Positions 1 to 57,739 of a DNA stretch of 57,739 nt are shown here, piece by piece; position 1 is the stretch's first letter; each line of letters starts with the position of its first letter. A program made the translations under genes and the position numbers. The stretch is from a virus. The notes beneath the pieces are model-generated. The model worked only from the letters and a program-made list of their open reading frames with translations. It was not told where the DNA came from and ran no database searches. The stretch covers positions 1 to 57,739 of IMG/VR virus record IMGVR_UViG_3300021138_000031; one strand, given 5' to 3'.

Positions 1-18
1 AAATTTAATACGTTATAC

Positions 19-92
19 GGCTTGATGGCAGAATGATGATGCAAAGGTCTGCAAAACCTTCTATCCGAGTTTGATTCTCGGTCAAGCCTCCA
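19..92 (+). tRNA. tRNA-Cys(GCA)
   Basis: Acceptor stem GGCTTGA pairs with TCAAGCC and the CCA end is encoded. The anticodon arm AAGGT/ACCTT holds loop CTGCAAA, giving anticodon GCA at 51-53. First tRNA of the array. Confidence 0.95.
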
Positions 93-102
93 ACTAATAG
101 CT

Positions 103-190
103 GGAACATTCGAGACACGGACCTCTGAAGTCCTACCTATCTAGTAACGGAGTTAGCTACCGTGAAGACATGAGGTTAGACGAATGTTTC
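103..190 (+). ncRNA. Structured non-tRNA RNA between tRNA-Cys and tRNA-Asp
   Basis: A 10-bp outer stem (103-112 with 181-190) encloses two hairpins. One is GGAC/GTCC at 119-133 with a 7-nt loop CTCTGAA that looks like an anticodon loop. The other is ACGG/CCGT at 147-163. There is no recognisable T arm and no CCA end matched to the stem, so it is not an ordinary tRNA. T4 is known to carry two stable RNAs of unknown function (RNA C and RNA D) within its tRNA cluster, and this could be an analogue. The structure is read by eye; transcription is inferred from its position between tRNAs. Confidence 0.5.
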
Positions 191-204
191 GGCGGCGCCA
201 ATAC

Positions 205-279
205 GGCCTGTGAATCAGCTGGTGTAGATACTCGTCTGTCTAACGAGTTAGAGGGGTTCGAAACCCCTACAGGTCGCCA
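205..279 (+). tRNA. tRNA-Asp(GTC)
   Basis: Acceptor stem GGCCTGT pairs with ACAGGTC, followed by G and CCA. Anticodon stem CTCGT/ACGAG holds loop CTGTCTA, anticodon GTC. T arm AGGGG/CCCCT has loop TTCGAAA. Confidence 0.95.
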
Positions 280-287
280 TATAAATA
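280..287 (+). promoter_or_regulatory. T4-type late promoter
   Basis: Perfect TATAAATA octamer directly after the CCA of tRNA-Asp and 26 bp before the ATG of the next gene. T4-like late promoters consist of this -10 element alone. Confidence 0.7.
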
Positions 288-313
288 GATTATGAAATAA
301 TTGGAGATATAAC

Positions 314-706
314 ATGACAGATAATACAGATGTTGAAGCAGCCCTTAAATCGGTCTTAGATACATTATCTAAGTCACCTATTAATCCAGCTGCACAAGCA
401 CAACCACTAAGCACAGATCCAATTCCACCTGAGCATCATCTAGAGCTCATTGGAAATGTTTCTAATATCGTTGACTATGTCAGTACAGAGGTTGCAAAAC
501 ATAAGCAACTGTTAAATATACTTGAGTCTTTTAATGCCAAGTTAAATGAGAGTCACTCAATTCTTAGTAATAAGAATGTTGTTAGTGTCGTTCAGGCTGA
601 AAAGAAAAAGTGGTACTCGATGACAACAGCTCATAAGATTGAAGCAGTTATTGTCGCAGCAGTCTTTATTATTGGTATAGTAACTGCAATTAAGTTTTTA
701 ATTTAA
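314..706 (+). CDS. Late tail-anchored membrane protein
   Basis: A 130-residue protein. The N-terminal two thirds are hydrophilic and helical (about 45-90). A KKKW patch precedes one hydrophobic segment at about 109-130 that ends the protein, so a single C-terminal membrane anchor with the rest in the cytoplasm is likely. GGAG at 303-306 serves the ATG at 314, and a perfect late promoter lies just upstream. I do not recognise a family. It shares the helical-plus-anchor build with the minus-strand proteins at 3.8-5.7 kb, so a role at the host membrane late in infection is possible but unproven. Confidence 0.8.
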   Translation: MTDNTDVEAALKSVLDTLSKSPINPAAQAQPLSTDPIPPEHHLELIGNVSNIVDYVSTEVAKHKQLLNILESFNAKLNESHSILSNKNVVSVVQAEKKKWYSMTTAHKIEAVIVAAVFIIGIVTAIKFLI

Positions 707-710
707 TAAA

Positions 711-760
711 GTGTCGGTCGGGGAAGATGGTAATCCGCAGGTTCTTAGAACCTATAATTT
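711..760 (+). other. tRNA-Leu-like 5' half or hairpin terminator
   Basis: Between the membrane-protein gene and the HNH gene lies a stretch that resembles the 5' half of tRNA-Leu(TAG). It has GGAA..TGGTA spacing like the D arm and a CTTAGAA loop. No T arm or 3' acceptor follows. The same bases contain a perfect AGGTTC/GAACCT hairpin (739-753) that could simply end transcription of the upstream gene. Both readings are open. Confidence 0.3.
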
Positions 761-767
761 ATAAATA
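760..767 (+). promoter_or_regulatory. T4-type late promoter before HNH gene
   Basis: Perfect TATAAATA, 29 bp upstream of the ATG at 797. Confidence 0.6.
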
Positions 768-796
768 TAAAAAAATGTTTATAGAGAGGATTGCTT

Positions 797-1153
797 ATGA
801 AACTTTGCCCGAAATGCAATAACAGTCATAATAAAAATGGTGTTTATTGTTCATATTCTTGCGCGAATTCTAGAAAAATATTCAGTAATGATGAAATATT
901 TATTGAAAATTCTAGTTATCCAAGACATCGTCTTAAAGAACGTTTGATTAAACAAAATTTAATCAAATATGAATGTCAAGAGTGTTATAATGATGGAAAT
1001 TATAATAACAAAAAATTAGTATTACAGCTTGATCATATCAATGGTGTAAATAATGACAATAAAATTAGTAATTTAAGATTTTTATGTCCAAACTGTCATA
1101 CACAACAAGATACGTATGCAGCGAAAAATATAAAAAAAAAATTGTCGGTGTAG
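797..1153 (+). CDS. HNH homing endonuclease
   Basis: A 118-residue protein with a small N-terminal zinc-ribbon-like CPKC...C..C segment. A C-terminal HNH core follows (LQLDHINGVNNDN and LRFLCPNCH) with metal-binding CxxC pairs. HNH enzymes of this type make sequence-specific breaks in DNA and spread their own genes. The ATG at 797 has GAGAGGA 7 nt upstream; an earlier TTG at 791 is less likely. The gene is markedly AT-rich and lysine/asparagine-rich relative to its neighbours, which suggests recent arrival. Its last codons and stop lie inside the 5' acceptor strand of tRNA-Trp, and the heptamer TGTCGGT occurs both before (712-718) and at the end (1143-1149) of the segment. Confidence 0.9.
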   Translation: MKLCPKCNNSHNKNGVYCSYSCANSRKIFSNDEIFIENSSYPRHRLKERLIKQNLIKYECQECYNDGNYNNKKLVLQLDHINGVNNDNKISNLRFLCPNCHTQQDTYAAKNIKKKLSV

Positions 1154-1217
1154 TGTAACGGTAGCACAACGGTCTCCAAAACTGTTAGTCAAGGTTCAAA
1201 TCCTTGCACCTTCGCCA
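1144..1217 (+). tRNA. tRNA-Trp(CCA) with damaged acceptor stem
   Basis: Anticodon arm ACGGT/ACTGT holds loop CTCCAAA, anticodon CCA. T arm CAAGG/CCTTG and an encoded CCA end are clear. Acceptor strands GTCGGTG and CACCTTC mismatch at pairs 2-71 and 3-70. The first ten bases are shared with the end of the HNH gene, so insertion of that gene may have replaced the original 5' bases. Function is uncertain. Confidence 0.8.
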
Positions 1218-1236
1218 CTTTAATAGGGGGATATGA

Positions 1237-1893
1237 TTGGCAGGAAAAATAGCTCTATTCATAGATCACCCAAGGTGCTCCATTCATGGTGTGAATGGCA
1301 TCATGAATATCCTGCAACCATATTACAAATTTAAGATCTTTACCAAGCACGAGATACTCTACGACGATTGGTTCGATGACGTAGATATGATAGCTGTGCC
1401 TGGAGGTATTGGCGATGCTGATACCTTTAATCGTATCATGAGACCACATATACCTGTTATAAGAGACTTTGTATTAAATCAAGGTGGTAAGTATCTTGGT
1501 ATATGCATGGGTGCTTATTGGGCAGGAAAAGAATATCTAAACATATTAGAGAACAAAGACTGTGTGCAGTATCTAGCAAGACCCGGCACAGACACCAGAA
1601 GACCACACGCTAAGAACTTAGAAGTCACGTGGAACGGTCAAAAAGAGAAGATGTTCTGGTATGATGGCTGCAGTATTATCGGGGATGGTAAATTCAATAC
1701 TGTAGCAACTTATACAAATGGTGATATTATGGCAGGTTTCCAAAGGAACATCGGTCTAATAGGTTCTCACCCAGAAGCTGAGAGACACTGGTACACAGAA
1801 TATAGCTGGATGAATAAAGTCTGGGATGAGAATGTTGCCAAACACAATCACAAATTATTGTTAGAGTTTGTAGACGAACTAATGAGAAGATAA
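1237..1893 (+). CDS. Class I glutamine amidotransferase-like (BPL-N type) protein
   Basis: A 218-residue single-domain protein. The PGGIGDAD loop (about 55-62), GICMGAYWAG with likely nucleophile Cys90, and SHPEAERHWY near the C-terminus fit the biotin-protein-ligase N-terminal domain family of the DJ-1/PfpI/GATase-1 fold. Members occur as stand-alone proteins in bacteria and phages, and their reaction is mostly unknown. The start is TTG at 1237, 6 nt after GGGGG; the ATG at 1233 is out of frame. The stop codon ends on the base before tRNA-Phe. A hydrolase or amidase activity is inferred from the Cys motif only. Confidence 0.8.
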   Translation: MAGKIALFIDHPRCSIHGVNGIMNILQPYYKFKIFTKHEILYDDWFDDVDMIAVPGGIGDADTFNRIMRPHIPVIRDFVLNQGGKYLGICMGAYWAGKEYLNILENKDCVQYLARPGTDTRRPHAKNLEVTWNGQKEKMFWYDGCSIIGDGKFNTVATYTNGDIMAGFQRNIGLIGSHPEAERHWYTEYSWMNKVWDENVAKHNHKLLLEFVDELMRR

Positions 1894-1969
1894 GCTTGGG
1901 TAGCTCAGCTGGTAGAGCACCTGCCTGAAGAGCAGGGTGTCGGCGGTTCGATCCCGTCTCCAAGCACCA
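1894..1969 (+). tRNA. tRNA-Phe(GAA)
   Basis: Acceptor GCTTGGG/TCCAAGC, anticodon stem CCTGC/GCAGG with loop CTGAAGA (GAA), T arm with TTCGATC loop, CCA encoded. It begins on the base after the preceding stop codon. Confidence 0.97.
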
Positions 1970-1983
1970 TATAGGAGAACACT

Positions 1984-2184
1984 ATGACCTTTGAAGATCT
2001 ACTAGCCTGGGATGGAATCACTGTAGCAGAGAGTATGGTGTTGACCGGCTTAGCAAAGACTAAGTCAGAAGCTCGCCGTATGATTGATCAAGGATCAGTT
2101 AAAGTAGACGATATAAAAGTAACTAATCCTAAAGCTGTGATATTGTTTAGTCCAGATAGAATAAAACACTGTGTAGTTCACTAA
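1984..2184 (+). CDS. Stand-alone S4 RNA-binding domain protein
   Basis: A 66-residue protein that is essentially one S4 domain. The segment TKSEARRMIDQGSVKVDD (about 27-44) is the typical alpha-L RNA-binding motif, closest by eye to the C-terminal S4 domain of tyrosyl-tRNA synthetase. It has an AGGAG site before ATG 1984 and sits between tRNA-Phe and tRNA-Arg, its stop abutting the latter. The family is known to bind structured RNA such as tRNA and rRNA. A role in binding phage tRNAs or the nearby structured RNAs is inference from position. Confidence 0.85.
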   Translation: MTFEDLLAWDGITVAESMVLTGLAKTKSEARRMIDQGSVKVDDIKVTNPKAVILFSPDRIKHCVVH

Positions 2185-2261
2185 GGATCCGTAGCTCAAC
2201 TGAATAGAGCGCCGCGCTACGAACGCGGAGGTTAGGGGTTTGAGTCCTCTCGGGTCCTCCA
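2185..2261 (+). tRNA. tRNA-Arg(ACG)
   Basis: Acceptor GGATCCG/CGGGTCC, anticodon stem CCGCG/CGCGG with loop CTACGAA (ACG), T loop TTTGAGT, CCA encoded. Starts on the base after the S4 gene stop. Confidence 0.95.
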
Positions 2262-2278
2262 TAATAAAGGAGTATACC

Positions 2279-2749
2279 ATGAAGAAAATTAATATAGAAG
2301 AGGTAAAAGAGTTCATCGCAGCTCAGTCTCCAGAGACCAAGATCTATATTGGTGGTGACTCCGAGAGATTTAATATGAAGGGATTATGGTACGCCGACTA
2401 TACCCTTGCTGTAGTCGTGCACTATAATGGTAATCGTGGCTGTAAGATATTTGGTGAGGTACAGCGCGAGCGTGACTTTGACCAGCAGAAAGACAAGCCA
2501 CGCCTTAGACTTATGAATGAAACTTTTAAGATTGCCGAACTTTATATGAAGTTGGCTGAAGTTTTAGAAGATCGTCTTGTGGAAGTACACCTTGACATTA
2601 ATCCTGATGAACATCATGGTTCATCATGTGTAATTAATGAGGCAACAGGGTATATTAGAGGTATGTGTAATGTAATTCCTATGGTAAAACCAAATGCTTG
2701 GGCAGCCAGCTACGCAGCAGATAGGCTTAAAGAGATACTAGCAGCTTAA
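2279..2749 (+). CDS. DUF458 (YkuK-like) RNase H-fold protein
   Basis: A 156-residue protein. IYIGGDSE near the N-terminus and the C-terminal run HLDINPDEHHGSSC...EATGYIRG...VKPNAWAAS..AD match the DUF458/YkuK family, predicted to have an RNase H-like fold. The acidic residues are in D..E..D order. Activity and substrate are not established for the family. ATG 2279 has AAGGAG at the correct spacing; an in-frame upstream ATG would overlap tRNA-Arg and is unlikely. It lies between tRNA-Arg and tRNA-Gly in the same direction, so co-transcription and excision from a tRNA precursor are likely. Confidence 0.8.
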   Translation: MKKINIEEVKEFIAAQSPETKIYIGGDSERFNMKGLWYADYTLAVVVHYNGNRGCKIFGEVQRERDFDQQKDKPRLRLMNETFKIAELYMKLAEVLEDRLVEVHLDINPDEHHGSSCVINEATGYIRGMCNVIPMVKPNAWAASYAADRLKEILAA

Positions 2750-2764
2750 GATATATAGAGATAT

Positions 2765-2839
2765 GCGGGTGTAGCTCAGTGGTAGAGCTTCTGCCTTCCA
2801 AGCAGAATGTCGTGGGTTCGAATCCCATCGCCCGCTCCA
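2765..2839 (+). tRNA. tRNA-Gly(TCC)
   Basis: Acceptor GCGGGTG/CGCCCGC, anticodon stem TCTGC/GCAGA with loop CTTCCAA (TCC), T loop TTCGAAT, CCA encoded. Confidence 0.97.
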
Positions 2840-2842
2840 GAA

Positions 2843-2968
2843 TTCGGTAGGCAGTGTAGAACATATGGTCGGTCATGGGTCGCTCTCATGGCGAGGTCGG
2901 GGAGGCAGTGCCTCATAACCTTGGAAACCCGTGCACTGAAAAGAGGATGCATACTCGTTCCTACCGAA
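2843..2968 (+). ncRNA. Structured RNA between tRNA-Gly and tRNA-Leu
   Basis: A 9-bp closing stem TTCGGTAGG/CCTACCGAA (2843-2851 with 2960-2968) encloses CAGTG/CACTG (2852-2856 with 2934-2938). Inside are hairpins GAGGC/GCCTC (2902-2914, 3-nt loop) and TCGC/GCGA (2880-2894, 7-nt loop TCTCATG). The bases CGCTCTCAT also occur in the anticodon region of tRNA-Met at 3704. No open reading frame of note. It could be an analogue of the T4 stable RNAs C and D; its function is unknown. Confidence 0.55.
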
Positions 2969-2976
2969 CTTAATTA

Positions 2977-3053
2977 GCGCGTGTGACGGAATTGGTATAC
3001 GTACTAGTCTTAGAAACTAGGTTCTGGGGGTTCAAGTCCCTCCATGCGCACCA
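2977..3053 (+). tRNA. tRNA-Leu(TAG)
   Basis: Acceptor GCGCGTG/CATGCGC, anticodon stem CTAGT/ACTAG with loop CTTAGAA (TAG), CCA encoded. The variable arm is short for a Leu tRNA. Confidence 0.93.
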
Positions 3054-3069
3054 AATTTAGGAGAACCAT

Positions 3070-3243
3070 ATGGATGAGGAGATGGAGAAAGAAGACTTCT
3101 CTATTGCATTCTGGGAATGGTTTGATTCCCTGGCTCGTGTAGAGAAAGAGAGGTTCTGGAACTACGGAGCCGATATGGCTAAGATATACTTTTACAATAA
3201 GTATTGGGTCAAGAGGTCACGTAGCTCAACTGGACAGAGCTGA
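3070..3243 (+). CDS. Small acidic/aromatic protein overlapping tRNA-Arg
   Basis: A 57-residue ORF beginning MDEEMEKEDF with an aromatic-rich middle (FWEWF, FWNYG, YFYNKYW). AGGAG precedes ATG 3070. The last nine codons and the stop lie within tRNA-Arg(CCT), so the mRNA would be cut inside the reading frame when the tRNA is processed. No family recognised. It could be a real late small protein or a reading frame shortened by tRNA acquisition. Confidence 0.6.
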   Translation: MDEEMEKEDFSIAFWEWFDSLARVEKERFWNYGADMAKIYFYNKYWVKRSRSSTGQS

Positions 3244-3291
3244 TCCGTCCTAAGGATAAGGTTGGGAGTTCGAGTCTCTCCGTGATCGCCA
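3215..3291 (+). tRNA. tRNA-Arg(CCT)
   Basis: Acceptor GGTCACG/CGTGATC, anticodon arm ATCC/GGAT with loop GTCCTAA (CCT), T arm GGGAG/CTCTC, then G and CCA. Overlaps the end of the small ORF at 3070-3243. Confidence 0.92.
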
Positions 3292-3292
3292 T

Positions 3293-3367
3293 GCTGCCTT
3301 AGCACAGTGGTAGTGCACATCATTGGTAATGATGAGGTCGACAGTTCAATCCTGTCAGGCAGCACCA
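3293..3367 (+). tRNA. tRNA-Thr(GGT)
   Basis: Acceptor GCTGCCT/AGGCAGC, anticodon stem CATCA/TGATG with loop TTGGTAA (GGT), T arm GACAG/CTGTC, CCA encoded. One base separates it from tRNA-Arg(CCT). Confidence 0.95.
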
Positions 3368-3375
3368 TATAAATA
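3368..3375 (+). promoter_or_regulatory. T4-type late promoter
   Basis: Perfect TATAAATA immediately after tRNA-Thr and 22 bp before the next ATG, the same tRNA-promoter-gene arrangement as at 280 and 41071. Confidence 0.7.
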
Positions 3376-3397
3376 ATAGTTTAACAGGGAGGTAAGC

Positions 3398-3703
3398 ATG
3401 AGATACCTAATACCCCTACTATTGATATCAACATCGGCACTAGCACAACAACAACCATGTGGAACAGCACAAACAGTACATGATTTTATTTCAAACAATT
3501 ATAGTGAAAAACCATTCATTGAGATGAAAGATGAACATGATAGACAATTTATTATGTACGTAAATCCCGATAACGGTAGCTGGACAGTAGTACAGCTTAC
3601 TGAGCAGGGTACAATGTGTGGTATATCTTCTGGTAAAGGAATGATTCCTGCAACTAAAAGATTTGAGACTACACCGCCAAAGAAAAAAGAAGATCCTAGT
3701 TAA
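3398..3703 (+). CDS. Small secreted protein with signal peptide
   Basis: A 101-residue protein. Residues 1-16 (MRYLIPLLLISTSALA) form a clear Sec signal with an ALA cleavage site. The mature part has two cysteines (CGTAQ and MCGIS) that could form a disulfide in the periplasm and ends in a Pro/Lys tail. ATG 3398 follows GGGAGG. A late promoter lies upstream and the stop codon abuts tRNA-Met. Family unknown; host bacteria encode similar short periplasmic proteins, so host origin is possible. Confidence 0.75.
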   Translation: MRYLIPLLLISTSALAQQQPCGTAQTVHDFISNNYSEKPFIEMKDEHDRQFIMYVNPDNGSWTVVQLTEQGTMCGISSGKGMIPATKRFETTPPKKKEDPS

Positions 3704-3778
3704 GCAGGTAGGTCGGCAAGGTGTCGAACCGCTCTCATAAGGCGCATAAGATTGGTTCGATTCCAATTACCTGCACCA
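3704..3778 (+). tRNA. tRNA-Met/Ile2(CAT)
   Basis: Acceptor GCAGGTA/TACCTGC, loop CTCATAA (CAT), T arm ATTGG/CCAAT with TTCGATT loop, CCA encoded. The anticodon stem has one mismatch and the position 8-9 bases are GG rather than T-purine. CAT may read AUG or, if lysidine-modified, AUA. Starts on the base after a stop codon. Confidence 0.85.
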
Positions 3779-4312
3779 TTATAGCCAAGGTATAGTGAAG
3801 AAATACCATATACCATTTGCTAGGAATAATCCTCCTAATACACCTATTAATATAGAAGCAAAAAGAAGCTCCATGCTTACTGCAAGAATAGATGTCGAGC
3901 TTAGCACAATAGCTATCTGCAAGAATGCAGACGCAAAGTTCATATATGGACTTCTCTTCTTTGCCTCATCACGCTCAGCTTCAAGCTTCTTAGCTTTATC
4001 GTATATCTCCATACGATCATCGGCGAGCTTGTTTATATTTCTAATATAAGACTCATGCAGACTCATATCAGTAATCATATTATTAGCTACCTCATAAAGG
4101 TCTTGCTTAATTGACTTAGCTTGATAGAATGCCCACGTGTCAGAAGCTGCGATATTATTTGATAATATCTTACCGCTCAAGCTACCACCGATAAGTGTGC
4201 ATATAGCAAGTAGCGCTGCATATATAGATATAGTGATAGCACCACGGCTCTTCATGATCGCCTCACCCTCCGAGCGAGACAGTATCTTACCTGTCTTGTC
4301 TTTCATAACCAT
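3779..4312 (-). CDS. Late membrane protein, coiled-coil middle
   Basis: A 177-residue protein with one hydrophobic segment at about 27-48, a charged helical stretch (about 85-115, rich in K, E, D and A), and two close hydrophobic segments at about 125-170. Last of four minus-strand genes that run 5666 to 3779 with overlaps or gaps of 1-2 bases, so one operon is likely, driven by the TATAAATA at 5747-5740. Family not recognised. The shared build (anchor plus coiled coil) suggests the four products form a membrane-associated assembly late in infection. Confidence 0.75.
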   Translation of the reverse strand: MVMKDKTGKILSRSEGEAIMKSRGAITISIYAALLAICTLIGGSLSGKILSNNIAASDTWAFYQAKSIKQDLYEVANNMITDMSLHESYIRNINKLADDRMEIYDKAKKLEAERDEAKKRSPYMNFASAFLQIAIVLSSTSILAVSMELLFASILIGVLGGLFLANGIWYFFTIPWL

Positions 4313-4313
4313 A

Positions 4314-4901
4314 TTACTTCTTTCCCATTTTAATGAGTTGCTCTATTAAAGCTATTCTCTTATCAAGTTCTGCTCTAGCAAGAGCAGAGTTCTTCTCGAC
4401 ACCGTCTACTCTATCATTTAGAGCTTCTTTAAGTTGCTGAGTTGCCATGGACGCGTCTGCTCTTATATTTGCACGAGCGGTTGCTGCCTCAGCCGTCATG
4501 TCCATACGCTGCTTCTCTAAAGCCGCAAGTTGCTTCTCGCGTTCAAGAGTCATATTAGCACGAGCGAGAGCAGCGTCTTTTTCTACCTTGTCGATCTTAT
4601 CACCGAGCTCACCTGTTTGTTTATCGATCTTCGTGTTAAGATTCTCACGAATTTGAGCCATGTCGATCGTGGTACCTTGTGGAGGGATTGCCTTGTTGTC
4701 GTTATTGACTACAACTGCAATTTTACTCTCAAGAACCGTGATAGCATGATTAGAAGAACTAAGAGCGGTGAATAAGTATACTACACAAGAGAATAAGATC
4801 GGAACTGCTGCAAATACGATCTTCTCTACCAATGCACTCTTGCTAGCACTCGCTGCTAGCGTCTCGCTCATCTGAGCTGTTTTATCTGATACTGTAGACA
4901 T
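4314..4901 (-). CDS. Late coiled-coil membrane protein
   Basis: A 195-residue protein. One membrane segment at about 29-48 (VFAAVPILFSCVVYLFTAL) is followed by a long heptad-rich region (about 85-190) with repeated ALARA.L and DKVEKDAALARAN / DGVEKNSALARAE segments. That internal duplication suggests an extended coiled coil, probably periplasmic or cytoplasmic and oligomeric. Third gene of the minus-strand operon, 1 base from both neighbours. No enzyme motif. A phage tether, exclusion protein or lysis accessory are all possible; nothing in the sequence decides. Confidence 0.75.
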   Translation of the reverse strand: MSTVSDKTAQMSETLAASASKSALVEKIVFAAVPILFSCVVYLFTALSSSNHAITVLESKIAVVVNNDNKAIPPQGTTIDMAQIRENLNTKIDKQTGELGDKIDKVEKDAALARANMTLEREKQLAALEKQRMDMTAEAATARANIRADASMATQQLKEALNDRVDGVEKNSALARAELDKRIALIEQLIKMGKK

Positions 4902-4902
4902 A

Positions 4903-5181
4903 TTACTTCCCCGTAAATTGTTTGACTAATCCACCAACTTGGCTTATGGATACTGATCCACTTGATAATTCATTCACAAGGACATATCCAACACCTATTA
5001 CTAATATGCTAATTAGTGTTAACAAGATTATAGAGGCGATTCCTAAATTATCTTCTAACTCCATCAACTTAGATCGTATAATGTCCATGCGTGCATCATT
5101 ATCGATCTTATTCCATGAGGCTAACCATGGATGAGTGTCGATATCTTCTTTAGAAACAGGCTCAACCATTAGTGACCACAT
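4903..5181 (-). CDS. Small single-pass membrane protein
   Basis: A 92-residue protein whose N-terminal half is charged (DTHPWLASWNKIDNDARMDI). A hydrophobic segment at about 52-74 (IASIILLTLISILVIGVGYVLV) is followed by a short polar tail. Its start overlaps the end of the upstream gene by 13 bases, which indicates translational coupling. Part of the four-gene late membrane operon. No family recognised. Confidence 0.7.
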   Translation of the reverse strand: MWSLMVEPVSKEDIDTHPWLASWNKIDNDARMDIIRSKLMELEDNLGIASIILLTLISILVIGVGYVLVNELSSGSVSISQVGGLVKQFTGK

Positions 5182-5666
5182 AGTGCTTTCATGAGAGGAA
5201 TAATACCCTTCATATTATAGCAAGCCAATACATCAGACATACCCCATATAAGTAGTCCAATCCATACCATGAATGGAACAACGATAAATAATATAACACC
5301 TACCCACACGAGCTCCATCATTTCCTCATGTGCTCTCTCTGCAGCTACCTTAGCTCTATGTGCTTCTTTTGCAGCATCTGCTTTATCTTTATAGTACTGC
5401 TGGCGCTGAGCCGGAGACATCTTGGCTATCATCGTAGCTTCTTGCTCTGCAGCGATCTCTCGCATAGCTTGCTCGCGCAGTCTGTTATTATTGCGCGTTA
5501 CTTGATTGTTGATGTCAGTGATCTTATTCTGATTAATAATTCTTTGATTATTAGCAGCCTTAATATTTTTAGCGTTTCTGACATCGTCTACGATGCCGAA
5601 TACTTGGTCGCTAAGACCCTTTCCTAGAGAACTGCCCAGCTTTGCTGCGGACTTTGGATCGAGCAT
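5169..5666 (-). CDS. Coiled-coil membrane protein, first gene of late minus operon
   Basis: A 165-residue protein. A long charged helical region (about 30-115) contains KMSPAQRQQYYKDKADAAKE and other Ala/Glu/Lys/Arg stretches. A strong membrane segment follows at about 117-140 (VWVGVILFIVVPFMVWIGLL) with a short Cys-containing tail. It is first after the minus-strand TATAAATA promoter, about 75 bases from it. Family unknown. Confidence 0.72.
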   Translation of the reverse strand: MLDPKSAAKLGSSLGKGLSDQVFGIVDDVRNAKNIKAANNQRIINQNKITDINNQVTRNNNRLREQAMREIAAEQEATMIAKMSPAQRQQYYKDKADAAKEAHRAKVAAERAHEEMMELVWVGVILFIVVPFMVWIGLLIWGMSDVLACYNMKGIIPLMKALCGH

Positions 5667-5739
5667 TAGTTATCTCCTGGTAATTTTATGTAAAAAAATA
5701 ACTAAAATTCACAGTAAATAACTAAAATTCATGTGTACT

Positions 5740-5747
5740 TATTTATA
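5740..5747 (-). promoter_or_regulatory. Minus-strand T4-type late promoter
   Basis: The plus strand reads TATTTATA, which is TATAAATA on the minus strand, 73 bp ahead of the first gene of the membrane-protein operon. The 5666-5760 region also has a near-direct repeat of AATAACTAAAATTCA. Confidence 0.65.
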
Positions 5748-5761
5748 AAATGGGGTGTATA

Positions 5762-6184
5762 ATGAAAACTGGATTTACTTGTAGTACCTTTGATCTTCTT
5801 CATGCCGGTCATGTCCTTATGCTCATGGAGGCAAAAAATAATTGCGACTATCTTATTGTAGGATTACAGACAGACCCTACAATAGATAGGCCCGATACTA
5901 AGAATAAACCCGTACAATCTATTGTAGAGAGACAATTGCAACTACAAGCAGTCAAATATATCGATGAGATTATAGTGTATGAGACCGAGCAGGATCTTAT
6001 GGATATATTACAGACAGCTGATATTAATATTAGATTTATCGGGGAAGACTATATTGGCAAAGATTTTACAGGAAAACAGTACTGTATTGATGCTGGTATT
6101 GATATAGAATACAATTCCCGTAAACATAGGTTCTCTACCACTGAGCTGAGGCAGAGGGCTGGACTTTCTAAGACGGATATATAA
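5762..6184 (+). CDS. TagD/HldE-type nucleotidyltransferase
   Basis: A 140-residue cytidylyl/adenylyltransferase-fold enzyme. HAGH (residues 14-17) is the nucleotide-binding HxGH motif, VERQLQLQAV carries the ER motif, and FSTTELRQR stands in for the ISSTxxR motif. Family members transfer CMP or AMP to glycerol-3-phosphate or heptose-1-phosphate. Length suits glycerol-3-phosphate cytidylyltransferase or the HldE C-terminal domain. ATG 5762 is preferred to the in-frame ATG at 5750 because GGGGTG lies 6-7 nt before it. With the heptose kinase and isomerase at 45-47 kb it could complete activation of a heptose; that link is inference. Confidence 0.85.
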   Translation: MKTGFTCSTFDLLHAGHVLMLMEAKNNCDYLIVGLQTDPTIDRPDTKNKPVQSIVERQLQLQAVKYIDEIIVYETEQDLMDILQTADINIRFIGEDYIGKDFTGKQYCIDAGIDIEYNSRKHRFSTTELRQRAGLSKTDI

Positions 6185-6189
6185 TAGAC

Positions 6190-6211
6190 CTGTTCAATTC
6201 AGGACAGGTTA
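6190..6211 (+). other. Hairpin between nucleotidyltransferase and tRNA-Met
   Basis: ACCTGT and ACAGGT form a 6-bp stem just upstream of the tRNA. There is no T-run, so it is more likely a processing or stability element than a terminator. Confidence 0.3.
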
Positions 6212-6218
6212 AAACCGG

Positions 6219-12285: not shown

Positions 12286-12957
12286 ATGAAAGTATATCTT
12301 GGACCCTACGTTCCTCACTGGTCAACACACGAATTTGAAAAATCATACTTGGCTATGATGCACAAGGTTGAGTACGGCTGGCAAGTCGAGGAGGAAGAGT
12401 ACACTAAGCTGGACAAGACAGTTATCTGGCTGATCGATAAGTGGCAAGACGTACTAAATATCACAATCAATAAGTTCTTTGCATGGAAGAACCGTAAGAT
12501 TAAAGTTCATATTGATGGATATGATGTATGGTCTGCGGATCATACTCTTGCCTATATAATCCATCCTACTCTTGTCAAGTTAAGAGAAGTAATGCATGGA
12601 TCCCCGCTCGTTGATGACGAGGATGTTCCCGATTATTTAAAGTCAACCGCTGCTCCTCCAAAAGAGAATGAGTATGACACAGATGACAATCATCACGACA
12701 GATGGAAGTGGGTACTCGACGAGATGATCTGGGCATTCTCTCAGATTCTCGATGAAAATGCCGACTCACAATTCCATACTGGTAACTATGATATTAGGTG
12801 GGAAGAGACTGAGATCAACGGTAAGAAGATGTATGAGATGGTCCACGGACCAAACAATACACACGAGTTTGACAGAGAGGGATACGATAAGTGGAATGCT
12901 CGTATCTCCAATGGACTTATCCTTTTTGGTAAATACTATAGAGGGTTGTGGGACTAA
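12286..12957 (+). CDS. Conserved phage protein of unknown function
   Basis: A 223-residue protein of a family I recognise from many large phages but without known function. Hallmarks are VHIDGYDVWSADHTLAYII (about 74-92), LREVMHGSPLVDDEDVP (about 99-115), and ENEYDTDDNHHDRWKWVLDE (about 127-146), with conserved Asp and His residues. The C-terminal YDKWNARI..GL.LFGKYYR.LWD is also typical. It is soluble and acidic. The start at 12286 has GGATATCGAC upstream. Expression time is not obvious from the sequence. Confidence 0.8.
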   Translation: MKVYLGPYVPHWSTHEFEKSYLAMMHKVEYGWQVEEEEYTKLDKTVIWLIDKWQDVLNITINKFFAWKNRKIKVHIDGYDVWSADHTLAYIIHPTLVKLREVMHGSPLVDDEDVPDYLKSTAAPPKENEYDTDDNHHDRWKWVLDEMIWAFSQILDENADSQFHTGNYDIRWEETEINGKKMYEMVHGPNNTHEFDREGYDKWNARISNGLILFGKYYRGLWD

Positions 12958-12981
12958 AAATAATAATAATAAGGAGTTCCA

Positions 12982-13215
12982 ATGGACACAGTCTATGGAT
13001 TACGAGTAAGTAACTTAATGGTCATGCCTGAGGAGATGGTGATTAAAGCCGCCAAAGACATGGAGAAAGAAGATCCTGATAATAATTTTTCTATGCTACT
13101 TAAGGGTGCACAGAGTTTTAGGATGGTCGGTTTAACACCGGTATTTCTGTGTGATACAAACATGCAAAATCTAATGGTTACTACTGAAGAAAAACTTAGA
13201 AAAAAATATCACTGA
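12982..13215 (+). CDS. Small protein, unknown
   Basis: A 77-residue mixed alpha/beta protein (MDTVYGLRVSN...), with AAGGAG 7 bases before ATG 12982 and a 24-base gap after the upstream gene. It has one cysteine and a lysine-rich end. No motif or family recognised. Likely co-transcribed with the conserved phage gene before it. Confidence 0.7.
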   Translation: MDTVYGLRVSNLMVMPEEMVIKAAKDMEKEDPDNNFSMLLKGAQSFRMVGLTPVFLCDTNMQNLMVTTEEKLRKKYH

Positions 13216-13218
13216 GGG

Positions 13219-13290
13219 GGTTAACAAACTCACTCTGGATACATATATAGTATATGACGGATCGCTTCGGGTTCCGTTGTATTATTAACC
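13219..13290 (+). other. Nested hairpin region before Hsp20 gene
   Basis: GGTTAA (13219-13224) can pair with TTAACC (13285-13290), enclosing ACGGA/TCCGT (13257-13277). It may be a leader, terminator or small RNA; nothing decides. Confidence 0.25.
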
Positions 13291-13310
13291 TTGCCTAACA
13301 GGAGGTCTAC

Positions 13311-13808
13311 ATGACTAAATTTCTATTCGATCACACTTTCGCAGAACTCGATAAGTTCAATAAGTTCTTTGTCGGCGCAGATAAGTTTGCCGACCGTCTC
13401 ACAGAGACAGCGAACTACCTAGCTAACTCATCTATGGCTACATATCCACCATTCAACTTAAAAAAGACAGACGATAATGTTTATGTTATCGAGATGGCTG
13501 TTGCTGGCTTCGGCAAGCAAGACCTAGAGATGACTCTTGAAGATAACAAGCTTATTGTTAAGGGTTCTACTACAGTCGATACACTAGTTGAAGATGGTAT
13601 TAATCAATCTTTCTTGCACAAGGGCATCTCTGATCGCCCATTTACTCGCTCGTTCACACTAGCCGATAATGTTGTTGTTAATAATGCTGCCTTAGTTAAT
13701 GGTCTATTGAAGATTTGGCTTGAGCACATCATTCCAGAGGACAAGAAACCCAAGAAGATCGACATCACAGAAGTCACTTCTACAGATAAAATTAAAACTA
13801 AGGACTAA
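13311..13808 (+). CDS. Small heat-shock protein (Hsp20/IbpA family)
   Basis: A 165-residue protein with an alpha-crystallin domain (about 44-150): YPPFNLKKTDDNVYVIEMAVAGF, LIVKG, HKGISDRPFTRSFTLADNV and the late ALVNGLLKIWLE strand. Hsp20 proteins are ATP-independent holdases that keep unfolded proteins soluble and form oligomers in the cytoplasm. T4-like cyanophages are known to encode related proteins, where they have been linked to virion assembly. AGGAGG precedes ATG 13311. Three bases separate it from the DUF1127 gene. Confidence 0.92.
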   Translation: MTKFLFDHTFAELDKFNKFFVGADKFADRLTETANYLANSSMATYPPFNLKKTDDNVYVIEMAVAGFGKQDLEMTLEDNKLIVKGSTTVDTLVEDGINQSFLHKGISDRPFTRSFTLADNVVVNNAALVNGLLKIWLEHIIPEDKKPKKIDITEVTSTDKIKTKD

Positions 13809-13810
13809 AA

Positions 13811-13978
13811 ATGACACAGATACTAGAAAAGATAAACTCCTGGCTTAAGCGCGAGGAGAGAATAAGACGCACGCGCATAGAACTTAATCAGCTAACAGAT
13901 AGAGATCTTGCTGATATTGGTATTAACCGTTGTGATATCAACAGAATTTCTCGTGAGGCTATCAATGTGGCCCTATAA
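13811..13978 (+). CDS. DUF1127 (YjiS-like) small basic protein
   Basis: A 55-residue protein. The core RTRIELNQLTDRDLADIGI (about 20-38) followed by RCDINRISREA is the DUF1127 signature. These small proteins are abundant in alphaproteobacteria, where some act in RNA turnover and phosphate or carbon regulation. It starts 3 bases after the Hsp20 stop, so it is co-expressed. A terminator hairpin follows. Phage-encoded DUF1127 is unusual; a role in steering host RNA metabolism is inference. Host acquisition from an alphaproteobacterium is likely. Confidence 0.88.
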   Translation: MTQILEKINSWLKREERIRRTRIELNQLTDRDLADIGINRCDINRISREAINVAL

Positions 13979-14021
13979 TGAAGATGAACTCGTAATCATC
14001 AATGAGGGATGCAAGTAATAA

Positions 14022-14053
14022 ATAATGGGGCGCAATGCCCCATTATCATTTTT
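14022..14053 (+). terminator. Intrinsic terminator before endolysin
   Basis: ATAATGGGGC and GCCCCATTAT form a 10-bp stem with a GCAAT loop, followed by CATTTTT. It ends the Hsp20-DUF1127 unit. Confidence 0.85.
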
Positions 14054-14064
14054 GGAGAATTATT

Positions 14065-14676
14065 ATGATTACAAAAGATCATCTAGAGTCCTTCTTTGAG
14101 GACACAAAAGAATCTATTATAGATTCATTCGTTGAGCCACTTAACAAGGCATGTGATAAATTTGAAATTAATACACCACAAAGAATTGCTATGTTTCTTG
14201 CACAAGTTGGCCATGAGTCTGGTGGACTTAATCACACACAAGAGAATTTAAATTATAAGTCAGAAGGATTAACACGTACATTTCCAAAATATTTTCATGA
14301 TGTAGATCCTGATGATTATGCCCATAATCCGGAGAAAATAGCTAATCGTGTCTATGCTAATCGTATGGGAAATGGTGATGAAGATTCTGGTGATGGATAT
14401 AAGTTTAGGGGCCGTGGTCTTATACAACTTACAGGAAGAGCAAATTATTCTCATTTTGCAAAAGACATGGGAATGGTTCCTGATGACGCTGTAGAGTATC
14501 TAGAAACACAAGAAGGAGCAGCTATGTCTGCGGGTTGGTTTTGGAGTGTAAATAATTTAAATGAATTAGCTGACTCGGGTGATATTATTCATTGTACAAA
14601 ACGTATCAATGGTGGTACTATAGGACTTGAAGAGCGCACTGCTCTATATGAAGAGGCACTTAAACTCTTCAGTTGA
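14065..14676 (+). CDS. GH19 endolysin (chitinase-like lysozyme)
   Basis: A 203-residue single-domain glycoside hydrolase family 19 protein. Catalytic Glu candidates are Glu51 in VGHESGG and Glu60 in QENLNY. RGRGLIQLTGRANYSHFA and the late WFW..NLNELAD and RINGG segments complete the family pattern. GH19 phage enzymes cleave the peptidoglycan MurNAc-GlcNAc bond. No signal peptide, so a holin is needed for release. ATG 14065 has GGAG at the proper spacing; the frame is open upstream from 14035 but through the terminator. The gene is more AT-rich than its neighbours. Confidence 0.92.
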   Translation: MITKDHLESFFEDTKESIIDSFVEPLNKACDKFEINTPQRIAMFLAQVGHESGGLNHTQENLNYKSEGLTRTFPKYFHDVDPDDYAHNPEKIANRVYANRMGNGDEDSGDGYKFRGRGLIQLTGRANYSHFAKDMGMVPDDAVEYLETQEGAAMSAGWFWSVNNLNELADSGDIIHCTKRINGGTIGLEERTALYEEALKLFS

Positions 14677-14691
14677 TTAATTGGAGTTGTT

Positions 14692-17193
14692 ATGAAGTTT
14701 TACACAGACGTATTTCTCCGCGGTGGTAAAGTGTACTGCCGCGGATACGATATGGGTATCCGAACTAAAGAAGTCATAAAGTATAAGCCATATCTATTCC
14801 TTCCATCTGAGAAGGGTAAGTACAGGACACTAGATGGTAAGTCTGTTGATAAGTTAAACTTTGATAGCGCGTATGAGGCCCGCGACTTTGTCAAGCGCTA
14901 TGAGGGTGTAGACAATTTTGAGTATTATGGCCTCACTAACTATCAGTATCTTTACATATATGACACCTATAAAGGTGAGATACAATACGATCCTTCGACT
15001 ATTAATATTGTATCACTCGATATCGAGTGTGCATCTGACGATGGTTTCCCTAATATTCAAGTAGCTGACAAGGCTATCACTGCAATCACTCTTCGCAGCA
15101 AGGGTCAGTCAGCCGTGTTTGGTTGTGGCGACTTCTACACCAATGACTCTAAGATCTCCTATCTCAAGTGTGAGGACGAGTATGATCTCTTGCAGAAGTT
15201 TCTGCAAGTGTGGCAGTCTGATGCATGGATGCCTGACATCTTAACTGGATGGAATACTGAGTTCTTTGATATTCCCTATCTTGTCAATCGTATTCGGCGT
15301 CTATTAGGCGATAAGGATGTTAACAAGCTATCGCCATGGGGTTTTGTACAGGAGCGTGAGATTACACGTGGTCAGTCAGTCGCTAATGGATCTGGTAAAA
15401 AAGATATCGTGTATGATATTGCCGGTATCGCCTCACTCGATTATCTAGAACTCTATAAGAAGTTTTCATTCTCAAATCAAGAGTCGTATAAGCTTGACTA
15501 TATCGCACAAGTGGAACTCGGTGAGAAGAAGATAGACTACTCTGAGCACGGGTCGCTGCTCGAGTTATATAAGAACGACTTTCAAAAGTTCATCGAGTAT
15601 AATATACACGACTGCGTACTCGTAGACAAACTAGAGGACAAACTTAAACTCATCGAGCAGGTCATGGCTCTAGCGTACGATGCTAAGGTCAACTACAATG
15701 ACACTATGGCGACTGTCAAGCCATGGGATATTATCATACACAACTATCTGTTAGATCAGAATATTGTCATCCCTCAATCTACAAAACACGCTATGCCTAT
15801 GGCTTTAGTCGGTGGTCATGTTAAGGATCCTAAGGTCGGTCTTAGCAAGTGGGTCGTGTCGTTTGACTTAAACTCGCTGTACCCTCACCTTATCATGCAG
15901 TACAATATTAGTCCGGAAACATTATACGCTCGTGCCGGATCATTCCCATCTATCGATCAACTCTTGTCTGGTGAGTATAACTACGCAGAAGGTAATGGTG
16001 AGGGTTTCTCTTGGGCTGCTAATGGTTGTGCATACAAGAGAGACAAACAAGGGTTCCTTCCTGCACTAATGGAGAAGATGTATAATGACCGCTCGATGTA
16101 TAAGAAAAAGATGCTTGAGGCAAAAAAGAAATACGAAAAAACCAAGTCTAGTGAAGATGCCAAACTCGTCGCGCGTTACCACAATATGCAACTTGCAAAA
16201 AAGATTCAGCTCAACTCTGCTTATGGTGCACTGGGGAATGAATACTTCAGGTGGTTTAGCTTCAACAACGCGGAGGCCATAACTACATCTGGCCAGCTGT
16301 CTATTCGCTGGATTGAGAAGAAGATGAATGAGTTCTTAAACAAGATGCTCAAGACTAATAAGGACTACATCATCGCCTCTGACACTGACTCCATCTATAT
16401 CGAGCTTGACGGTCTTGTATGCTGGGCTGGTGAGACTGATGAGCTAAAGATCGTTCAGATGCTAGATGAGTTCATCGAGGCTCGCATTCAGCCTTACATG
16501 AACGAGTGCTATCAGCAGCTCGCTGACATGATGAATGCTCGTCAGCAGAAGATGCAGATGAAGCGTGAGACGATCGCCAGCAAGGGTATATGGATTGCCA
16601 AGAAGATGTACATGCTCAATGCATGGAACATCGAGGGTGTACAGTACGATGAGCCTAAGCTAAAGATTTCGGGGCTATCGGCTGTGCGGTCTTCTACTCC
16701 TTACTCTTGCCGTGAGAACATTAAGAAGGCACTCACTATCATCATGAATAAGTCTGAAGACGATCTTCAGCTGTTCATTGAAGATTTCCGTGCTAAGTTT
16801 ATGGAGTTTCCATTTGAGCAGGTGGCATTCCCTCGTGGTATTAAGGGTATGGAGAAGTACCGCAACTCTAGGACTATCTACGAGAAGGGTACACCTATTC
16901 AAGTCAAAGGTGCACTACTGTTTAACCATGCTATACAACGCAATCAGGTTAAGAATGTCGCTCCTATCAAGAACGGCGACAAGATTAAATTTGCGTATCT
17001 TAAGTTCCCTAATCCTATTGGAGATAGCGTGATCTCTGCACCTGACACTCTTCCACCTGAGTTAAATATTGATAAGTACATTGATCGTAACATGCAGTTC
17101 GAGAAGGCCTTCCTCGACCCGCTCAAGTCTATCACTAACATCATCGGTTGGCAGACCGAGAAGGTCGCAAACTTGGAGAGCTTCTTTGGCTAA
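14692..17193 (+). CDS. 43: DNA polymerase, family B (T4 gp43 type)
   Basis: An 833-residue replicative polymerase, a little shorter than T4 gp43. The 3'-5' exonuclease domain has SLDIECAS (D110, E112), WNTEFFDIPY and YNIHDCVLVD. The polymerase domain has motif A SFDLNSLYPHLIMQY (D392), motif B KIQLNSAYGALGNEY and motif C SDTDSIYIEL (D564, D566). All catalytic acids are present, so both synthesis and proofreading should work. It acts with clamp, clamp loader, helicase and primase at the phage fork; clamp genes are not in this window. Start ATG 14692 follows TTGGAG. Confidence 0.98.
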   Translation: MKFYTDVFLRGGKVYCRGYDMGIRTKEVIKYKPYLFLPSEKGKYRTLDGKSVDKLNFDSAYEARDFVKRYEGVDNFEYYGLTNYQYLYIYDTYKGEIQYDPSTINIVSLDIECASDDGFPNIQVADKAITAITLRSKGQSAVFGCGDFYTNDSKISYLKCEDEYDLLQKFLQVWQSDAWMPDILTGWNTEFFDIPYLVNRIRRLLGDKDVNKLSPWGFVQEREITRGQSVANGSGKKDIVYDIAGIASLDYLELYKKFSFSNQESYKLDYIAQVELGEKKIDYSEHGSLLELYKNDFQKFIEYNIHDCVLVDKLEDKLKLIEQVMALAYDAKVNYNDTMATVKPWDIIIHNYLLDQNIVIPQSTKHAMPMALVGGHVKDPKVGLSKWVVSFDLNSLYPHLIMQYNISPETLYARAGSFPSIDQLLSGEYNYAEGNGEGFSWAANGCAYKRDKQGFLPALMEKMYNDRSMYKKKMLEAKKKYEKTKSSEDAKLVARYHNMQLAKKIQLNSAYGALGNEYFRWFSFNNAEAITTSGQLSIRWIEKKMNEFLNKMLKTNKDYIIASDTDSIYIELDGLVCWAGETDELKIVQMLDEFIEARIQPYMNECYQQLADMMNARQQKMQMKRETIASKGIWIAKKMYMLNAWNIEGVQYDEPKLKISGLSAVRSSTPYSCRENIKKALTIIMNKSEDDLQLFIEDFRAKFMEFPFEQVAFPRGIKGMEKYRNSRTIYEKGTPIQVKGALLFNHAIQRNQVKNVAPIKNGDKIKFAYLKFPNPIGDSVISAPDTLPPELNIDKYIDRNMQFEKAFLDPLKSITNIIGWQTEKVANLESFFG

Positions 17194-17206
17194 GAAAGGT
17201 AACACA

Positions 17207-17482
17207 ATGAGTGAAGATGATTTTGGTTTTAGTTTAGTATCAGAGCAAGAGCTTCGAGCACACGAGGAAATGCTTAAAAAGAAAGTTGAGGAGCAGTCTA
17301 AGGTAGTAATACAGACTACATCAGACTTAACAGACAAACTACATGGCTTACGCGATATGATAATGCCGCTGCTTAATAATCTCTCAAAAGATCCAGATAA
17401 GACATATATTCTGTGGCCTGATAGATCTGAAAAAATAAAGGCATTCATTAAGAAAGTAAACGACTACGTAGACAATGATTAA
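17207..17482 (+). CDS. Conserved T4-like phage protein
   Basis: A 91-residue acidic, helical protein starting MSEDDFGFSLVSEQEL and containing IMPLLNNLSKDPDKTYILWP (about 53-72). I recognise this as a small conserved protein of T4-like phages near replication genes, without known function. ATG 17207 has AAAGG upstream. Its last 8 bases overlap the start of the next gene, giving translational coupling. A fork-associated role is inferred only from the neighbourhood. Confidence 0.8.
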   Translation: MSEDDFGFSLVSEQELRAHEEMLKKKVEEQSKVVIQTTSDLTDKLHGLRDMIMPLLNNLSKDPDKTYILWPDRSEKIKAFIKKVNDYVDND

Positions 17483-18518
17483 TATCGTAGCATTGCTGGT
17501 ATCATTCTGCATATCAGGAGTATCAGCATACTTTAGCATCATAGGACTAACTGCTATTTTCTCTGCATCCTACTATCCAGTGATAGTAATGGGTACAGCT
17601 TTAGAGGTTGGTAAACTTATAGGATCAACCTGGCTATTCCATAATTGGAAGCAATGCCCTTTATTATTAAAGATATATCTTATATTAGCTGTTATAGTCT
17701 TGATGCTTATAACTAGCATGGGTACTTTTGGCTTCTTGTCTAAAGCACATATAGAGCAGAATATAAACATAACTACTGGTAATGCAGATGATGCTCAGAT
17801 AGTACAGACTAAGATAGATGTAGAGCAAGCGACTATTGACGACTTAAATAAACAAATATCTCAGATTGATGCTGCAGTTACAAAAATGACTGATAAAGGT
17901 CAAGCCGCTAGTTCTCTTCAGGCTGCTGAAAAACAAAGAAAGATCCGTGATGACCTTACAAAACAAAAGAATCAACATACAGAGATTATTGCAAATCTCA
18001 AGTCACAAAAAGTTAAACTTGACTCGGGCATTAAGAAACTCGAGGCAGAAGTTGGACCGATTAAATATATCGCAGCGGCATTATATGGAACCTCTGGACC
18101 TGAAAATCTTGAATTGGCTGTTAGGTGGGTTATTATTCTCCTTGTTATTGTTTTTGATCCGCTTGCTGTGGTTCTTTTATTGGCAGCCAATCATGGATTA
18201 ACACAAATAAAAAGGTTTACAAATATAGATGAAAATGGTATATTGAATATTGACAGTAATGTATTTGGAGATATAAATGTTACTACGAGACAAGTTAATA
18301 AAGAACTCGACGATCGACATGACGTCGACTCTGACAGACAGCAAGATATTCACAAAGAAAGACATAATACCGACGCCGGTGCCAATGATAAACGTAGCTT
18401 TATCTGGGACAGTGGACGGTGGGTTAACACCAGGCCTTACGATGTTAGCTGGTCCATCGAAACACTTCAAGACGGGGTTCGCCCTATTAATGGTGTCAGC
18501 ATTCCTAAAAAAGTATAA
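17475..18518 (+). CDS. Membrane protein with coiled coil; C-terminus overprints uvsX
   Basis: A 347-residue protein with three or four hydrophobic segments near the N-terminus (about 3-25, 28-50, 66-90). A long cytoplasmic or periplasmic coiled coil follows (about 105-195), then a membrane segment at about 215-238 (VIILLVIVFDPLAVVLLLAA), then a polar tail rich in Asp/Arg/His. Relatives occur in other T4-like phages. The last 80 codons (from 18277) run in a different frame over the start of uvsX, an unusually long overlap. Either the tail is genuinely overprinted or an indel has extended the frame. Function unknown; membrane anchoring of replication is one idea. Confidence 0.8.
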   Translation: MINIVALLVSFCISGVSAYFSIIGLTAIFSASYYPVIVMGTALEVGKLIGSTWLFHNWKQCPLLLKIYLILAVIVLMLITSMGTFGFLSKAHIEQNINITTGNADDAQIVQTKIDVEQATIDDLNKQISQIDAAVTKMTDKGQAASSLQAAEKQRKIRDDLTKQKNQHTEIIANLKSQKVKLDSGIKKLEAEVGPIKYIAAALYGTSGPENLELAVRWVIILLVIVFDPLAVVLLLAANHGLTQIKRFTNIDENGILNIDSNVFGDINVTTRQVNKELDDRHDVDSDRQQDIHKERHNTDAGANDKRSFIWDSGRWVNTRPYDVSWSIETLQDGVRPINGVSIPKKV

Positions 18519-19326
18519 AGATGGTATAGTACTATTCTATGACTCAGAGTTCGGCACTCCTCAATCATACTTTAACACGTTTGGTATTCCGTTTGACTCT
18601 GTAGTACATACTCCTATCACCGATATCGAGGAGTTAAAGTTTGACATCATGCAGCAGATGAAAGAGTTGACACGCGATGAGCATGTCATGATCGTTATTG
18701 ACTCTATTGGCAATCTTGCTTCTAAGAAAGAAGTTGATGATGCTATGGACGGTAAGTCTGTAGCTGATATGTCACGCGCTAAACAGCTTAAGTCTCTGTT
18801 CCGCATGATCACACCTCACTTGACTCTCAAGGATATTCCTATGGTAGTCATCAACCACACCTATAAGACTATTGAGATGTACTCGAAGGATGTTGTCGGT
18901 GGTGGTACAGGTTCTTATTATGGATCTGATAATATCTGGATCCTTGGTCGTCAGCAAGACAAGGACGACAAGGAGATCAAGGGATATCACTTCGTCATCA
19001 ATGTGGAGAAGTCTCGCTATGTTAAGGAAAAGTCTAAGATTCCAATTACTATCTCTTATGAGGGCGGTATCAATCGATGGTCTGGCCTTCTTGACATCGC
19101 TGTTGATGGTGGGTATATTATTAAGCCAAAAGTTGGCTGGTATGCTACAGTAGACAAAGAGACTGGCGAGGTACACACGCCTAGTATGCGTGCTGGTGAC
19201 ATCGTCGATAATAAAGAGTTTTGGATGAAGCTCTTTAAGGACACTGACTTTGCTAAGTATATTGAGAACCGCTACATGATGGGTTCAGGAGGAGCAATCT
19301 TAGGAGATGACGATGAAGATAACTGA
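18277..19326 (+). CDS. uvsX: UvsX recombinase (RecA-like)
   Basis: A 349-residue RecA-family strand-exchange protein aligning throughout with T4 UvsX. The N-terminal KLIKNSTIDMTSTLTDSKIF matches, followed by Walker A GPSKHFKT, FYDSEFGTPQSYF, Walker B VIVIDSIGNLASK and VEKSRYVKEKS. T4 UvsX is 391 residues; here the acidic C-terminal tail is shorter (GAILGDDDEDN). It drives recombination-dependent replication and repair. The start at 18277 lies 242 bases inside the upstream membrane-protein gene and is supported by the conserved N-terminus. Confidence 0.95.
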   Translation: MLLRDKLIKNSTIDMTSTLTDSKIFTKKDIIPTPVPMINVALSGTVDGGLTPGLTMLAGPSKHFKTGFALLMVSAFLKKYKDGIVLFYDSEFGTPQSYFNTFGIPFDSVVHTPITDIEELKFDIMQQMKELTRDEHVMIVIDSIGNLASKKEVDDAMDGKSVADMSRAKQLKSLFRMITPHLTLKDIPMVVINHTYKTIEMYSKDVVGGGTGSYYGSDNIWILGRQQDKDDKEIKGYHFVINVEKSRYVKEKSKIPITISYEGGINRWSGLLDIAVDGGYIIKPKVGWYATVDKETGEVHTPSMRAGDIVDNKEFWMKLFKDTDFAKYIENRYMMGSGGAILGDDDEDN

Positions 19327-19522
19327 GTACACAAATAGCGATAAGACGCGAGTAGCCAAGATACACCTAAACAAAGAAACACTATCTATTGAGTTCATTG
19401 ATAACGATGTGAATATTGGTGACATCGAGTATCCTGACAAGAGTATGCACTACGTAGAGAGTGCTGCTCGTAATTTTGCCGATGGTGTGTTTAAGGTAGA
19501 AGATGTCAGACGGCATCTGTAA
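19313..19522 (+). CDS. Small conserved protein after uvsX
   Basis: A 69-residue protein (MKITEYTNSDKTRVAKIHLN...). Predicted beta-rich first half and a helical second half ending VEDVRRHL. It begins inside the end of uvsX; AGGAG sits immediately before ATG 19307 and 6 bases before ATG 19313, so 19313 is chosen. Coupled translation with uvsX is likely. No family recognised. Confidence 0.7.
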   Translation: MKITEYTNSDKTRVAKIHLNKETLSIEFIDNDVNIGDIEYPDKSMHYVESAARNFADGVFKVEDVRRHL

Positions 19523-19739
19523 GGGTTCTTGTTGTTTTAGAATGAATGACTATGTCTGTAGCTCTTGTGGTAGATCATCACAGGAGGCTACAGACTGGTA
19601 CACTGCTAATACAGAGCAGAAGAGAGAGATTAAAGAGCGGGCCGCAGGGAGATTAGATGAGTATCGAAAAGTTAATATTCAGCAACTTGATATTGAACCA
19701 GGATTACGGCCGCAAGGTAATACCGTTTTTGAAGGATGA
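19503..19739 (+). CDS. DUF1289-like Cys-rich protein
   Basis: A 78-residue protein whose first half, ICKGSCCFRMNDYVCSSCGR followed by EATDWYTAN, matches the DUF1289 pattern (C..C then C..CGR..E...W). That family is common in proteobacteria and probably binds a metal or Fe-S cluster; function unknown. It overlaps the previous gene by 20 bases and the helicase gene by 83 bases. The C-terminal 25 residues overlap the helicase in another frame and are probably not conserved. Confidence 0.75.
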   Translation: MSDGICKGSCCFRMNDYVCSSCGRSSQEATDWYTANTEQKREIKERAAGRLDEYRKVNIQQLDIEPGLRPQGNTVFEG

Positions 19740-21042
19740 GTACTTCTCTGACTTCACAGACAAGAATGTATTTAAACTCATTAACACGTATGTCGACAAG
19801 TACAACTCCTTTCCTACTAAGGAGGCTCTACTCGTAGACCTTCGTAATCAAGATAACATTAGTCAAGAGACGTATGATAAGTCTAAGGAGTTAGTCGATG
19901 GCTTATCGACAGATGATAAAACGAAGATCGACTGGCTACTCGACCAGACAGAAAAGTTCTGTCAAGAGAAGGCCGTATACAACGCGATCATGTCCTCGAT
20001 CCAGATCTTGGATGACAAGACAGGAGCTAAGTCGAAGGGTTCTATTCCCCAAATTCTCTCAGATTCCTTGGCTGTATCATTTGACACTCACATCGGGCAT
20101 GACTTCCTTGAAGATGCGGATGGCCGTTTTGAGTTTTACCACTCAAAGGAAGTCCGCATACCGTTCGACCTCGACTACTTTAATAAGATTACGCAGGGCG
20201 GTCTTCCACGAAAGACACTCAACATTGCTCTCGCCGGTACAGGTGTCGGTAAATCGCTCTTCATGTGTCATTGCGCATCGGCTAACCTCATGGCTGGTCT
20301 CAATGTTCTATACATCACTCTAGAGATGTCTGAAGAGAAGATCGCAGAGCGTATTGATGCTAACTTACTTGACATCGATATCGCACAGCTTAAAGACATG
20401 CCGAAAGATATGTACGATCGTAAGGTAGTCAAGCTTCGTGAGAAGACTAAGGGCAAACTTATCATCAAGGAATATCCTACAGCGTGTGCCGGCTCTGGTA
20501 ACTTTAGGCACTTACTCAACGAGCTGAAGATCAAGCGCAACTTTATTCCAGATGTTATATATGTCGATTATCTAAATATATGCATGTCGTCACGCTTGAA
20601 GGCTGGTGCTAACGTTAACTCATACACGTATGTCAAGGCTATCGCCGAGGAGCTTCGTGGACTAGCAGTTGAGTTTAACGTTCCACTTATATCAGCCACA
20701 CAGACCACCAGGTCTGGCTACTCTAACAGTGATGTTGGACTCGAGGACACCTCAGAGTCGTTTGGTCTTCCTGCTACCGCAGATCTGATGTTTGCACTCA
20801 TCTCTACCGATGAGTTGGCAGAGTCAAGTCAGATCATGGTTAAGCAGCTGAAGAATCGTTATGCTGATCCTAACAGCATAAAGAAGTTTGTGTTGGGAGT
20901 TGACAGGAGTAAGATGAGATTATTTGATACAGACGAAGCAGATATTGACGTGCCTATCATGGATACGACTAAGTTCGGCCATGAAGACAATGAGAGATCT
21001 AAACCTAAGTTCGATAAATCAAAGTTTGCGGGGTTCAAATGA
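19657..21042 (+). CDS. 41: Replicative DNA helicase (T4 gp41, DnaB family)
   Basis: A 461-residue helicase. The N-terminal domain covers about 1-150. The RecA-like motor follows with Walker A ALAGTGVGKSLF, LYITLEMSEEKIAERIDAN, Walker B DVIYVDYLNIC and the switch region SATQTTRSGY, then an acidic/basic C-terminal tail for partner contacts. It unwinds DNA 5' to 3' as a hexamer and works with gp61 primase, encoded at 32959. It starts at ATG 19657 inside the DUF1289 gene; the conserved N-terminus supports this start. Confidence 0.95.
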   Translation: MSIEKLIFSNLILNQDYGRKVIPFLKDEYFSDFTDKNVFKLINTYVDKYNSFPTKEALLVDLRNQDNISQETYDKSKELVDGLSTDDKTKIDWLLDQTEKFCQEKAVYNAIMSSIQILDDKTGAKSKGSIPQILSDSLAVSFDTHIGHDFLEDADGRFEFYHSKEVRIPFDLDYFNKITQGGLPRKTLNIALAGTGVGKSLFMCHCASANLMAGLNVLYITLEMSEEKIAERIDANLLDIDIAQLKDMPKDMYDRKVVKLREKTKGKLIIKEYPTACAGSGNFRHLLNELKIKRNFIPDVIYVDYLNICMSSRLKAGANVNSYTYVKAIAEELRGLAVEFNVPLISATQTTRSGYSNSDVGLEDTSESFGLPATADLMFALISTDELAESSQIMVKQLKNRYADPNSIKKFVLGVDRSKMRLFDTDEADIDVPIMDTTKFGHEDNERSKPKFDKSKFAGFK

Positions 21043-21251
21043 CATCCTATAAAGTAAAGAAGTTTGATTCGTTGTACGGTGTAGTCGAGAGTGCGACTAA
21101 CCATATCATCTTTGAGAGCAATGATGAGCACAAGGCTAAGACTATGTCTCGTAAGCTAAACTTCGGTGCAGCATTTGATGGCTGGACACCTAACTTTTTT
21201 ACAAAAAAAGCGAATGTGGATCAGATTTTTGCTAGGGTTTCTGATAAATAA
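21039..21251 (+). CDS. Small conserved phage protein
   Basis: A 70-residue protein (MTSYKVKKFDSLYGVVESAT...). It has the pattern of a short beta-beta-alpha protein, with HKAKTMSRKLNFGAAFDGWTP typical of a small family seen in phages. The ATG overlaps the helicase stop (ATGA), so translation is coupled. Function unknown. Confidence 0.72.
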   Translation: MTSYKVKKFDSLYGVVESATNHIIFESNDEHKAKTMSRKLNFGAAFDGWTPNFFTKKANVDQIFARVSDK

Positions 21252-21384
21252 CTGCAAAGAATGGTATGTTTTGCTTGTGCACAGCAAAGAGGCAAGTCGT
21301 AAAATCGAGGAAAAGCTGGGAGAAAACGGTGGGGTTCCGCCCGGCCATACTATTTTTAGAACACTGAGAGGGGTGGATCCATAG
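21214..21384 (+). CDS. Possible small ORF ending inside a terminator
   Basis: A 56-residue frame from ATG 21214 with protein-like composition in its later part (KEWYVLLVHSKEASRKIEEK, GGVPPGHTIFRTLRG). It overlaps the preceding gene by 38 bases and has no good ribosome site. Its TAG stop lies in the loop of the following terminator. It may instead be a remnant of a longer gene. Confidence 0.35.
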   Translation: MWIRFLLGFLINNCKEWYVLLVHSKEASRKIEEKLGENGGVPPGHTIFRTLRGVDP

Positions 21385-21399
21385 GGTCCACCCCTTTTT
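21370..21399 (+). terminator. Intrinsic terminator after replication genes
   Basis: GGGGTGGA and TCCACCCC form an 8-bp stem followed by TTTTT. A late promoter begins 4 bases later, so this is a transcription boundary. Confidence 0.93.
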
Positions 21400-21402
21400 C
21401 AT

Positions 21403-21410
21403 TATAAATA
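21403..21410 (+). promoter_or_regulatory. T4-type late promoter
   Basis: Perfect TATAAATA between the terminator and the ATG at 21435. Confidence 0.75.
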
Positions 21411-21434
21411 TAGTAAAACATGACAGAGGTTTAC

Positions 21435-22631
21435 ATGACTAAATTTCAAAATGAACTAGATATGGAAAAAGCTATTGCTTCTGCTAATAAAAATCGCGAT
21501 GCCTTATATAGCCGAATATTAGCCGATAAAGAAGCTTCTGATATTGTTAGAGAATTATCAAAATCATCTTTAAGTTGGAAATGTTATATTTTCTCTAAAA
21601 GCGTAGCTTTTCGTGTCGGCAAAAGCTCAATAAAAAGTTTTAGTTCTTATCCTGATGGATTAAAAACATCTGTTTCAGGTGTATCAAAAACTGTATTTGA
21701 AAATATAGATCCAACATTGTCTATGTCAAAGCAAAATAGAGTAATCTTAATTGCTGCTTATTTTTTATCTAAAGATCCTAGCAAAGTTCTTACAGAATCA
21801 GATAAAACTGAAGCTGTAGAGTCTGAACAAGTTGTTAGTACTCAATACCAACTTCAAAATTTAATTAATGAATACGGTTCAATTAAATTAGTTGTTGGAA
21901 ACCAGTCATATGATGTTAATATATTTGAGCAAGTATCTGGTCGACCTAAAGCGGATATGGTATTTAAAGATGGAACAATATCAAAAATATTTGTGTCTCA
22001 TAAAAAAGGATCTAAAGCTGGCGATTTCCAACAATATGGGGGTTTCTCCGCAGATTTAGGTGTTACTGATAAATCTACTGCTAAGTCATTTCCAGAAATT
22101 GATAATTTTATTACAGAAGTAGAAACTATATTTAAAGCTTTAGGTCTTAGTAAAGATTCTAATGGAAGATATGATTTTAATCAATTGAAAAAAGGATCTA
22201 ATTTTGCTAAATTAATTAGCGATGCTTCTGTAGCTTATAAAGTTATGTTTGGTAAAGACTATTCTACAGGAGTTATAGGTTTAAATAATTGTTCAATTCT
22301 TATAGATGGAGATATAAAGTTTATTCCAGTTGCAGGAAAAGGACTTAATGTATTTAAATTACAAGGTAGTTATCACACTACTGTAAATCCATTATTAGGT
22401 GGTCCTGCTTTTGTCTCTAATAAAGATGATATATATTCACCAGCAATGTTTTTAATTAAATCAGAAGCACAAGGTTTAAATCAAGGTGGTTTTTCTAATG
22501 CACGCGCTGTTATTTGGCCAAATAATAGTGTCGTAAAAAGTTATTCAGAGAAATTTAAGAATTCACTTGAAGCTGCTAAATCTAATTCAAAATCTAAAAT
22601 TGATCAACTAAAGAAAGATTTACTAAAATGA
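21435..22631 (+). CDS. AT-rich late gene with PD-(D/E)xK-like segment
   Basis: A 398-residue protein. The middle contains GRPKADMVFKDGTISKIFVS followed by HKKG and FQQYGGFS (about 189-225). An Asp, then about 15 residues on a hydrophobic strand ending in ..xK, is reminiscent of PD-(D/E)xK nucleases such as type II restriction enzymes. No other domain recognised. Its base composition is far more AT-rich than the flanking genes, suggesting recent transfer. ATG 21435 has AGAGG upstream. Late promoter 24 bases before it. It overlaps the next gene by 4 bases. Nuclease function is only a suggestion. Confidence 0.6.
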   Translation: MTKFQNELDMEKAIASANKNRDALYSRILADKEASDIVRELSKSSLSWKCYIFSKSVAFRVGKSSIKSFSSYPDGLKTSVSGVSKTVFENIDPTLSMSKQNRVILIAAYFLSKDPSKVLTESDKTEAVESEQVVSTQYQLQNLINEYGSIKLVVGNQSYDVNIFEQVSGRPKADMVFKDGTISKIFVSHKKGSKAGDFQQYGGFSADLGVTDKSTAKSFPEIDNFITEVETIFKALGLSKDSNGRYDFNQLKKGSNFAKLISDASVAYKVMFGKDYSTGVIGLNNCSILIDGDIKFIPVAGKGLNVFKLQGSYHTTVNPLLGGPAFVSNKDDIYSPAMFLIKSEAQGLNQGGFSNARAVIWPNNSVVKSYSEKFKNSLEAAKSNSKSKIDQLKKDLLK

Positions 22632-24661
22632 TAACATTTAAAACATTCTTAGTTGAATCTTTAGACGTTGATAAGCTCAAGCATCTTGAGCACGCCGAGG
22701 ATCACATAATCCATGGTGGCCATGAAGGCGTAGGACACGCAGCAGATACTCTCGATGACATCGATAACTTTCTTAAGACAGGTGCTGGTGGATCTACGAT
22801 AACGACAAAGTATGATGGATCTCCATCAATTGTATTTGGTATTAATCCAGAGAATGGTAAATTCTTCGTAGGATCCAAGTCTGTGTTTAACAAGGAGCCT
22901 AAGATCAACTATACAGTTAAAGACATTGAGAACAATCATGGCCACTCTCCTGGTCTAGTAGCTAAGCTTAAAGCCGCGCTAGAACATTTACCAAAGATCA
23001 TGCCAAAGAATGAGAAGGGTAAACCTGAGGGAGTCTACCAAGGCGACTTCATGTATGATAAAGGAGATCTATCAGGAGATGAGAACTCAAGCGATTATAG
23101 CTTTACGCCTAATACGATCACTTACTCTATTCCTAAAAACGGTCCTGAAGGTCGTAAGATTAATAAGTCTGAAATGGGGTTTGTCGTACACACGAAGTAT
23201 GAAGGTAAAAGCTTGGATGACATGAAAGCAGGTTTTGATGTGGATCAGGACGCTTTCCAGAAAGATCCTGATGTCAATATAATCAATCCACAGATTGACC
23301 AGTCTAAGACACGCTACTCTTCCTCGATGCAGAAAGAGTTTGAGAAGCATAAAGAAGAAGCTGCAAAAGTATACTCTGAGATGGATCCTGCAACTCTAGA
23401 TGATCTAGAGAAGCATGAGATAACAATGAAGACATATATCAACTCGACAGTTCGTGATGACACCATTCCTTCTATTGGAGGATACATACAGTTCCTTGAA
23501 GCTAAGAAAAAGAAAGATGTGGATAAGGCTAAGTCTGACAAGGGCAAGCAGAAGATAGCTGCAGCTGCAGACGAGGTCATAGACCATGCCAAAGAAAAGA
23601 AAGATGAGTTTAAGAAACTCTTTGAGATGCACAGTCATCTACAAAAGGCTAAAGATGTCCTTGTCAAGGCTATAGGAAACCCTACACCATATAAGCACAC
23701 CGTCGGCGGTAAAGAAGTTAAGCCAGAAGGATTTGTTGCTACACGTAATGGTAGACCTACAAAACTCGTGGATCGTGCAGAGTTCAGTAAGAATAATTTT
23801 GCTAATAATCGTGGTAAGGGTGACCCTGATGCTACTCCTGCAGAGGAGTCAGATACTAAGAACCCGCATGTCATGGCATTTGGCCGTATGAATCCACCTA
23901 CTGCTGGTCATAAAGTACTTACAGATAAGGTACTTGAGTTAGCTAAAGACAGAAAAGCCGGTCACACCGTTGTGCTTTCAGGAACACAAGATCCAGAGAA
24001 AAATCCACTTACACCGGAACAAAAGGTAAAGCACGCTAAGCGCATGTTCCCTGGTGTTAATGTAGAGGCTGCTGGTAAAGATGCACCTACTGTTATTGAG
24101 CAAGCAAAGAAGCTAGCTGCCAAGGGCATCGATCATCTCATAATGGTTGCTGGATCAGATCGTGTCGATGAGTTTAAGAAGTTACTCGATACATATAATG
24201 GTAAAGAGTATAACTTTAAGAGAATCGATGTCGTCTCAGCAGGAACAAGAGACCCTGACGCTGATGCCGAGGATCCATCAAGTGTATCAGCTACCAGACA
24301 GAGATCACATGCCATCAATAATAAGTTTGGTGAGTTTAAGAAAGGTCTTCCTAAAGATATGCAAGATGAGCATGCTAAGGAATTGTTTAATGATATTAAG
24401 CAGGGTATGGACATTAAGATCGATCAAGATACTAATCCTATATCACTTGGAAAATATGCCAAGCGTGATGACGTTATTGGTGTGAAAGCTAGAAAAGAGC
24501 AACAGCGCAGAGAGATCATGAAAGAGATGGAAAAGAAAAACAATAAACTAAGGGGTACACCGGCTGCTACTAAGCCAGCTGCAACAACGCAGAAGACTTT
24601 ACCAGCAAAAAAGCCATTAGCAACAAAGAAACCGCCTAAGCCAAAGCGTACTAAAATATAA
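22628..24661 (+). CDS. Ligase-like plus nucleotidyltransferase fusion, putative internal head protein
   Basis: A 677-residue two-domain protein. The N-terminal part has TTKYDGSPSIVFG (about 59-71), which resembles the lysine nucleotidyl-transfer motif KxDG of DNA/RNA ligases, then FFVGSKSVFNK. The C-terminal part has MAFGRMNPPTAGHKVLTDK (about 416-434), a HxGH-type nucleotidyltransferase motif with TAGH, and SSVSATRQR. The very N-terminus MITFKTFLVE looks like a capsid-targeting sequence with an LxE cleavage site. The end is a Lys/Pro-rich tail. Enzymes packaged with DNA are known in T4 (for example Alt). Activity is not shown. Confidence 0.75.
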   Translation: MITFKTFLVESLDVDKLKHLEHAEDHIIHGGHEGVGHAADTLDDIDNFLKTGAGGSTITTKYDGSPSIVFGINPENGKFFVGSKSVFNKEPKINYTVKDIENNHGHSPGLVAKLKAALEHLPKIMPKNEKGKPEGVYQGDFMYDKGDLSGDENSSDYSFTPNTITYSIPKNGPEGRKINKSEMGFVVHTKYEGKSLDDMKAGFDVDQDAFQKDPDVNIINPQIDQSKTRYSSSMQKEFEKHKEEAAKVYSEMDPATLDDLEKHEITMKTYINSTVRDDTIPSIGGYIQFLEAKKKKDVDKAKSDKGKQKIAAAADEVIDHAKEKKDEFKKLFEMHSHLQKAKDVLVKAIGNPTPYKHTVGGKEVKPEGFVATRNGRPTKLVDRAEFSKNNFANNRGKGDPDATPAEESDTKNPHVMAFGRMNPPTAGHKVLTDKVLELAKDRKAGHTVVLSGTQDPEKNPLTPEQKVKHAKRMFPGVNVEAAGKDAPTVIEQAKKLAAKGIDHLIMVAGSDRVDEFKKLLDTYNGKEYNFKRIDVVSAGTRDPDADAEDPSSVSATRQRSHAINNKFGEFKKGLPKDMQDEHAKELFNDIKQGMDIKIDQDTNPISLGKYAKRDDVIGVKARKEQQRREIMKEMEKKNNKLRGTPAATKPAATTQKTLPAKKPLATKKPPKPKRTKI

Positions 24662-24664
24662 ATA
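24657..24664 (+). promoter_or_regulatory. T4-type late promoter
   Basis: Perfect TATAAATA overlapping the stop codon of the preceding gene, 64 bp before ATG 24729. Confidence 0.7.
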
Positions 24665-24728
24665 CAAATGCTGCAGAAAGCTACGGCAATCCTGCGTTGT
24701 TGTTTGGTTAAGCCTAAGGGAAACACCA

Positions 24729-25394
24729 ATGTCGAAAGAAATAAGTCTCCAATCTAGTCCTCAGCTAGTTTTCGTAGAGCAACAGGGGGTTGCCGTAGCC
24801 CCTTCGCATAAGCAAATTATCTCCCTATATAAGAAGTCAGAGCAGAGTGGCATTTCTTTTGATACACTTTTAGAAGTGTACAAGAGAGGCTTTGCCGCAT
24901 CTCTAGACGAGCAATTAGCTTTTAATAGGGTCAACTCATTTATAGCCGGTGGAGCTGCAACAGAAATCGATAAAGATCTATTAGAAAAGCGTGGTCTTTG
25001 GGATAACATTCACGCAAAGAGAGAAAGAATCAAGCATGGCTCTGGTGAGCATATGCGTAAGCCCGGTTCAAAGGGTGCACCTTCAAAGCAGGACTTTATA
25101 GATTCTCAATCTAAAAAAGAAGAGTATACTGGTGCTGAGAAAGTATCACACAATTCTGATGATCCATCAAGCAGATTTATGGGCACAACTGCTCTAACAG
25201 ATGTGTACAAAAGCCAGACTCCAGGTTATAGTAAGACCCTATCGACAATTAAGAGAGTTGTCAAAGAGATGTATGTCAGAGACGCTTCAGGCAAGAAGAT
25301 TCCTGTTGAAAAGAAGAAGTTCAGAGGCTCTGACATGAAGATGCACTCTGCTTATCCAGGTAAGAGTTCAAGCTCGGGTGACGGTGGTGAATGA
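24729..25394 (+). CDS. Conserved late phage protein, putative internal/structural
   Basis: A 221-residue protein. A central segment of about 45-115 (LEVYKRGFAA, FNRVNSFIAGGAATEIDKDL, GLWDNIHAKRERIKHGSGE, MRKPGSKGAPS) is a module I recognise from many large phages, without a known role. The C-terminal half is basic and low-complexity. A late promoter precedes it and its stop overlaps the next start by 4 bases. Confidence 0.72.
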   Translation: MSKEISLQSSPQLVFVEQQGVAVAPSHKQIISLYKKSEQSGISFDTLLEVYKRGFAASLDEQLAFNRVNSFIAGGAATEIDKDLLEKRGLWDNIHAKRERIKHGSGEHMRKPGSKGAPSKQDFIDSQSKKEEYTGAEKVSHNSDDPSSRFMGTTALTDVYKSQTPGYSKTLSTIKRVVKEMYVRDASGKKIPVEKKKFRGSDMKMHSAYPGKSSSSGDGGE

Positions 25395-25726
25395 AGAGTT
25401 TTATAGAGTTTTCAAACTTATTTGAGTGTAACGGTAACTGCACTTGCGGTAAGCATCTTGAAGAGTTAAACAAGAAGGATCAGAATCCTTCTGGCGGTAT
25501 GTCTAAAGCTGGTGTTGATAGATACAATAGAGAGAATCCAGGGCATCATCTTAAGACTGCAGTCACTGCAGAGCCTTCTAAGTTAAAGGCTGGTAGTAAG
25601 GCTGCAAATCGTCGTAAGTCATTCTGTGCAAGAATGGGTGGAATGAAGAAGAGACTAACGGGATCTAAGACTGCTCATGATCCTGATTCACGCATCAATA
25701 AGGCACTTAGAAAGTGGCATTGCTGA
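25391..25726 (+). CDS. Cys/Lys-rich conserved phage protein with capsid-targeting N-terminus
   Basis: A 111-residue protein. MKSFIEFSNLFE at the start fits a capsid-targeting peptide ending in LxE. A short CNGNCTCGKH segment may bind metal. The rest (LNKKDQNPSGGMSKAG, then KSFCARMGGMKKRLTG, ending INKALRKWHC) is a module widespread in T4-like and other large phages. It is highly basic, in keeping with DNA binding in the head. Function unknown. Confidence 0.75.
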   Translation: MKSFIEFSNLFECNGNCTCGKHLEELNKKDQNPSGGMSKAGVDRYNRENPGHHLKTAVTAEPSKLKAGSKAANRRKSFCARMGGMKKRLTGSKTAHDPDSRINKALRKWHC

Positions 25727-25727
25727 C

Positions 25728-26354
25728 ATGATTAGATTTACACAATTCTTAGATGAAGAGAAGAAACCAGCGTTGCATGTATTTGACATAGATGACACGA
25801 TGTTTCACACTACAGCTAAAGTACGTGTTAGAAATAGTAGTGGTAAGATAGTTAAGTATCTCAGTAACTCTCAGTTTAATGACTATAAATTAAAACCAGG
25901 TGAAAAGTATGACTTTAAAGAGTTTAAGTCTGCAAAAAAGTTTCATGATGAGTCACATCCTATACACAAGATGATAAGCAAAGTTAAGAGAATACATGGT
26001 ACAGTGAAGAAGAATCCACACAGCAAAGTAATTATAAATACTGCAAGATCTGACTTTGATGATAAAGATAAGTTCTTAAAGACATTTAAGAATCAAGGAA
26101 TTGATATTGATGACATTCATGTCCATCGCGCTGGTAACATTCAAAAATCTAATGAGTCACCGGCAGTAGCAAAGACAAGAATAATCAAAGACTACATACA
26201 GAAACATGGATATAAAAAAGTGATGATGTATGACGATAGTAAGACTAATTTGAGAGCCTTGCTAGCAATGAAGAAGGAACACCCTGGTGTTAAGTTTGTG
26301 GCATATCATGCCCAACCAGATGGTTCTATTAAAATATTTAAAGATGGAGATTGA
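25728..26354 (+). CDS. HAD-like phosphatase with capsid-targeting N-terminus
   Basis: A 208-residue protein. MIRFTQFLDE at the start looks like a capsid-targeting peptide with an LxE site. HVFDIDDTMFHTTAKV (about 17-32) is HAD motif I with the Asp nucleophile, TARSDFDDKD follows, and MMYDDSKTNLRAL is motif IV. Family members are phosphatases of small molecules or nucleic acid ends. If the N-terminus is removed by the prohead protease, the enzyme would be packaged and delivered. ATG 25728 is 1 base after the preceding stop. Confidence 0.82.
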   Translation: MIRFTQFLDEEKKPALHVFDIDDTMFHTTAKVRVRNSSGKIVKYLSNSQFNDYKLKPGEKYDFKEFKSAKKFHDESHPIHKMISKVKRIHGTVKKNPHSKVIINTARSDFDDKDKFLKTFKNQGIDIDDIHVHRAGNIQKSNESPAVAKTRIIKDYIQKHGYKKVMMYDDSKTNLRALLAMKKEHPGVKFVAYHAQPDGSIKIFKDGD

Positions 26355-26355
26355 A

Positions 26356-26619
26356 ATGAACGAGAACTTTGAAATACTGTTAGTTATAGCATTTATAGCA
26401 CTAGCTGGATGGGGTCTAACTCGTCTAATGAGTGTTAAAGAGACTGTAAAGGCTGAGCCAGAGCAACCTAAGGAACCTGAAGTTGCACCTGCGCCTGAGC
26501 CTGTTATTGAAGCCGTAGAAGAGCCAGTTAAGCCTAAGAGAGGCAGAAAGAAAGCTGTACAAGCCTCTCCTACTCCTGTTAAGCCTAAGAGAGTTACGAA
26601 GAAGAAGGTAACAAAGTAA
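26356..26619 (+). CDS. Membrane-anchored Pro/Lys-rich protein
   Basis: An 87-residue protein with one N-terminal membrane segment (about 6-23) followed by an acidic Pro/Glu stretch (PEQPKEPEVAPAPEP) and a basic KPKRGRKK/KPKRVTKKKVTK tail. It would be anchored in the membrane with a charged, extended tail. It lies 1 base after the HAD gene and overlaps the Dps start by 1 base. No family recognised. Confidence 0.7.
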   Translation: MNENFEILLVIAFIALAGWGLTRLMSVKETVKAEPEQPKEPEVAPAPEPVIEAVEEPVKPKRGRKKAVQASPTPVKPKRVTKKKVTK

Positions 26620-27059
26620 TGGATGAACTGATTGAACAGATGAAAGTTTGCTTGGCCAGCGTTTTCGCGCTGTACCTAAAGACACACTATTTCCATTGGA
26701 ATGTGGAGGGTCCAAACTTTTATAGCAATCATAAGTTCCTTCAAAAGATGTATGAAGATATCTTCGATTCAGTCGACAGACACGCCGAAGAGATTAGAAC
26801 ATCGAATGGATATGCTCCTGGATCTTTTATTAGATTCAGCGAGCTATCTATCGTTAAGGATGAAACTAATATTCCACCTCCTCTGTCGATGATGACAAAA
26901 CTGATGGATGATAACCTTAACGTTATTAAGTTATTAAAAGATACACAAAAGCTCGCAGATGCACAAAACTCTGTAGGCTATTCTAACTTTCTACAAGATA
27001 GAATAGATGTACACTATAAGCATCATTGGATGCTAAGATCCATAACAAAGGTTGTCTAA
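26619..27059 (+). CDS. Dps-like ferritin-family protein
   Basis: A 146-residue four-helix protein. LKTHYFHWNVEGPNFYSNHK and SVDRHAEEIR carry the His, His, Asp and Glu ferroxidase ligands in Dps spacing. Dps proteins form 12-mers that oxidise iron with peroxide and shield DNA. It is encoded among putative internal head proteins, so packaging or protection of phage DNA during infection is an attractive inference. Dps-like genes are known in some phages. ATG 26619 overlaps the previous stop (TAATG). Confidence 0.88.
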   Translation: MDELIEQMKVCLASVFALYLKTHYFHWNVEGPNFYSNHKFLQKMYEDIFDSVDRHAEEIRTSNGYAPGSFIRFSELSIVKDETNIPPPLSMMTKLMDDNLNVIKLLKDTQKLADAQNSVGYSNFLQDRIDVHYKHHWMLRSITKVV

Positions 27060-27060
27060 G

Positions 27061-27924
27061 ATGGAAAACAAGTTTAAGTCTCTAGAGTCCGTCATCAGAG
27101 AGATGGCCATGAATCGCAACTCGAAGATCCGCATGAAGGATGTCGAGAATGTTGATCGCGAGACATTTAATAAGCGTAATCCAAAGCACATGGATGACAA
27201 TGTTATGTCTCCTAAGTCAGAGCTAGCAAAGCAAGGCGAGATTAAGACTAAGATTATCGACGAGAAGAAAAAAGTCGAGAAAGAGGACATTATGTTTGGT
27301 AAGGGTCCTCCTGACAATATGTCATCGCCTGCTAATTCTCAGACTCCGGTAACTACTACAGGCAGTACTCCAAAGATGCCTAATGTTTGGAATAATACTC
27401 CTAGTATGTTTCAACCTAAAATGCCTAAGATCACAGAGGCAAAAGATAAAAACTTTGATGATGTAGAGGTTACTGACAAAAAGAATTCACCGTCACCTAG
27501 CTCAAAGAAGACAAAGCCAACCGACAGCGAAGACCATGATCTTGATGACGCCAAGAAGGTCAAAGGTGGAACTACTGAGGTCGAGCTTAATCCAAAGACA
27601 GATGACAAGGTTAACTCAGAGACAGATGAGGACGACTCTGCTAAGAAGGGTCGTAAGAAGGCCAATAAAGAGATCGGACAGAAAGGTGCGCCTATGAAGG
27701 AAGAGGTTATCTTTGAGGGTTATCACGTCAAGGATCATGCTACATTTGGTAAGGTTTTAGCTAAGGATGGTAACACCCACCTAGTAGACTATGACACGGC
27801 AGATAAGATCTCTGATAAGCACAAAGGTTCGTCTGTCATAAAGACACTAGATAGAAAAAAGTATATTGTCAAGATGCCTGAGCACATGAAACACGGTCAA
27901 CAAGTAGAAGTAGAAGGATACTAA
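27061..27924 (+). CDS. Low-complexity putative internal head protein with (L/I)xE sites
   Basis: A 287-residue, highly charged protein (Lys/Asp/Glu/Ser/Pro), mostly disordered. Candidate prohead-protease sites are VIRE near residue 14, KITE near 125 and VIFE near 220. After the last site comes a compact module (YHVKDHATFGKVLAKDGNTH ... KYIVKMPEHMKHG). The motif APMKEEVIFEG is related to the KEEVExI(x)E repeats in the next two proteins. Cleavage by a gp21-type protease would free this module inside the head. Inference from motif only. Confidence 0.72.
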   Translation: MENKFKSLESVIREMAMNRNSKIRMKDVENVDRETFNKRNPKHMDDNVMSPKSELAKQGEIKTKIIDEKKKVEKEDIMFGKGPPDNMSSPANSQTPVTTTGSTPKMPNVWNNTPSMFQPKMPKITEAKDKNFDDVEVTDKKNSPSPSSKKTKPTDSEDHDLDDAKKVKGGTTEVELNPKTDDKVNSETDEDDSAKKGRKKANKEIGQKGAPMKEEVIFEGYHVKDHATFGKVLAKDGNTHLVDYDTADKISDKHKGSSVIKTLDRKKYIVKMPEHMKHGQQVEVEGY

Positions 27925-27925
27925 C

Positions 27926-28963
27926 ATGCTAAAATCAAATGGAAACTTAGGTCTATCGGAAGCCATGATTGCGGCTGCTAGAGAGATCCTTGAGAAGAAA
28001 CTAACTCCTGCACAAGCTAAGAATATCGATAAGAACCATAATGGTAAGATCGATAAGGGTGACTTTAATATTCTTCATAAAAAGAAGAAGATGATGGAAG
28101 CTAAATGCCCATCATGCGGTAAGTCACCTTGCATGTGTGAGAGTGTAAAGAAAGAAGAAGTCGAGCATATCACTGAAGCTAGTTTAGGTCATATGGCAGC
28201 TAACTTGTATCATCATCTTAGTAATGCGCATTATGGACATGAGTCTGATGCTAGTCCTGCTAGTATCAAAAGTAGTAAAAAGAAAGCAGACGATATAAAG
28301 TCTAAAATTGAAACCTCCCATGGTAAAGATGTGGCTTCTGCTATTCATCATCGTGTTACTGGAGCTGTTCATGCTGATAATTCACAAGTCGGTGACGCTG
28401 ACTCGCATGAAAAGATAAGACATGTCCTTGGAGATAAAGAACATGGTCACTTTAAAAAGCAACTCGCAAAGAAGAATTATTCATATGACGATGATGAAAT
28501 TGACCGTGCAATGGCACGCCATAAAGCAATGAAGGAAGAAGTTGAACAGATCGACGAGATCAGCTTAAAGAAGAAGATACACGCGTACGCTGCTACTCAG
28601 CATCCCGACGCCGACTACAACTACGGCGATAAAGTTCACGACCAAGGCGACAGAATCAAAGCCGCGATCGTAAAGAAGCATGGCGAAAAAGCCGGTGAAC
28701 ACGCTGACACTAAAGCACACACAGATGCTTATGGACGCAACGAGCCTGGTAAAACGTCATCAGATTATTTTAAAAGAGATAAACTAAAAGATGCAAAGCC
28801 AGCATCAGCGATGAGAACTACAAAATCTGGTATGATCAACAAGCAAGACGTTGCATCAAAGAAAAATGAAATTAAATCAAGACTTGCTAAAGAAGAAGTT
28901 GAGTTCTCTGATGCTGAGTTAGAGATGATTGCATCAATTGCACAACAGCATGAAGTAGAATAA
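27926..28963 (+). CDS. Putative internal head polyprotein with EF-hand-like loop
   Basis: A 345-residue charged protein. An EF-hand-like loop DKNHNGKIDKGDF lies at about residue 37, then CPSCGKSPCMC. Two repeats of KEEVE(H/Q)I(T/D)E (about 76 and 205) are possible IxE cleavage sites. They bound a His-rich helical module (GHMAANLYHHLSNAHYGHE...) and a second module (KIHAYAATQHPDADYNYGDK...). A third KEEVE lies near the C-terminus. Such KEEVE repeats are common in large-phage proteins but their use as processing sites is not established as far as I know. Confidence 0.72.
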   Translation: MLKSNGNLGLSEAMIAAAREILEKKLTPAQAKNIDKNHNGKIDKGDFNILHKKKKMMEAKCPSCGKSPCMCESVKKEEVEHITEASLGHMAANLYHHLSNAHYGHESDASPASIKSSKKKADDIKSKIETSHGKDVASAIHHRVTGAVHADNSQVGDADSHEKIRHVLGDKEHGHFKKQLAKKNYSYDDDEIDRAMARHKAMKEEVEQIDEISLKKKIHAYAATQHPDADYNYGDKVHDQGDRIKAAIVKKHGEKAGEHADTKAHTDAYGRNEPGKTSSDYFKRDKLKDAKPASAMRTTKSGMINKQDVASKKNEIKSRLAKEEVEFSDAELEMIASIAQQHEVE

Positions 28964-30105
28964 TGAATATATTTGAAAAAGTCATGGGAAGAAAGAAAAA
29001 AGAGCCCATGGACAAGCCTACAATCGGTAACGGTACTGGTCGCCAAAACGGCGACCAGTCCGGTTACAATGACAAGAGCAACGTCACTGACTATACAATC
29101 AGTGATGAGTACATTGCCGAGTTGTCTCCAGAAATTGTAGGTGCAGTGAATAGAAGGAGAGCACTAGGTGATCTTAAGACAGGAACACCTCCTGTTCCAC
29201 ACAAGACTGAGGCAGGATATCACACACTAAAGCGCGCGGTAGACAAGGCAGCCGGTGTTAAGAAGCCTGGGCCATACCAGCTTCCTAAAGTCACCGAGGG
29301 TGTTAATGCAGCTATTAGTGCAGGCGGTAAGCAAGTCACACAAAAGGCTCCTGTTGGATCTATAGCTAGAAACGCACCAGCAAGTGCCAGAGCATTACAG
29401 ACTGCAGCCAATGCTAGAGTTTCTAACAAAGAAGTTAATGCTGACAAGCAAAAAGATACACAGCATAGCAATATGCAAAAAGAGATTCAAAAAAGACAAC
29501 AAGCATCTAAAAATACATTGGAGAAAGACATGAGCTCGATGAATAAAGAAGAGATCAATCACGTTAACGCAGTGTTCGCTAAGAATCTAGAAGAAGGTTT
29601 TATTCGCCTAGATGAAAAGAAGTGGATCGCTAACGCTATTAAGAAGCCAGGCGCTATGACTGCAGCTGCTAAGCGTGAGGGTGTGTCTAACTCCGAGTAC
29701 GAGAAAGAACACATGCATGACAGTGGTAAGGCCGGTAAGCGTGCTCGTCTTGCAATGACTCTTAAGAAGATGCACAAGGAAGAGATCGAGCAAGTTGATG
29801 AGGCAAAGGTAGGACGTCCTTCTACCGAGGATGAGCATCCAATTGCGCAGGCTCGCAAGGTTATCTCTATGCGTGGTCAACATAAGTTTACTCACAAGAG
29901 TGGTGAGAAGCACATGATGGATCCTAAGGTTGCACATAAAATCCTTCATATGCATGACAACATGAAGACGTCTGCAGAGAAGGATGAGTTTGCACAGCGC
30001 GTACATCACAGCAAGAAGTCTATGGAAGATGCTCTATCGGGTAAGCCAGCTGAGAAGAAACATAAAGTTAGTCTCGCTGGTAAGATCACAGGAACACAGA
30101 AATAA
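28963..30105 (+). CDS. Putative internal head polyprotein
   Basis: A 380-residue basic, mostly helical protein. Sections are an N-terminal charged part, ISDEYIAELSPEIVGAVNRR (about 42-61), an Ala-rich stretch, then MNKEEINHVN, LDEKKWI, a module AMTAAAKREGVSNSEYEKEH, HKEEIEQVDEAKVGRPS, and a final basic domain. The recurring KEE(I/V)E segments parallel the two genes upstream. ATG overlaps the previous stop. Likely packaged with DNA; not proven. Confidence 0.72.
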   Translation: MNIFEKVMGRKKKEPMDKPTIGNGTGRQNGDQSGYNDKSNVTDYTISDEYIAELSPEIVGAVNRRRALGDLKTGTPPVPHKTEAGYHTLKRAVDKAAGVKKPGPYQLPKVTEGVNAAISAGGKQVTQKAPVGSIARNAPASARALQTAANARVSNKEVNADKQKDTQHSNMQKEIQKRQQASKNTLEKDMSSMNKEEINHVNAVFAKNLEEGFIRLDEKKWIANAIKKPGAMTAAAKREGVSNSEYEKEHMHDSGKAGKRARLAMTLKKMHKEEIEQVDEAKVGRPSTEDEHPIAQARKVISMRGQHKFTHKSGEKHMMDPKVAHKILHMHDNMKTSAEKDEFAQRVHHSKKSMEDALSGKPAEKKHKVSLAGKITGTQK

Positions 30106-30335
30106 TGGCACTTAATGCTAACACTATAGTTCAAGCACCTAAGGTTGAGCAGCCTGCTAAAGCAGCAACTCCACCTAAAGATAAGAAAGCCTTAAATGCT
30201 GGATCTATAGTTGTAAAGAATAAGAATCCAGTGAAGCCGAAGTACGTTACTCCAGAAGAAGGAGCATTAATGCCTATTAAAAAGACATTAAATCGTAGAC
30301 CATCAAAGTATATGATAGACATGACTGGTGCCTAA
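30105..30335 (+). CDS. Small Lys/Pro-rich late protein
   Basis: A 76-residue basic protein with a short internal repeat (ALNANTIV and ALNAGSIV) and a PKYVTPEEGALMPIKK stretch. Disordered by composition. It overlaps the previous stop by 1 base, so it belongs to the internal-protein operon. No family recognised. Confidence 0.65.
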   Translation: MALNANTIVQAPKVEQPAKAATPPKDKKALNAGSIVVKNKNPVKPKYVTPEEGALMPIKKTLNRRPSKYMIDMTGA

Positions 30336-30386
30336 TCTTTAAGAACAATAAATAATAAAAACCAATTCTCTAGGAGGACTAATACA

Positions 30387-31337
30387 ATGGCACAATGGGG
30401 TAGAAACGATCAAGGTGTTACTGCCAACAGCACTACGACTAAAGAAACTTCTAACGGCGCACCGATCGGAACCTACGCCTTGGTCAAGGGCGACCAGGTT
30501 AACCGTGCAGATGCTGCAAATGCTCACTTCGGTAATACATCGGTTGGCTCGAGAGCTTATACCGACGTTAACATGTTTGGTAACACCACGGTCGGTGCTT
30601 TCCAACCTAATAAGGCTGTAGGCGTGTTTGCAGTTAACACTGCTCAGATGCAAGCAACAGGCGGTAACGTAGTTATCTCGTTTGTAACATTCGGTGGTTC
30701 AGGCTACAATGCAAACGCAAACGTATCATTTGTCTCTACAAATGGTGGATCTGGTGCAGCTGCTAATGCTCAAGTATCTGGTGGTAGAGTAACAGCAATC
30801 AATATCACTGCTGGCGGTAACAGCTATGTCACCGCTCCTACGATTACAATCACACCTCCAAATACTCTTGCAGTTAATGGTAATACTGCGATCAGCAACG
30901 ATACGATCACGTTTACTTCAGCTAATAGCTACTTCCTTGTAAACGATCAGCTTACTATCTCGTCTAATGCATCTTCGTTGCCTGGTGGATTAACTAGTGG
31001 TGGTACATATTATGTCGTACTATCAAATACAACAGCATTTAAGATATCAACTGCACAAGGTGGCACACCTATTGCAATGACAAAAGCTAGCGGAAATAGT
31101 ACAACTGCTGCTGGTTTTGGCTTCTATGGTACAACAGCAACTGGATATGTCGACACTAACAGTGTTCTTCCACAAGTAACTCATGCTGGTTGGGTTCTAC
31201 GCACAGAGGGAACCGGTGGTCGTGCAGGTCGTATACAATATGAGACACTAGTTGCAATGGGATCACTCGGTGAGACCGACGGTAAGTATGGTACACCTGC
31301 TTCTATATCTTCAAATACCGTTGACCAATACGTCTAA
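30387..31337 (+). CDS. Virion structural protein
   Basis: A 316-residue Gly/Asn/Thr-rich beta-protein. MAQWGRNDQGVTANS at the start and HAGWVLRTEGTGGRAGRIQY followed by ETLVAMGSL at the end are hallmarks of a structural protein common in T4-like marine phages. The middle has repeated Gly-rich strand units (GGSGYNANANVSF). AGGAGG precedes ATG 30387. AATAAATA just upstream may be a degenerate late promoter. Probably an abundant capsid decoration or fibre-associated protein; exact position in the virion unknown. Confidence 0.78.
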   Translation: MAQWGRNDQGVTANSTTTKETSNGAPIGTYALVKGDQVNRADAANAHFGNTSVGSRAYTDVNMFGNTTVGAFQPNKAVGVFAVNTAQMQATGGNVVISFVTFGGSGYNANANVSFVSTNGGSGAAANAQVSGGRVTAINITAGGNSYVTAPTITITPPNTLAVNGNTAISNDTITFTSANSYFLVNDQLTISSNASSLPGGLTSGGTYYVVLSNTTAFKISTAQGGTPIAMTKASGNSTTAAGFGFYGTTATGYVDTNSVLPQVTHAGWVLRTEGTGGRAGRIQYETLVAMGSLGETDGKYGTPASISSNTVDQYV

Positions 31338-31353
31338 GATTGGATTATAGATA

Positions 31354-31734
31354 ATGGCGAATAACTCAAAAAGAATATCTGAGCTCGGTGTACCTACTAC
31401 TCTGACATCAAATGACAGAGTGGTGGTCCTCACCGGGCCAGGAACACCGATTGCCAACGTGCAGTCGATATTGCTACCTAATCTCGGTTTAGCTTTATCT
31501 CAAAATAACTTTCCTATAGCTAATACGACTCAACCCGGAATAGTTAGGGTTGGCGATAGCATTAATGTAGATGCTAATACTGCTGCAATTAGTGTATCAG
31601 TATCTACTGATAACGTACCGGTTACTAGTGTATCTTTAGGGTCAGCCGGACAAATAAAACACGATCTTAACTATCTTTATGTTTGTGTTTCACAAAATAT
31701 TTGGAAGAGAGTTCCGTTAGACTCTGCATTCTAA
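31354..31734 (+). CDS. Small virion-type protein
   Basis: A 126-residue protein. The N-terminal KRISELGVPTTLTSNDRVVV and C-terminal LNYLYVCVSQNIWKRVPLDS are typical of short structural proteins of T4-like phages that accompany the previous gene. Mostly beta-strand, no signal peptide. Follows 16 bases after the structural gene, so co-expressed late. Confidence 0.72.
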   Translation: MANNSKRISELGVPTTLTSNDRVVVLTGPGTPIANVQSILLPNLGLALSQNNFPIANTTQPGIVRVGDSINVDANTAAISVSVSTDNVPVTSVSLGSAGQIKHDLNYLYVCVSQNIWKRVPLDSAF

Positions 31735-31747
31735 TTATGGTACAGTG

Positions 31748-32140
31748 ATGAATTATGAGAGATTGACTGATGATAACTTTTTAATATATTGCGCCAAACA
31801 TTATGATAATCCACAGTGCTACTCTACTGAAGAGTTCGTTGAGGATCTAAAGCGAATTAGATATATCAAGAAATTATTGACAAGATACATAGAGAATGGA
31901 GACTTGAAGGAGAGGTTAATACTCAATCACGTCATCATTCTCTGTAACGTTTTTACAGCTGAGCATCTTTGCCGTATATTATACTTAAAGATGAAAGCAC
32001 AATTTAGTTACGTTAAGCCTTTTTTGATTCTATTAAATATTATGCCAGATCGAATATACAATATTAAAGACGAAGACAACATAGACTTAAGTATGATACC
32101 GATGGATGAACGAATAATCGACGCATTAAGGAAACTATAA
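31748..32140 (+). CDS. Conserved T4-like phage protein
   Basis: A 130-residue helical protein. YCAKHYDNPQC, FVEDLKRIRYIKKLLTRY and ERLILNHVIILCNVF form a pattern conserved in T4-like phages, including marine ones. Function unknown. GTG 31745 and ATG 31748 are adjacent; ATG is chosen. Its last base is shared with the start of the next ORF (TAATG). Confidence 0.78.
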   Translation: MNYERLTDDNFLIYCAKHYDNPQCYSTEEFVEDLKRIRYIKKLLTRYIENGDLKERLILNHVIILCNVFTAEHLCRILYLKMKAQFSYVKPFLILLNIMPDRIYNIKDEDNIDLSMIPMDERIIDALRKL

Positions 32141-32298
32141 TGACTGAATCCGCAGTACCAGCAAATGCTATGGGCCCATCGAGTTCTACTTCAGGACCGA
32201 TACAGACTATCGATCCTATTCTCCAGAGAGAGAAGAAAAAGAAACTACGTGACATAGCCCCTACACCTATGGTTAAAAGGCTAGTTCCAAATGGTTGA
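32140..32298 (+). CDS. Short conserved late protein
   Basis: A 52-residue protein. A Ser/Pro/Gly-rich first half with SGPIQTIDPILQREKKKKLR precedes a basic end. It overlaps the previous stop by 1 base and the next gene by 8 bases, which supports translation as part of the operon. Related short proteins are seen at this place in other T4-like phages. Function unknown. Confidence 0.65.
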   Translation: MTESAVPANAMGPSSSTSGPIQTIDPILQREKKKKLRDIAPTPMVKRLVPNG

Positions 32299-32695
32299 AG
32301 ATAGCGGATGGATCAACAATAGATTTGATAAGATAGATAGCTGGATGCAGAGATTGACAGAGGTGTCAGTCGATCTCAAGAGTATGCTTGCAGTACACGA
32401 GCAGAGATTATCACAACACGATAAGCAGCAAGACTATATGGAAGACATAGTCGAGCAGCGTAGAGTACAGATGGACAAACAAATAGATGATGTGTATAAT
32501 ACGATGAGAGAGCAGGACAATAAGATTTTAGACGAGATCCATATCCTTAGAGCAGAGTCAAATAAGCAGCACCAAGAGATGTCTAGTAAGATATCCAAGA
32601 TGGAGCAGTTTATATGGATGGCTATCGGTGGTGGTATGGTTGGTGTTTGGTTATTATCGTACGTAGCAAATTACTTCAAGATATTAGGACATTAA
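32291..32695 (+). CDS. Coiled-coil protein with C-terminal membrane anchor (XhlA/holin-like)
   Basis: A 134-residue protein. A long coiled coil covers about 25-105 and a single hydrophobic segment about 109-128 (WMAIGGGMVGVWLLSYVANY). The layout recalls hemolysin XhlA-type phage proteins, some of which act with holins. No other holin is evident in the window, so this is one candidate; the minus-strand membrane proteins at 3.8-5.7 kb are others. ATG 32291 overlaps the previous gene by 8 bases. Confidence 0.65.
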   Translation: MVEDSGWINNRFDKIDSWMQRLTEVSVDLKSMLAVHEQRLSQHDKQQDYMEDIVEQRRVQMDKQIDDVYNTMREQDNKILDEIHILRAESNKQHQEMSSKISKMEQFIWMAIGGGMVGVWLLSYVANYFKILGH

Positions 32696-32696
32696 T

Positions 32697-32900
32697 ATGG
32701 AAAAGCTAGCACATCTTATCGGTAAGACATTTGCCGAGTCATCCCAAGAGATTGATGCATTCTCAGCATCAGTAGGTTGCCAGACACTACCATGGCCGGA
32801 TGGAATCGGCCTCGTTAGCGAGGATCCAGGCACGATCATTGTGTATATACATAATGACATCGACGACATTATCACAGGATTTAAGTTCGTCGCCCCATAA
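32697..32900 (+). CDS. Small conserved phage protein
   Basis: A 67-residue protein (MEKLAHLIGKTFAESS...), with a central DGIGLVSEDPGTIIVYIHND and a likely alpha-beta fold. It starts 1 base after the previous stop. A sigma-70-like promoter for the primase follows its stop. Function unknown. Confidence 0.65.
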   Translation: MEKLAHLIGKTFAESSQEIDAFSASVGCQTLPWPDGIGLVSEDPGTIIVYIHNDIDDIITGFKFVAP

Positions 32901-32908
32901 AATAATTG

Positions 32909-32936
32909 TTTACAAATCCTTCGATTAGTGTATAAT
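32909..32936 (+). promoter_or_regulatory. Sigma-70-like promoter for primase operon
   Basis: TTTACA, 16 bp, TATAAT, then TTGGAGAG before ATG 32959. It marks the switch from late structural genes to replication and nucleotide genes. Confidence 0.78.
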
Positions 32937-32958
32937 AGGACTATATTGGAGAGTAAAC

Positions 32959-33981
32959 ATGAACTGGTTAGACCAGAAATACGTCGGTATGTTGTCACAC
33001 CGGCTAGACAGATTCACACGAAAATCATCAGGTAAGTTTAACTTCCGCTGCCCAGTCTGCGGGGACTCACAGTCTAGTAAGTACAAGGCCAGAGGTTGGA
33101 TCTATGACAAGCAGGGGCATGGTGTATTCCATTGCTTCAACTGTGAAGTGTCTATGGGTGTGCCTAAGTTCATCAAGATGCTTGACCAGGGGTTATACAA
33201 TGAGTATAACATGGAGAAGATCAGCCAGAATAAGACTCCTGAACAGGTCGACTTAGAGACATTCGTAAACAAGATGAAGCCGCCTGTATTCCGTAAGGAA
33301 GGTATATTGAAAGGCCTCAAGAAGATCAGCCAGCTATCTCCTGATGATCCATTAAAAAAGTATGTCGTCAATCGTATGATACCTAATCCGTATCATGCTA
33401 AGATGTTTAAGTGCCCAAACTTCTACGCTTTTGTTAATGACTTAGTACCTGACAAGTTCTCTAAGGAGTCGCTAGACCATGATGAGACACGCTTACTTAT
33501 TCCTTTTATTAACAAGGAAGGTAAGGTTCACGCTATTCAAGGCAGGTCTTTAAAGAGCACTGGTGTAAAGTACATAACTATAGTATTGGACGAGAGTGTG
33601 GAGAAGCTATATGGGTTGGACACGGTTAACTTCGATATTGGATTTTATGTTTTGGAAGGTCCTATCGATAGTATGTTTATTCCTAATAGTATCGCTACTG
33701 CTGGTGGTGATATTGTTTCCGCACTACCTAGTGCTTACAAATCAAACGCCGTCGTTGTGTATGACAACGAGCCAAGATCTAAAGATACGATAAAGAAGAT
33801 CGATAAAGCTATTATGCAAGGTTTTAAGGTCTGTATATGGCCTGAAAATTTAGAGCATAAAGATGTTAATGATATGGTAAAATCGGGCCTCAGCGCAGAG
33901 TTTATCAGATATATAATAGACCAAAATACATATAAAGACCTAGCAGCTAAGATGGCTCTCACTAAATGGAGTAAGAGATGA
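32959..33981 (+). CDS. 61: DNA primase (T4 gp61 type)
   Basis: A 340-residue DnaG-like primase. The N-terminal zinc ribbon has CPVC at 31-34 and CFNC at 59-62. The Toprim part has FYVLEGPIDSMF and VVVYDNEPRS. It lays RNA primers at the fork with gp41 helicase. Length matches T4 gp61 (342). First gene after a sigma-70-like promoter; its stop overlaps thyX by 4 bases. Expressed with nucleotide-synthesis genes. Confidence 0.95.
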   Translation: MNWLDQKYVGMLSHRLDRFTRKSSGKFNFRCPVCGDSQSSKYKARGWIYDKQGHGVFHCFNCEVSMGVPKFIKMLDQGLYNEYNMEKISQNKTPEQVDLETFVNKMKPPVFRKEGILKGLKKISQLSPDDPLKKYVVNRMIPNPYHAKMFKCPNFYAFVNDLVPDKFSKESLDHDETRLLIPFINKEGKVHAIQGRSLKSTGVKYITIVLDESVEKLYGLDTVNFDIGFYVLEGPIDSMFIPNSIATAGGDIVSALPSAYKSNAVVVYDNEPRSKDTIKKIDKAIMQGFKVCIWPENLEHKDVNDMVKSGLSAEFIRYIIDQNTYKDLAAKMALTKWSKR

Positions 33982-34634
33982 ATACAGCGAATATTATAGG
34001 TGTGACGAGACCAACAAGCGGACTAGGTGTGGATGAGTTCATATCATATGTAGCTCGTGTATCTAACCCATCTAATCAAAATAACAAAGAGACATCGCAG
34101 AAACTGCTGAAGTATCTTATTAAGAATAAGCACTGGTCACCATTTGAGATGGTGCACATAGTCATGGAGATTAATACAACTCGTGATATCGCTCGACAAA
34201 TTTTACGCCACCGTAGCTTTTCTTTCCAAGAATTTAGCCAAAGATATGCGGACCCAACGAAAGACCTCGGGTTCGTCACTCGTGAAGCCCGTCTCCAAGA
34301 TACTAAGAACAGACAGAACTCCATCGAAGTAGACGATGATGCTCTTGACAGTCTTTGGAATAATGCTCAAAAAGAAGTATTGAGAAAAGCAAATCTTGCA
34401 TATGAATGGGCAATTAAAAATGGTATTGCAAAAGAACAAGCTCGTGCAGTATTGCCAGAAGGTCTTACTTCTTCTCGTCTTTACATGGCTGGTTCTCTTA
34501 GAAGTTGGATACACTATTGTGAGCTACGCATGGGTAATGGTACACAGAAAGAACATAGAGAAATAGCAAGGGATGCGTGGTATCAAATAACAGCAGAGTT
34601 TCCCTCGTTAAAGGATACACTAGAGGTCGTATAA
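33978..34634 (+). CDS. thyX: Flavin-dependent thymidylate synthase
   Basis: A 218-residue ThyX enzyme, near normal family length. The signature RHRSFSFQEFS (RHRx7S) and QRYADP are present, with SSRLYMAGSLRSW and HREIAR later. ThyX makes dTMP from dUMP using FAD, NADPH and methylene-folate as a tetramer. It replaces T4-style ThyA here. It is coupled to the primase gene and followed by nrdA, a nucleotide-supply operon. Confidence 0.96.
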   Translation: MNTANIIGVTRPTSGLGVDEFISYVARVSNPSNQNNKETSQKLLKYLIKNKHWSPFEMVHIVMEINTTRDIARQILRHRSFSFQEFSQRYADPTKDLGFVTREARLQDTKNRQNSIEVDDDALDSLWNNAQKEVLRKANLAYEWAIKNGIAKEQARAVLPEGLTSSRLYMAGSLRSWIHYCELRMGNGTQKEHREIARDAWYQITAEFPSLKDTLEVV

Positions 34635-34643
34635 GGAGATAAG

Positions 34644-36920
34644 ATGATATCGGTAGTAAAAAGAAACGGAACAAAAGAAGCATTAGACCTCAATAAATTT
34701 CATAAAGTCGTAGAGTGGGCATGCGAGGGTATAACAGGAGTATCAGAGAGTGAGATCGAGATTAAGTCTCAGATCCAGTTCTTTAATGGTATGAAGACCA
34801 CTGATATTCAAGAGACACTCATCAAGGCAGCCGCAGATCTTATCTCTGAGGATACACCTAATTATCAATATGTCGCTGGCAACTTAATTAATTACAACTT
34901 GAGAAAGGAAGTATACGGTGATTTTAATCCAATTGATCTTGCTACTCATATTAAACAAGTTGTTGATGGAGGATATTATGACCCTGAGATCCTATCATGG
35001 TACGGACCAGACGATCTGCGATTACTCAACAGCTATATTGATCATAAGCGCGATTTCACTCTTACGTATGCTGGTATGGAACAGTTTCGTGGTAAGTACC
35101 TAGTCAAAAATCGTGTTACTGGTAAATACTACGAGACACCTCAGATGACTTTTATGCTCATCGCAATGGTGCTCTTTAGAGACTATAAGGAAGACCGCTT
35201 AAAATGGATTAAAGAACTATATGACTCAGTTTCTAATTTCGAGATATCGCTTCCTACGCCAATCATGGCTGGACTACGTACACCACAAAAGCAATTTAGC
35301 TCTTGTGTTCTTATCGAGACAGACGACAGCCTTGACTCTATTAATGCCACGAGCTCTTCGATTGTTAAGTACGTTTCTCAAAAAGCTGGTATTGGCATTG
35401 GTGCAGGTCGCATTCGCGCTGTTGGTAGTCCTATTCGTAGTGGTGACGCGTCTCACACTGGCGTTATTCCGTTCTATAAACATTTTCAGTCAGCAGTTAA
35501 GTCTTGCAGCCAAGGAGGCGTACGAGGCGGTGCAGCTACTCTTTACTATCCTGCATGGCATCTGGAAGTAGAAGACATTTTAGTATTAAAAAACAACAAA
35601 GGAACGGAGGATAATCGTGTTAGACACCTTGATTACGGAGTACAGTTCAACCGAGTTTTATATGAACGTCTGCTTACAGGCGGCAATATTACTCTATTCA
35701 GCCCTTCTGACGTACCTGATCTATACGATGCGTTCTTTACTGACGTGGACAAGTTTAAAGAACTCTATGAAAAGTACGAGCGCTCGACAAAGATAAGAAA
35801 GAAAGTAGTATCGGCTATCGACTTATTCTCTGCGTTCATGCAAGAGCGTAAGGATACAGGTCGCATCTACCTACAAAACGTAGATCATGCAAATGATCAC
35901 GGCTCCTTTATCAAGGAGTTAGCACCTATTCGCATGAGCAACCTGTGCTCAGAGATCGACTTGCCTACTAAGCCACTCAATGATCTTAATGATCCTGACG
36001 GTGAGATCTCACTATGCACACTCGCAGCAATTAATTGGGGAAAGATTAAAGATCCAAATGATTTTGAGCGTCCTTGTACTCTTATTGTCCGTGCTCTCGA
36101 TGAGCTACTTAGTTATCAAGACTATCCTGTCCTTGCAGCCAGAAACTCAACCATGGCACGAAGACCCCTTGGTGTTGGCATTATTAATCTCGCTTATTGG
36201 TTGGCTCGCAATGATCTCACTTATCAGCATATCGATACTGAAGGTTTAAAGAAGATACATGAGTACGCCGAAGCTTGGTCTTACTATCTCATTAAAGCCT
36301 CGATTGATCTCGCAGCTGAAAAGGGAGCTCCTTCTAAGTCTAACCAGACCAAGTACTCCCAGGGCATCATGCCTATCGATACCTATAAGAGAGAAGTAGA
36401 TGAACTTGTAACTCCTGATTACAAGTTGGATTGGAATATACTACGTGAAAGGGCTAAACAGTATGGCATTCGTAACTCCACCCTCATGGCACTCATGCCA
36501 GCGGAGACCTCTGCTCAGATATCAAACTCGACGAACGGCATCGAGCCGGTTAGGTCTCTCATCACTGTTAAGCAGAGCAAAGACGGTGTTCTCAAGCAAG
36601 TCGTACCAGAAATTAGACGTCTTAAGAGAAAGTACGATCTGCTTTGGGAGCAAGTTTCCCCGGAAGGCTATATTAAGATCGCTAGCGTGCTGCAAAAGTT
36701 TATCGATCAGGGAATATCAGTAAACACATCATACAACCCTAAGTTCTATGATGAGGAGCAGATACCTATGTCTACTATGCTGCAGCACATGCTGATGTTC
36801 TATAAATATGGTGGAAAACAACTTTACTACTTTAACACAAACGATCAGGCAGGCGAGATTGATCTAGGGTCTCCACTCGGTGAGGTAGACGATGAATCTT
36901 GCGAGGCCTGTAAGATATGA
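34644..36920 (+). CDS. nrdA: Ribonucleotide reductase class I large subunit
   Basis: A 758-residue aerobic RNR alpha subunit. The ATP-cone at about 1-90 starts VVKRNGTKEALDLNKF. Active-site residues appear in SSCVLIETDDS, RMSNLCSEIDLP (Cys and Glu of the radical site) and SLCTLAAINW. QLYYFNTND holds the tyrosine pair and the C-terminal CEACKI gives the CxxC used for re-reduction. The glutaredoxin at 41979 may donate electrons. It provides dNDPs for phage DNA. GGAG precedes ATG 34644. Confidence 0.97.
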   Translation: MISVVKRNGTKEALDLNKFHKVVEWACEGITGVSESEIEIKSQIQFFNGMKTTDIQETLIKAAADLISEDTPNYQYVAGNLINYNLRKEVYGDFNPIDLATHIKQVVDGGYYDPEILSWYGPDDLRLLNSYIDHKRDFTLTYAGMEQFRGKYLVKNRVTGKYYETPQMTFMLIAMVLFRDYKEDRLKWIKELYDSVSNFEISLPTPIMAGLRTPQKQFSSCVLIETDDSLDSINATSSSIVKYVSQKAGIGIGAGRIRAVGSPIRSGDASHTGVIPFYKHFQSAVKSCSQGGVRGGAATLYYPAWHLEVEDILVLKNNKGTEDNRVRHLDYGVQFNRVLYERLLTGGNITLFSPSDVPDLYDAFFTDVDKFKELYEKYERSTKIRKKVVSAIDLFSAFMQERKDTGRIYLQNVDHANDHGSFIKELAPIRMSNLCSEIDLPTKPLNDLNDPDGEISLCTLAAINWGKIKDPNDFERPCTLIVRALDELLSYQDYPVLAARNSTMARRPLGVGIINLAYWLARNDLTYQHIDTEGLKKIHEYAEAWSYYLIKASIDLAAEKGAPSKSNQTKYSQGIMPIDTYKREVDELVTPDYKLDWNILRERAKQYGIRNSTLMALMPAETSAQISNSTNGIEPVRSLITVKQSKDGVLKQVVPEIRRLKRKYDLLWEQVSPEGYIKIASVLQKFIDQGISVNTSYNPKFYDEEQIPMSTMLQHMLMFYKYGGKQLYYFNTNDQAGEIDLGSPLGEVDDESCEACKI

Positions 36921-37288
36921 CACTAAAGGTTAGAACATACTTAGCTGAAGTAGATGGTCGTGGTATTGGTCTCTTTGCAGACCAAGATATTAGGGAAGGT
37001 GCACTCGTGTGGGTGCACGATCCTATCATTGATGGTTGGTTACCTGATCCTGAAGACTATCCATATGATGATCTAACTAGAGAGACGATCACATGGATGT
37101 ACTGCTATGATAAAACACTTAAGAAGTTTATCATGTTTGCAGACAATGTTAGGTTTATAAATCATAGTGAAGATCCTAACCTTGATTGTTTTACTAAATA
37201 TATACATTATGCAGCTAGAGACATCATGGCTGGTGAGGAGATAACCTGTAACTACAACGATGTCTGCGACAACGGATTAGGATTCTAA
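36917..37288 (+). CDS. SET-domain protein lysine methyltransferase-like
   Basis: A 123-residue compact SET domain. GRGIGLFADQDIREGALVW (about 14-32), FINHSEDPNLDC (about 83-94) and AARDIMAGEEITCNYND (about 101-117) are the three SET motifs, including the NHS and the catalytic Tyr region. SET enzymes transfer methyl from SAM to protein lysines. There is no post-SET Cys motif. It overlaps nrdA by 4 bases. The target is unknown; host or phage nucleoid proteins are conceivable. Confidence 0.88.
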   Translation: MTLKVRTYLAEVDGRGIGLFADQDIREGALVWVHDPIIDGWLPDPEDYPYDDLTRETITWMYCYDKTLKKFIMFADNVRFINHSEDPNLDCFTKYIHYAARDIMAGEEITCNYNDVCDNGLGF

Positions 37289-37289
37289 G

Positions 37290-37511
37290 ATGAAACAACT
37301 GGACGTACCCTTGTGTTTCTGGACACCAAAGGGAAAAGCATGGGCTCACTTTGTCATCGACTATGGCATGGAGCATGATCTACTCTGGGTATGTTTTCAG
37401 AATGATACAGGTGAGTGCTGGACCTGGAGTAACAAAGACGTGAGACTCGATCAAAACTTTACTTATGGAAGAAAATATGAAAAACCAATTCTCGATGACA
37501 AAACTGGTTGA
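37290..37511 (+). CDS. Small conserved T4-like protein
   Basis: A 73-residue aromatic-rich protein. FWTPKGKAWAHFVIDYGMEH and WVCFQNDTGECWTWSNKDVR are typical of a small family near nrd genes in T4-like phages. A beta-rich fold is likely. It begins 1 base after the SET gene. Function unknown. Confidence 0.75.
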   Translation: MKQLDVPLCFWTPKGKAWAHFVIDYGMEHDLLWVCFQNDTGECWTWSNKDVRLDQNFTYGRKYEKPILDDKTG

Positions 37512-37683
37512 CTACCTAAAAAACTCTGACATCATTATCACTATTCTACTAAATCCATCTAGATGGTCATTTTACTTTGACTATAGTACACAGAGTGATC
37601 AAGATCCTGGATTAGTACTCGACTTAATTGTGAAGTTAGGTTTTATTAAGTTTTATATGTTTATAGACGATGGGAGATGGTGA
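37477..37683 (+). CDS. Small protein, unknown
   Basis: A 68-residue protein (MKNQFSMTKLVDYLKNSD...), with a hydrophobic beta middle (IIITILLNPSRWSFYF) and an aromatic end. ATG 37477 is chosen because GGAAG lies 8-9 bases before it; an ATG at 37465 has no site. It overlaps both neighbours (35 bases and 1 base). No family recognised. Confidence 0.65.
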   Translation: MKNQFSMTKLVDYLKNSDIIITILLNPSRWSFYFDYSTQSDQDPGLVLDLIVKLGFIKFYMFIDDGRW

Positions 37684-38798
37684 TGTCAGTATTCGATGCG
37701 ACTAATCACAAAGATCCAACTAAAGTCAAGGCATTCTTTGACGACCCTGTAACTATCGCGCGTTACGATAAGCAGAAGTATCCCTTCCTTGAGAAGCTTA
37801 CACAGTCACAACTTGGCTTCTTTTGGAGACCAGAAGAGATCGACGTGTTTCGTGACGCTAAAGACTTTAAGGCATTGACAAAGCATGAGCAGCACATCTT
37901 TACCTCTAATCTCAAGCGACAGATCCTTCTCGACTCCGTTCAAGGGCGCGCACCAACAGCAGCATTCAGTCCTATCTGCTCACTTCCTGAACTCGAGAAT
38001 TGGATCCTTACATGGGCATTCAGCGAATCTATACACTCACGCAGTTACACTCACATCATTCGGAACGTATACGCTGACCCGTCGGTTATATTCGACGGAA
38101 TGATGGACATGAAAGAGATTGTAGACTGCGCCGGCGACATCAGCAAGTACTACGACAAGTTGATTATGTTGAACAATTTCCACGAATTGAGTGGATATAA
38201 AATAGATGCTGGTATTTCAGATTATAGTGATCTTTATAAACACAAGAAAGCTCTCTGGCTTACTCTTATGTCAGTTAATATTCTAGAAGGTGTTCGCTTC
38301 TATGTCAGCTTTGCCTGCTCTTGGGCTTTTGCTGAGGTAAAGAAGATGGAGGGCAACGCTAAGATCATCAAGCTGATCGCTCGCGATGAGAACCTTCATC
38401 TTGCAGGTACACAACAACTACTTAAGGTACTACCGACTGATGATCCTGACTTTGCTAAGATACGTGAAGAGACAAAGGATGAGTGCATCAAGATGTTTGT
38501 TGATGCGGTTGATCAAGAGAAGGCATGGGCTAACTATCTATTTAAAGATGGCTCAATGATAGGTTTAAATGAAGCTCTTTTGGTTGAATATATAGAGTGG
38601 ATAGGACATAAGAGAATGACTGCAGTAGGTCTTCCTTGTCCATACAAAACCGGGTCTAATCCTCTGCCGTGGACGCAGAAGTGGATCAGCGGCGCTGAAG
38701 TTCAAGTAGCTCCACAAGAAACTGAGATCACCAGCTATATTGGCGGTGGCGTTAAGAAGGATGTTAATAATGATTCGTTTAAAGGTTTTTCTCTTTAG
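37683..38798 (+). CDS. nrdB: Ribonucleotide reductase class I small subunit
   Basis: A 371-residue radical-generating beta subunit. FSESIHSRSYTHI has the E..H...Y arrangement of the iron ligands and radical tyrosine, LEGVRFYVSF and ARDENLHLAGT give the remaining Glu, Glu and His ligands. The C-terminal FKGFSL tail should dock on NrdA. ATG 37683 is preferred to 37677 because of GGGAG spacing. Its end overlaps the secreted nuclease gene by 29 bases. Confidence 0.97.
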   Translation: MSVFDATNHKDPTKVKAFFDDPVTIARYDKQKYPFLEKLTQSQLGFFWRPEEIDVFRDAKDFKALTKHEQHIFTSNLKRQILLDSVQGRAPTAAFSPICSLPELENWILTWAFSESIHSRSYTHIIRNVYADPSVIFDGMMDMKEIVDCAGDISKYYDKLIMLNNFHELSGYKIDAGISDYSDLYKHKKALWLTLMSVNILEGVRFYVSFACSWAFAEVKKMEGNAKIIKLIARDENLHLAGTQQLLKVLPTDDPDFAKIREETKDECIKMFVDAVDQEKAWANYLFKDGSMIGLNEALLVEYIEWIGHKRMTAVGLPCPYKTGSNPLPWTQKWISGAEVQVAPQETEITSYIGGGVKKDVNNDSFKGFSL

Positions 38799-39573
38799 TC
38801 TATTAGTCGCTGCATCAGCATATGCCGCTGATCAACAGCCACCAAAACCAGTTGATACTTGTAAAGTACAGGTACCCTACGGACAGCCGTCTACGGTCGC
38901 AGGTCATCCTGTTATTTGTCGTAATGCTTATATACTTGAGTCCGATCCAGTTGCTAAGATTCCTAATTGGGTCGCATGGACACTTACACCTGACCATGCC
39001 ATCGGTTGTGTTCCTCGTACTAATGCTTTCGCAACTGACCAGTCTCTTCTGACAGTAGGTCACGCTACTCCTGCAGACTATGCAGGATCTGGTTATGACC
39101 AAGGTCATCTAGCTAATGATGCAGACATGTCATGGGATCCACAAGTTGAACACGAGTCGTTCTACATGTCTAACATGAGCCCGCAATTACCGTCAGTTAA
39201 TCGTGGTACATGGAAGAACCTTGAGTCTGCAGAGCGCGCATGGGTCTATAAGCTTAAGCATCCATTCACTATCATTGCTGGTAATATCTACTCGGCTAAT
39301 GGTAAGACAATTGGCCTTAATAAAGTTGCAGTGCCTGACTATCTATTTAAGATTGTTACCGATGACACTACTAAGCAGACATATGCATTTTTGTTTCCAC
39401 ACAAAGATGGACTAGACGCCGATTTCACTAAATACCAGGTGACGGTTGCTGACGTAGAGAAGGCAAGCGGTATCACATTCTCTATTCCTGATGCTAAGAC
39501 AGTGAAGAACAAGGTCCCAGACACGGATCTCAAGACTCTCGCAGACGACAAGAAAAAGCAATGTAAGGAGTAA
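38770..39573 (+). CDS. Secreted DNA/RNA non-specific endonuclease
   Basis: A 267-residue protein with a Sec signal at 1-19 ending AYA. The nuclease core has GYDQGHLANDADMSW and FYMSNMSPQLPSVNRGTWKN, matching the His-Me finger NUC family (Serratia nuclease). The usual DRGH reads DQGH; the general-base His and the metal-ligand Asn are kept. It should act in the periplasm or outside the cell, degrading nucleic acid released at lysis or DNA of rival phages. The 29-base overlap with nrdB means it is expressed with the dNTP genes. The N-terminal ATG lies at the only signal-peptide start. Confidence 0.88.
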   Translation: MIRLKVFLFSLLVAASAYAADQQPPKPVDTCKVQVPYGQPSTVAGHPVICRNAYILESDPVAKIPNWVAWTLTPDHAIGCVPRTNAFATDQSLLTVGHATPADYAGSGYDQGHLANDADMSWDPQVEHESFYMSNMSPQLPSVNRGTWKNLESAERAWVYKLKHPFTIIAGNIYSANGKTIGLNKVAVPDYLFKIVTDDTTKQTYAFLFPHKDGLDADFTKYQVTVADVEKASGITFSIPDAKTVKNKVPDTDLKTLADDKKKQCKE

Positions 39574-39576
39574 CAA

Positions 39577-39831
39577 ATGGCCGACATAGAAATGGAAGAC
39601 CTCATCAACATTCTTAAGGACACTGTTGATGATGAAGCTCAACGTACTAACATTTACCACGACCTAATCAACCTCTTCATCTCTGAAGGTGAAGACGACT
39701 TCGGCGACGTAGTCGGTATGGATGATGCATTTGATACCGCTCATGATGAAATCGAAGCTAATATGACTATTGAAGAGTCAGACTACGATGAAGAAGATGA
39801 GGAAGAGCTCGACGAAGAAGACGAAGAGTAA
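39577..39831 (+). CDS. Small very acidic protein
   Basis: An 84-residue protein, helical at first (MADIEMEDLINILKDTVDDE) and ending in a run of Asp/Glu (DYDEEDEEELDEEDEE). The net charge is strongly negative, as in DNA-mimic or histone-like-binding proteins, but no specific match is seen. It lies 3 bases after the nuclease gene and could even be an inhibitor; that is speculation. Confidence 0.7.
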   Translation: MADIEMEDLINILKDTVDDEAQRTNIYHDLINLFISEGEDDFGDVVGMDDAFDTAHDEIEANMTIEESDYDEEDEEELDEEDEE

Positions 39832-39836
39832 TACTC

Positions 39837-40595
39837 GTGAATAGGTATCGCACCGTCTTTATATCTGACACTCATCTTGGAACTAAGATGAGCCAGTCTA
39901 GATTTCTATTAGACTTTCTTAAATCATTTGAGTGCGATACCTTATATCTTGTTGGTGATATTATCGACGGCTGGGCGATGCACAAAAGCTTCTACTGGCC
40001 ACAAGAGCATAATGACGTCATACAGAAATTAATGCGTAAGGCTCGTAAGGGCACTAAGATAGTATATCTTCCTGGTAACCATGACGAGTTCTTACGCAGT
40101 TTCTGTGACACTACATTCGGTGAGATATCACTCGTAGATAAAGATATTTACATCGGTGTAGATGGTAAGAAGTATCTGGTCATGCACGGTGACCAGTTTG
40201 ATGTCGTAGTAAACAATATGAAGTGGCTATCACATCTTGGTAGCTGGGCATATGACGTGACTATCGACATCAATGTCTTACTATCAAAGCTTAGAACCAT
40301 GCTAGGTAGACCATACTGGTCACTTAGCGCGTGGGCAAAGTACAAAGTAAAGACTGCAGTCAACTTTATAGGAGACTACGAAGAGAACCTAACATCCTAT
40401 GCTAATAGCAAGGGAGCAGACGGTATAATCTGTGGACACATTCATCATCCAAACATACGTGACATCGACGGAATTACATATATAAACTGTGGCGACTGGT
40501 GTGAGACCTGTAGCGCTATAGTCGAGCACCTCGATGGTACGATGGAAGTGATAATGTGGAATGAGTTACGAGAATCCATGGACGTTCAACAATAA
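39837..40595 (+). CDS. Metallophosphoesterase (LpxH-like)
   Basis: A 252-residue calcineurin-fold enzyme. All metal motifs are present: FISDTHLGT (about 8-16), LVGDIIDGW, LPGNHDEFL, MHGDQFD and CGHIHHPN. The pattern is closest to UDP-2,3-diacylglucosamine hydrolase-like phosphatases; some phage relatives act on nucleotides or DNA ends. Start is GTG 39837. It overlaps the GIY-YIG gene by 35 bases. The substrate is not settled from sequence. Confidence 0.85.
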   Translation: MNRYRTVFISDTHLGTKMSQSRFLLDFLKSFECDTLYLVGDIIDGWAMHKSFYWPQEHNDVIQKLMRKARKGTKIVYLPGNHDEFLRSFCDTTFGEISLVDKDIYIGVDGKKYLVMHGDQFDVVVNNMKWLSHLGSWAYDVTIDINVLLSKLRTMLGRPYWSLSAWAKYKVKTAVNFIGDYEENLTSYANSKGADGIICGHIHHPNIRDIDGITYINCGDWCETCSAIVEHLDGTMEVIMWNELRESMDVQQ

Positions 40596-40980
40596 TGTAG
40601 TCGACTCAGAGATCCTAGAGAACTATATAGGATTTGTATACATTATCACGAACCTCACAAACAATAAGAAATATATAGGTAAGAAGCTTCTAAAGAAGTC
40701 AAAGACACGCCAAGTTAAGGGTAAGAAGAAGCGCTCACTAGTCGAGTCTGACTGGAAAGACTACTATGGATCTAATAAAGATCTATTAGTCGAGTTAAAC
40801 AGTGAAGGCATGGCTCCTAGTAACTTTAAGCGTGAGATACTCAGGCTGTGTAAGACCAAAGGCGAGTGCACTTATTACGAGGCTAAAGCACAGTTTGATG
40901 CAGACGTGCTAAATAAAGATGACTACTACAATGGTTGGATCATAGCCAAGGTTAGTAGAAGTCATTTACCAAAGAATTAG
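40561..40980 (+). CDS. GIY-YIG-type endonuclease
   Basis: A 139-residue protein. FVYIITNLTNNKKYIGKKL (about 24-42) is the GIY-YIG motif. SLVESDWKDYYGSNKDL and REILRLCKTKGECTYYEAKA follow, with a likely catalytic Glu. Related small phage proteins are putative homing or DNA-degrading nucleases. The TAG stop shares its G with the first base of tRNA-Ser(GCT), so processing of that tRNA would cut the stop codon. No DNA-recognition tail typical of Seg proteins is seen. Confidence 0.85.
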   Translation: MSYENPWTFNNNVVDSEILENYIGFVYIITNLTNNKKYIGKKLLKKSKTRQVKGKKKRSLVESDWKDYYGSNKDLLVELNSEGMAPSNFKREILRLCKTKGECTYYEAKAQFDADVLNKDDYYNGWIIAKVSRSHLPKN

Positions 40981-41069
40981 GAAGGGTGGCTGAGTGGCCT
41001 AAAGCACCTCACTGCTAACGAGACGTACCTTAACCGGTACCGTGGGTTCGAATCCCACCCCTTCCGCCA
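40980..41069 (+). tRNA. tRNA-Ser(GCT)
   Basis: 90-nt class II tRNA. Acceptor GGAAGGG/CCCTTCC, loop CTGCTAA (GCT), long variable arm GTACCTTAACCGGTAC, T arm GTGGG/CCCAC, then G and CCA. Its first G is the last base of the upstream stop codon. It lies 30 kb from the main array. Confidence 0.95.
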
Positions 41070-41070
41070 T

Positions 41071-41078
41071 TATAAATA
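41071..41078 (+). promoter_or_regulatory. T4-type late promoter
   Basis: Perfect TATAAATA one base after tRNA-Ser, 23 bp before ATG 41102. Confidence 0.75.
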
Positions 41079-41101
41079 GATGATCTAAAAGGGGTGCATC
41101 T

Positions 41102-41860
41102 ATGAAGTCAATATTAAAAACTATGAAGAAAGTGGTTCGCGAGGAGCGTGGTCTTCCACTCAATGAGACTAAGATTAGTCTTGAGTACCATGACGAGCTG
41201 AATCCTAAATTATGGAATGGATGGGACTTAAAGCCTGAAGTTAGACAGAAGCTACTAGACTTCGCAAAGACATGGGCTGAGTTTGCCAAAATACAACCAA
41301 GTATGATTAAAGACATCATTATGATAGGTGGCAATACAAATTACAACTATACACCTAAATCAGATATAGATGTGCATCTGCTTATAGATAGAAATAAGAT
41401 TAATCCTGACAGAGAGTTTGTCGACGAGTACTTACAAGCCAAGAAAGTACTGTGGACAATGACCCATAATGTCACGATACTAGGGTATCCTATCGAGCCA
41501 TATGCTCAAGATATAAATCAAGCTCATGCATCTGGTCAAGGAGTATTCAGTCTTAAGAGAAACATGTGGATTCAAAAGCCTAATCATGAGAAGCTAGACT
41601 TTAAGTCTGATAAGAATCTCAAGAAGAAGGTTATGTTCTATGCACATATGATCGACGACATGATTAAGAACAAGATGGATGCCGGTGTGTTTAATGATCT
41701 GAGAAAGAAGATGGCAGACATGAGATCTGCCGGTATTGCCAAGGGTGGTGAGTTTAGCTTTGAGAACCTAGTCTTCAAGGAGCTCCGTAACCGTGGATAT
41801 CTTGACAAGATGAATAACTACGAGAAGACAATGAAGGATCAGCAACTTAGCCTAAAATAA
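41102..41860 (+). CDS. Nucleotidyltransferase-fold protein, possible internal head protein
   Basis: A 252-residue protein. IGGNTNYNYTPKSDIDVHLL (about 75-94) is the GG/GS...DxD signature of the Pol-beta-type nucleotidyltransferase fold. YHDELNPKLWNGWDLKPEVR before it is typical of a family common in large phages. The first 22 residues are a basic amphipathic helix ending LNE, which fits a capsid-targeting peptide. A late promoter supports virion association. Substrate (tRNA, protein or small molecule) unknown. Confidence 0.8.
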   Translation: MKSILKTMKKVVREERGLPLNETKISLEYHDELNPKLWNGWDLKPEVRQKLLDFAKTWAEFAKIQPSMIKDIIMIGGNTNYNYTPKSDIDVHLLIDRNKINPDREFVDEYLQAKKVLWTMTHNVTILGYPIEPYAQDINQAHASGQGVFSLKRNMWIQKPNHEKLDFKSDKNLKKKVMFYAHMIDDMIKNKMDAGVFNDLRKKMADMRSAGIAKGGEFSFENLVFKELRNRGYLDKMNNYEKTMKDQQLSLK

Positions 41861-41863
41861 AGG

Positions 41864-41892
41864 TGTACATTATGAAGATTATGATATACAGT
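41864..41892 (+). promoter_or_regulatory. Possible early promoter inside small ORF
   Basis: TGTACA, 17 bp, TACAGT: the same boxes and spacing as the early promoters, but without the downstream AAGAATATAAGC. It would drive the glutaredoxin gene and overlaps the start of the ORF at 41872. Confidence 0.4.
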
Positions 41893-41982
41893 GAACTTGA
41901 GATGCTAGTTAGGGAAGACATGATGAGAAATGGTTTTGACCCTGACACAGAGATTGAATTATATTGGAGCACTAGACTATGA
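41872..41982 (+). CDS. Possible 36-residue ORF before glutaredoxin
   Basis: A short acidic frame (MKIMIYSELEMLVREDMMRN then GFDPDTEIELYWSTRL). AAAGG precedes ATG 41872 and its stop overlaps the glutaredoxin start as ATGA, which favours real translation. The DPDTEI end is seen in small phage proteins. It also contains a promoter-like sequence, so the ORF may be partly accidental. Confidence 0.5.
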   Translation: MKIMIYSELEMLVREDMMRNGFDPDTEIELYWSTRL

Positions 41983-42248
41983 TCAACCACGTTGAACTAT
42001 ACACAAAGCCTGACTGTCCTTACTGCACGCGTGCAAAGCACCTGCTAAAGACCATGAATATCCCATTTAACGAGCAGATGCTCAACAAAGACTTCACGCG
42101 TGAGACTCTTCTAGAGAAGTTCCCACACGCTAAGACTTATCCATTAGTAGTTATCGATGGATTCCATATCGGCGGCTACTCGCAGTTGGAAGAGAAGATC
42201 AATGAGGAATACAAGAGTGACAAGCAACTACTTAATGAGGGGGAGTGA
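41979..42248 (+). CDS. grx: Glutaredoxin
   Basis: An 89-residue thioredoxin-fold protein. YTKPDCPYCTRAKHLL holds the active-site CPYC, TYPLVVIDG contains the cis-proline, and HIGGYSQLEE the glutathione-binding GGY. It reduces disulfides with glutathione and most likely recycles NrdA. Family length is normal. Coupled to the small ORF before it by an ATGA overlap. Confidence 0.95.
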   Translation: MINHVELYTKPDCPYCTRAKHLLKTMNIPFNEQMLNKDFTRETLLEKFPHAKTYPLVVIDGFHIGGYSQLEEKINEEYKSDKQLLNEGE

Positions 42249-42249
42249 A

Positions 42250-42519
42250 ATGCAGTATACAAGACAGAATCTGTTAAACGATCTTAAACTACACGCAGTC
42301 GAAGTTCGCTTTACCAAAGTCAATGGCGAGAAGCGTGTGATGCACTGCACACTTCAGCCGCACCTTCTTCCTCCTCAAACTAATATTCAAAAGCTTGAGG
42401 AAGAGCACGATAAGAATAGCAACACAGACGTGCTTGCTGTATGGGATTTACAAAATGGCGGTTGGCGTTCGTTTCGTGTAGACTCGGTTGAATACGCTCA
42501 AGCAATTGATGGATATTAA
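42250..42519 (+). CDS. WYL_2/DUF2693 Sm-like fold protein
   Basis: An 89-residue protein. VRFTKVNGEKRVMHCTLQPH then LLPPQTN (about 19-45) and VLAVWDLQNGGWRSFRVDSV (about 63-82) are the WYL_2 (DUF2693) signature, a small beta-barrel with an Sm-like fold found in T4-like phages. Nucleic acid binding is suspected but not established. It follows glutaredoxin by 1 base. Confidence 0.85.
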   Translation: MQYTRQNLLNDLKLHAVEVRFTKVNGEKRVMHCTLQPHLLPPQTNIQKLEEEHDKNSNTDVLAVWDLQNGGWRSFRVDSVEYAQAIDGY

Positions 42520-42520
42520 T

Positions 42521-42856
42521 ATGGCGAAGAAACTCGTACTAGTAACGACTATCAGCACATTTGCCCACTCATACGTCTTTAGTGAAGAAGAGGGTATTCC
42601 TAGTGAGTTAGTGCTGGACTTTATTGGTGATGACTCAGTCGAAGAGATGTCTCAAACATGGATCGGTGAACAAGTTATTGGACACCGTGACATTACATTT
42701 GAAGAGTACTTACAGCTCTTCGACAAAGAGAACGACTATCTCAAGGACTGGACTACTGAGCAAAAGCTTAAGTTTATCATGGATCCAGAAAAGTTAGAAC
42801 AAAAAATGCAAGATCGTGTTAAAGAGCAGATGGTGTCTGTAGCTATAGGATTATAA
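42521..42856 (+). CDS. Conserved phage protein, unknown
   Basis: A 111-residue acidic protein. A beta-rich N-terminus (KKLVLVTTISTFAHSYVFSE) is followed by helices (HRDITFEEYLQLFDKENDYL). ATG 42521 lies 1 base after the previous stop; an upstream in-frame ATG at 42488 overlaps the WYL_2 gene. One base separates it from the SpeD-like fusion gene, so it may be part of that operon. No family recognised. Confidence 0.7.
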   Translation: MAKKLVLVTTISTFAHSYVFSEEEGIPSELVLDFIGDDSVEEMSQTWIGEQVIGHRDITFEEYLQLFDKENDYLKDWTTEQKLKFIMDPEKLEQKMQDRVKEQMVSVAIGL

Positions 42857-42857
42857 T

Positions 42858-43820
42858 ATGGCAAATAGAGTATGGGGTCAGTCCTTTGGCTATCACTACA
42901 CAGTTGAAGGATCTGATTGTGATCTAGAAAGTCTTAAATCATTTGATACATCACAACAATTTTTAATTGAGTTGCTATCAATATACTCTGTATATCCAAT
43001 TCCAGCATCCGGTTATCCAAACGTATTTAAGTATAATCCTGAATCTGATGCATTAGCTATTCATCAAGCACTAGTAACTGGAATGATTAGTATATACACA
43101 AATCCCAGTGACAGTGCAATCTACTTTGATATGATGATTGATAGATCATTTAATCAGGAACCTATCATTAATATGATGGCTAAACATTATGGAATGAAAG
43201 TATATAAAACTAATTTTATGCGTCGACAAGCAGACCTTAAACATACTCTTAGTGGAAATAATGAAGAGGATATTATTAAACATATTACTATGGCTGGTAA
43301 TATTACATTTAATGATATATTTGAACGAGCTTTGCCTGATGGCTTAGTGCTTGAATTTGGTGTTGCTGAGGGTAAGTCTATTAGGGAGATGGCTGCTGCA
43401 GCACCAGATAGAAAGATCTGGGGATTTGACTCGTTTGAAGGACTTCCAGAAGACTGGAAAGAGGATGTTGGAAAAGGTGCTTTCGCCTGTGAGCCACCAA
43501 CAGACTTGGCTGACAACGTTGAGTTAGTCATCGGCTGGTTTAACAATACTCTAGAAGAGTGGGCCACAAATAATCCAGGTCCTTTATCTGTTATACATCT
43601 TGATGCAGATCTATACTCATCAACAGACTACGTGATGCGCACACTCGAGGACAGATTTGTTGATGGCACTATCATCGTGTTCGATGAGATACACGGTCAC
43701 CCTGACCATAAAGAGCATGAGTATAAGAACTTCCTAGAGTTCCTTGATCGCACCGGCTTTAAGTGGGAATGCTTGGGACAACGTACTGGTGAAGCAGCCG
43801 CGTTTAGGATCTATAAATAA
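42858..43820 (+). CDS. Inactive SpeD-like domain fused to TylF-type methyltransferase
   Basis: A 320-residue fusion. Residues about 7-125 follow the fold of the SpeD-like protein encoded next door (FGYHYTVEGSDC; IYFDMMIDRSFNQEP; YKTNFMRRQA). The Ser, His and Cys needed for pyruvoyl formation and decarboxylation are not conserved. Residues about 150-320 are a class I SAM methyltransferase of the TylF (macrocin O-methyltransferase) type: LVLEFGVAEGKSIREMA, IWGFDSFEGLPEDW, VIHLDADLYSSTDYV, FDEIHGHPDHKEHEY. TylF enzymes methylate sugar hydroxyls. The sugar target could come from the heptose genes downstream; the decayed domain may regulate its active paralogue. Both ideas are inference. Confidence 0.82.
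   Translation: MANRVWGQSFGYHYTVEGSDCDLESLKSFDTSQQFLIELLSIYSVYPIPASGYPNVFKYNPESDALAIHQALVTGMISIYTNPSDSAIYFDMMIDRSFNQEPIINMMAKHYGMKVYKTNFMRRQADLKHTLSGNNEEDIIKHITMAGNITFNDIFERALPDGLVLEFGVAEGKSIREMAAAAPDRKIWGFDSFEGLPEDWKEDVGKGAFACEPPTDLADNVELVIGWFNNTLEEWATNNPGPLSVIHLDADLYSSTDYVMRTLEDRFVDGTIIVFDEIHGHPDHKEHEYKNFLEFLDRTGFKWECLGQRTGEAAAFRIYK
43812..43819 (+). promoter_or_regulatory. T4-type late promoter
   Basis: Perfect TATAAATA overlapping the stop codon of the fusion gene, 36 bp before the SpeD-like start. It would drive the decarboxylase-sugar cluster late. Confidence 0.65.
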
Positions 43821-43855
43821 AATCACCTTAACAATGTACATGGGAGTACTGACTA

Positions 43856-44239
43856 ATGAGTGAATACTGGGGATATCACCTAATCATTGACGCATCCGGT
43901 TGTAATCCGGAATCTATCTCATCTGCTGATAATATCACAGCATTTGCAAAACAATTAGTAGTAGACATCGATATGGTACCATATGGTGAGCCACAGGTAG
44001 TTAACTTTGGTAGTGGTAATAAGCAAGGATATACTCTCGTACAATTAATCGAGACTTCTAATATCTGCGCGCACTTTGTAGAAGAAAATAATACATTCTA
44101 TCTTGATGTTTTCTCATGCAAGCCATATGACCCACAGATTGTTATTGAACTAACTAAGAAGTATTTTAAGTATACAAACTTTCGTACGGCTTTCTTAGAA
44201 CGTCAAGCACCGTCTGAAAATTCAACAGAAACAGTATAA
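43856..44239 (+). CDS. SpeD-like pyruvoyl-dependent decarboxylase
   Basis: A 127-residue protein of the S-adenosylmethionine decarboxylase (SpeD, class 1b) fold. Ser68 in IETSNI, His73 in CAHF and Cys88 in VFSC have exactly the +5 and +20 spacing of the catalytic Ser63, His68 and Cys83 of the Thermotoga enzyme, so self-cleavage to a pyruvoyl group is expected. The family makes decarboxylated SAM for spermidine, and some phage and bacterial members are reported to decarboxylate ornithine or arginine instead. The substrate here is not decided. GGAG precedes ATG 43856. Confidence 0.85.
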   Translation: MSEYWGYHLIIDASGCNPESISSADNITAFAKQLVVDIDMVPYGEPQVVNFGSGNKQGYTLVQLIETSNICAHFVEENNTFYLDVFSCKPYDPQIVIELTKKYFKYTNFRTAFLERQAPSENSTETV

Positions 44240-44265
44240 ACTATAGATAAATTATTGAGGATGAC

Positions 44266-45276
44266 ATGACTGAAGAACAATATAATGCTTTTGAAGAGAA
44301 TGAGATATCAAAAAAATCACAAGGCGGCACAGAGATCACTAAGAGATCAATCGCCGCCTTGGTCGACCCAGAGTTAGCAAGTAACTTTCAGGTTATTCCT
44401 GCACGCGTGCGTGAGTTGCAAGACGACAAGATTCGTATATACTGGCTACATGACCTAGCAGAAGATCCAGAAGCCAATCACCTGCAAGATCCACGCAGTC
44501 GTGATCGCTTTCATAAGTTTGTGTTCTCGAGCAACTGGCAATATCAGCAGTATGTCGATAAGCTTGGTTTCCCACAGTCATCCGACTCAGTTGTATTAGA
44601 GACACCAATTGAACCATTCAAGCGTGTAGAGAAGAGCAAAGATGAGGTTCGTCTCATCTATTTCTCGACACCACATCGTGGTCTAGAGTTGCTAGTGCCT
44701 GTGTTTGAAGAGCTTGCAAAGCACCATGACAACGTTCATCTCGATGTGTTCTCTAGCTATAAGATCTATGGCTGGGAAGAAGCAGACGAGAAGTATGAGG
44801 CACTATTCGATCGCATACGCAATCATCCAAAGATGACTTATCATGGCTTCCAGCCTAATGATGTATTGCGTGAGGCTGTTAGCAAGGCACACATCCTAGC
44901 ATATCCATCTATCTGGGCTGAGACGAGCTGCCGCGTATTGATGGAGTCGATGAGTGCCGGTCTGTTGTGCGTGCATCCTAACTTCGGTGCATTGGCCGAC
45001 ACTTCAGGTGGATTAACATCTATGTACCCATATGACACCAATCCAAACAATCACGCCAATATCTTTTATGCACATCTTGATGAGGCTGTTAATATTGTTA
45101 ACACCGAGAATGCACAAAACTATCTAGGCTTTACAAAGACATATGCTGATGCACGATTTAATATCCAAAAGATATCTAGCCAATGGAATACAGTGATGAA
45201 GGGACTACTTCAGCAGTATCCAGACGCAGAGTCGAGAGCATTGAAGAAGAGAGAGATGTTTAGGTATAAAGTCTAA
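44266..45276 (+). CDS. GT4-like glycosyltransferase
   Basis: A 336-residue GT-B-fold enzyme. The N-terminal SQGGTEITKRS binds the acceptor side. RLIYFSTPHRGLELLVPVFE and YHGFQPNDVLREAVSKAHIL then YPSIWAETSCRVLMESMSAG form the C-terminal nucleotide-sugar domain with the Ex7E-type motif. It transfers a sugar, probably from the heptose pathway encoded by the next two genes. Acceptor unknown: virion protein, DNA base or host LPS are all possible. Cytoplasmic, no membrane segment. Confidence 0.86.
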   Translation: MTEEQYNAFEENEISKKSQGGTEITKRSIAALVDPELASNFQVIPARVRELQDDKIRIYWLHDLAEDPEANHLQDPRSRDRFHKFVFSSNWQYQQYVDKLGFPQSSDSVVLETPIEPFKRVEKSKDEVRLIYFSTPHRGLELLVPVFEELAKHHDNVHLDVFSSYKIYGWEEADEKYEALFDRIRNHPKMTYHGFQPNDVLREAVSKAHILAYPSIWAETSCRVLMESMSAGLLCVHPNFGALADTSGGLTSMYPYDTNPNNHANIFYAHLDEAVNIVNTENAQNYLGFTKTYADARFNIQKISSQWNTVMKGLLQQYPDAESRALKKREMFRYKV

Positions 45277-46268
45277 TGATTGTAACAAAGACTCCGTTAA
45301 GGATATCTTTCTTTGGGGGTGGAAGTGACATACCGCAGTACTACAACAAGTATCCAGGTATGGTCATCTCCACCTCTATTGATAAGAACATATACATCGC
45401 AGCCAATAAGTGTCAGGCCAACCACTTTAAGATCATCTACTCACAGCTCGAGCTGACTAATCATAGGGTAGACATCAAGCATGATCGCATCAAGGCAATC
45501 ATGGAATATTTTAATGTGTATGGCAATGTAGAGCTATGCAGTTTCTCTGACATTGATACTCGTGGTAGTGGATTAGGCTCATCTTCAACGTTCACCGTCG
45601 GTAGCTTACACGCTATGTTCGAGATGCTTGGTAAGAAGACTAATCGTCTTGAGTTAGCTGAGCTCGCGTCACATATCGAGATTAATATGTGCGGTGAGCC
45701 GATTGGTAAGCAGGATCAGTACGCTGCAGCCTTTGGTGGCTTCAACGTGATTAGGTTTAACTCATCAGGAGTTGAGGTGAGACCTGTCTTTATTAAGCCA
45801 TCTGTTGTTGAGGAGCTAAACGATAACTTATTGTGCTTCAACACTGGTGTCACAAGAGCAGCGTCTTCTGTGCTGAAAGAGCAGGTCAAGGGACTAGAGG
45901 GTGGCATTACGCAGAACACAACAATCAATCAGACATCCAGTCTTGTAGATATAGCTGAGGTAGCACTCAAGTATATAGAGAATGGACACTTAGATGACTT
46001 TGGTGCACTACTCGATACATCATGGCGCATCAAGAAGAAGTTGGCAAAGAGTATATCAAATCCTATCATAGATATAATGTATGAGCAGGGAATGAGCTGC
46101 GGCGCACTAGGTGGCAAGCTGCTCGGTGCAGGAGGCGGTGGCTACATGCTGTTCTATATACCGAAGAGTAAACAGGCACAACTCAGAGAGACGATGGCTG
46201 AAGAGGGATATAAACAGATGGACTTTAAGTTTACAGACAAGGGATCGACAGTGGAGCTATCTATATGA
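45276..46268 (+). CDS. hddA: GHMP kinase, D-glycero-D-manno-heptose 7-phosphate kinase-like
   Basis: A 330-residue sugar kinase. TPLRISFFGGGSDIPQYY (about 6-23) is the HddA-type substrate loop, DTRGSGLGSSSTFTVG (about 94-109) the GHMP ATP loop, and GGKLLGAGGGGYMLF the C-terminal motif. HddA kinases phosphorylate heptose 7-phosphate at C1. It overlaps the glycosyltransferase stop by 1 base and the isomerase by 4 bases, so the three are one unit. The symbol is by family resemblance. Confidence 0.86.
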   Translation: MIVTKTPLRISFFGGGSDIPQYYNKYPGMVISTSIDKNIYIAANKCQANHFKIIYSQLELTNHRVDIKHDRIKAIMEYFNVYGNVELCSFSDIDTRGSGLGSSSTFTVGSLHAMFEMLGKKTNRLELAELASHIEINMCGEPIGKQDQYAAAFGGFNVIRFNSSGVEVRPVFIKPSVVEELNDNLLCFNTGVTRAASSVLKEQVKGLEGGITQNTTINQTSSLVDIAEVALKYIENGHLDDFGALLDTSWRIKKKLAKSISNPIIDIMYEQGMSCGALGGKLLGAGGGGYMLFYIPKSKQAQLRETMAEEGYKQMDFKFTDKGSTVELSI

Positions 46269-46855
46269 CTTTAAGCAAATACATTCAGTATCTTAATCAA
46301 GCGCTAGACACTATCGACCAAGGCGATTATGCTGGTATGGTGTTTCATCTGACACACGCTGCTCGCACAAATAAGCCAGTCTATGTGTTTGGTAACGGTG
46401 GATCGGCTTCGACCGCAGACCACTTCGCATGTGACCACTCAAAGGGTGTGTTGACAGACACTGACTTTATTCCTAACGTTATCAGCCTGAGCTCGAACAT
46501 GGCACTGTTCTCTGCCTTGGCAAATGATATCGGTTATGACAGTGTGTTTAGTCACCAGCTCAGACACTTTCCTCATGATAATGGAATAGCCATCGGTATA
46601 TCAGCCAGCGGCAACTCACAGAACGTACTTAATGGATTAAATCAGGCAAGAGAGATGGGATTCACAACCATTGGTTTGGTTGGATTTGATGGCGGTAAGA
46701 TGAAGAGTGAAAGCCTGTGTGATATACTAATCCATGTCAAGTCGACCAACTATGGCATTGTTGAGGACTGCCACTCGATCATCATGCATACCACATCTCA
46801 GGAGATACGTACAAGCAATCTTAAGGGTGACCCCGACCATATCCCCAAACTATAA
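46265..46855 (+). CDS. gmhA: SIS-domain sedoheptulose-7-phosphate isomerase
   Basis: A 196-residue SIS protein. YVFGNGGSASTADHFACDHS (about 41-60) and IGISASGNSQNVLNG (about 117-131) are the GmhA signatures. GmhA turns sedoheptulose 7-phosphate into D-glycero-D-manno-heptose 7-phosphate, the substrate of the kinase before it. A phosphatase and a nucleotidyltransferase are still needed; candidates are the HAD proteins at 25728 and 56496 and the enzyme at 5762, or host enzymes. Confidence 0.88.
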   Translation: MTLSKYIQYLNQALDTIDQGDYAGMVFHLTHAARTNKPVYVFGNGGSASTADHFACDHSKGVLTDTDFIPNVISLSSNMALFSALANDIGYDSVFSHQLRHFPHDNGIAIGISASGNSQNVLNGLNQAREMGFTTIGLVGFDGGKMKSESLCDILIHVKSTNYGIVEDCHSIIMHTTSQEIRTSNLKGDPDHIPKL

Positions 46856-46858
46856 ATA
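46851..46858 (+). promoter_or_regulatory. T4-type late promoter
   Basis: Perfect TATAAATA at the end of gmhA, directly followed by an early-type promoter, so the genes from 46901 can be made both early and late. Confidence 0.65.
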
Positions 46859-46862
46859 ATTG

Positions 46863-46891
46863 TGTACATTATTGCAGACTTGATTTAATAT
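46863..46891 (+). promoter_or_regulatory. Early-type promoter (TGTACA-17-TAATAT)
   Basis: TTGTGTACATTA context, 17-bp spacer and TAATAT, 10 bp before ATG 46901. Confidence 0.78.
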
Positions 46892-46900
46892 AGGAATATT

Positions 46901-47299
46901 ATGGATAACATCATCAAGTTCCCTAACAAAAAGACACCATATACCGGTGAGCCCAGGTCCTTCGAGGACGTGGATAATATGGTCGATGAGTTAAAGATGC
47001 ACCATGTCTATGAAACTTTACAAGTAATATTGCCGATGCTGTTTAGCAGGCTAGACGCTGCTGGATTTGACTTCGGTGTTGAGGAAGGGGAACCAGACCC
47101 ATTCATCAAGGACGGCGCGTTCGCTGTCGAGGCAATACGTGCCATGCTGTGTAAGTATCACGGCTTATATCACCCATTCTCAGACATCGCAGAGCATATA
47201 TTTGTACCAGACGATGAGGATGAGTACGGCACACTAAAGATCGTTGAGGCGATAACAGTTAAGTTCAAAGACACCAACGCAGAGGAAGGAAACGGCTAA
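46901..47299 (+). CDS. Conserved T4-like phage protein
   Basis: A 132-residue acidic protein. The N-terminal IIKFPNKKT and the middle HVYETLQVILPMLFSRLDAA, AVEAIRAMLCKYHGLYHPF then DIAEHIFV are typical of a small family beside the T4-like RNase H gene. Helical and soluble. GAATATT before ATG 46901 is a poor ribosome site. Function unknown. Confidence 0.75.
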   Translation: MDNIIKFPNKKTPYTGEPRSFEDVDNMVDELKMHHVYETLQVILPMLFSRLDAAGFDFGVEEGEPDPFIKDGAFAVEAIRAMLCKYHGLYHPFSDIAEHIFVPDDEDEYGTLKIVEAITVKFKDTNAEEGNG

Positions 47300-47311
47300 G
47301 GCCGATACATC

Positions 47312-48157
47312 ATGATTATAGTTGACCTATCACAGGTAATGCTATCCAACCTAATGATGCAGTTAGGCAATCACACTAACGCACAGGTTGAGGAGAATAT
47401 GGTTCGGCACATGGTATTGAACTCTCTTAGATCATATCGCAGTAAGTTTGCCGACGAGTACGGCGAGTTAGTCATAGCGTGTGACAACAAGAACTACTGG
47501 CGTAAACAAACATTCCCCTACTACAAAGCCAACCGCAAAAAGAATATCGAGAAGTCAGAGCTTGATTGGGCAAGCATCTTCGACTGCATGAACAAGATAC
47601 GTGCAGAGTTGAAGGAGTTCTTTCCTTATAAGGTGATCGATATCGAGACTTGTGAGGCAGACGACATCATAGCTACACTAGTGACTGCTAGTGTAGACGA
47701 GGACGTATTGATCTTATCAGGTGACAAGGACTTCATTCAGTTGCAGAAGTTTAGCAACGTGAAGCAGTATGATCCTGTTCGTAAGAAGTGGATCACTCAT
47801 GATAATCCTGACCGATACCTAGACGAGCACATCTTGAAGGGTGATAGCGGTGACGGTATCCCTAACGTGTTGTCGCCCGACGACGTGTTTGTCACAGGTG
47901 GCAGACAGAAGCCATTGACACAGAAGAAGATCGACGCGTTCATTGAGTTGAGCATCGAGGCCAAGTTCGACCACCCACAGTGGCGTAACTACTGGCGTAA
48001 CAAGACTCTGATCGATCTTACTATGATTCCTAAAGAAGTACAGGAGAAGATCTTGGCTGAATACAATGGTCAGGAAGTAAAGACCAGAGACAAGCTGTTT
48101 GATTATTTTATTGCTCACAGGTTAAAACACCTAGTAGAGCACATTCAGGAGTATTGA
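47312..48157 (+). CDS. rnh: 5'-3' exonuclease, T4 RNase H (FEN-1 family)
   Basis: A 281-residue nuclease. IIVDLSQVMLSN, IACDNKNYWRKQTFPYYKAN, ETCEADDIIATLV and LSGDKDFIQLQ carry the metal-binding acids, and GDSGDGIPNVLSPDD the helix-hairpin-helix region. T4 RNase H (305 residues) removes RNA primers and adjacent DNA from lagging-strand fragments. It lies downstream of dual late and early promoters. Symbol by homology to T4 rnh. Confidence 0.93.
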   Translation: MIIVDLSQVMLSNLMMQLGNHTNAQVEENMVRHMVLNSLRSYRSKFADEYGELVIACDNKNYWRKQTFPYYKANRKKNIEKSELDWASIFDCMNKIRAELKEFFPYKVIDIETCEADDIIATLVTASVDEDVLILSGDKDFIQLQKFSNVKQYDPVRKKWITHDNPDRYLDEHILKGDSGDGIPNVLSPDDVFVTGGRQKPLTQKKIDAFIELSIEAKFDHPQWRNYWRNKTLIDLTMIPKEVQEKILAEYNGQEVKTRDKLFDYFIAHRLKHLVEHIQEY

Positions 48158-48158
48158 T

Positions 48159-48623
48159 ATGGGTATGGTTATAGGTGTGGCTGAGTTCCTCGAGAAGGTC
48201 TCTAAGCTAAAGTCACGTAAAGAGAAGGTCGAGGCACTGAAGGCTAATGACTTCTTCTCACTGAAGACAGTATTACAGGGTGCATTCCATCCTAATCTCG
48301 AGTGGTTATTGCCGCCGGGTCAACCACCATTTAAGGCTAACGAGCTGCAAGACCAAGAGAACATGCTTCACAAAGAGGCGCGTAGACTCGTGTATTTTGT
48401 GAAGAACGGTCAGCCTGTAAGGTCACAGACCCAGCGCGAGGCTATGTTCATTGAGTTGCTTGAGGCAGTGACACCAGCCGACGCGCTGTTGCTGTGTGCC
48501 ATCAAGGAGAAGAAATTGCCGTACAAGGGGATCACGGCAGACATTGTAGCAGAAGCATTCCCTGGTCTATTAGGAGAGGAGCCAAAAAAGTCAGATGGGC
48601 AAGTCGAAGCACAGCAAGCATAA
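48159..48623 (+). CDS. DUF6433-like conserved T4-like protein
   Basis: A 154-residue protein. ANDFFSLKTVLQGAFHPNLE then WLLPPGQPPFKAN (about 29-61), and REAMFIELLEAVTPADALLL, match a family found across T4-like phages with no known function. Starts 1 base after rnh. Its last 29 bases overlap the next gene. Confidence 0.78.
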   Translation: MGMVIGVAEFLEKVSKLKSRKEKVEALKANDFFSLKTVLQGAFHPNLEWLLPPGQPPFKANELQDQENMLHKEARRLVYFVKNGQPVRSQTQREAMFIELLEAVTPADALLLCAIKEKKLPYKGITADIVAEAFPGLLGEEPKKSDGQVEAQQA

Positions 48624-48864
48624 CGACCGCTATGCGGACCGTGAGTACATGGACGGTTACGGCGTTACGAAGCGCAATAAGGAGAGTCGTAAAGAGAAGC
48701 GCGTAGAGTATCTTCTGCGCACTAAGAATATCGATAACCTTATCGAGGAAGAGGACGAGGGACTTGACCCGATGGACTATGACTATCTAGAAGAGCTTGA
48801 GCTACTAGACCTATTAGACGAGAAAGGCTTGAGACATGCCCACCTACAACCTGATGAACACTGA
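48595..48864 (+). CDS. Small charged protein
   Basis: An 89-residue protein with a basic first half (MGKSKHSKHNDRYADREYMD, RKEKRVEYLLR) and a very acidic second half (IEEEDEGLDPMDYDYLEELE). Overlaps both neighbours by about 29 bases in other frames. The compact nesting of three genes here is typical of phage operons. No family recognised. Confidence 0.7.
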   Translation: MGKSKHSKHNDRYADREYMDGYGVTKRNKESRKEKRVEYLLRTKNIDNLIEEEDEGLDPMDYDYLEELELLDLLDEKGLRHAHLQPDEH

Positions 48865-49072
48865 TACGGGCGAGGAGTTTGAGATGTTTATGAGCTACTC
48901 AGACTTAGAGAAGTATTTGGCAGAGAATGCAAACGTGCAGCAGTTAGTATCTGCCCCAGCAATTGTGTCAGGAGTGGCGACCAAGCCTGACGCAGGATTT
49001 CGTGATGTATTAAAGCGAATTAAAAGGGAGAACTCACGAGGCTTTAAGCGCTCGACAGTAAACACGTTTTAA
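48836..49072 (+). CDS. FmdB-like small conserved phage protein
   Basis: A 78-residue protein. MPTYNLMNTDTGEEFEMFMS and the later PAIVSGVATKPDAGFRDVLK are a pattern common in T4-like phages and related to FmdB-type zinc ribbons, but the cysteines are missing. Overlaps the previous gene by 29 bases. Function unknown. Confidence 0.78.
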   Translation: MPTYNLMNTDTGEEFEMFMSYSDLEKYLAENANVQQLVSAPAIVSGVATKPDAGFRDVLKRIKRENSRGFKRSTVNTF

Positions 49073-49096
49073 CACTAACCAATAAGAAGAATACCT

Positions 49097-49843
49097 ATGG
49101 AAACAACCGAGCGTCTAACGAGAAAACAGAGAAGAGTAGCAAGACAGCAGGGAATTAAGCCGGAAGAGAACATAGTCAAGTTAAATTTCAGGCTCAAGTA
49201 TATCGAGCCGATGACTAAGAACCAGCAGCGTGCGTTCGAGGCATACGAGGACGGTAAGAATATGATGCTGCATGGTATAGCGGGAACAGGTAAGTCCTTC
49301 ATATCGTGTTATATGGCGATGAGAGAGATCATCGACGGTTCTGACAGGTTTAAGAAGTTGGTTATTGTTAGGTCGGTGGTGCCGACTAGAGATATGGGAT
49401 TTCTACCAGGTAATAACAAGGAGAAGACCAAGGTATATGAGGCACCGTATCAGTCTATATTCACAGAGATGTTTGGCCGCTCAGACGCTTATGAGTACCT
49501 TAAGCAGAAGGGTTTTGTCGACTTCATATCTACCTCATTTATTAGGGGGATTACTCTTAACGACTGTATCGTTGTTGTGGATGAGATCGCTAATCTTACT
49601 ATTCACGAGTTAGACTCAGTTATAACCAGAGTCGGTAAGAACTGTAAGATACTATTCTGCGGTGACTTCAGGCAGTCAGACTTCACAAGGTATGCCGACC
49701 GAGAGGGACTGAAGGACTTTATGAAGATCATCAACAAGATGAAGAGCTTCGAGTTCGTGGAGTTCGACGAGAATGACATCGTTCGATCCAGCATGGTCAA
49801 GGAGTATATTATAGCCAAGGATCGGTTGGGGATAGTTGCATGA
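49097..49843 (+). CDS. phoH: PhoH-like ATPase
   Basis: A 248-residue P-loop ATPase. MLHGIAGTGKSFISCYMA is Walker A, IVIVRSVVPTRDMGFLPGN and CIVVVDEIANLT (Walker B) are the PhoH signatures, and FCGDFRQSDFTR is sensor-like. The family is widespread in phages and is thought to act on RNA, perhaps as a helicase with nucleases; its role is unsettled. A poor ribosome site (AAGAATACCT) precedes ATG 49097. Confidence 0.93.
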   Translation: METTERLTRKQRRVARQQGIKPEENIVKLNFRLKYIEPMTKNQQRAFEAYEDGKNMMLHGIAGTGKSFISCYMAMREIIDGSDRFKKLVIVRSVVPTRDMGFLPGNNKEKTKVYEAPYQSIFTEMFGRSDAYEYLKQKGFVDFISTSFIRGITLNDCIVVVDEIANLTIHELDSVITRVGKNCKILFCGDFRQSDFTRYADREGLKDFMKIINKMKSFEFVEFDENDIVRSSMVKEYIIAKDRLGIVA

Positions 49844-50049
49844 TGTACGAGAATGAAGAGTATGCTGAGTGGTTGGCAGCATTCATACAAGACTACCTGA
49901 TGCAGCAGTTACAATCTGGCCGATCGGTCGTGATGGAGTCAGAGATATGGCAGATGTTGGGTACACCGATGCCTGCCGGACACAAGGAGCAGAAGTTCGT
50001 ATTGAGAGAATACGTCGATAACGTAATACCGTTTAAGAGACCAAATTAG
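49840..50049 (+). CDS. Small conserved protein after phoH
   Basis: A 69-residue helical protein (MMYENEEYAEWLAAFIQDYL ... VIPFKRPN). Two adjacent ATGs (49840 and 49843) overlap the phoH stop, so translation is coupled. An early promoter follows directly. No family recognised. Confidence 0.7.
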   Translation: MMYENEEYAEWLAAFIQDYLMQQLQSGRSVVMESEIWQMLGTPMPAGHKEQKFVLREYVDNVIPFKRPN

Positions 50050-50052
50050 TTG

Positions 50053-50081
50053 TGTACATTAATTTTATTATGTGATAGGAT
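50053..50081 (+). promoter_or_regulatory. Early-type promoter (TGTACA-17-TAGGAT)
   Basis: TTGTGTACATTA context and 17-bp spacing; 6 bp before ATG 50088, so the message may be nearly leaderless. Confidence 0.7.
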
Positions 50082-50087
50082 TATAGA

Positions 50088-50738
50088 ATGAGAAGAGTAT
50101 TCGAGCACGACCCGTTGCCGGCACTTGGCGTGACCAGAGTGATGCGGCACGACAAGCGGTACTACGTGTGTCCGACCGGCACCTATCAGTCGGTCACCAC
50201 CATCATCGGCGACCACATGGGCAAGGAGCATCTCGACGCGTGGAGAGCTCGTGTCGGTGAGGAGCAGGCTAGCAAGATCACGACTCAGGCAGCTAACAGA
50301 GGGACTGCAGTTCACGAGTTGTGTGAGAATTACCTGAACAACTACGAGGACTTCGCTCGTAGGGCAATGCCGTCTAATATACTGACATTCAATGGTATTC
50401 GACCAGTTCTTGACCAGCATATCGGCAAGATATATGGTATCGAGCACATGCTATACTCACCGACGCTTAAGGCAGCAGGAACCTCTGACCTTATAGCCGA
50501 GTATGACGGTGTCAACTCGATCATCGACTTCAAGACATCTCTTAAGCCAAAACGTGAAGAGTGGATCACCAACTACTTTCTTCAGTCGACCGTGTATGCT
50601 ATGATGGTGGAGGAGATGTATGGTATACCTGTCCCACAGTTTGTGATTATTATAGCTGTTGACCATGAGGAACCACAGGTATTCGTGAAGCAGAAAGACC
50701 AGTATGTGGACACAGTGAAGGATATATTCATACGATGA
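50088..50738 (+). CDS. PD-(D/E)xK family exonuclease-like protein
   Basis: A 216-residue RecB-type nuclease fold. QAANRGTAVHELCENYLNNY (about 66-85) is motif I, AGTSDLIAEYDGVNSIIDFK (about 128-147) holds the catalytic D...DxK, and NYFLQSTVYAMMVEEMYG the conserved Q..Y helix. All catalytic residues are present. Relatives are annotated as exonucleases in T4-like phages and probably act in DNA processing or host DNA breakdown. Overlaps the next gene by 4 bases. Confidence 0.85.
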   Translation: MRRVFEHDPLPALGVTRVMRHDKRYYVCPTGTYQSVTTIIGDHMGKEHLDAWRARVGEEQASKITTQAANRGTAVHELCENYLNNYEDFARRAMPSNILTFNGIRPVLDQHIGKIYGIEHMLYSPTLKAAGTSDLIAEYDGVNSIIDFKTSLKPKREEWITNYFLQSTVYAMMVEEMYGIPVPQFVIIIAVDHEEPQVFVKQKDQYVDTVKDIFIR

Positions 50739-51049
50739 AGACTCATAAGATCTTAGAGTTGAAGGACGCGCCGAAGGACTCGGTGAAGTTAGCCGACCTG
50801 TTGTTTAAGGCGGCTTACGAGTATTTTTGTGCCTGTATACCTGAGCAACCGCACGACTATATACTGAAGGTCGCACAGGACTCGGCTAATGATAAGATCA
50901 AGAATGCTATCGATAACTATAAGACTTATGACTGGCCACTATTCGAGAGTCTAGTCAATGAGATCAACACGTACCGTAAGCTGGCATCGATGAACGACAC
51001 GGCTCACATGACGTACGTCAATCCAAACAAGACGCGCTGGTCACATTAG
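50735..51049 (+). CDS. Unknown helical early protein
   Basis: A 104-residue helical protein (MKTHKILELKDAPKDSVKLA...), with FKAAYEYFCACIPEQPHDYI in the middle. Its ATG overlaps the nuclease stop and its own stop begins the following terminator. No family recognised. Likely made early with the nuclease. Confidence 0.7.
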   Translation: MKTHKILELKDAPKDSVKLADLLFKAAYEYFCACIPEQPHDYILKVAQDSANDKIKNAIDNYKTYDWPLFESLVNEINTYRKLASMNDTAHMTYVNPNKTRWSH

Positions 51050-51070
51050 GTCCACTTCTGGACCTTTTTT
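51048..51070 (+). terminator. GGTCCA-family terminator, copy 1
   Basis: AGGTCCA and TGGACCT with a CTTC loop, then TTTTTT. It overlaps the stop codon of the preceding gene. Confidence 0.9.
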
Positions 51071-51089
51071 ACATATAGGATGCACACAC

Positions 51090-51503
51090 ATGATAACACT
51101 ACCAGCAGGCCGATACCTGATCGGCGACCTATGCTACCGCGACGAGGACGTGTGGGACCAGATGATCTCCACTAAGGGAATGAGTGGTAAAGTACACAGC
51201 TCATACGAGGGAACAGACCACTCCTTCGTCATTCTCAACACAAAATACGGTGACGGATCATACTCCGACAACAACGAGAATGTCTATTACGTAGACAGCG
51301 GAACGATAGGCATCATGAGTTGGGATAAAGGAACCTCATTCAACTCACCAATGGCCAGAGTCTTCGAGTTTACAGAAAGCTTTCAGGTATACAATGACAA
51401 GGGAAAGCTGCACTTCGGCAATATCGTCATCGACACAGATCCAGAACCTGTAGAACAGGTAGACTCAGAGTCACCGTATATCAACGAGGACGATGACGAA
51501 TAG
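51090..51503 (+). CDS. Conserved phage beta-protein
   Basis: A 137-residue protein. LPAGRYLIGDLCYRDEDVW at the start, NTKYGDGSYSDNNENVYYVD then SGTIGIM in the middle and FEFTESFQVYNDKGKLHFGN near the end form a family common in phages with no known role. An acidic tail ends ESPYINEDDDE. Beta-rich, cytoplasmic. Its TAG stop starts a hairpin of the GGTCCA family. Confidence 0.78.
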   Translation: MITLPAGRYLIGDLCYRDEDVWDQMISTKGMSGKVHSSYEGTDHSFVILNTKYGDGSYSDNNENVYYVDSGTIGIMSWDKGTSFNSPMARVFEFTESFQVYNDKGKLHFGNIVIDTDPEPVEQVDSESPYINEDDDE

Positions 51504-51605
51504 GTCCAAAGTGGACCTACTTTGGTCCATTCTGGACCTAATTTAAACCGCATTAAATTAAACAAACGCGAGGTAAGGCTTCGCAAAAGCGTCCACAATG
51601 GACCT
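51501..51605 (+). repeat. GGTCCA-family hairpin repeats, copies 2-4
   Basis: Three palindromes lie in a row: TAGGTCCA/TGGACCTA (51501-51519), GGTCCA/TGGACC (51524-51538) and GTCCA/TGGAC (51591-51603). None has a proper T-run except the weak AAATTTT after the last. They share the stem of the terminators at 51048 and 51935. Confidence 0.75.
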
Positions 51606-51636
51606 AAATTTTGTTCGTGTCAGGCGCACTTTTTTG

Positions 51637-51665
51637 TGTACATAAGCCACAAATCATCGTACTGT
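51637..51665 (+). promoter_or_regulatory. Early promoter (TGTACA-17-TACTGT)
   Basis: Boxes at the standard spacing, followed by AAGAATATAAGC. Directly preceded by GCGCACTTTTTTG, a boundary almost identical to the one before the promoter at 53259. Confidence 0.85.
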
Positions 51666-51704
51666 AAGAATATAAGCTAAAGCAAACACACACGGAGACA
51701 CACG

Positions 51705-51932
51705 ATGAGCAATACATTCTCGGTAGCCTTGTACTTCAAGATCTCTGACTACACGCTGAGCATGCTGGACAACCTCGAGGGCTATGAGGACTATGCGGTC
51801 GAGGAGATCGCACAGATCTTCCAAGACTTCGTAGAGCGTGAGCTGAAGCGTCAGGGCAAGACTCATGAGCGGTTCATTCAGGACATCTGCATACAGACAA
51901 ACGAGTCTATGCAAGAGATGATCGGAGAGTAA
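51705..51932 (+). CDS. Small early protein, unknown
   Basis: A 75-residue acidic, helical protein (MSNTFSVALYFKISDYTLSM...), with MLDNLEGYEDYAVEEIAQIF in the middle. CGGAGACACACG precedes ATG 51705. It has its own early promoter and a terminator 2 bases after its stop, so it is a one-gene unit. Such short early proteins often bind host enzymes; the target is unknown. Confidence 0.72.
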   Translation: MSNTFSVALYFKISDYTLSMLDNLEGYEDYAVEEIAQIFQDFVERELKRQGKTHERFIQDICIQTNESMQEMIGE

Positions 51933-51934
51933 GA

Positions 51935-51961
51935 TAGGTCCACAATGGACCTATTTTTTTT
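51935..51961 (+). terminator. GGTCCA-family terminator, copy 5
   Basis: TAGGTCCA and TGGACCTA with a CAA loop, followed by eight T. The stem is identical to that of copy 2. Confidence 0.92.
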
Positions 51962-51982
51962 ATGTCACAGCGAAAATAGTTG

Positions 51983-52011
51983 TGTACATTATTCTCAACT
52001 TATCGTACAGT
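51983..52011 (+). promoter_or_regulatory. Early promoter (TGTACA-17-TACAGT)
   Basis: Full consensus with AAGAATATAAGC downstream and the ACTATGGAGACTGTC leader before ATG 52048. Confidence 0.87.
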
Positions 52012-52047
52012 AAGAATATAAGCTGTGGTTACACTATGGAGACTGTC

Positions 52048-52212
52048 ATGAACATGTACACTAAGATGATCGCTGAGGTTGTAGGCTGTGACACGGATCG
52101 GGCACTGCGTATTCAGGACTATATGGAGTCTGATATGGACATCGACTTCTCTGAGTCCTCTGAGCGTGCGCTTAAGCGTCTTATCAAACTGGCGGCTGAG
52201 GCGGTTCAATGA
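52048..52212 (+). CDS. Small early protein, unknown
   Basis: A 54-residue acidic helical protein (MNMYTKMIAEVVGCDTDRAL...). ATG 52048 is the start expected from the common early leader; an in-frame ATG at 51982 would lie on the promoter. Stop overlaps the next start as ATGA. No family recognised. Confidence 0.7.
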   Translation: MNMYTKMIAEVVGCDTDRALRIQDYMESDMDIDFSESSERALKRLIKLAAEAVQ

Positions 52213-52454
52213 GTCAGGAACTGATGATGCTGGAGAGGCTGCCACTGGAGCGCGGCAAGCAGGTACTGAAGGAGCACCTGACTGAGGTGATACAGGATCC
52301 TGTGCAGCTGAAGATGATGCTGAACGACATCGACAGGAACTGCAGGAAGCCGTACGACGTGATGCGCATGTACTGGAACAGCCGTCTGTCCTCTGAGGGG
52401 ATGGGCGTGGCCAACTCTAGCTGGAGCCAGCGAAAGAAAGTTGTCGTAGGCTAA
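52209..52454 (+). CDS. Small early protein, unknown
   Basis: An 81-residue helical protein (MSQELMMLERLPLERGKQVL...), basic at the end (SSWSQRKKVVVG). Translationally coupled to the gene before it. No recognised domain. Higher GC than the late genes. Confidence 0.7.
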   Translation: MSQELMMLERLPLERGKQVLKEHLTEVIQDPVQLKMMLNDIDRNCRKPYDVMRMYWNSRLSSEGMGVANSSWSQRKKVVVG

Positions 52455-52463
52455 AAATAGTTG

Positions 52464-52492
52464 TGTACATAATCAGAAGATTATCGTACTGT
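52464..52492 (+). promoter_or_regulatory. Early promoter (TGTACA-17-TACTGT)
   Basis: Consensus boxes with AAGAATATAAGT downstream. The leader to ATG 52543 is longer and includes an ACACACAC run. Confidence 0.85.
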
Positions 52493-52542
52493 AAGAATAT
52501 AAGTTGAACACACACACACTAAGCTGAACACGGAGATTGATC

Positions 52543-52827
52543 ATGGTAGATGTTTTTGTAGTTACCGGTGCGCACCAATACCGCGTTGGGTCCACCCAAT
52601 ACGAGGGCGAGGAGTTTGTGGGGGTGTACGCCTCCCTAGAGGATGCTCAGGCTGCCGCCGAGTCGTACGCCGACCGCGCCGCCAACGACGATCGGTCGCA
52701 GGGGAACATCTCTCCGGCCGACTTCTACAACGTCTATCAGGTTGAGCTGGGCCGAGCCGGCCGCTGGCACTCCAACGAGGACGTGGTGTGGCAGTACGTG
52801 GTCGACCAGCCGGAAGACGAGGAGTGA
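52543..52827 (+). CDS. Small early protein, unknown
   Basis: A 94-residue acidic protein (MVDVFVVTGAHQYRVGSTQY...), with FVGVYASLEDAQAAAESYAD in the middle and an acidic end. CGGAGATTGATC precedes ATG 52543. The gene is clearly more GC-rich than its surroundings, suggesting separate origin. Its strand-helix pattern resembles small phage proteins that sense or mimic; none can be named. Confidence 0.7.
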   Translation: MVDVFVVTGAHQYRVGSTQYEGEEFVGVYASLEDAQAAAESYADRAANDDRSQGNISPADFYNVYQVELGRAGRWHSNEDVVWQYVVDQPEDEE

Positions 52828-52882
52828 TCTAAGCCATTGACGTCGTTGAGTAAAAAAAGTTCATCTTTTTAGAAAAAACTGG

Positions 52883-52911
52883 TTGACATATTCTGGACTT
52901 CCACTTAGTAT
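52883..52911 (+). promoter_or_regulatory. Early promoter with consensus -35 (TTGACA-17-TAGTAT)
   Basis: TTGACA at the place where other copies have TGTACA, same 17-bp spacing and the same AAGAATATAACC downstream. It shows that TGTACA is the -35 box of this family. Confidence 0.88.
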
Positions 52912-52936
52912 AAGAATATAACCAATGGAGACTACC

Positions 52937-57739: not shown

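What the first reader, a model, noticed from the sequence alone, without database searches (positions are those of the whole stretch)
42858..44239. Decayed SpeD domain fused to a TylF-type methyltransferase next to an intact SpeD
The 320-residue protein carries a SpeD-like N-terminal domain without the Ser/His/Cys triad, joined to a sugar-type O-methyltransferase. The next gene encodes a SpeD homologue with Ser68, His73 and Cys88 in exact catalytic spacing. Trypanosomes have an inactive AdoMet decarboxylase partner (prozyme) that activates the active enzyme. A phage could use a similar active/inactive pair, linking decarboxylation to methyl transfer.
Basis: partly seen in the sequence, partly recalled or inferred. 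Interest (0 to 1): 0.86.

Follow-up and report, generated by a model that had tools for sequence, protein, structure and literature searches.

The report
Dead decarboxylase domain fused to sugar methyltransferase
One phage lineage has joined a catalytically dead copy of a small polyamine enzyme to an apparently intact sugar methyltransferase, next to a live copy of the polyamine enzyme; the dead part has kept its shape under selection and most likely serves as a docking scaffold, much as in human spermine synthase, rather than as a trypanosome-style activator.

Summary
Window 42858-43820 encodes one unbroken 320-aa protein: a SpeD-fold domain (about 8-127) and a TylF-type methyltransferase (158-320). 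In the SpeD-fold domain the catalytic Ser/His/Cys are Gly75/Tyr80/Asp95. AlphaFold gives pLDDT 88; best solved match is T. maritima AdoMetDC, Z 15. The next gene is a SpeD homologue with Ser68/His73/Cys88. The fusion occurs in seven IMG/VR contigs (five distinct sequences counting the window), always followed by SpeD, and nowhere else I looked. The dead domain is under purifying selection (dN/dS about 0.07-0.18), so it is inactive, not decaying.

The interpretation needs changing. The live neighbour carries all four residues reported as diagnostic for pyruvoyl-dependent ornithine decarboxylase, so it probably does not use SAM. In related phages the methyltransferase is a separate gene in a heptose/glycan cassette. 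The dead domain also lacks the residues a partner chain must supply to a class 1b active site, so a heterodimer would probably be inactive. The best precedent is human spermine synthase: a dead SpeD-like N-terminal domain drives dimerisation of a Rossmann-fold transferase. My reading is a dimerisation scaffold for a sugar O-methyltransferase (about 0.5). Heterodimerisation with SpeD is not excluded.

The parts
42858..43820 (+). Fusion protein, 320 aa: dead SpeD-fold domain plus TylF-type methyltransferase
   Evidence: same ORF in L003-L009
42879..43238 (+). Dead SpeD-fold domain (residues about 8-127). Triad replaced by G75/Y80/D95 and Ser55-equivalent by A67; keeps Q70, T74, Y89
43239..43328 (+). 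Linker (residues about 128-157), the most variable part
43329..43817 (+). TylF-type sugar O-methyltransferase domain (residues about 158-320) with invariant E166-F-G-V, G172, D191, H247, D249, D251, D276, E277
43856..44239 (+). Live SpeD homologue, 127 aa, S68/H73/C88, with Q63/T67/F74/Y82 (ornithine-decarboxylase type, SpeDC)
44266..45276 (+). Glycosyltransferase group 1, neighbouring glycan cassette
45276..46268 (+). GHMP kinase, HddA-like (D-glycero-D-manno-heptose 7-phosphate kinase best NCBIfam model, below cut-off)
46265..46855 (+). SIS-domain isomerase, GmhA-like (sedoheptulose 7-phosphate isomerase best NCBIfam model, below cut-off)

Best explanation
The fusion is a working sugar O-methyltransferase of the TylF type that has taken a catalytically dead SpeD domain, most likely a phage SpeDC duplicate, as its N-terminal module. 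The dead domain can no longer self-cleave or decarboxylate. It keeps the alpha/beta half-sandwich whose sheet face pairs two chains in bacterial SpeD enzymes. Its likeliest job is to dimerise the methyltransferase, as the dead SpeD-like domain of human spermine synthase does for its Rossmann-fold aminopropyltransferase. The methyltransferase probably methylates a sugar (heptose or similar) made and transferred by the adjacent GmhA-like, HddA-like and glycosyltransferase genes. The next gene is a separate pyruvoyl-dependent decarboxylase, probably of ornithine, making putrescine. Shown by computation: architecture, fold, loss of the triad, intactness of the methyltransferase motifs, conservation, purifying selection, gene context. 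Inferred: dimerisation, sugar substrate, ornithine specificity.
For: SpeD fold with high confidence, with human spermine synthase 3c6k among the matches (Z 9.7, rmsd 4.8 over 105). In animal spermine synthase the AdoMetDC-derived domain lost activity but stays essential for dimer formation (PMC12803844; PMC11203672). Bacterial half-enzymes pair by their beta-sheet faces (PMC5201418). Dead domain dN/dS 0.07-0.18 against 0.02-0.09 (methyltransferase) and 0.05-0.11 (SpeD). Methyltransferase core residues are invariant between fused and free forms; closest solved structures are sugar O-methyltransferases CalS11, NovP, MycF. Relatives have the free methyltransferase with NTase, GmhA-, GmhB-, transaldolase-, GT- and HddA-like genes. 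The same methyltransferase family is fused to other partners elsewhere: a nucleotidyltransferase in L099, and in mycobacteriophages it is the C-terminal part of a family annotated as glycosyltransferase (phrog_8858). The neighbour has all four SpeDC residues; 45 of 45 phage relatives share them, and phiN3, a proven AdoMetDC, lacks the Thr.
Against: Dimerisation was not tested: no complex prediction was possible, and free relatives of the methyltransferase manage without this domain. The full-length model is confident only for the methyltransferase part. No sugar or other acceptor has been identified. The origin from phage SpeDC is not statistically secure: grouping the dead domain with canonical SpeD is not rejected (p-AU 0.17), and its ISIYTxP stretch resembles canonical ISIHTWP.
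Confidence: 0.5

Rival explanations
1. The dead domain forms a mixed dimer with the live SpeD homologue and lowers or regulates its activity (dominant-negative brake), or tethers the methyltransferase to it.
For: The two genes are adjacent in all seven contigs. They share the fold and about 25% identity. Class 1b SpeD pairs by the sheet face, and each active site uses residues of both chains (PMC1282579), so a subunit with A67/Y80 would spoil the partner's site.
Against: In L009/L014 the SpeD gene is DNA-identical to the window's while the fused dead domain and most of the methyltransferase differ strongly (about 70% DNA identity), so partners have been swapped by recombination. SpeD is present in the same neighbourhood in phages without the fusion.
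Confidence: 0.2
2. Prozyme-like pair: the dead domain activates the live decarboxylase.
For: Formal resemblance: a dead paralogue beside a live one. Victivallis SpeD fused to a degraded SpeD still has AdoMetDC activity (PMC10407285).
Against: Prozyme's dimerisation domain is absent from bacterial enzymes (PMC5201418). The live SpeD has close relatives that stand alone without the fusion. The dead domain lost the His and Ser55 equivalents that a complementing half would need to supply.
Confidence: 0.07
3. The dead domain binds a small ligand (ornithine, putrescine or similar) and regulates the methyltransferase.
For: Three of the four residues diagnostic for ornithine-type SpeD (Q70, T74, Y89) are invariant in the dead domain although all three catalytic residues are gone.
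Against: Those residues may be structural. The fourth (Phe) is Thr. No ligand evidence.
Confidence: 0.13
4. Functionless fossil of a SpeD duplication fused by a local deletion, carried along by the methyltransferase.
For: Restricted to one phage lineage. Longest branch in the tree (4.84). Slightly more relaxed than its neighbours.
Against: dN/dS far below 1 across divergent copies, intact predicted fold, no stops.
Confidence: 0.1

Closest known systems
Human/animal spermine synthase (PDB 3C6K)
   Same: N-terminal domain with the class 1b AdoMetDC fold that lost catalysis, fused to a C-terminal Rossmann-type transferase; the dead domain has a structural role in dimer formation (PMC12803844).
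   Different: C-terminal domain here is a TylF-type methyltransferase, not an aminopropyltransferase; no spermine/spermidine synthase family match in the window; phage origin, probably independent.
SpeD-SpeDC fusions with a degraded C-terminal SpeD domain (Victivallis vadensis; PMC10407285)
   Same: A dead SpeD domain kept in a fusion.
   Different: There the partner domain is a live SpeD in the same chain; here it is a methyltransferase and the live SpeD is a separate gene.
Trypanosoma AdoMetDC prozyme
   Same: Catalytically dead AdoMetDC paralogue alongside an active one.
   Different: Class 2 enzyme with a dimerisation domain and autoinhibitory N-terminus; prozyme is reported only from trypanosomatids and is not a methyltransferase fusion (PMC5201418).
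Pyruvoyl-dependent ornithine decarboxylases SpeDC, including those of freshwater phages (PMC9992855, PMC10407285)
   Same: The live neighbour has the S/H/C triad and all four diagnostic residues.
   Different: Activity of this protein not measured; sequences of the assayed freshwater phage enzymes were not available for direct comparison.
TylF / NovP / MycF / CalS11 sugar O-methyltransferases
   Same: C-terminal domain, Pfam TylF above cut-off, closest solved structures.
   Different: Short phage form; N-terminal partner is a SpeD fold.

Membership tests
SpeD/AdoMetDC class 1b fold (fusion N-terminal domain) | SpeD fold | tested here: met
   AF2 pLDDT 88.4; Foldseek prob 1.00, TMt 0.82 to 1tlu; VIA Z 15.0-15.2
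SpeD/AdoMetDC class 1b enzyme (fusion N-terminal domain) | Ser/His/Cys for pyruvoyl formation and catalysis | tested here: not met
   G75/Y80/D or N95 in all five distinct copies
SpeD/AdoMetDC class 1b (fusion N-terminal domain) | Pfam PF02675 gathering score | tested here: inconclusive
   21.1 bits (cut-off 25) in the window; 37 and 28.2 bits in relatives
Pyruvoyl ornithine decarboxylase SpeDC (43856-44239) | Ser/His/Cys triad | tested here: met
   S68/H73/C88, invariant in the family
Pyruvoyl ornithine decarboxylase SpeDC (43856-44239) | Diagnostic Gln, Thr, Phe, Tyr around the triad (PMC10407285) | tested here: met
   Q63/T67/F74/Y82; 45 of 45 phage relatives, not in phiN3 or canonical SpeD. 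Position mapping inferred from order, as the figure is not held
Pyruvoyl ornithine decarboxylase SpeDC (43856-44239) | L-ornithine decarboxylation | not testable with these tools
   needs enzyme assay
Bona fide AdoMetDC (43856-44239) | NCBIfam TIGR03330 equivalog cut-off | tested here: not met
   40.2 bits against 75.65
Prozyme | Class 2 AdoMetDC paralogue with dimerisation domain | tested here: not met
   Half-size class 1b fold, 134 residues; dimerisation domain absent from bacterial enzymes
Prozyme | Heterodimer that activates the live enzyme | not testable with these tools
   no complex prediction or assay available
Animal spermine synthase | Dead AdoMetDC-like N-terminal domain | tested here: met
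   Match to 3c6k, Z 9.7, rmsd 4.8 over 105; triad lost
Animal spermine synthase | C-terminal aminopropyltransferase (PF01564) | tested here: not met
   No match in the window; TylF domain instead
TylF-type methyltransferase | Pfam PF05711 cut-off and SAM/metal motifs | tested here: met
   53.1 bits against 23; motif residues invariant in 22 aligned members
TylF-type methyltransferase | Sugar hydroxyl methylation | not testable with these tools
   inferred from gene context and solved relatives only

The most novel reading that the evidence does not exclude
The dead SpeD domain pairs with the neighbouring live ornithine-type SpeD, so that the phage controls putrescine production and glycan methylation through one mixed complex, either as a dominant-negative brake or as a ligand-sensing switch.
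Probability: 0.15. Interest if true: 0.75.

Novelty: new variant of a known kind. Interest (0 to 1): 0.45.

Why it matters
If right, it is an apparently independent, viral case of what happened in animal spermine synthase: a dead SpeD domain kept for its shape and attached to a SAM-type Rossmann enzyme. That would suggest the SpeD half-sandwich is a reusable pairing module. It also shows that a phage 'SpeD' next to a methyltransferase need not concern SAM: the live copy here looks like an ornithine decarboxylase.

Tried and rejected
Frameshift or assembly artefact: rejected, five distinct unbroken copies. A spermidine synthase partner: no PF01564 match in the window or the fusion-bearing records tested. 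A second canonical SpeD in the fusion phages: none in the 164-kb relative, although other phages carry canonical and ornithine-type SpeD side by side (L047, L052-L054, L059; Microcystis phage MaAM05, with speE). Origin of the dead domain: the tree puts it with phage SpeDC (98/89), but the AU test does not reject the alternative, so left open. phmmer of the live SpeD against PDB sequences gave only chance matches. A joint MAFFT alignment of SpeD, fusion and methyltransferase rows misaligned the domains and was replaced by separate alignments.

Full report
What is there. The 320-aa ORF at 42858-43820 and the 127-aa ORF at 43856-44239 are as described. The first has an N-terminal AdoMet_dc-like region and a C-terminal TylF methyltransferase; the second is a clear AdoMet_dc protein. 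The N-terminal region alone scores below Pfam's cut-off in the window (21.1 bits) but above it in relatives (37 and 28.2 bits).

Fold. AlphaFold2 on residues 1-134 with 38 relatives gave pLDDT 88.4. Foldseek's best solved matches are T. maritima and A. aeolicus AdoMetDC. VIA-align gives Z 15.2 to T. maritima, about 10 to human AdoMetDC halves, and 9.7 to the N-terminal domain of human spermine synthase. The full-length model, with an alignment rich in methyltransferases, is confident (mostly above 90) for residues about 141-320 and weak for the N-terminal part.

Catalysis. Against SpeD relatives the triad is Gly75, Tyr80 and Asp/Asn95 in all five distinct fusions, and the Ser55-equivalent is Ala67. 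It cannot form a pyruvoyl group by the known chemistry. The methyltransferase keeps every residue that is invariant in 22 aligned fused and free members; its closest solved relatives are CalS11, NovP and MycF, sugar O-methyltransferases.

Conservation. The fusion was found in seven IMG/VR contigs. Counting the window there are five distinct sequences; the other four are 77-88% identical to the window's protein. Nei-Gojobori dN/dS is about 0.07-0.18 for the dead domain, 0.02-0.09 for the methyltransferase and 0.05-0.11 for SpeD. Synonymous distances are partly saturated, so these are rough, but they argue against decay.

Context. In many related phages the same neighbourhood (glutaredoxin-like gene, small genes, SpeD, glycosyltransferase, RNase H/exonuclease, DUF6433) lacks the fusion. 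In others SpeD is followed by a free methyltransferase, a nucleotidyltransferase, GmhA-like and GmhB-like genes, transaldolase, glycosyltransferase and HddA-like kinase, in varying combinations. So the methyltransferase belongs to a heptose or similar glycan cassette, and the fusion is a lineage-specific arrangement. NCBIfam scores for GmhA and HddA are below their cut-offs, so the exact sugar is open.

The live neighbour. Li et al. showed that freshwater phage SpeD homologues can be pyruvoyl-dependent ornithine decarboxylases (PMC9992855) and that Gln, Thr, Phe and Tyr around the triad are diagnostic (PMC10407285). The window's SpeD has Q63, T67, F74, Y82, as do all 45 phage relatives tested; phiN3, a proven AdoMetDC, has Asp in place of the Thr. 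The AdoMetDC equivalog model is well below cut-off (40.2 against 75.65). Ornithine specificity is therefore likely but unmeasured.

Why not a prozyme. Prozyme works through a dimerisation domain that bacterial enzymes lack and through relief of an N-terminal autoinhibition (PMC5201418). In the eukaryotic enzyme each half of the sandwich contributes active-site residues, and the prokaryotic enzyme is the same sandwich made of two identical chains (PMC1282579). Human Ser229 and His243 are needed for processing, and T. maritima Ser55 is the counterpart of Ser229 (PMC3975893). A dead domain with Ala67 and Tyr80 at the Ser55 and His68 positions would leave the live chain's site incomplete. This is inference from residues, not a measurement; the T. 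maritima S55A mutant was still processed (PMC3975893), so the His loss carries the argument. In L009/L014 an identical SpeD gene sits beside a strongly diverged fusion, so the pair has been reshuffled.

Best reading. [quoted passage not shown] The phage fusion has the same layout with a different transferase. I therefore favour a dimerisation scaffold for a sugar O-methyltransferase, at about 0.5. Origin of the dead domain from phage SpeDC is favoured by the tree (98/89) and by shared Q, T, Y and the RQA tail, but not proven.

Limits. No complex prediction was possible, sequences of the assayed freshwater ornithine decarboxylases were not found in the collections, and the host is unknown.

Noticed in passing
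L047, L052-L054, L059; L145 (Microcystis phage MaAM05): Canonical SpeD (ESHxSIHTWPE) lies directly beside an ornithine-type or SpeDC-like SpeD, in MaAM05 together with speE: possibly a phage-encoded route from ornithine to spermidine.
   Followed up: partly
window about 43650-43960 against L014: Recombination breakpoint: dead domain and most of the methyltransferase about 70% identical in DNA, then SpeD and glycosyltransferase essentially identical.
   Followed up: partly
L099:2170-3498: Same methyltransferase family fused to a cytidylyltransferase-like domain in another phage, next to GHMP kinase and SIS genes.
   Followed up: no
window 19-10215 and 40980-41069: Eighteen tRNA genes, seventeen of them within the first 10.2 kb.
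   Followed up: no
L150:252-1325 (Bacillus phage vB_BcoS-136): A canonical SpeD domain in the middle of a 357-aa protein with extra N- and C-terminal regions.
   Followed up: no

Follow-up and report, generated by a model that had tools for sequence, protein, structure and literature searches.

In a viral DNA fragment of 57,739 nucleotides (IMG/VR record IMGVR_UViG_3300021138_000031, analyzed whole and hereafter termed the window), genes predicted to encode a GHMP sugar kinase and a SIS-domain isomerase lie beside a glycosyltransferase gene, GT4, which T4-superfamily phages conserve as the core gene of this locus. Judged by gene content, the two travel strictly as a pair, inserted at one site beside GT4 across a large set of T4-like phages from fresh water, and they probably act as a two-gene cassette supplying the adjacent phage glycosyltransferase with an unusual activated sugar. 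Phage sugar genes are usually catalogued singly as auxiliary genes; here, a paired cassette together with the remaining activated-sugar steps predicts that the phages themselves provide the sugar donor.

Organization of the operon

The operon (44266-46855, + strand) comprises ORFs for a GT4-type glycosyltransferase (44266..45276; 336 aa), the kinase (45276..46268; 330 aa), and the isomerase (46265..46855; 196 aa). All three ORFs were confirmed, as were the 1- to 4-base overlaps described in the first-pass annotation, namely 1 base between GT4 and the kinase (TAATG) and 4 bases between the kinase and the isomerase (ATGA). That annotation also correctly placed the operon behind a TylF/Methyltransf_24 O-methyltransferase, a possible sugar methylase (42858..43820, + strand; PF05711, E 3.5e-14; PF13578, E 1.9e-10), and an S-adenosylmethionine decarboxylase-like SpeD (43856..44239, + strand; PF02675, 79.3 bits), the latter heading the transcription unit. 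On the right flank of the cassette is a gene for a conserved small protein, 'hyp4' (46901..47299, + strand), found in 77 related loci. The gene order is kept in about 80 other viral loci and is therefore not a product of chance. A near-identity DNA search of the 40-50 kb region of the window against annotated phages gave no match.

The window contains 15 copies of the late-promoter-like motif TATAAATA versus 3.48 expected, a count reached in 0 of 100 shuffles. One copy (43812..43819, + strand) lies upstream of speD-GT4-kinase-isomerase, while another (46851..46858, + strand) extends over the last bases of the isomerase gene, ahead of 46901, and marks the downstream border of the unit. The operon therefore does sit behind a late-type promoter motif, as first proposed, albeit one located upstream of speD rather than directly before GT4.

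Distribution of the kinase-isomerase pair

Of the 123 phage GT4 loci whose downstream sequence was long enough, 24 encoded both kinase and isomerase, 99 neither, and none one alone, confirming the co-travel in phages that the first-pass annotation had put forward as a check. When present, the cassette is found between GT4 and the small gene just upstream of rnh. Empty sites, including that of locus L273 and other cassette-free loci, run from GT4 directly to the small gene ('hyp4') and then rnh. On the GT4 tree, cassette-bearing loci group together, requiring 5 changes versus 37.9 after shuffling, a pattern that co-evolution of donor specificity would produce. Cassette-free GT4 orthologs occur in 99 IMG/VR loci and in Sinorhizobium phage phiM12, Rhizobium phage RHph_I1_18, and Stenotrophomonas phage DLP6, hence GT4 cannot be considered dedicated to the heptose pathway. 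In these three phages, GT4 adjoins glutaredoxin as it does in the window, and in phiM12 and RHph_I1_18 it lies upstream of rnh and phoH; unlike the window, all three lack the kinase-isomerase cassette.

A fuller operon was found in 80 phage loci, consisting of SpeD, an HldE-domain-II/TagD-like nucleotidyltransferase, a GmhB-like phosphatase or GalE-like epimerase, GT4, kinase, and isomerase. In related loci with ≥3.5 kb of upstream sequence, GT4 was present in 50/50, the isomerase and glutaredoxin each in 49/50, the nucleotidyltransferase in 44/50, a GmhB-like or GalE-like gene in 42/50, and SpeD in 34/50.

Enzyme families of the operon

The kinase carries GHMP_kinases_N (E 7.5e-14) and GHMP_kinases_C (E 1.5e-08) domains, matches PDB entries 3k85/4usk (E ~1e-42), and has HddA as its best NCBIfam model (E 3.5e-50; 171.4 bits, missing the equivalog cut-off of 600). 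Residues R13, D22, S118-120, Q162, and D163 are essential in the heptokinase WcbL (PMC4691232), and all align with identical residues in the window kinase (R9, D18, S102-104, Q146, and D147), which is thus predicted to be catalytically competent and is a probable heptose-7-phosphate 1-kinase of the HddA/WcbL type. Phage kinases form a deep clade of 47 members.

The isomerase belongs to Pfam SIS_2 (E 1.5e-13), and its best NCBIfam model is gmhA (TIGR00441; E 4.4e-29; 101.5 bits, short of the equivalog cut-off of 209.45). Because both enzymes fall below their equivalog cut-offs, we refer to them only as HddA-like and GmhA-like. The predicted isomerase structure (pLDDT 95.9) adopts a GmhA-type fold, with GmhA structures as its best matches (1tk9 and 2xbl; TM 0.82-0.87). 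Its zinc-ligand positions are H53-D57-E167-H175, differing at two of four sites from the canonical GmhA ligands H64, E68, Q175, and H183 (PMC5705639). The H-D-E-H arrangement was shared by 83/83 phage and 54/57 bacterial partners of this kinase subfamily. Given that D and E replace E68 and Q175, and that the Q175E variant of Burkholderia pseudomallei GmhA is inactive (PMC5705639), sedoheptulose-7-phosphate may not be the substrate. A co-travelling kinase-isomerase subfamily common to phages and bacteria, with an altered isomerase metal site, thereby raises an easily assayed substrate question.

GT4 (PF00534/PF13692; Glycos_transf_1 E 5.3e-10, 39.5 bits versus a gathering cut-off of 26.4; phrog_2170) retains the EX7E catalytic motif, both glutamates of which (E219 and E227) are unchanged across 40 relatives. 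Comparison of the GT4 sequence with PDB entries yielded no match. Its AlphaFold model (pLDDT 93.4) has the GT-B fold of solved, retaining GT4 enzymes, the best PDB neighbors being HepE (4xsr, Z 27.2) and PimA (2gej, Z 26.9) over 289-297 residues.

A predicted route to an activated sugar

The enzyme families, and the presence of the remaining steps in relatives, are consistent with a five-step route. The SIS enzyme would turn a ketose phosphate, for which host sedoheptulose-7-phosphate is the likeliest candidate, into an aldose phosphate, which the GHMP kinase would then phosphorylate at C1. A HAD phosphatase would remove the terminal phosphate, the HldE-II/TagD-like nucleotidyltransferase would couple the sugar-1-phosphate to a nucleotide, and GT4 would transfer the sugar to an acceptor. 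We infer this step order and the use of the sugar by GT4, and take the sugar to be presumably D-glycero-D-manno-heptose or a close relative.

The nucleotidyltransferase (5762..6184, + strand; PF01467) lies outside the operon in the window, whereas in most related phages it adjoins SpeD and GT4. This agrees with the initial grouping of this TagD/HldE-like enzyme with the isomerase, kinase, and GT4. Its PHROG annotation is 'heptose 1-phosphate adenyltransferase', and its best NCBIfam model, rfaE_dom_II (TIGR02199), scored 75.9 bits (cut-off 181.5), compared with 63.8 bits for g3p_cytidyltrns, also under the cut-off. A route through a GDP-type pyrophosphorylase (HddC) was dropped. No HddC-type NTP_transferase (PF00483) was found in 12 cassette-bearing records or in Caulobacter phage Cr30, leaving the HldE-II-like enzyme as the sole nucleotidyltransferase candidate seen.

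The operon of the window encodes neither nucleotidyltransferase nor phosphatase. In some relatives, a GmhB-like HAD-IIIA gene lies within the operon, between the nucleotidyltransferase and GT4, and in others a different HAD, encoded elsewhere, would carry out the phosphatase step. The HAD phosphatase first invoked has poor candidates within the window: the ORF at 25677-26354 was only weakly acid-phosphatase/PNK-like and that at 56496-56936 was a polynucleotide-kinase-type phosphatase, hence both were set aside, and a likelier HAD lies just past the left-hand edge of the window, as judged from the near-identical relative G001. Across the larger records, those with GmhB (G006, G008, G009, and G015) and those with another HAD (G001, G007, and G011) showed zero overlap, although, for seven records, chance alone would give this in roughly a quarter of cases. 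The four records with GmhB each encode isomerase, kinase, GmhB-like HAD, and nucleotidyltransferase, candidates for all four NDP-heptose steps.

As pathway logic, the NDP-heptose idea is well supported because the nucleotidyltransferase and phosphatase accompany the operon in relatives. The part of the first-pass annotation that uniting the isomerase, kinase, nucleotidyltransferase, and GT4 represents therefore stands, while heptose as the product is less secure, since the isomerase departs from the GmhA zinc ligands. That the pair instead makes a non-heptose sugar, with a different ketose phosphate as the isomerase substrate and the resulting sugar phosphate as the kinase substrate, would fit both the conserved H-D-E-H site and the missed equivalog cut-offs. 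We consider this rather unlikely: the kinase keeps the heptose-binding Q and every tested WcbL residue, the GmhB-like and HldE-II-like partners make up the classical heptose set, and the isomerase fold is nearest to GmhA. The TylF-type methyltransferase may methylate the sugar, as initially suggested, yet this reflects association only, the gene being near the operon in 29/50 loci. Its N-terminal domain is a degenerate AdoMet_dc (PF02675, sub-threshold, residues 13-123).

Comparison with known systems

The suggested newness of a phage-made methylated heptose does not extend to gene content, as annotated heptose genes already occur in Cr30 (KF301602) and Synechococcus phage SynMITS9220M01 (PMC7378029). 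Like the window, Cr30 has the GT4-kinase-isomerase order behind glutaredoxin, with a TagD-like nucleotidyltransferase elsewhere (identities: GT4 46-47%, HddA-like kinase 36%, GmhA-like isomerase 42%). Unlike the window, it carries an extra small ORF between kinase and isomerase and an adjacent GalE-like gene, and its kinase forms a long separate branch. SynMITS9220M01 likewise encodes glycosyltransferase, kinase, and isomerase in order and, directly behind the latter two, a HAD phosphatase fused to the same nucleotidyltransferase type. In contrast to the window, these genes belong to a large polysaccharide cluster with an ADP-heptose 6-epimerase, and the kinase is only 28% identical.

Bacterial GDP/ADP-D-glycero-D-manno-heptose pathways (GmhA, HddA/WcbL, GmhB, HddC or HldE) share the isomerase, 1-kinase, phosphatase, and nucleotidyltransferase logic, and their kinases have the same active-site residues as the phage kinase. 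The phage route differs in its H-D-E-H isomerase, in an HldE-II/TagD-like enzyme replacing HddC, and in scores below family cut-offs. The arabinosyl-hydroxymethylcytosine module of RB69 (PMC6024577) is comparable in that a T4-like phage encodes its own SIS-domain sugar module and glycosyltransferase; a T4-type dCMP hydroxymethylase encoded in G001 is a further likeness. The sugar enzymes are different, the window having a GHMP kinase and relying on an HldE-II-like nucleotidyltransferase.

Candidate acceptors

Phages retain a GT4 ortholog whether or not they carry the cassette, and whether or not they encode enzymes that hydroxymethylate cytosine; this favors a conserved acceptor, for example a glycan of the host envelope or a protein of the phage, rather than modified DNA. 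Heptoses are classical LPS and capsule sugars, and a plausible, if tentative, reading is that GT4 modifies the surface of the infected cell by placing the sugar on its LPS, its capsule, or a lipid-linked precursor, thereby keeping other phages from adsorbing or progeny from binding again. Among the folds nearest to GT4 are PimA, PglA, and TarM, which modify lipids or glycans, and the SynMITS9220M01 cassette sits among several glycosyltransferases and epimerases attributed to heptose LPS synthesis (PMC7378029). Similarly, LPS-type genes of pelagimyophages have been interpreted as modifying the O-chain against co-infection (PMC7029224). However, GT4 is a lone soluble enzyme whose surroundings encode neither a membrane partner nor a flippase or polymerase, its neighborhood (glutaredoxin, rnh, and phoH) is one of replication genes rather than a surface cluster, and a late-type promoter would be late for exclusion.

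DNA is an unlikely acceptor, GT4 in that case placing a heptose-type sugar on 5-hydroxymethylcytosine as protection against nucleases, akin to glucose in T4 and arabinose in RB69, the latter via a proposed SIS-domain sugar module (PMC6024577). Consistent with such a role, G001 encodes, besides ThyX, a T4-type dCMP hydroxymethylase (1b49, E 1.5e-84), and the gene immediately before the latter is of the 'nucleotide modification associated domain 1' type. Cassette-bearing G006 and G030 also encode dCMP hydroxymethylase, and a Tet/JBP oxygenase is found in cassette-bearing G009 and in Cr30. Conversely, the hydroxymethylase is missing from large or near-complete genomes that carry GT4: cassette-bearing G008 (149 kb) has neither hydroxymethylase nor Tet/JBP, and searches for hydroxymethylase alone found none in G048 (155 kb) and G049 (162 kb). 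In addition, phiM12 and RHph_I1_18 have no Tet/JBP and just a distant thymidylate synthase-type match for hydroxymethylase. Cytosine hydroxymethylation is therefore not common to all GT4 phages, and no dCMP hydroxymethylase was found in the window fragment. Furthermore, GT4 is not basic (mean pI 6.2), and neither T4 alpha-/beta-glucosyltransferase nor any other known DNA glycosyltransferase was among its listed structural matches. 'Nucleotide modification associated domain 1' was rejected as a general trait, being above cut-off in 3/22 records; a homolog also lies beside the hydroxymethylase in G006.

The hydroxymethylase of G001 makes heptosylated hydroxymethylcytosine DNA testable, if not likely. 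Its full version, heptosyl-hydroxymethylcytosine, possibly O-methylated, arising where a heptose pathway encoded by the phage gives a conserved glycosyltransferase a different donor, is still somewhat less probable; if true, it would make a seven-carbon sugar a DNA modification. A search of the open-access literature, with incomplete coverage, found no report of heptose in phage DNA.

Virion glycosylation is known in mycobacteriophage-type phages, and the C-terminal half of the methyltransferase is nearest to mycobacteriophage genes (43-46% identity to O-methyltransferases and proteins annotated as glycosyltransferase). Even with the late-type promoter, decoration of a capsid or tail protein by GT4, followed by methylation of the sugar by the TylF enzyme, seems improbable, as no structural gene is adjacent and TATAAATA does not mark virion function, since a copy of it stands ahead of the following two genes, 46901 and rnh, as well. 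Because Cr30 is culturable, it offers a direct test of both acceptor and sugar, including heptose on DNA.

A conserved glycosyltransferase-kinase-isomerase operon

The window (57,739 bases) derives from a T4-superfamily phage (IMG/VR virus record) and carries 18 tRNA genes, 17 within 1-10215 and the remaining one at 40980-41069. As the first-pass annotation had it, genes encoding a GT4 glycosyltransferase (44266-45276), a GHMP kinase (45276-46268), and a SIS isomerase (46265-46855) overlapped by 1 and 4 bases, respectively, downstream of speD (43856-44239) and a TylF-type methyltransferase gene (42858-43820). The N-terminal part of the methyltransferase is a degenerate SpeD-like (S-adenosylmethionine decarboxylase) domain, and with a separate intact speD next to it, the protein looks like a partial SpeD duplication fused to a TylF domain. 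The motif TATAAATA was over-represented in the window (15 copies vs. 3.48 expected), with copies upstream of speD (43812) and after the isomerase (46851). A calcineurin-like metallophosphoesterase was encoded at 39837-40595, its sequence presumably resembling UDP-2,3-diacylglucosamine hydrolases (LpxH-like); phosphatases of this broad type were also found near the corresponding region in Caulobacter phage Cr30 and Stenotrophomonas phage DLP6.

In a close relative, IMG/VR record 3300032236_000718 (G001; 164,428 bases), gene order was unchanged and the kinase, isomerase, and GT4 were 100%, 96%, and 93% identical, respectively. A kinase profile scan retrieved 477 viral relatives, and among the best 80 of these 477 loci the isomerase followed the kinase in all 78 with room. 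In the 50 of these best 80 loci that had 3.5 kb or more of upstream sequence, we found GT4 (50), glutaredoxin (49), a nucleotidyltransferase (44), SpeD (34), a methyltransferase (29), and a GalE-like epimerase (30), a GmhB-like HAD phosphatase (17), or either or both (42). The usual order was glutaredoxin, SpeD, nucleotidyltransferase, phosphatase/epimerase, GT4, kinase, isomerase, a small protein, and rnh. The cassette, a probable supplier of an activated sugar, is real, widespread, and well conserved, ordinary in kind and unusual in its consistency.

The kinase and isomerase are inserted together

Two further scans gathered GT4 loci whether or not a kinase was present. Among 123 loci that had 1.5 kb or more of downstream sequence, 24 encoded both kinase and isomerase, 99 neither, and none only one. 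An empty site occurs in a related record (G027, locus L273): the small-protein gene begins at 8898, right behind the end of GT4 at 8888, and rnh comes next. Given these both-or-neither counts and the empty site, the conserved core is GT4, with the kinase-isomerase pair as an accessory insertion. In a quick GT4 tree, the cassette-bearing members clustered (5 label changes vs. 37.9 in shuffles). Kinase-isomerase distances correlated (Spearman 0.51), kinase-rnh distances more weakly (0.38), in keeping with co-travel of the pair in phages. Forty-seven phage kinases formed one deep clade (SH-aLRT 99), separate from nearly all bacterial kinases, which argues that the cassette is old in phages and no recent host capture; the kinases of Cr30 and cyanophage SynMITS9220M01 sat on long branches with uncertain placement.

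Predicted sugar chemistry

By sequence comparison, the kinase retains every residue whose mutation abolished heptokinase activity in WcbL (PMC4691232), including the heptose-binding glutamine. The predicted isomerase structure (pLDDT 95.9) best matched GmhA structures; however, its metal-site positions read H-D-E-H vs. H64, E68, Q175, and H183 in GmhA. These GmhA ligands are reported to be fully invariant across orthologs, and a Q175E variant was inactive (PMC5705639). H-D-E-H was found in 83/83 phage and 54/57 bacterial partner isomerases (of the three exceptions, two were truncated alignments), although, since a phage-seeded model was used and the nearest isomerase per locus picked, these counts apply to isomerases paired with this kinase subfamily and not to GmhA-like proteins at large. 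Outside phages, such kinase/H-D-E-H isomerase pairs (loci L027-L106) turned up in many bacterial phyla as well as an archaeal bin. Hence, the kinase residues and isomerase fold agree with the proposed HddA-like/GmhA-like assignment while the metal ligands do not, and we file the pair as a heptose-like GHMP kinase and SIS isomerase of putative HddA/GmhA identity.

No HddC-type pyrophosphorylase was encoded in 12 cassette-bearing records, leaving an HldE-II/TagD-like nucleotidyltransferase as the enzyme that would activate the sugar. In the window it lies far from the operon (5762-6184); its top-scoring model was rfaE domain II, at 75.9 bits against 63.8 for glycerol-3-phosphate cytidylyltransferase. 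Elsewhere in the window, a PHROG 36119 protein (41102-41860) contains GGNTNYNYTPKSDIDVH, reminiscent of a polymerase-beta-type nucleotidyltransferase motif, and a DUF6267 protein (22628-24661) ends in a C-terminal cytidylyltransferase-like domain.

The phosphatase step may be performed by a GmhB-like HAD in some relatives (G006, G008, G009, G015) and a PHROG 1238 HAD in others (G001, G007, G011); none of these records encoded both, a non-overlap that is not statistically significant because the records are so few. Bit scores of the GmhB-like protein were 65.7 (GmhB model PRK08942) and 69.4 (a HAD-IIIA model), and that of the GalE-like epimerase was 248 (GalE model; cut-off 262). The small PHROG 1238 HAD of G001 (G001:159541-159840; L021:9541-9840) lies upstream of where the left end of the window aligns to G001. 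In SynMITS9220M01, a PHROG 1238-type HAD and the nucleotidyltransferase form a single fusion protein encoded directly behind kinase and isomerase, the best single link among these predicted enzymes. Phage databases label PHROG 1238, with relatives in 353 phage records, 'phosphoheptose isomerase', a name apparently wrong and acquired via fusion or neighbor.

Precedents and the acceptor

Phage heptose genes have precedents in SynMITS9220M01 (PMC7378029), in Cr30 by annotation, and among the LPS-related genes of pelagimyophages, which include rfaE (PMC7029224). In the open literature searched, we found no account of the conserved GT4-kinase-isomerase cassette, of how strictly the two genes pair and where they insert, or of the altered isomerase metal site, an absence that is weak evidence.

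GT4 belongs to the GT-B enzymes and keeps its EX7E motif intact. Its predicted structure is close to transferases of many kinds, acting on small molecules, lipids, proteins, or glycans, and the modeled fold is not informative on the acceptor. Among the acceptor readings, modification of the host surface by GT4 is given the most weight, though it is still less likely than not, and part of the weight goes to no named acceptor.

Transfer to phage DNA, yielding heptosyl-hydroxymethylcytosine (hmC), seems unlikely. A T4 gp42-type dCMP hydroxymethylase is encoded in G001 (G001:147693-148349; L020:14693-15349), outside the window and directly downstream of a 'nucleotide modification associated domain 1' gene; G001 DNA probably contains hmC, although ThyX is also encoded. 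Two further cassette-bearing records (G006, G030) encode the hydroxymethylase, cassette-bearing G009 and Cr30 encode a Tet/JBP oxygenase, and among five hydroxymethylase-bearing contigs of at least 75 kb, four carried GT4 and three the cassette. The co-occurrence of SIS isomerase and hydroxymethylase parallels RB69, which arabinosylates hmC and whose proposed sugar module includes a SIS protein (PMC6024577). However, G008, G048, and G049, all large records with GT4, lacked the hydroxymethylase, and Sinorhizobium phage phiM12 and Rhizobium phage RHph_I1_18 gave only a distant thymidylate synthase-type match. Tet/JBP was likewise absent from G008, phiM12, and RHph_I1_18, and GT4, with a mean pI of 6.2, is not a basic protein. 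A virion protein is a still more doubtful acceptor.
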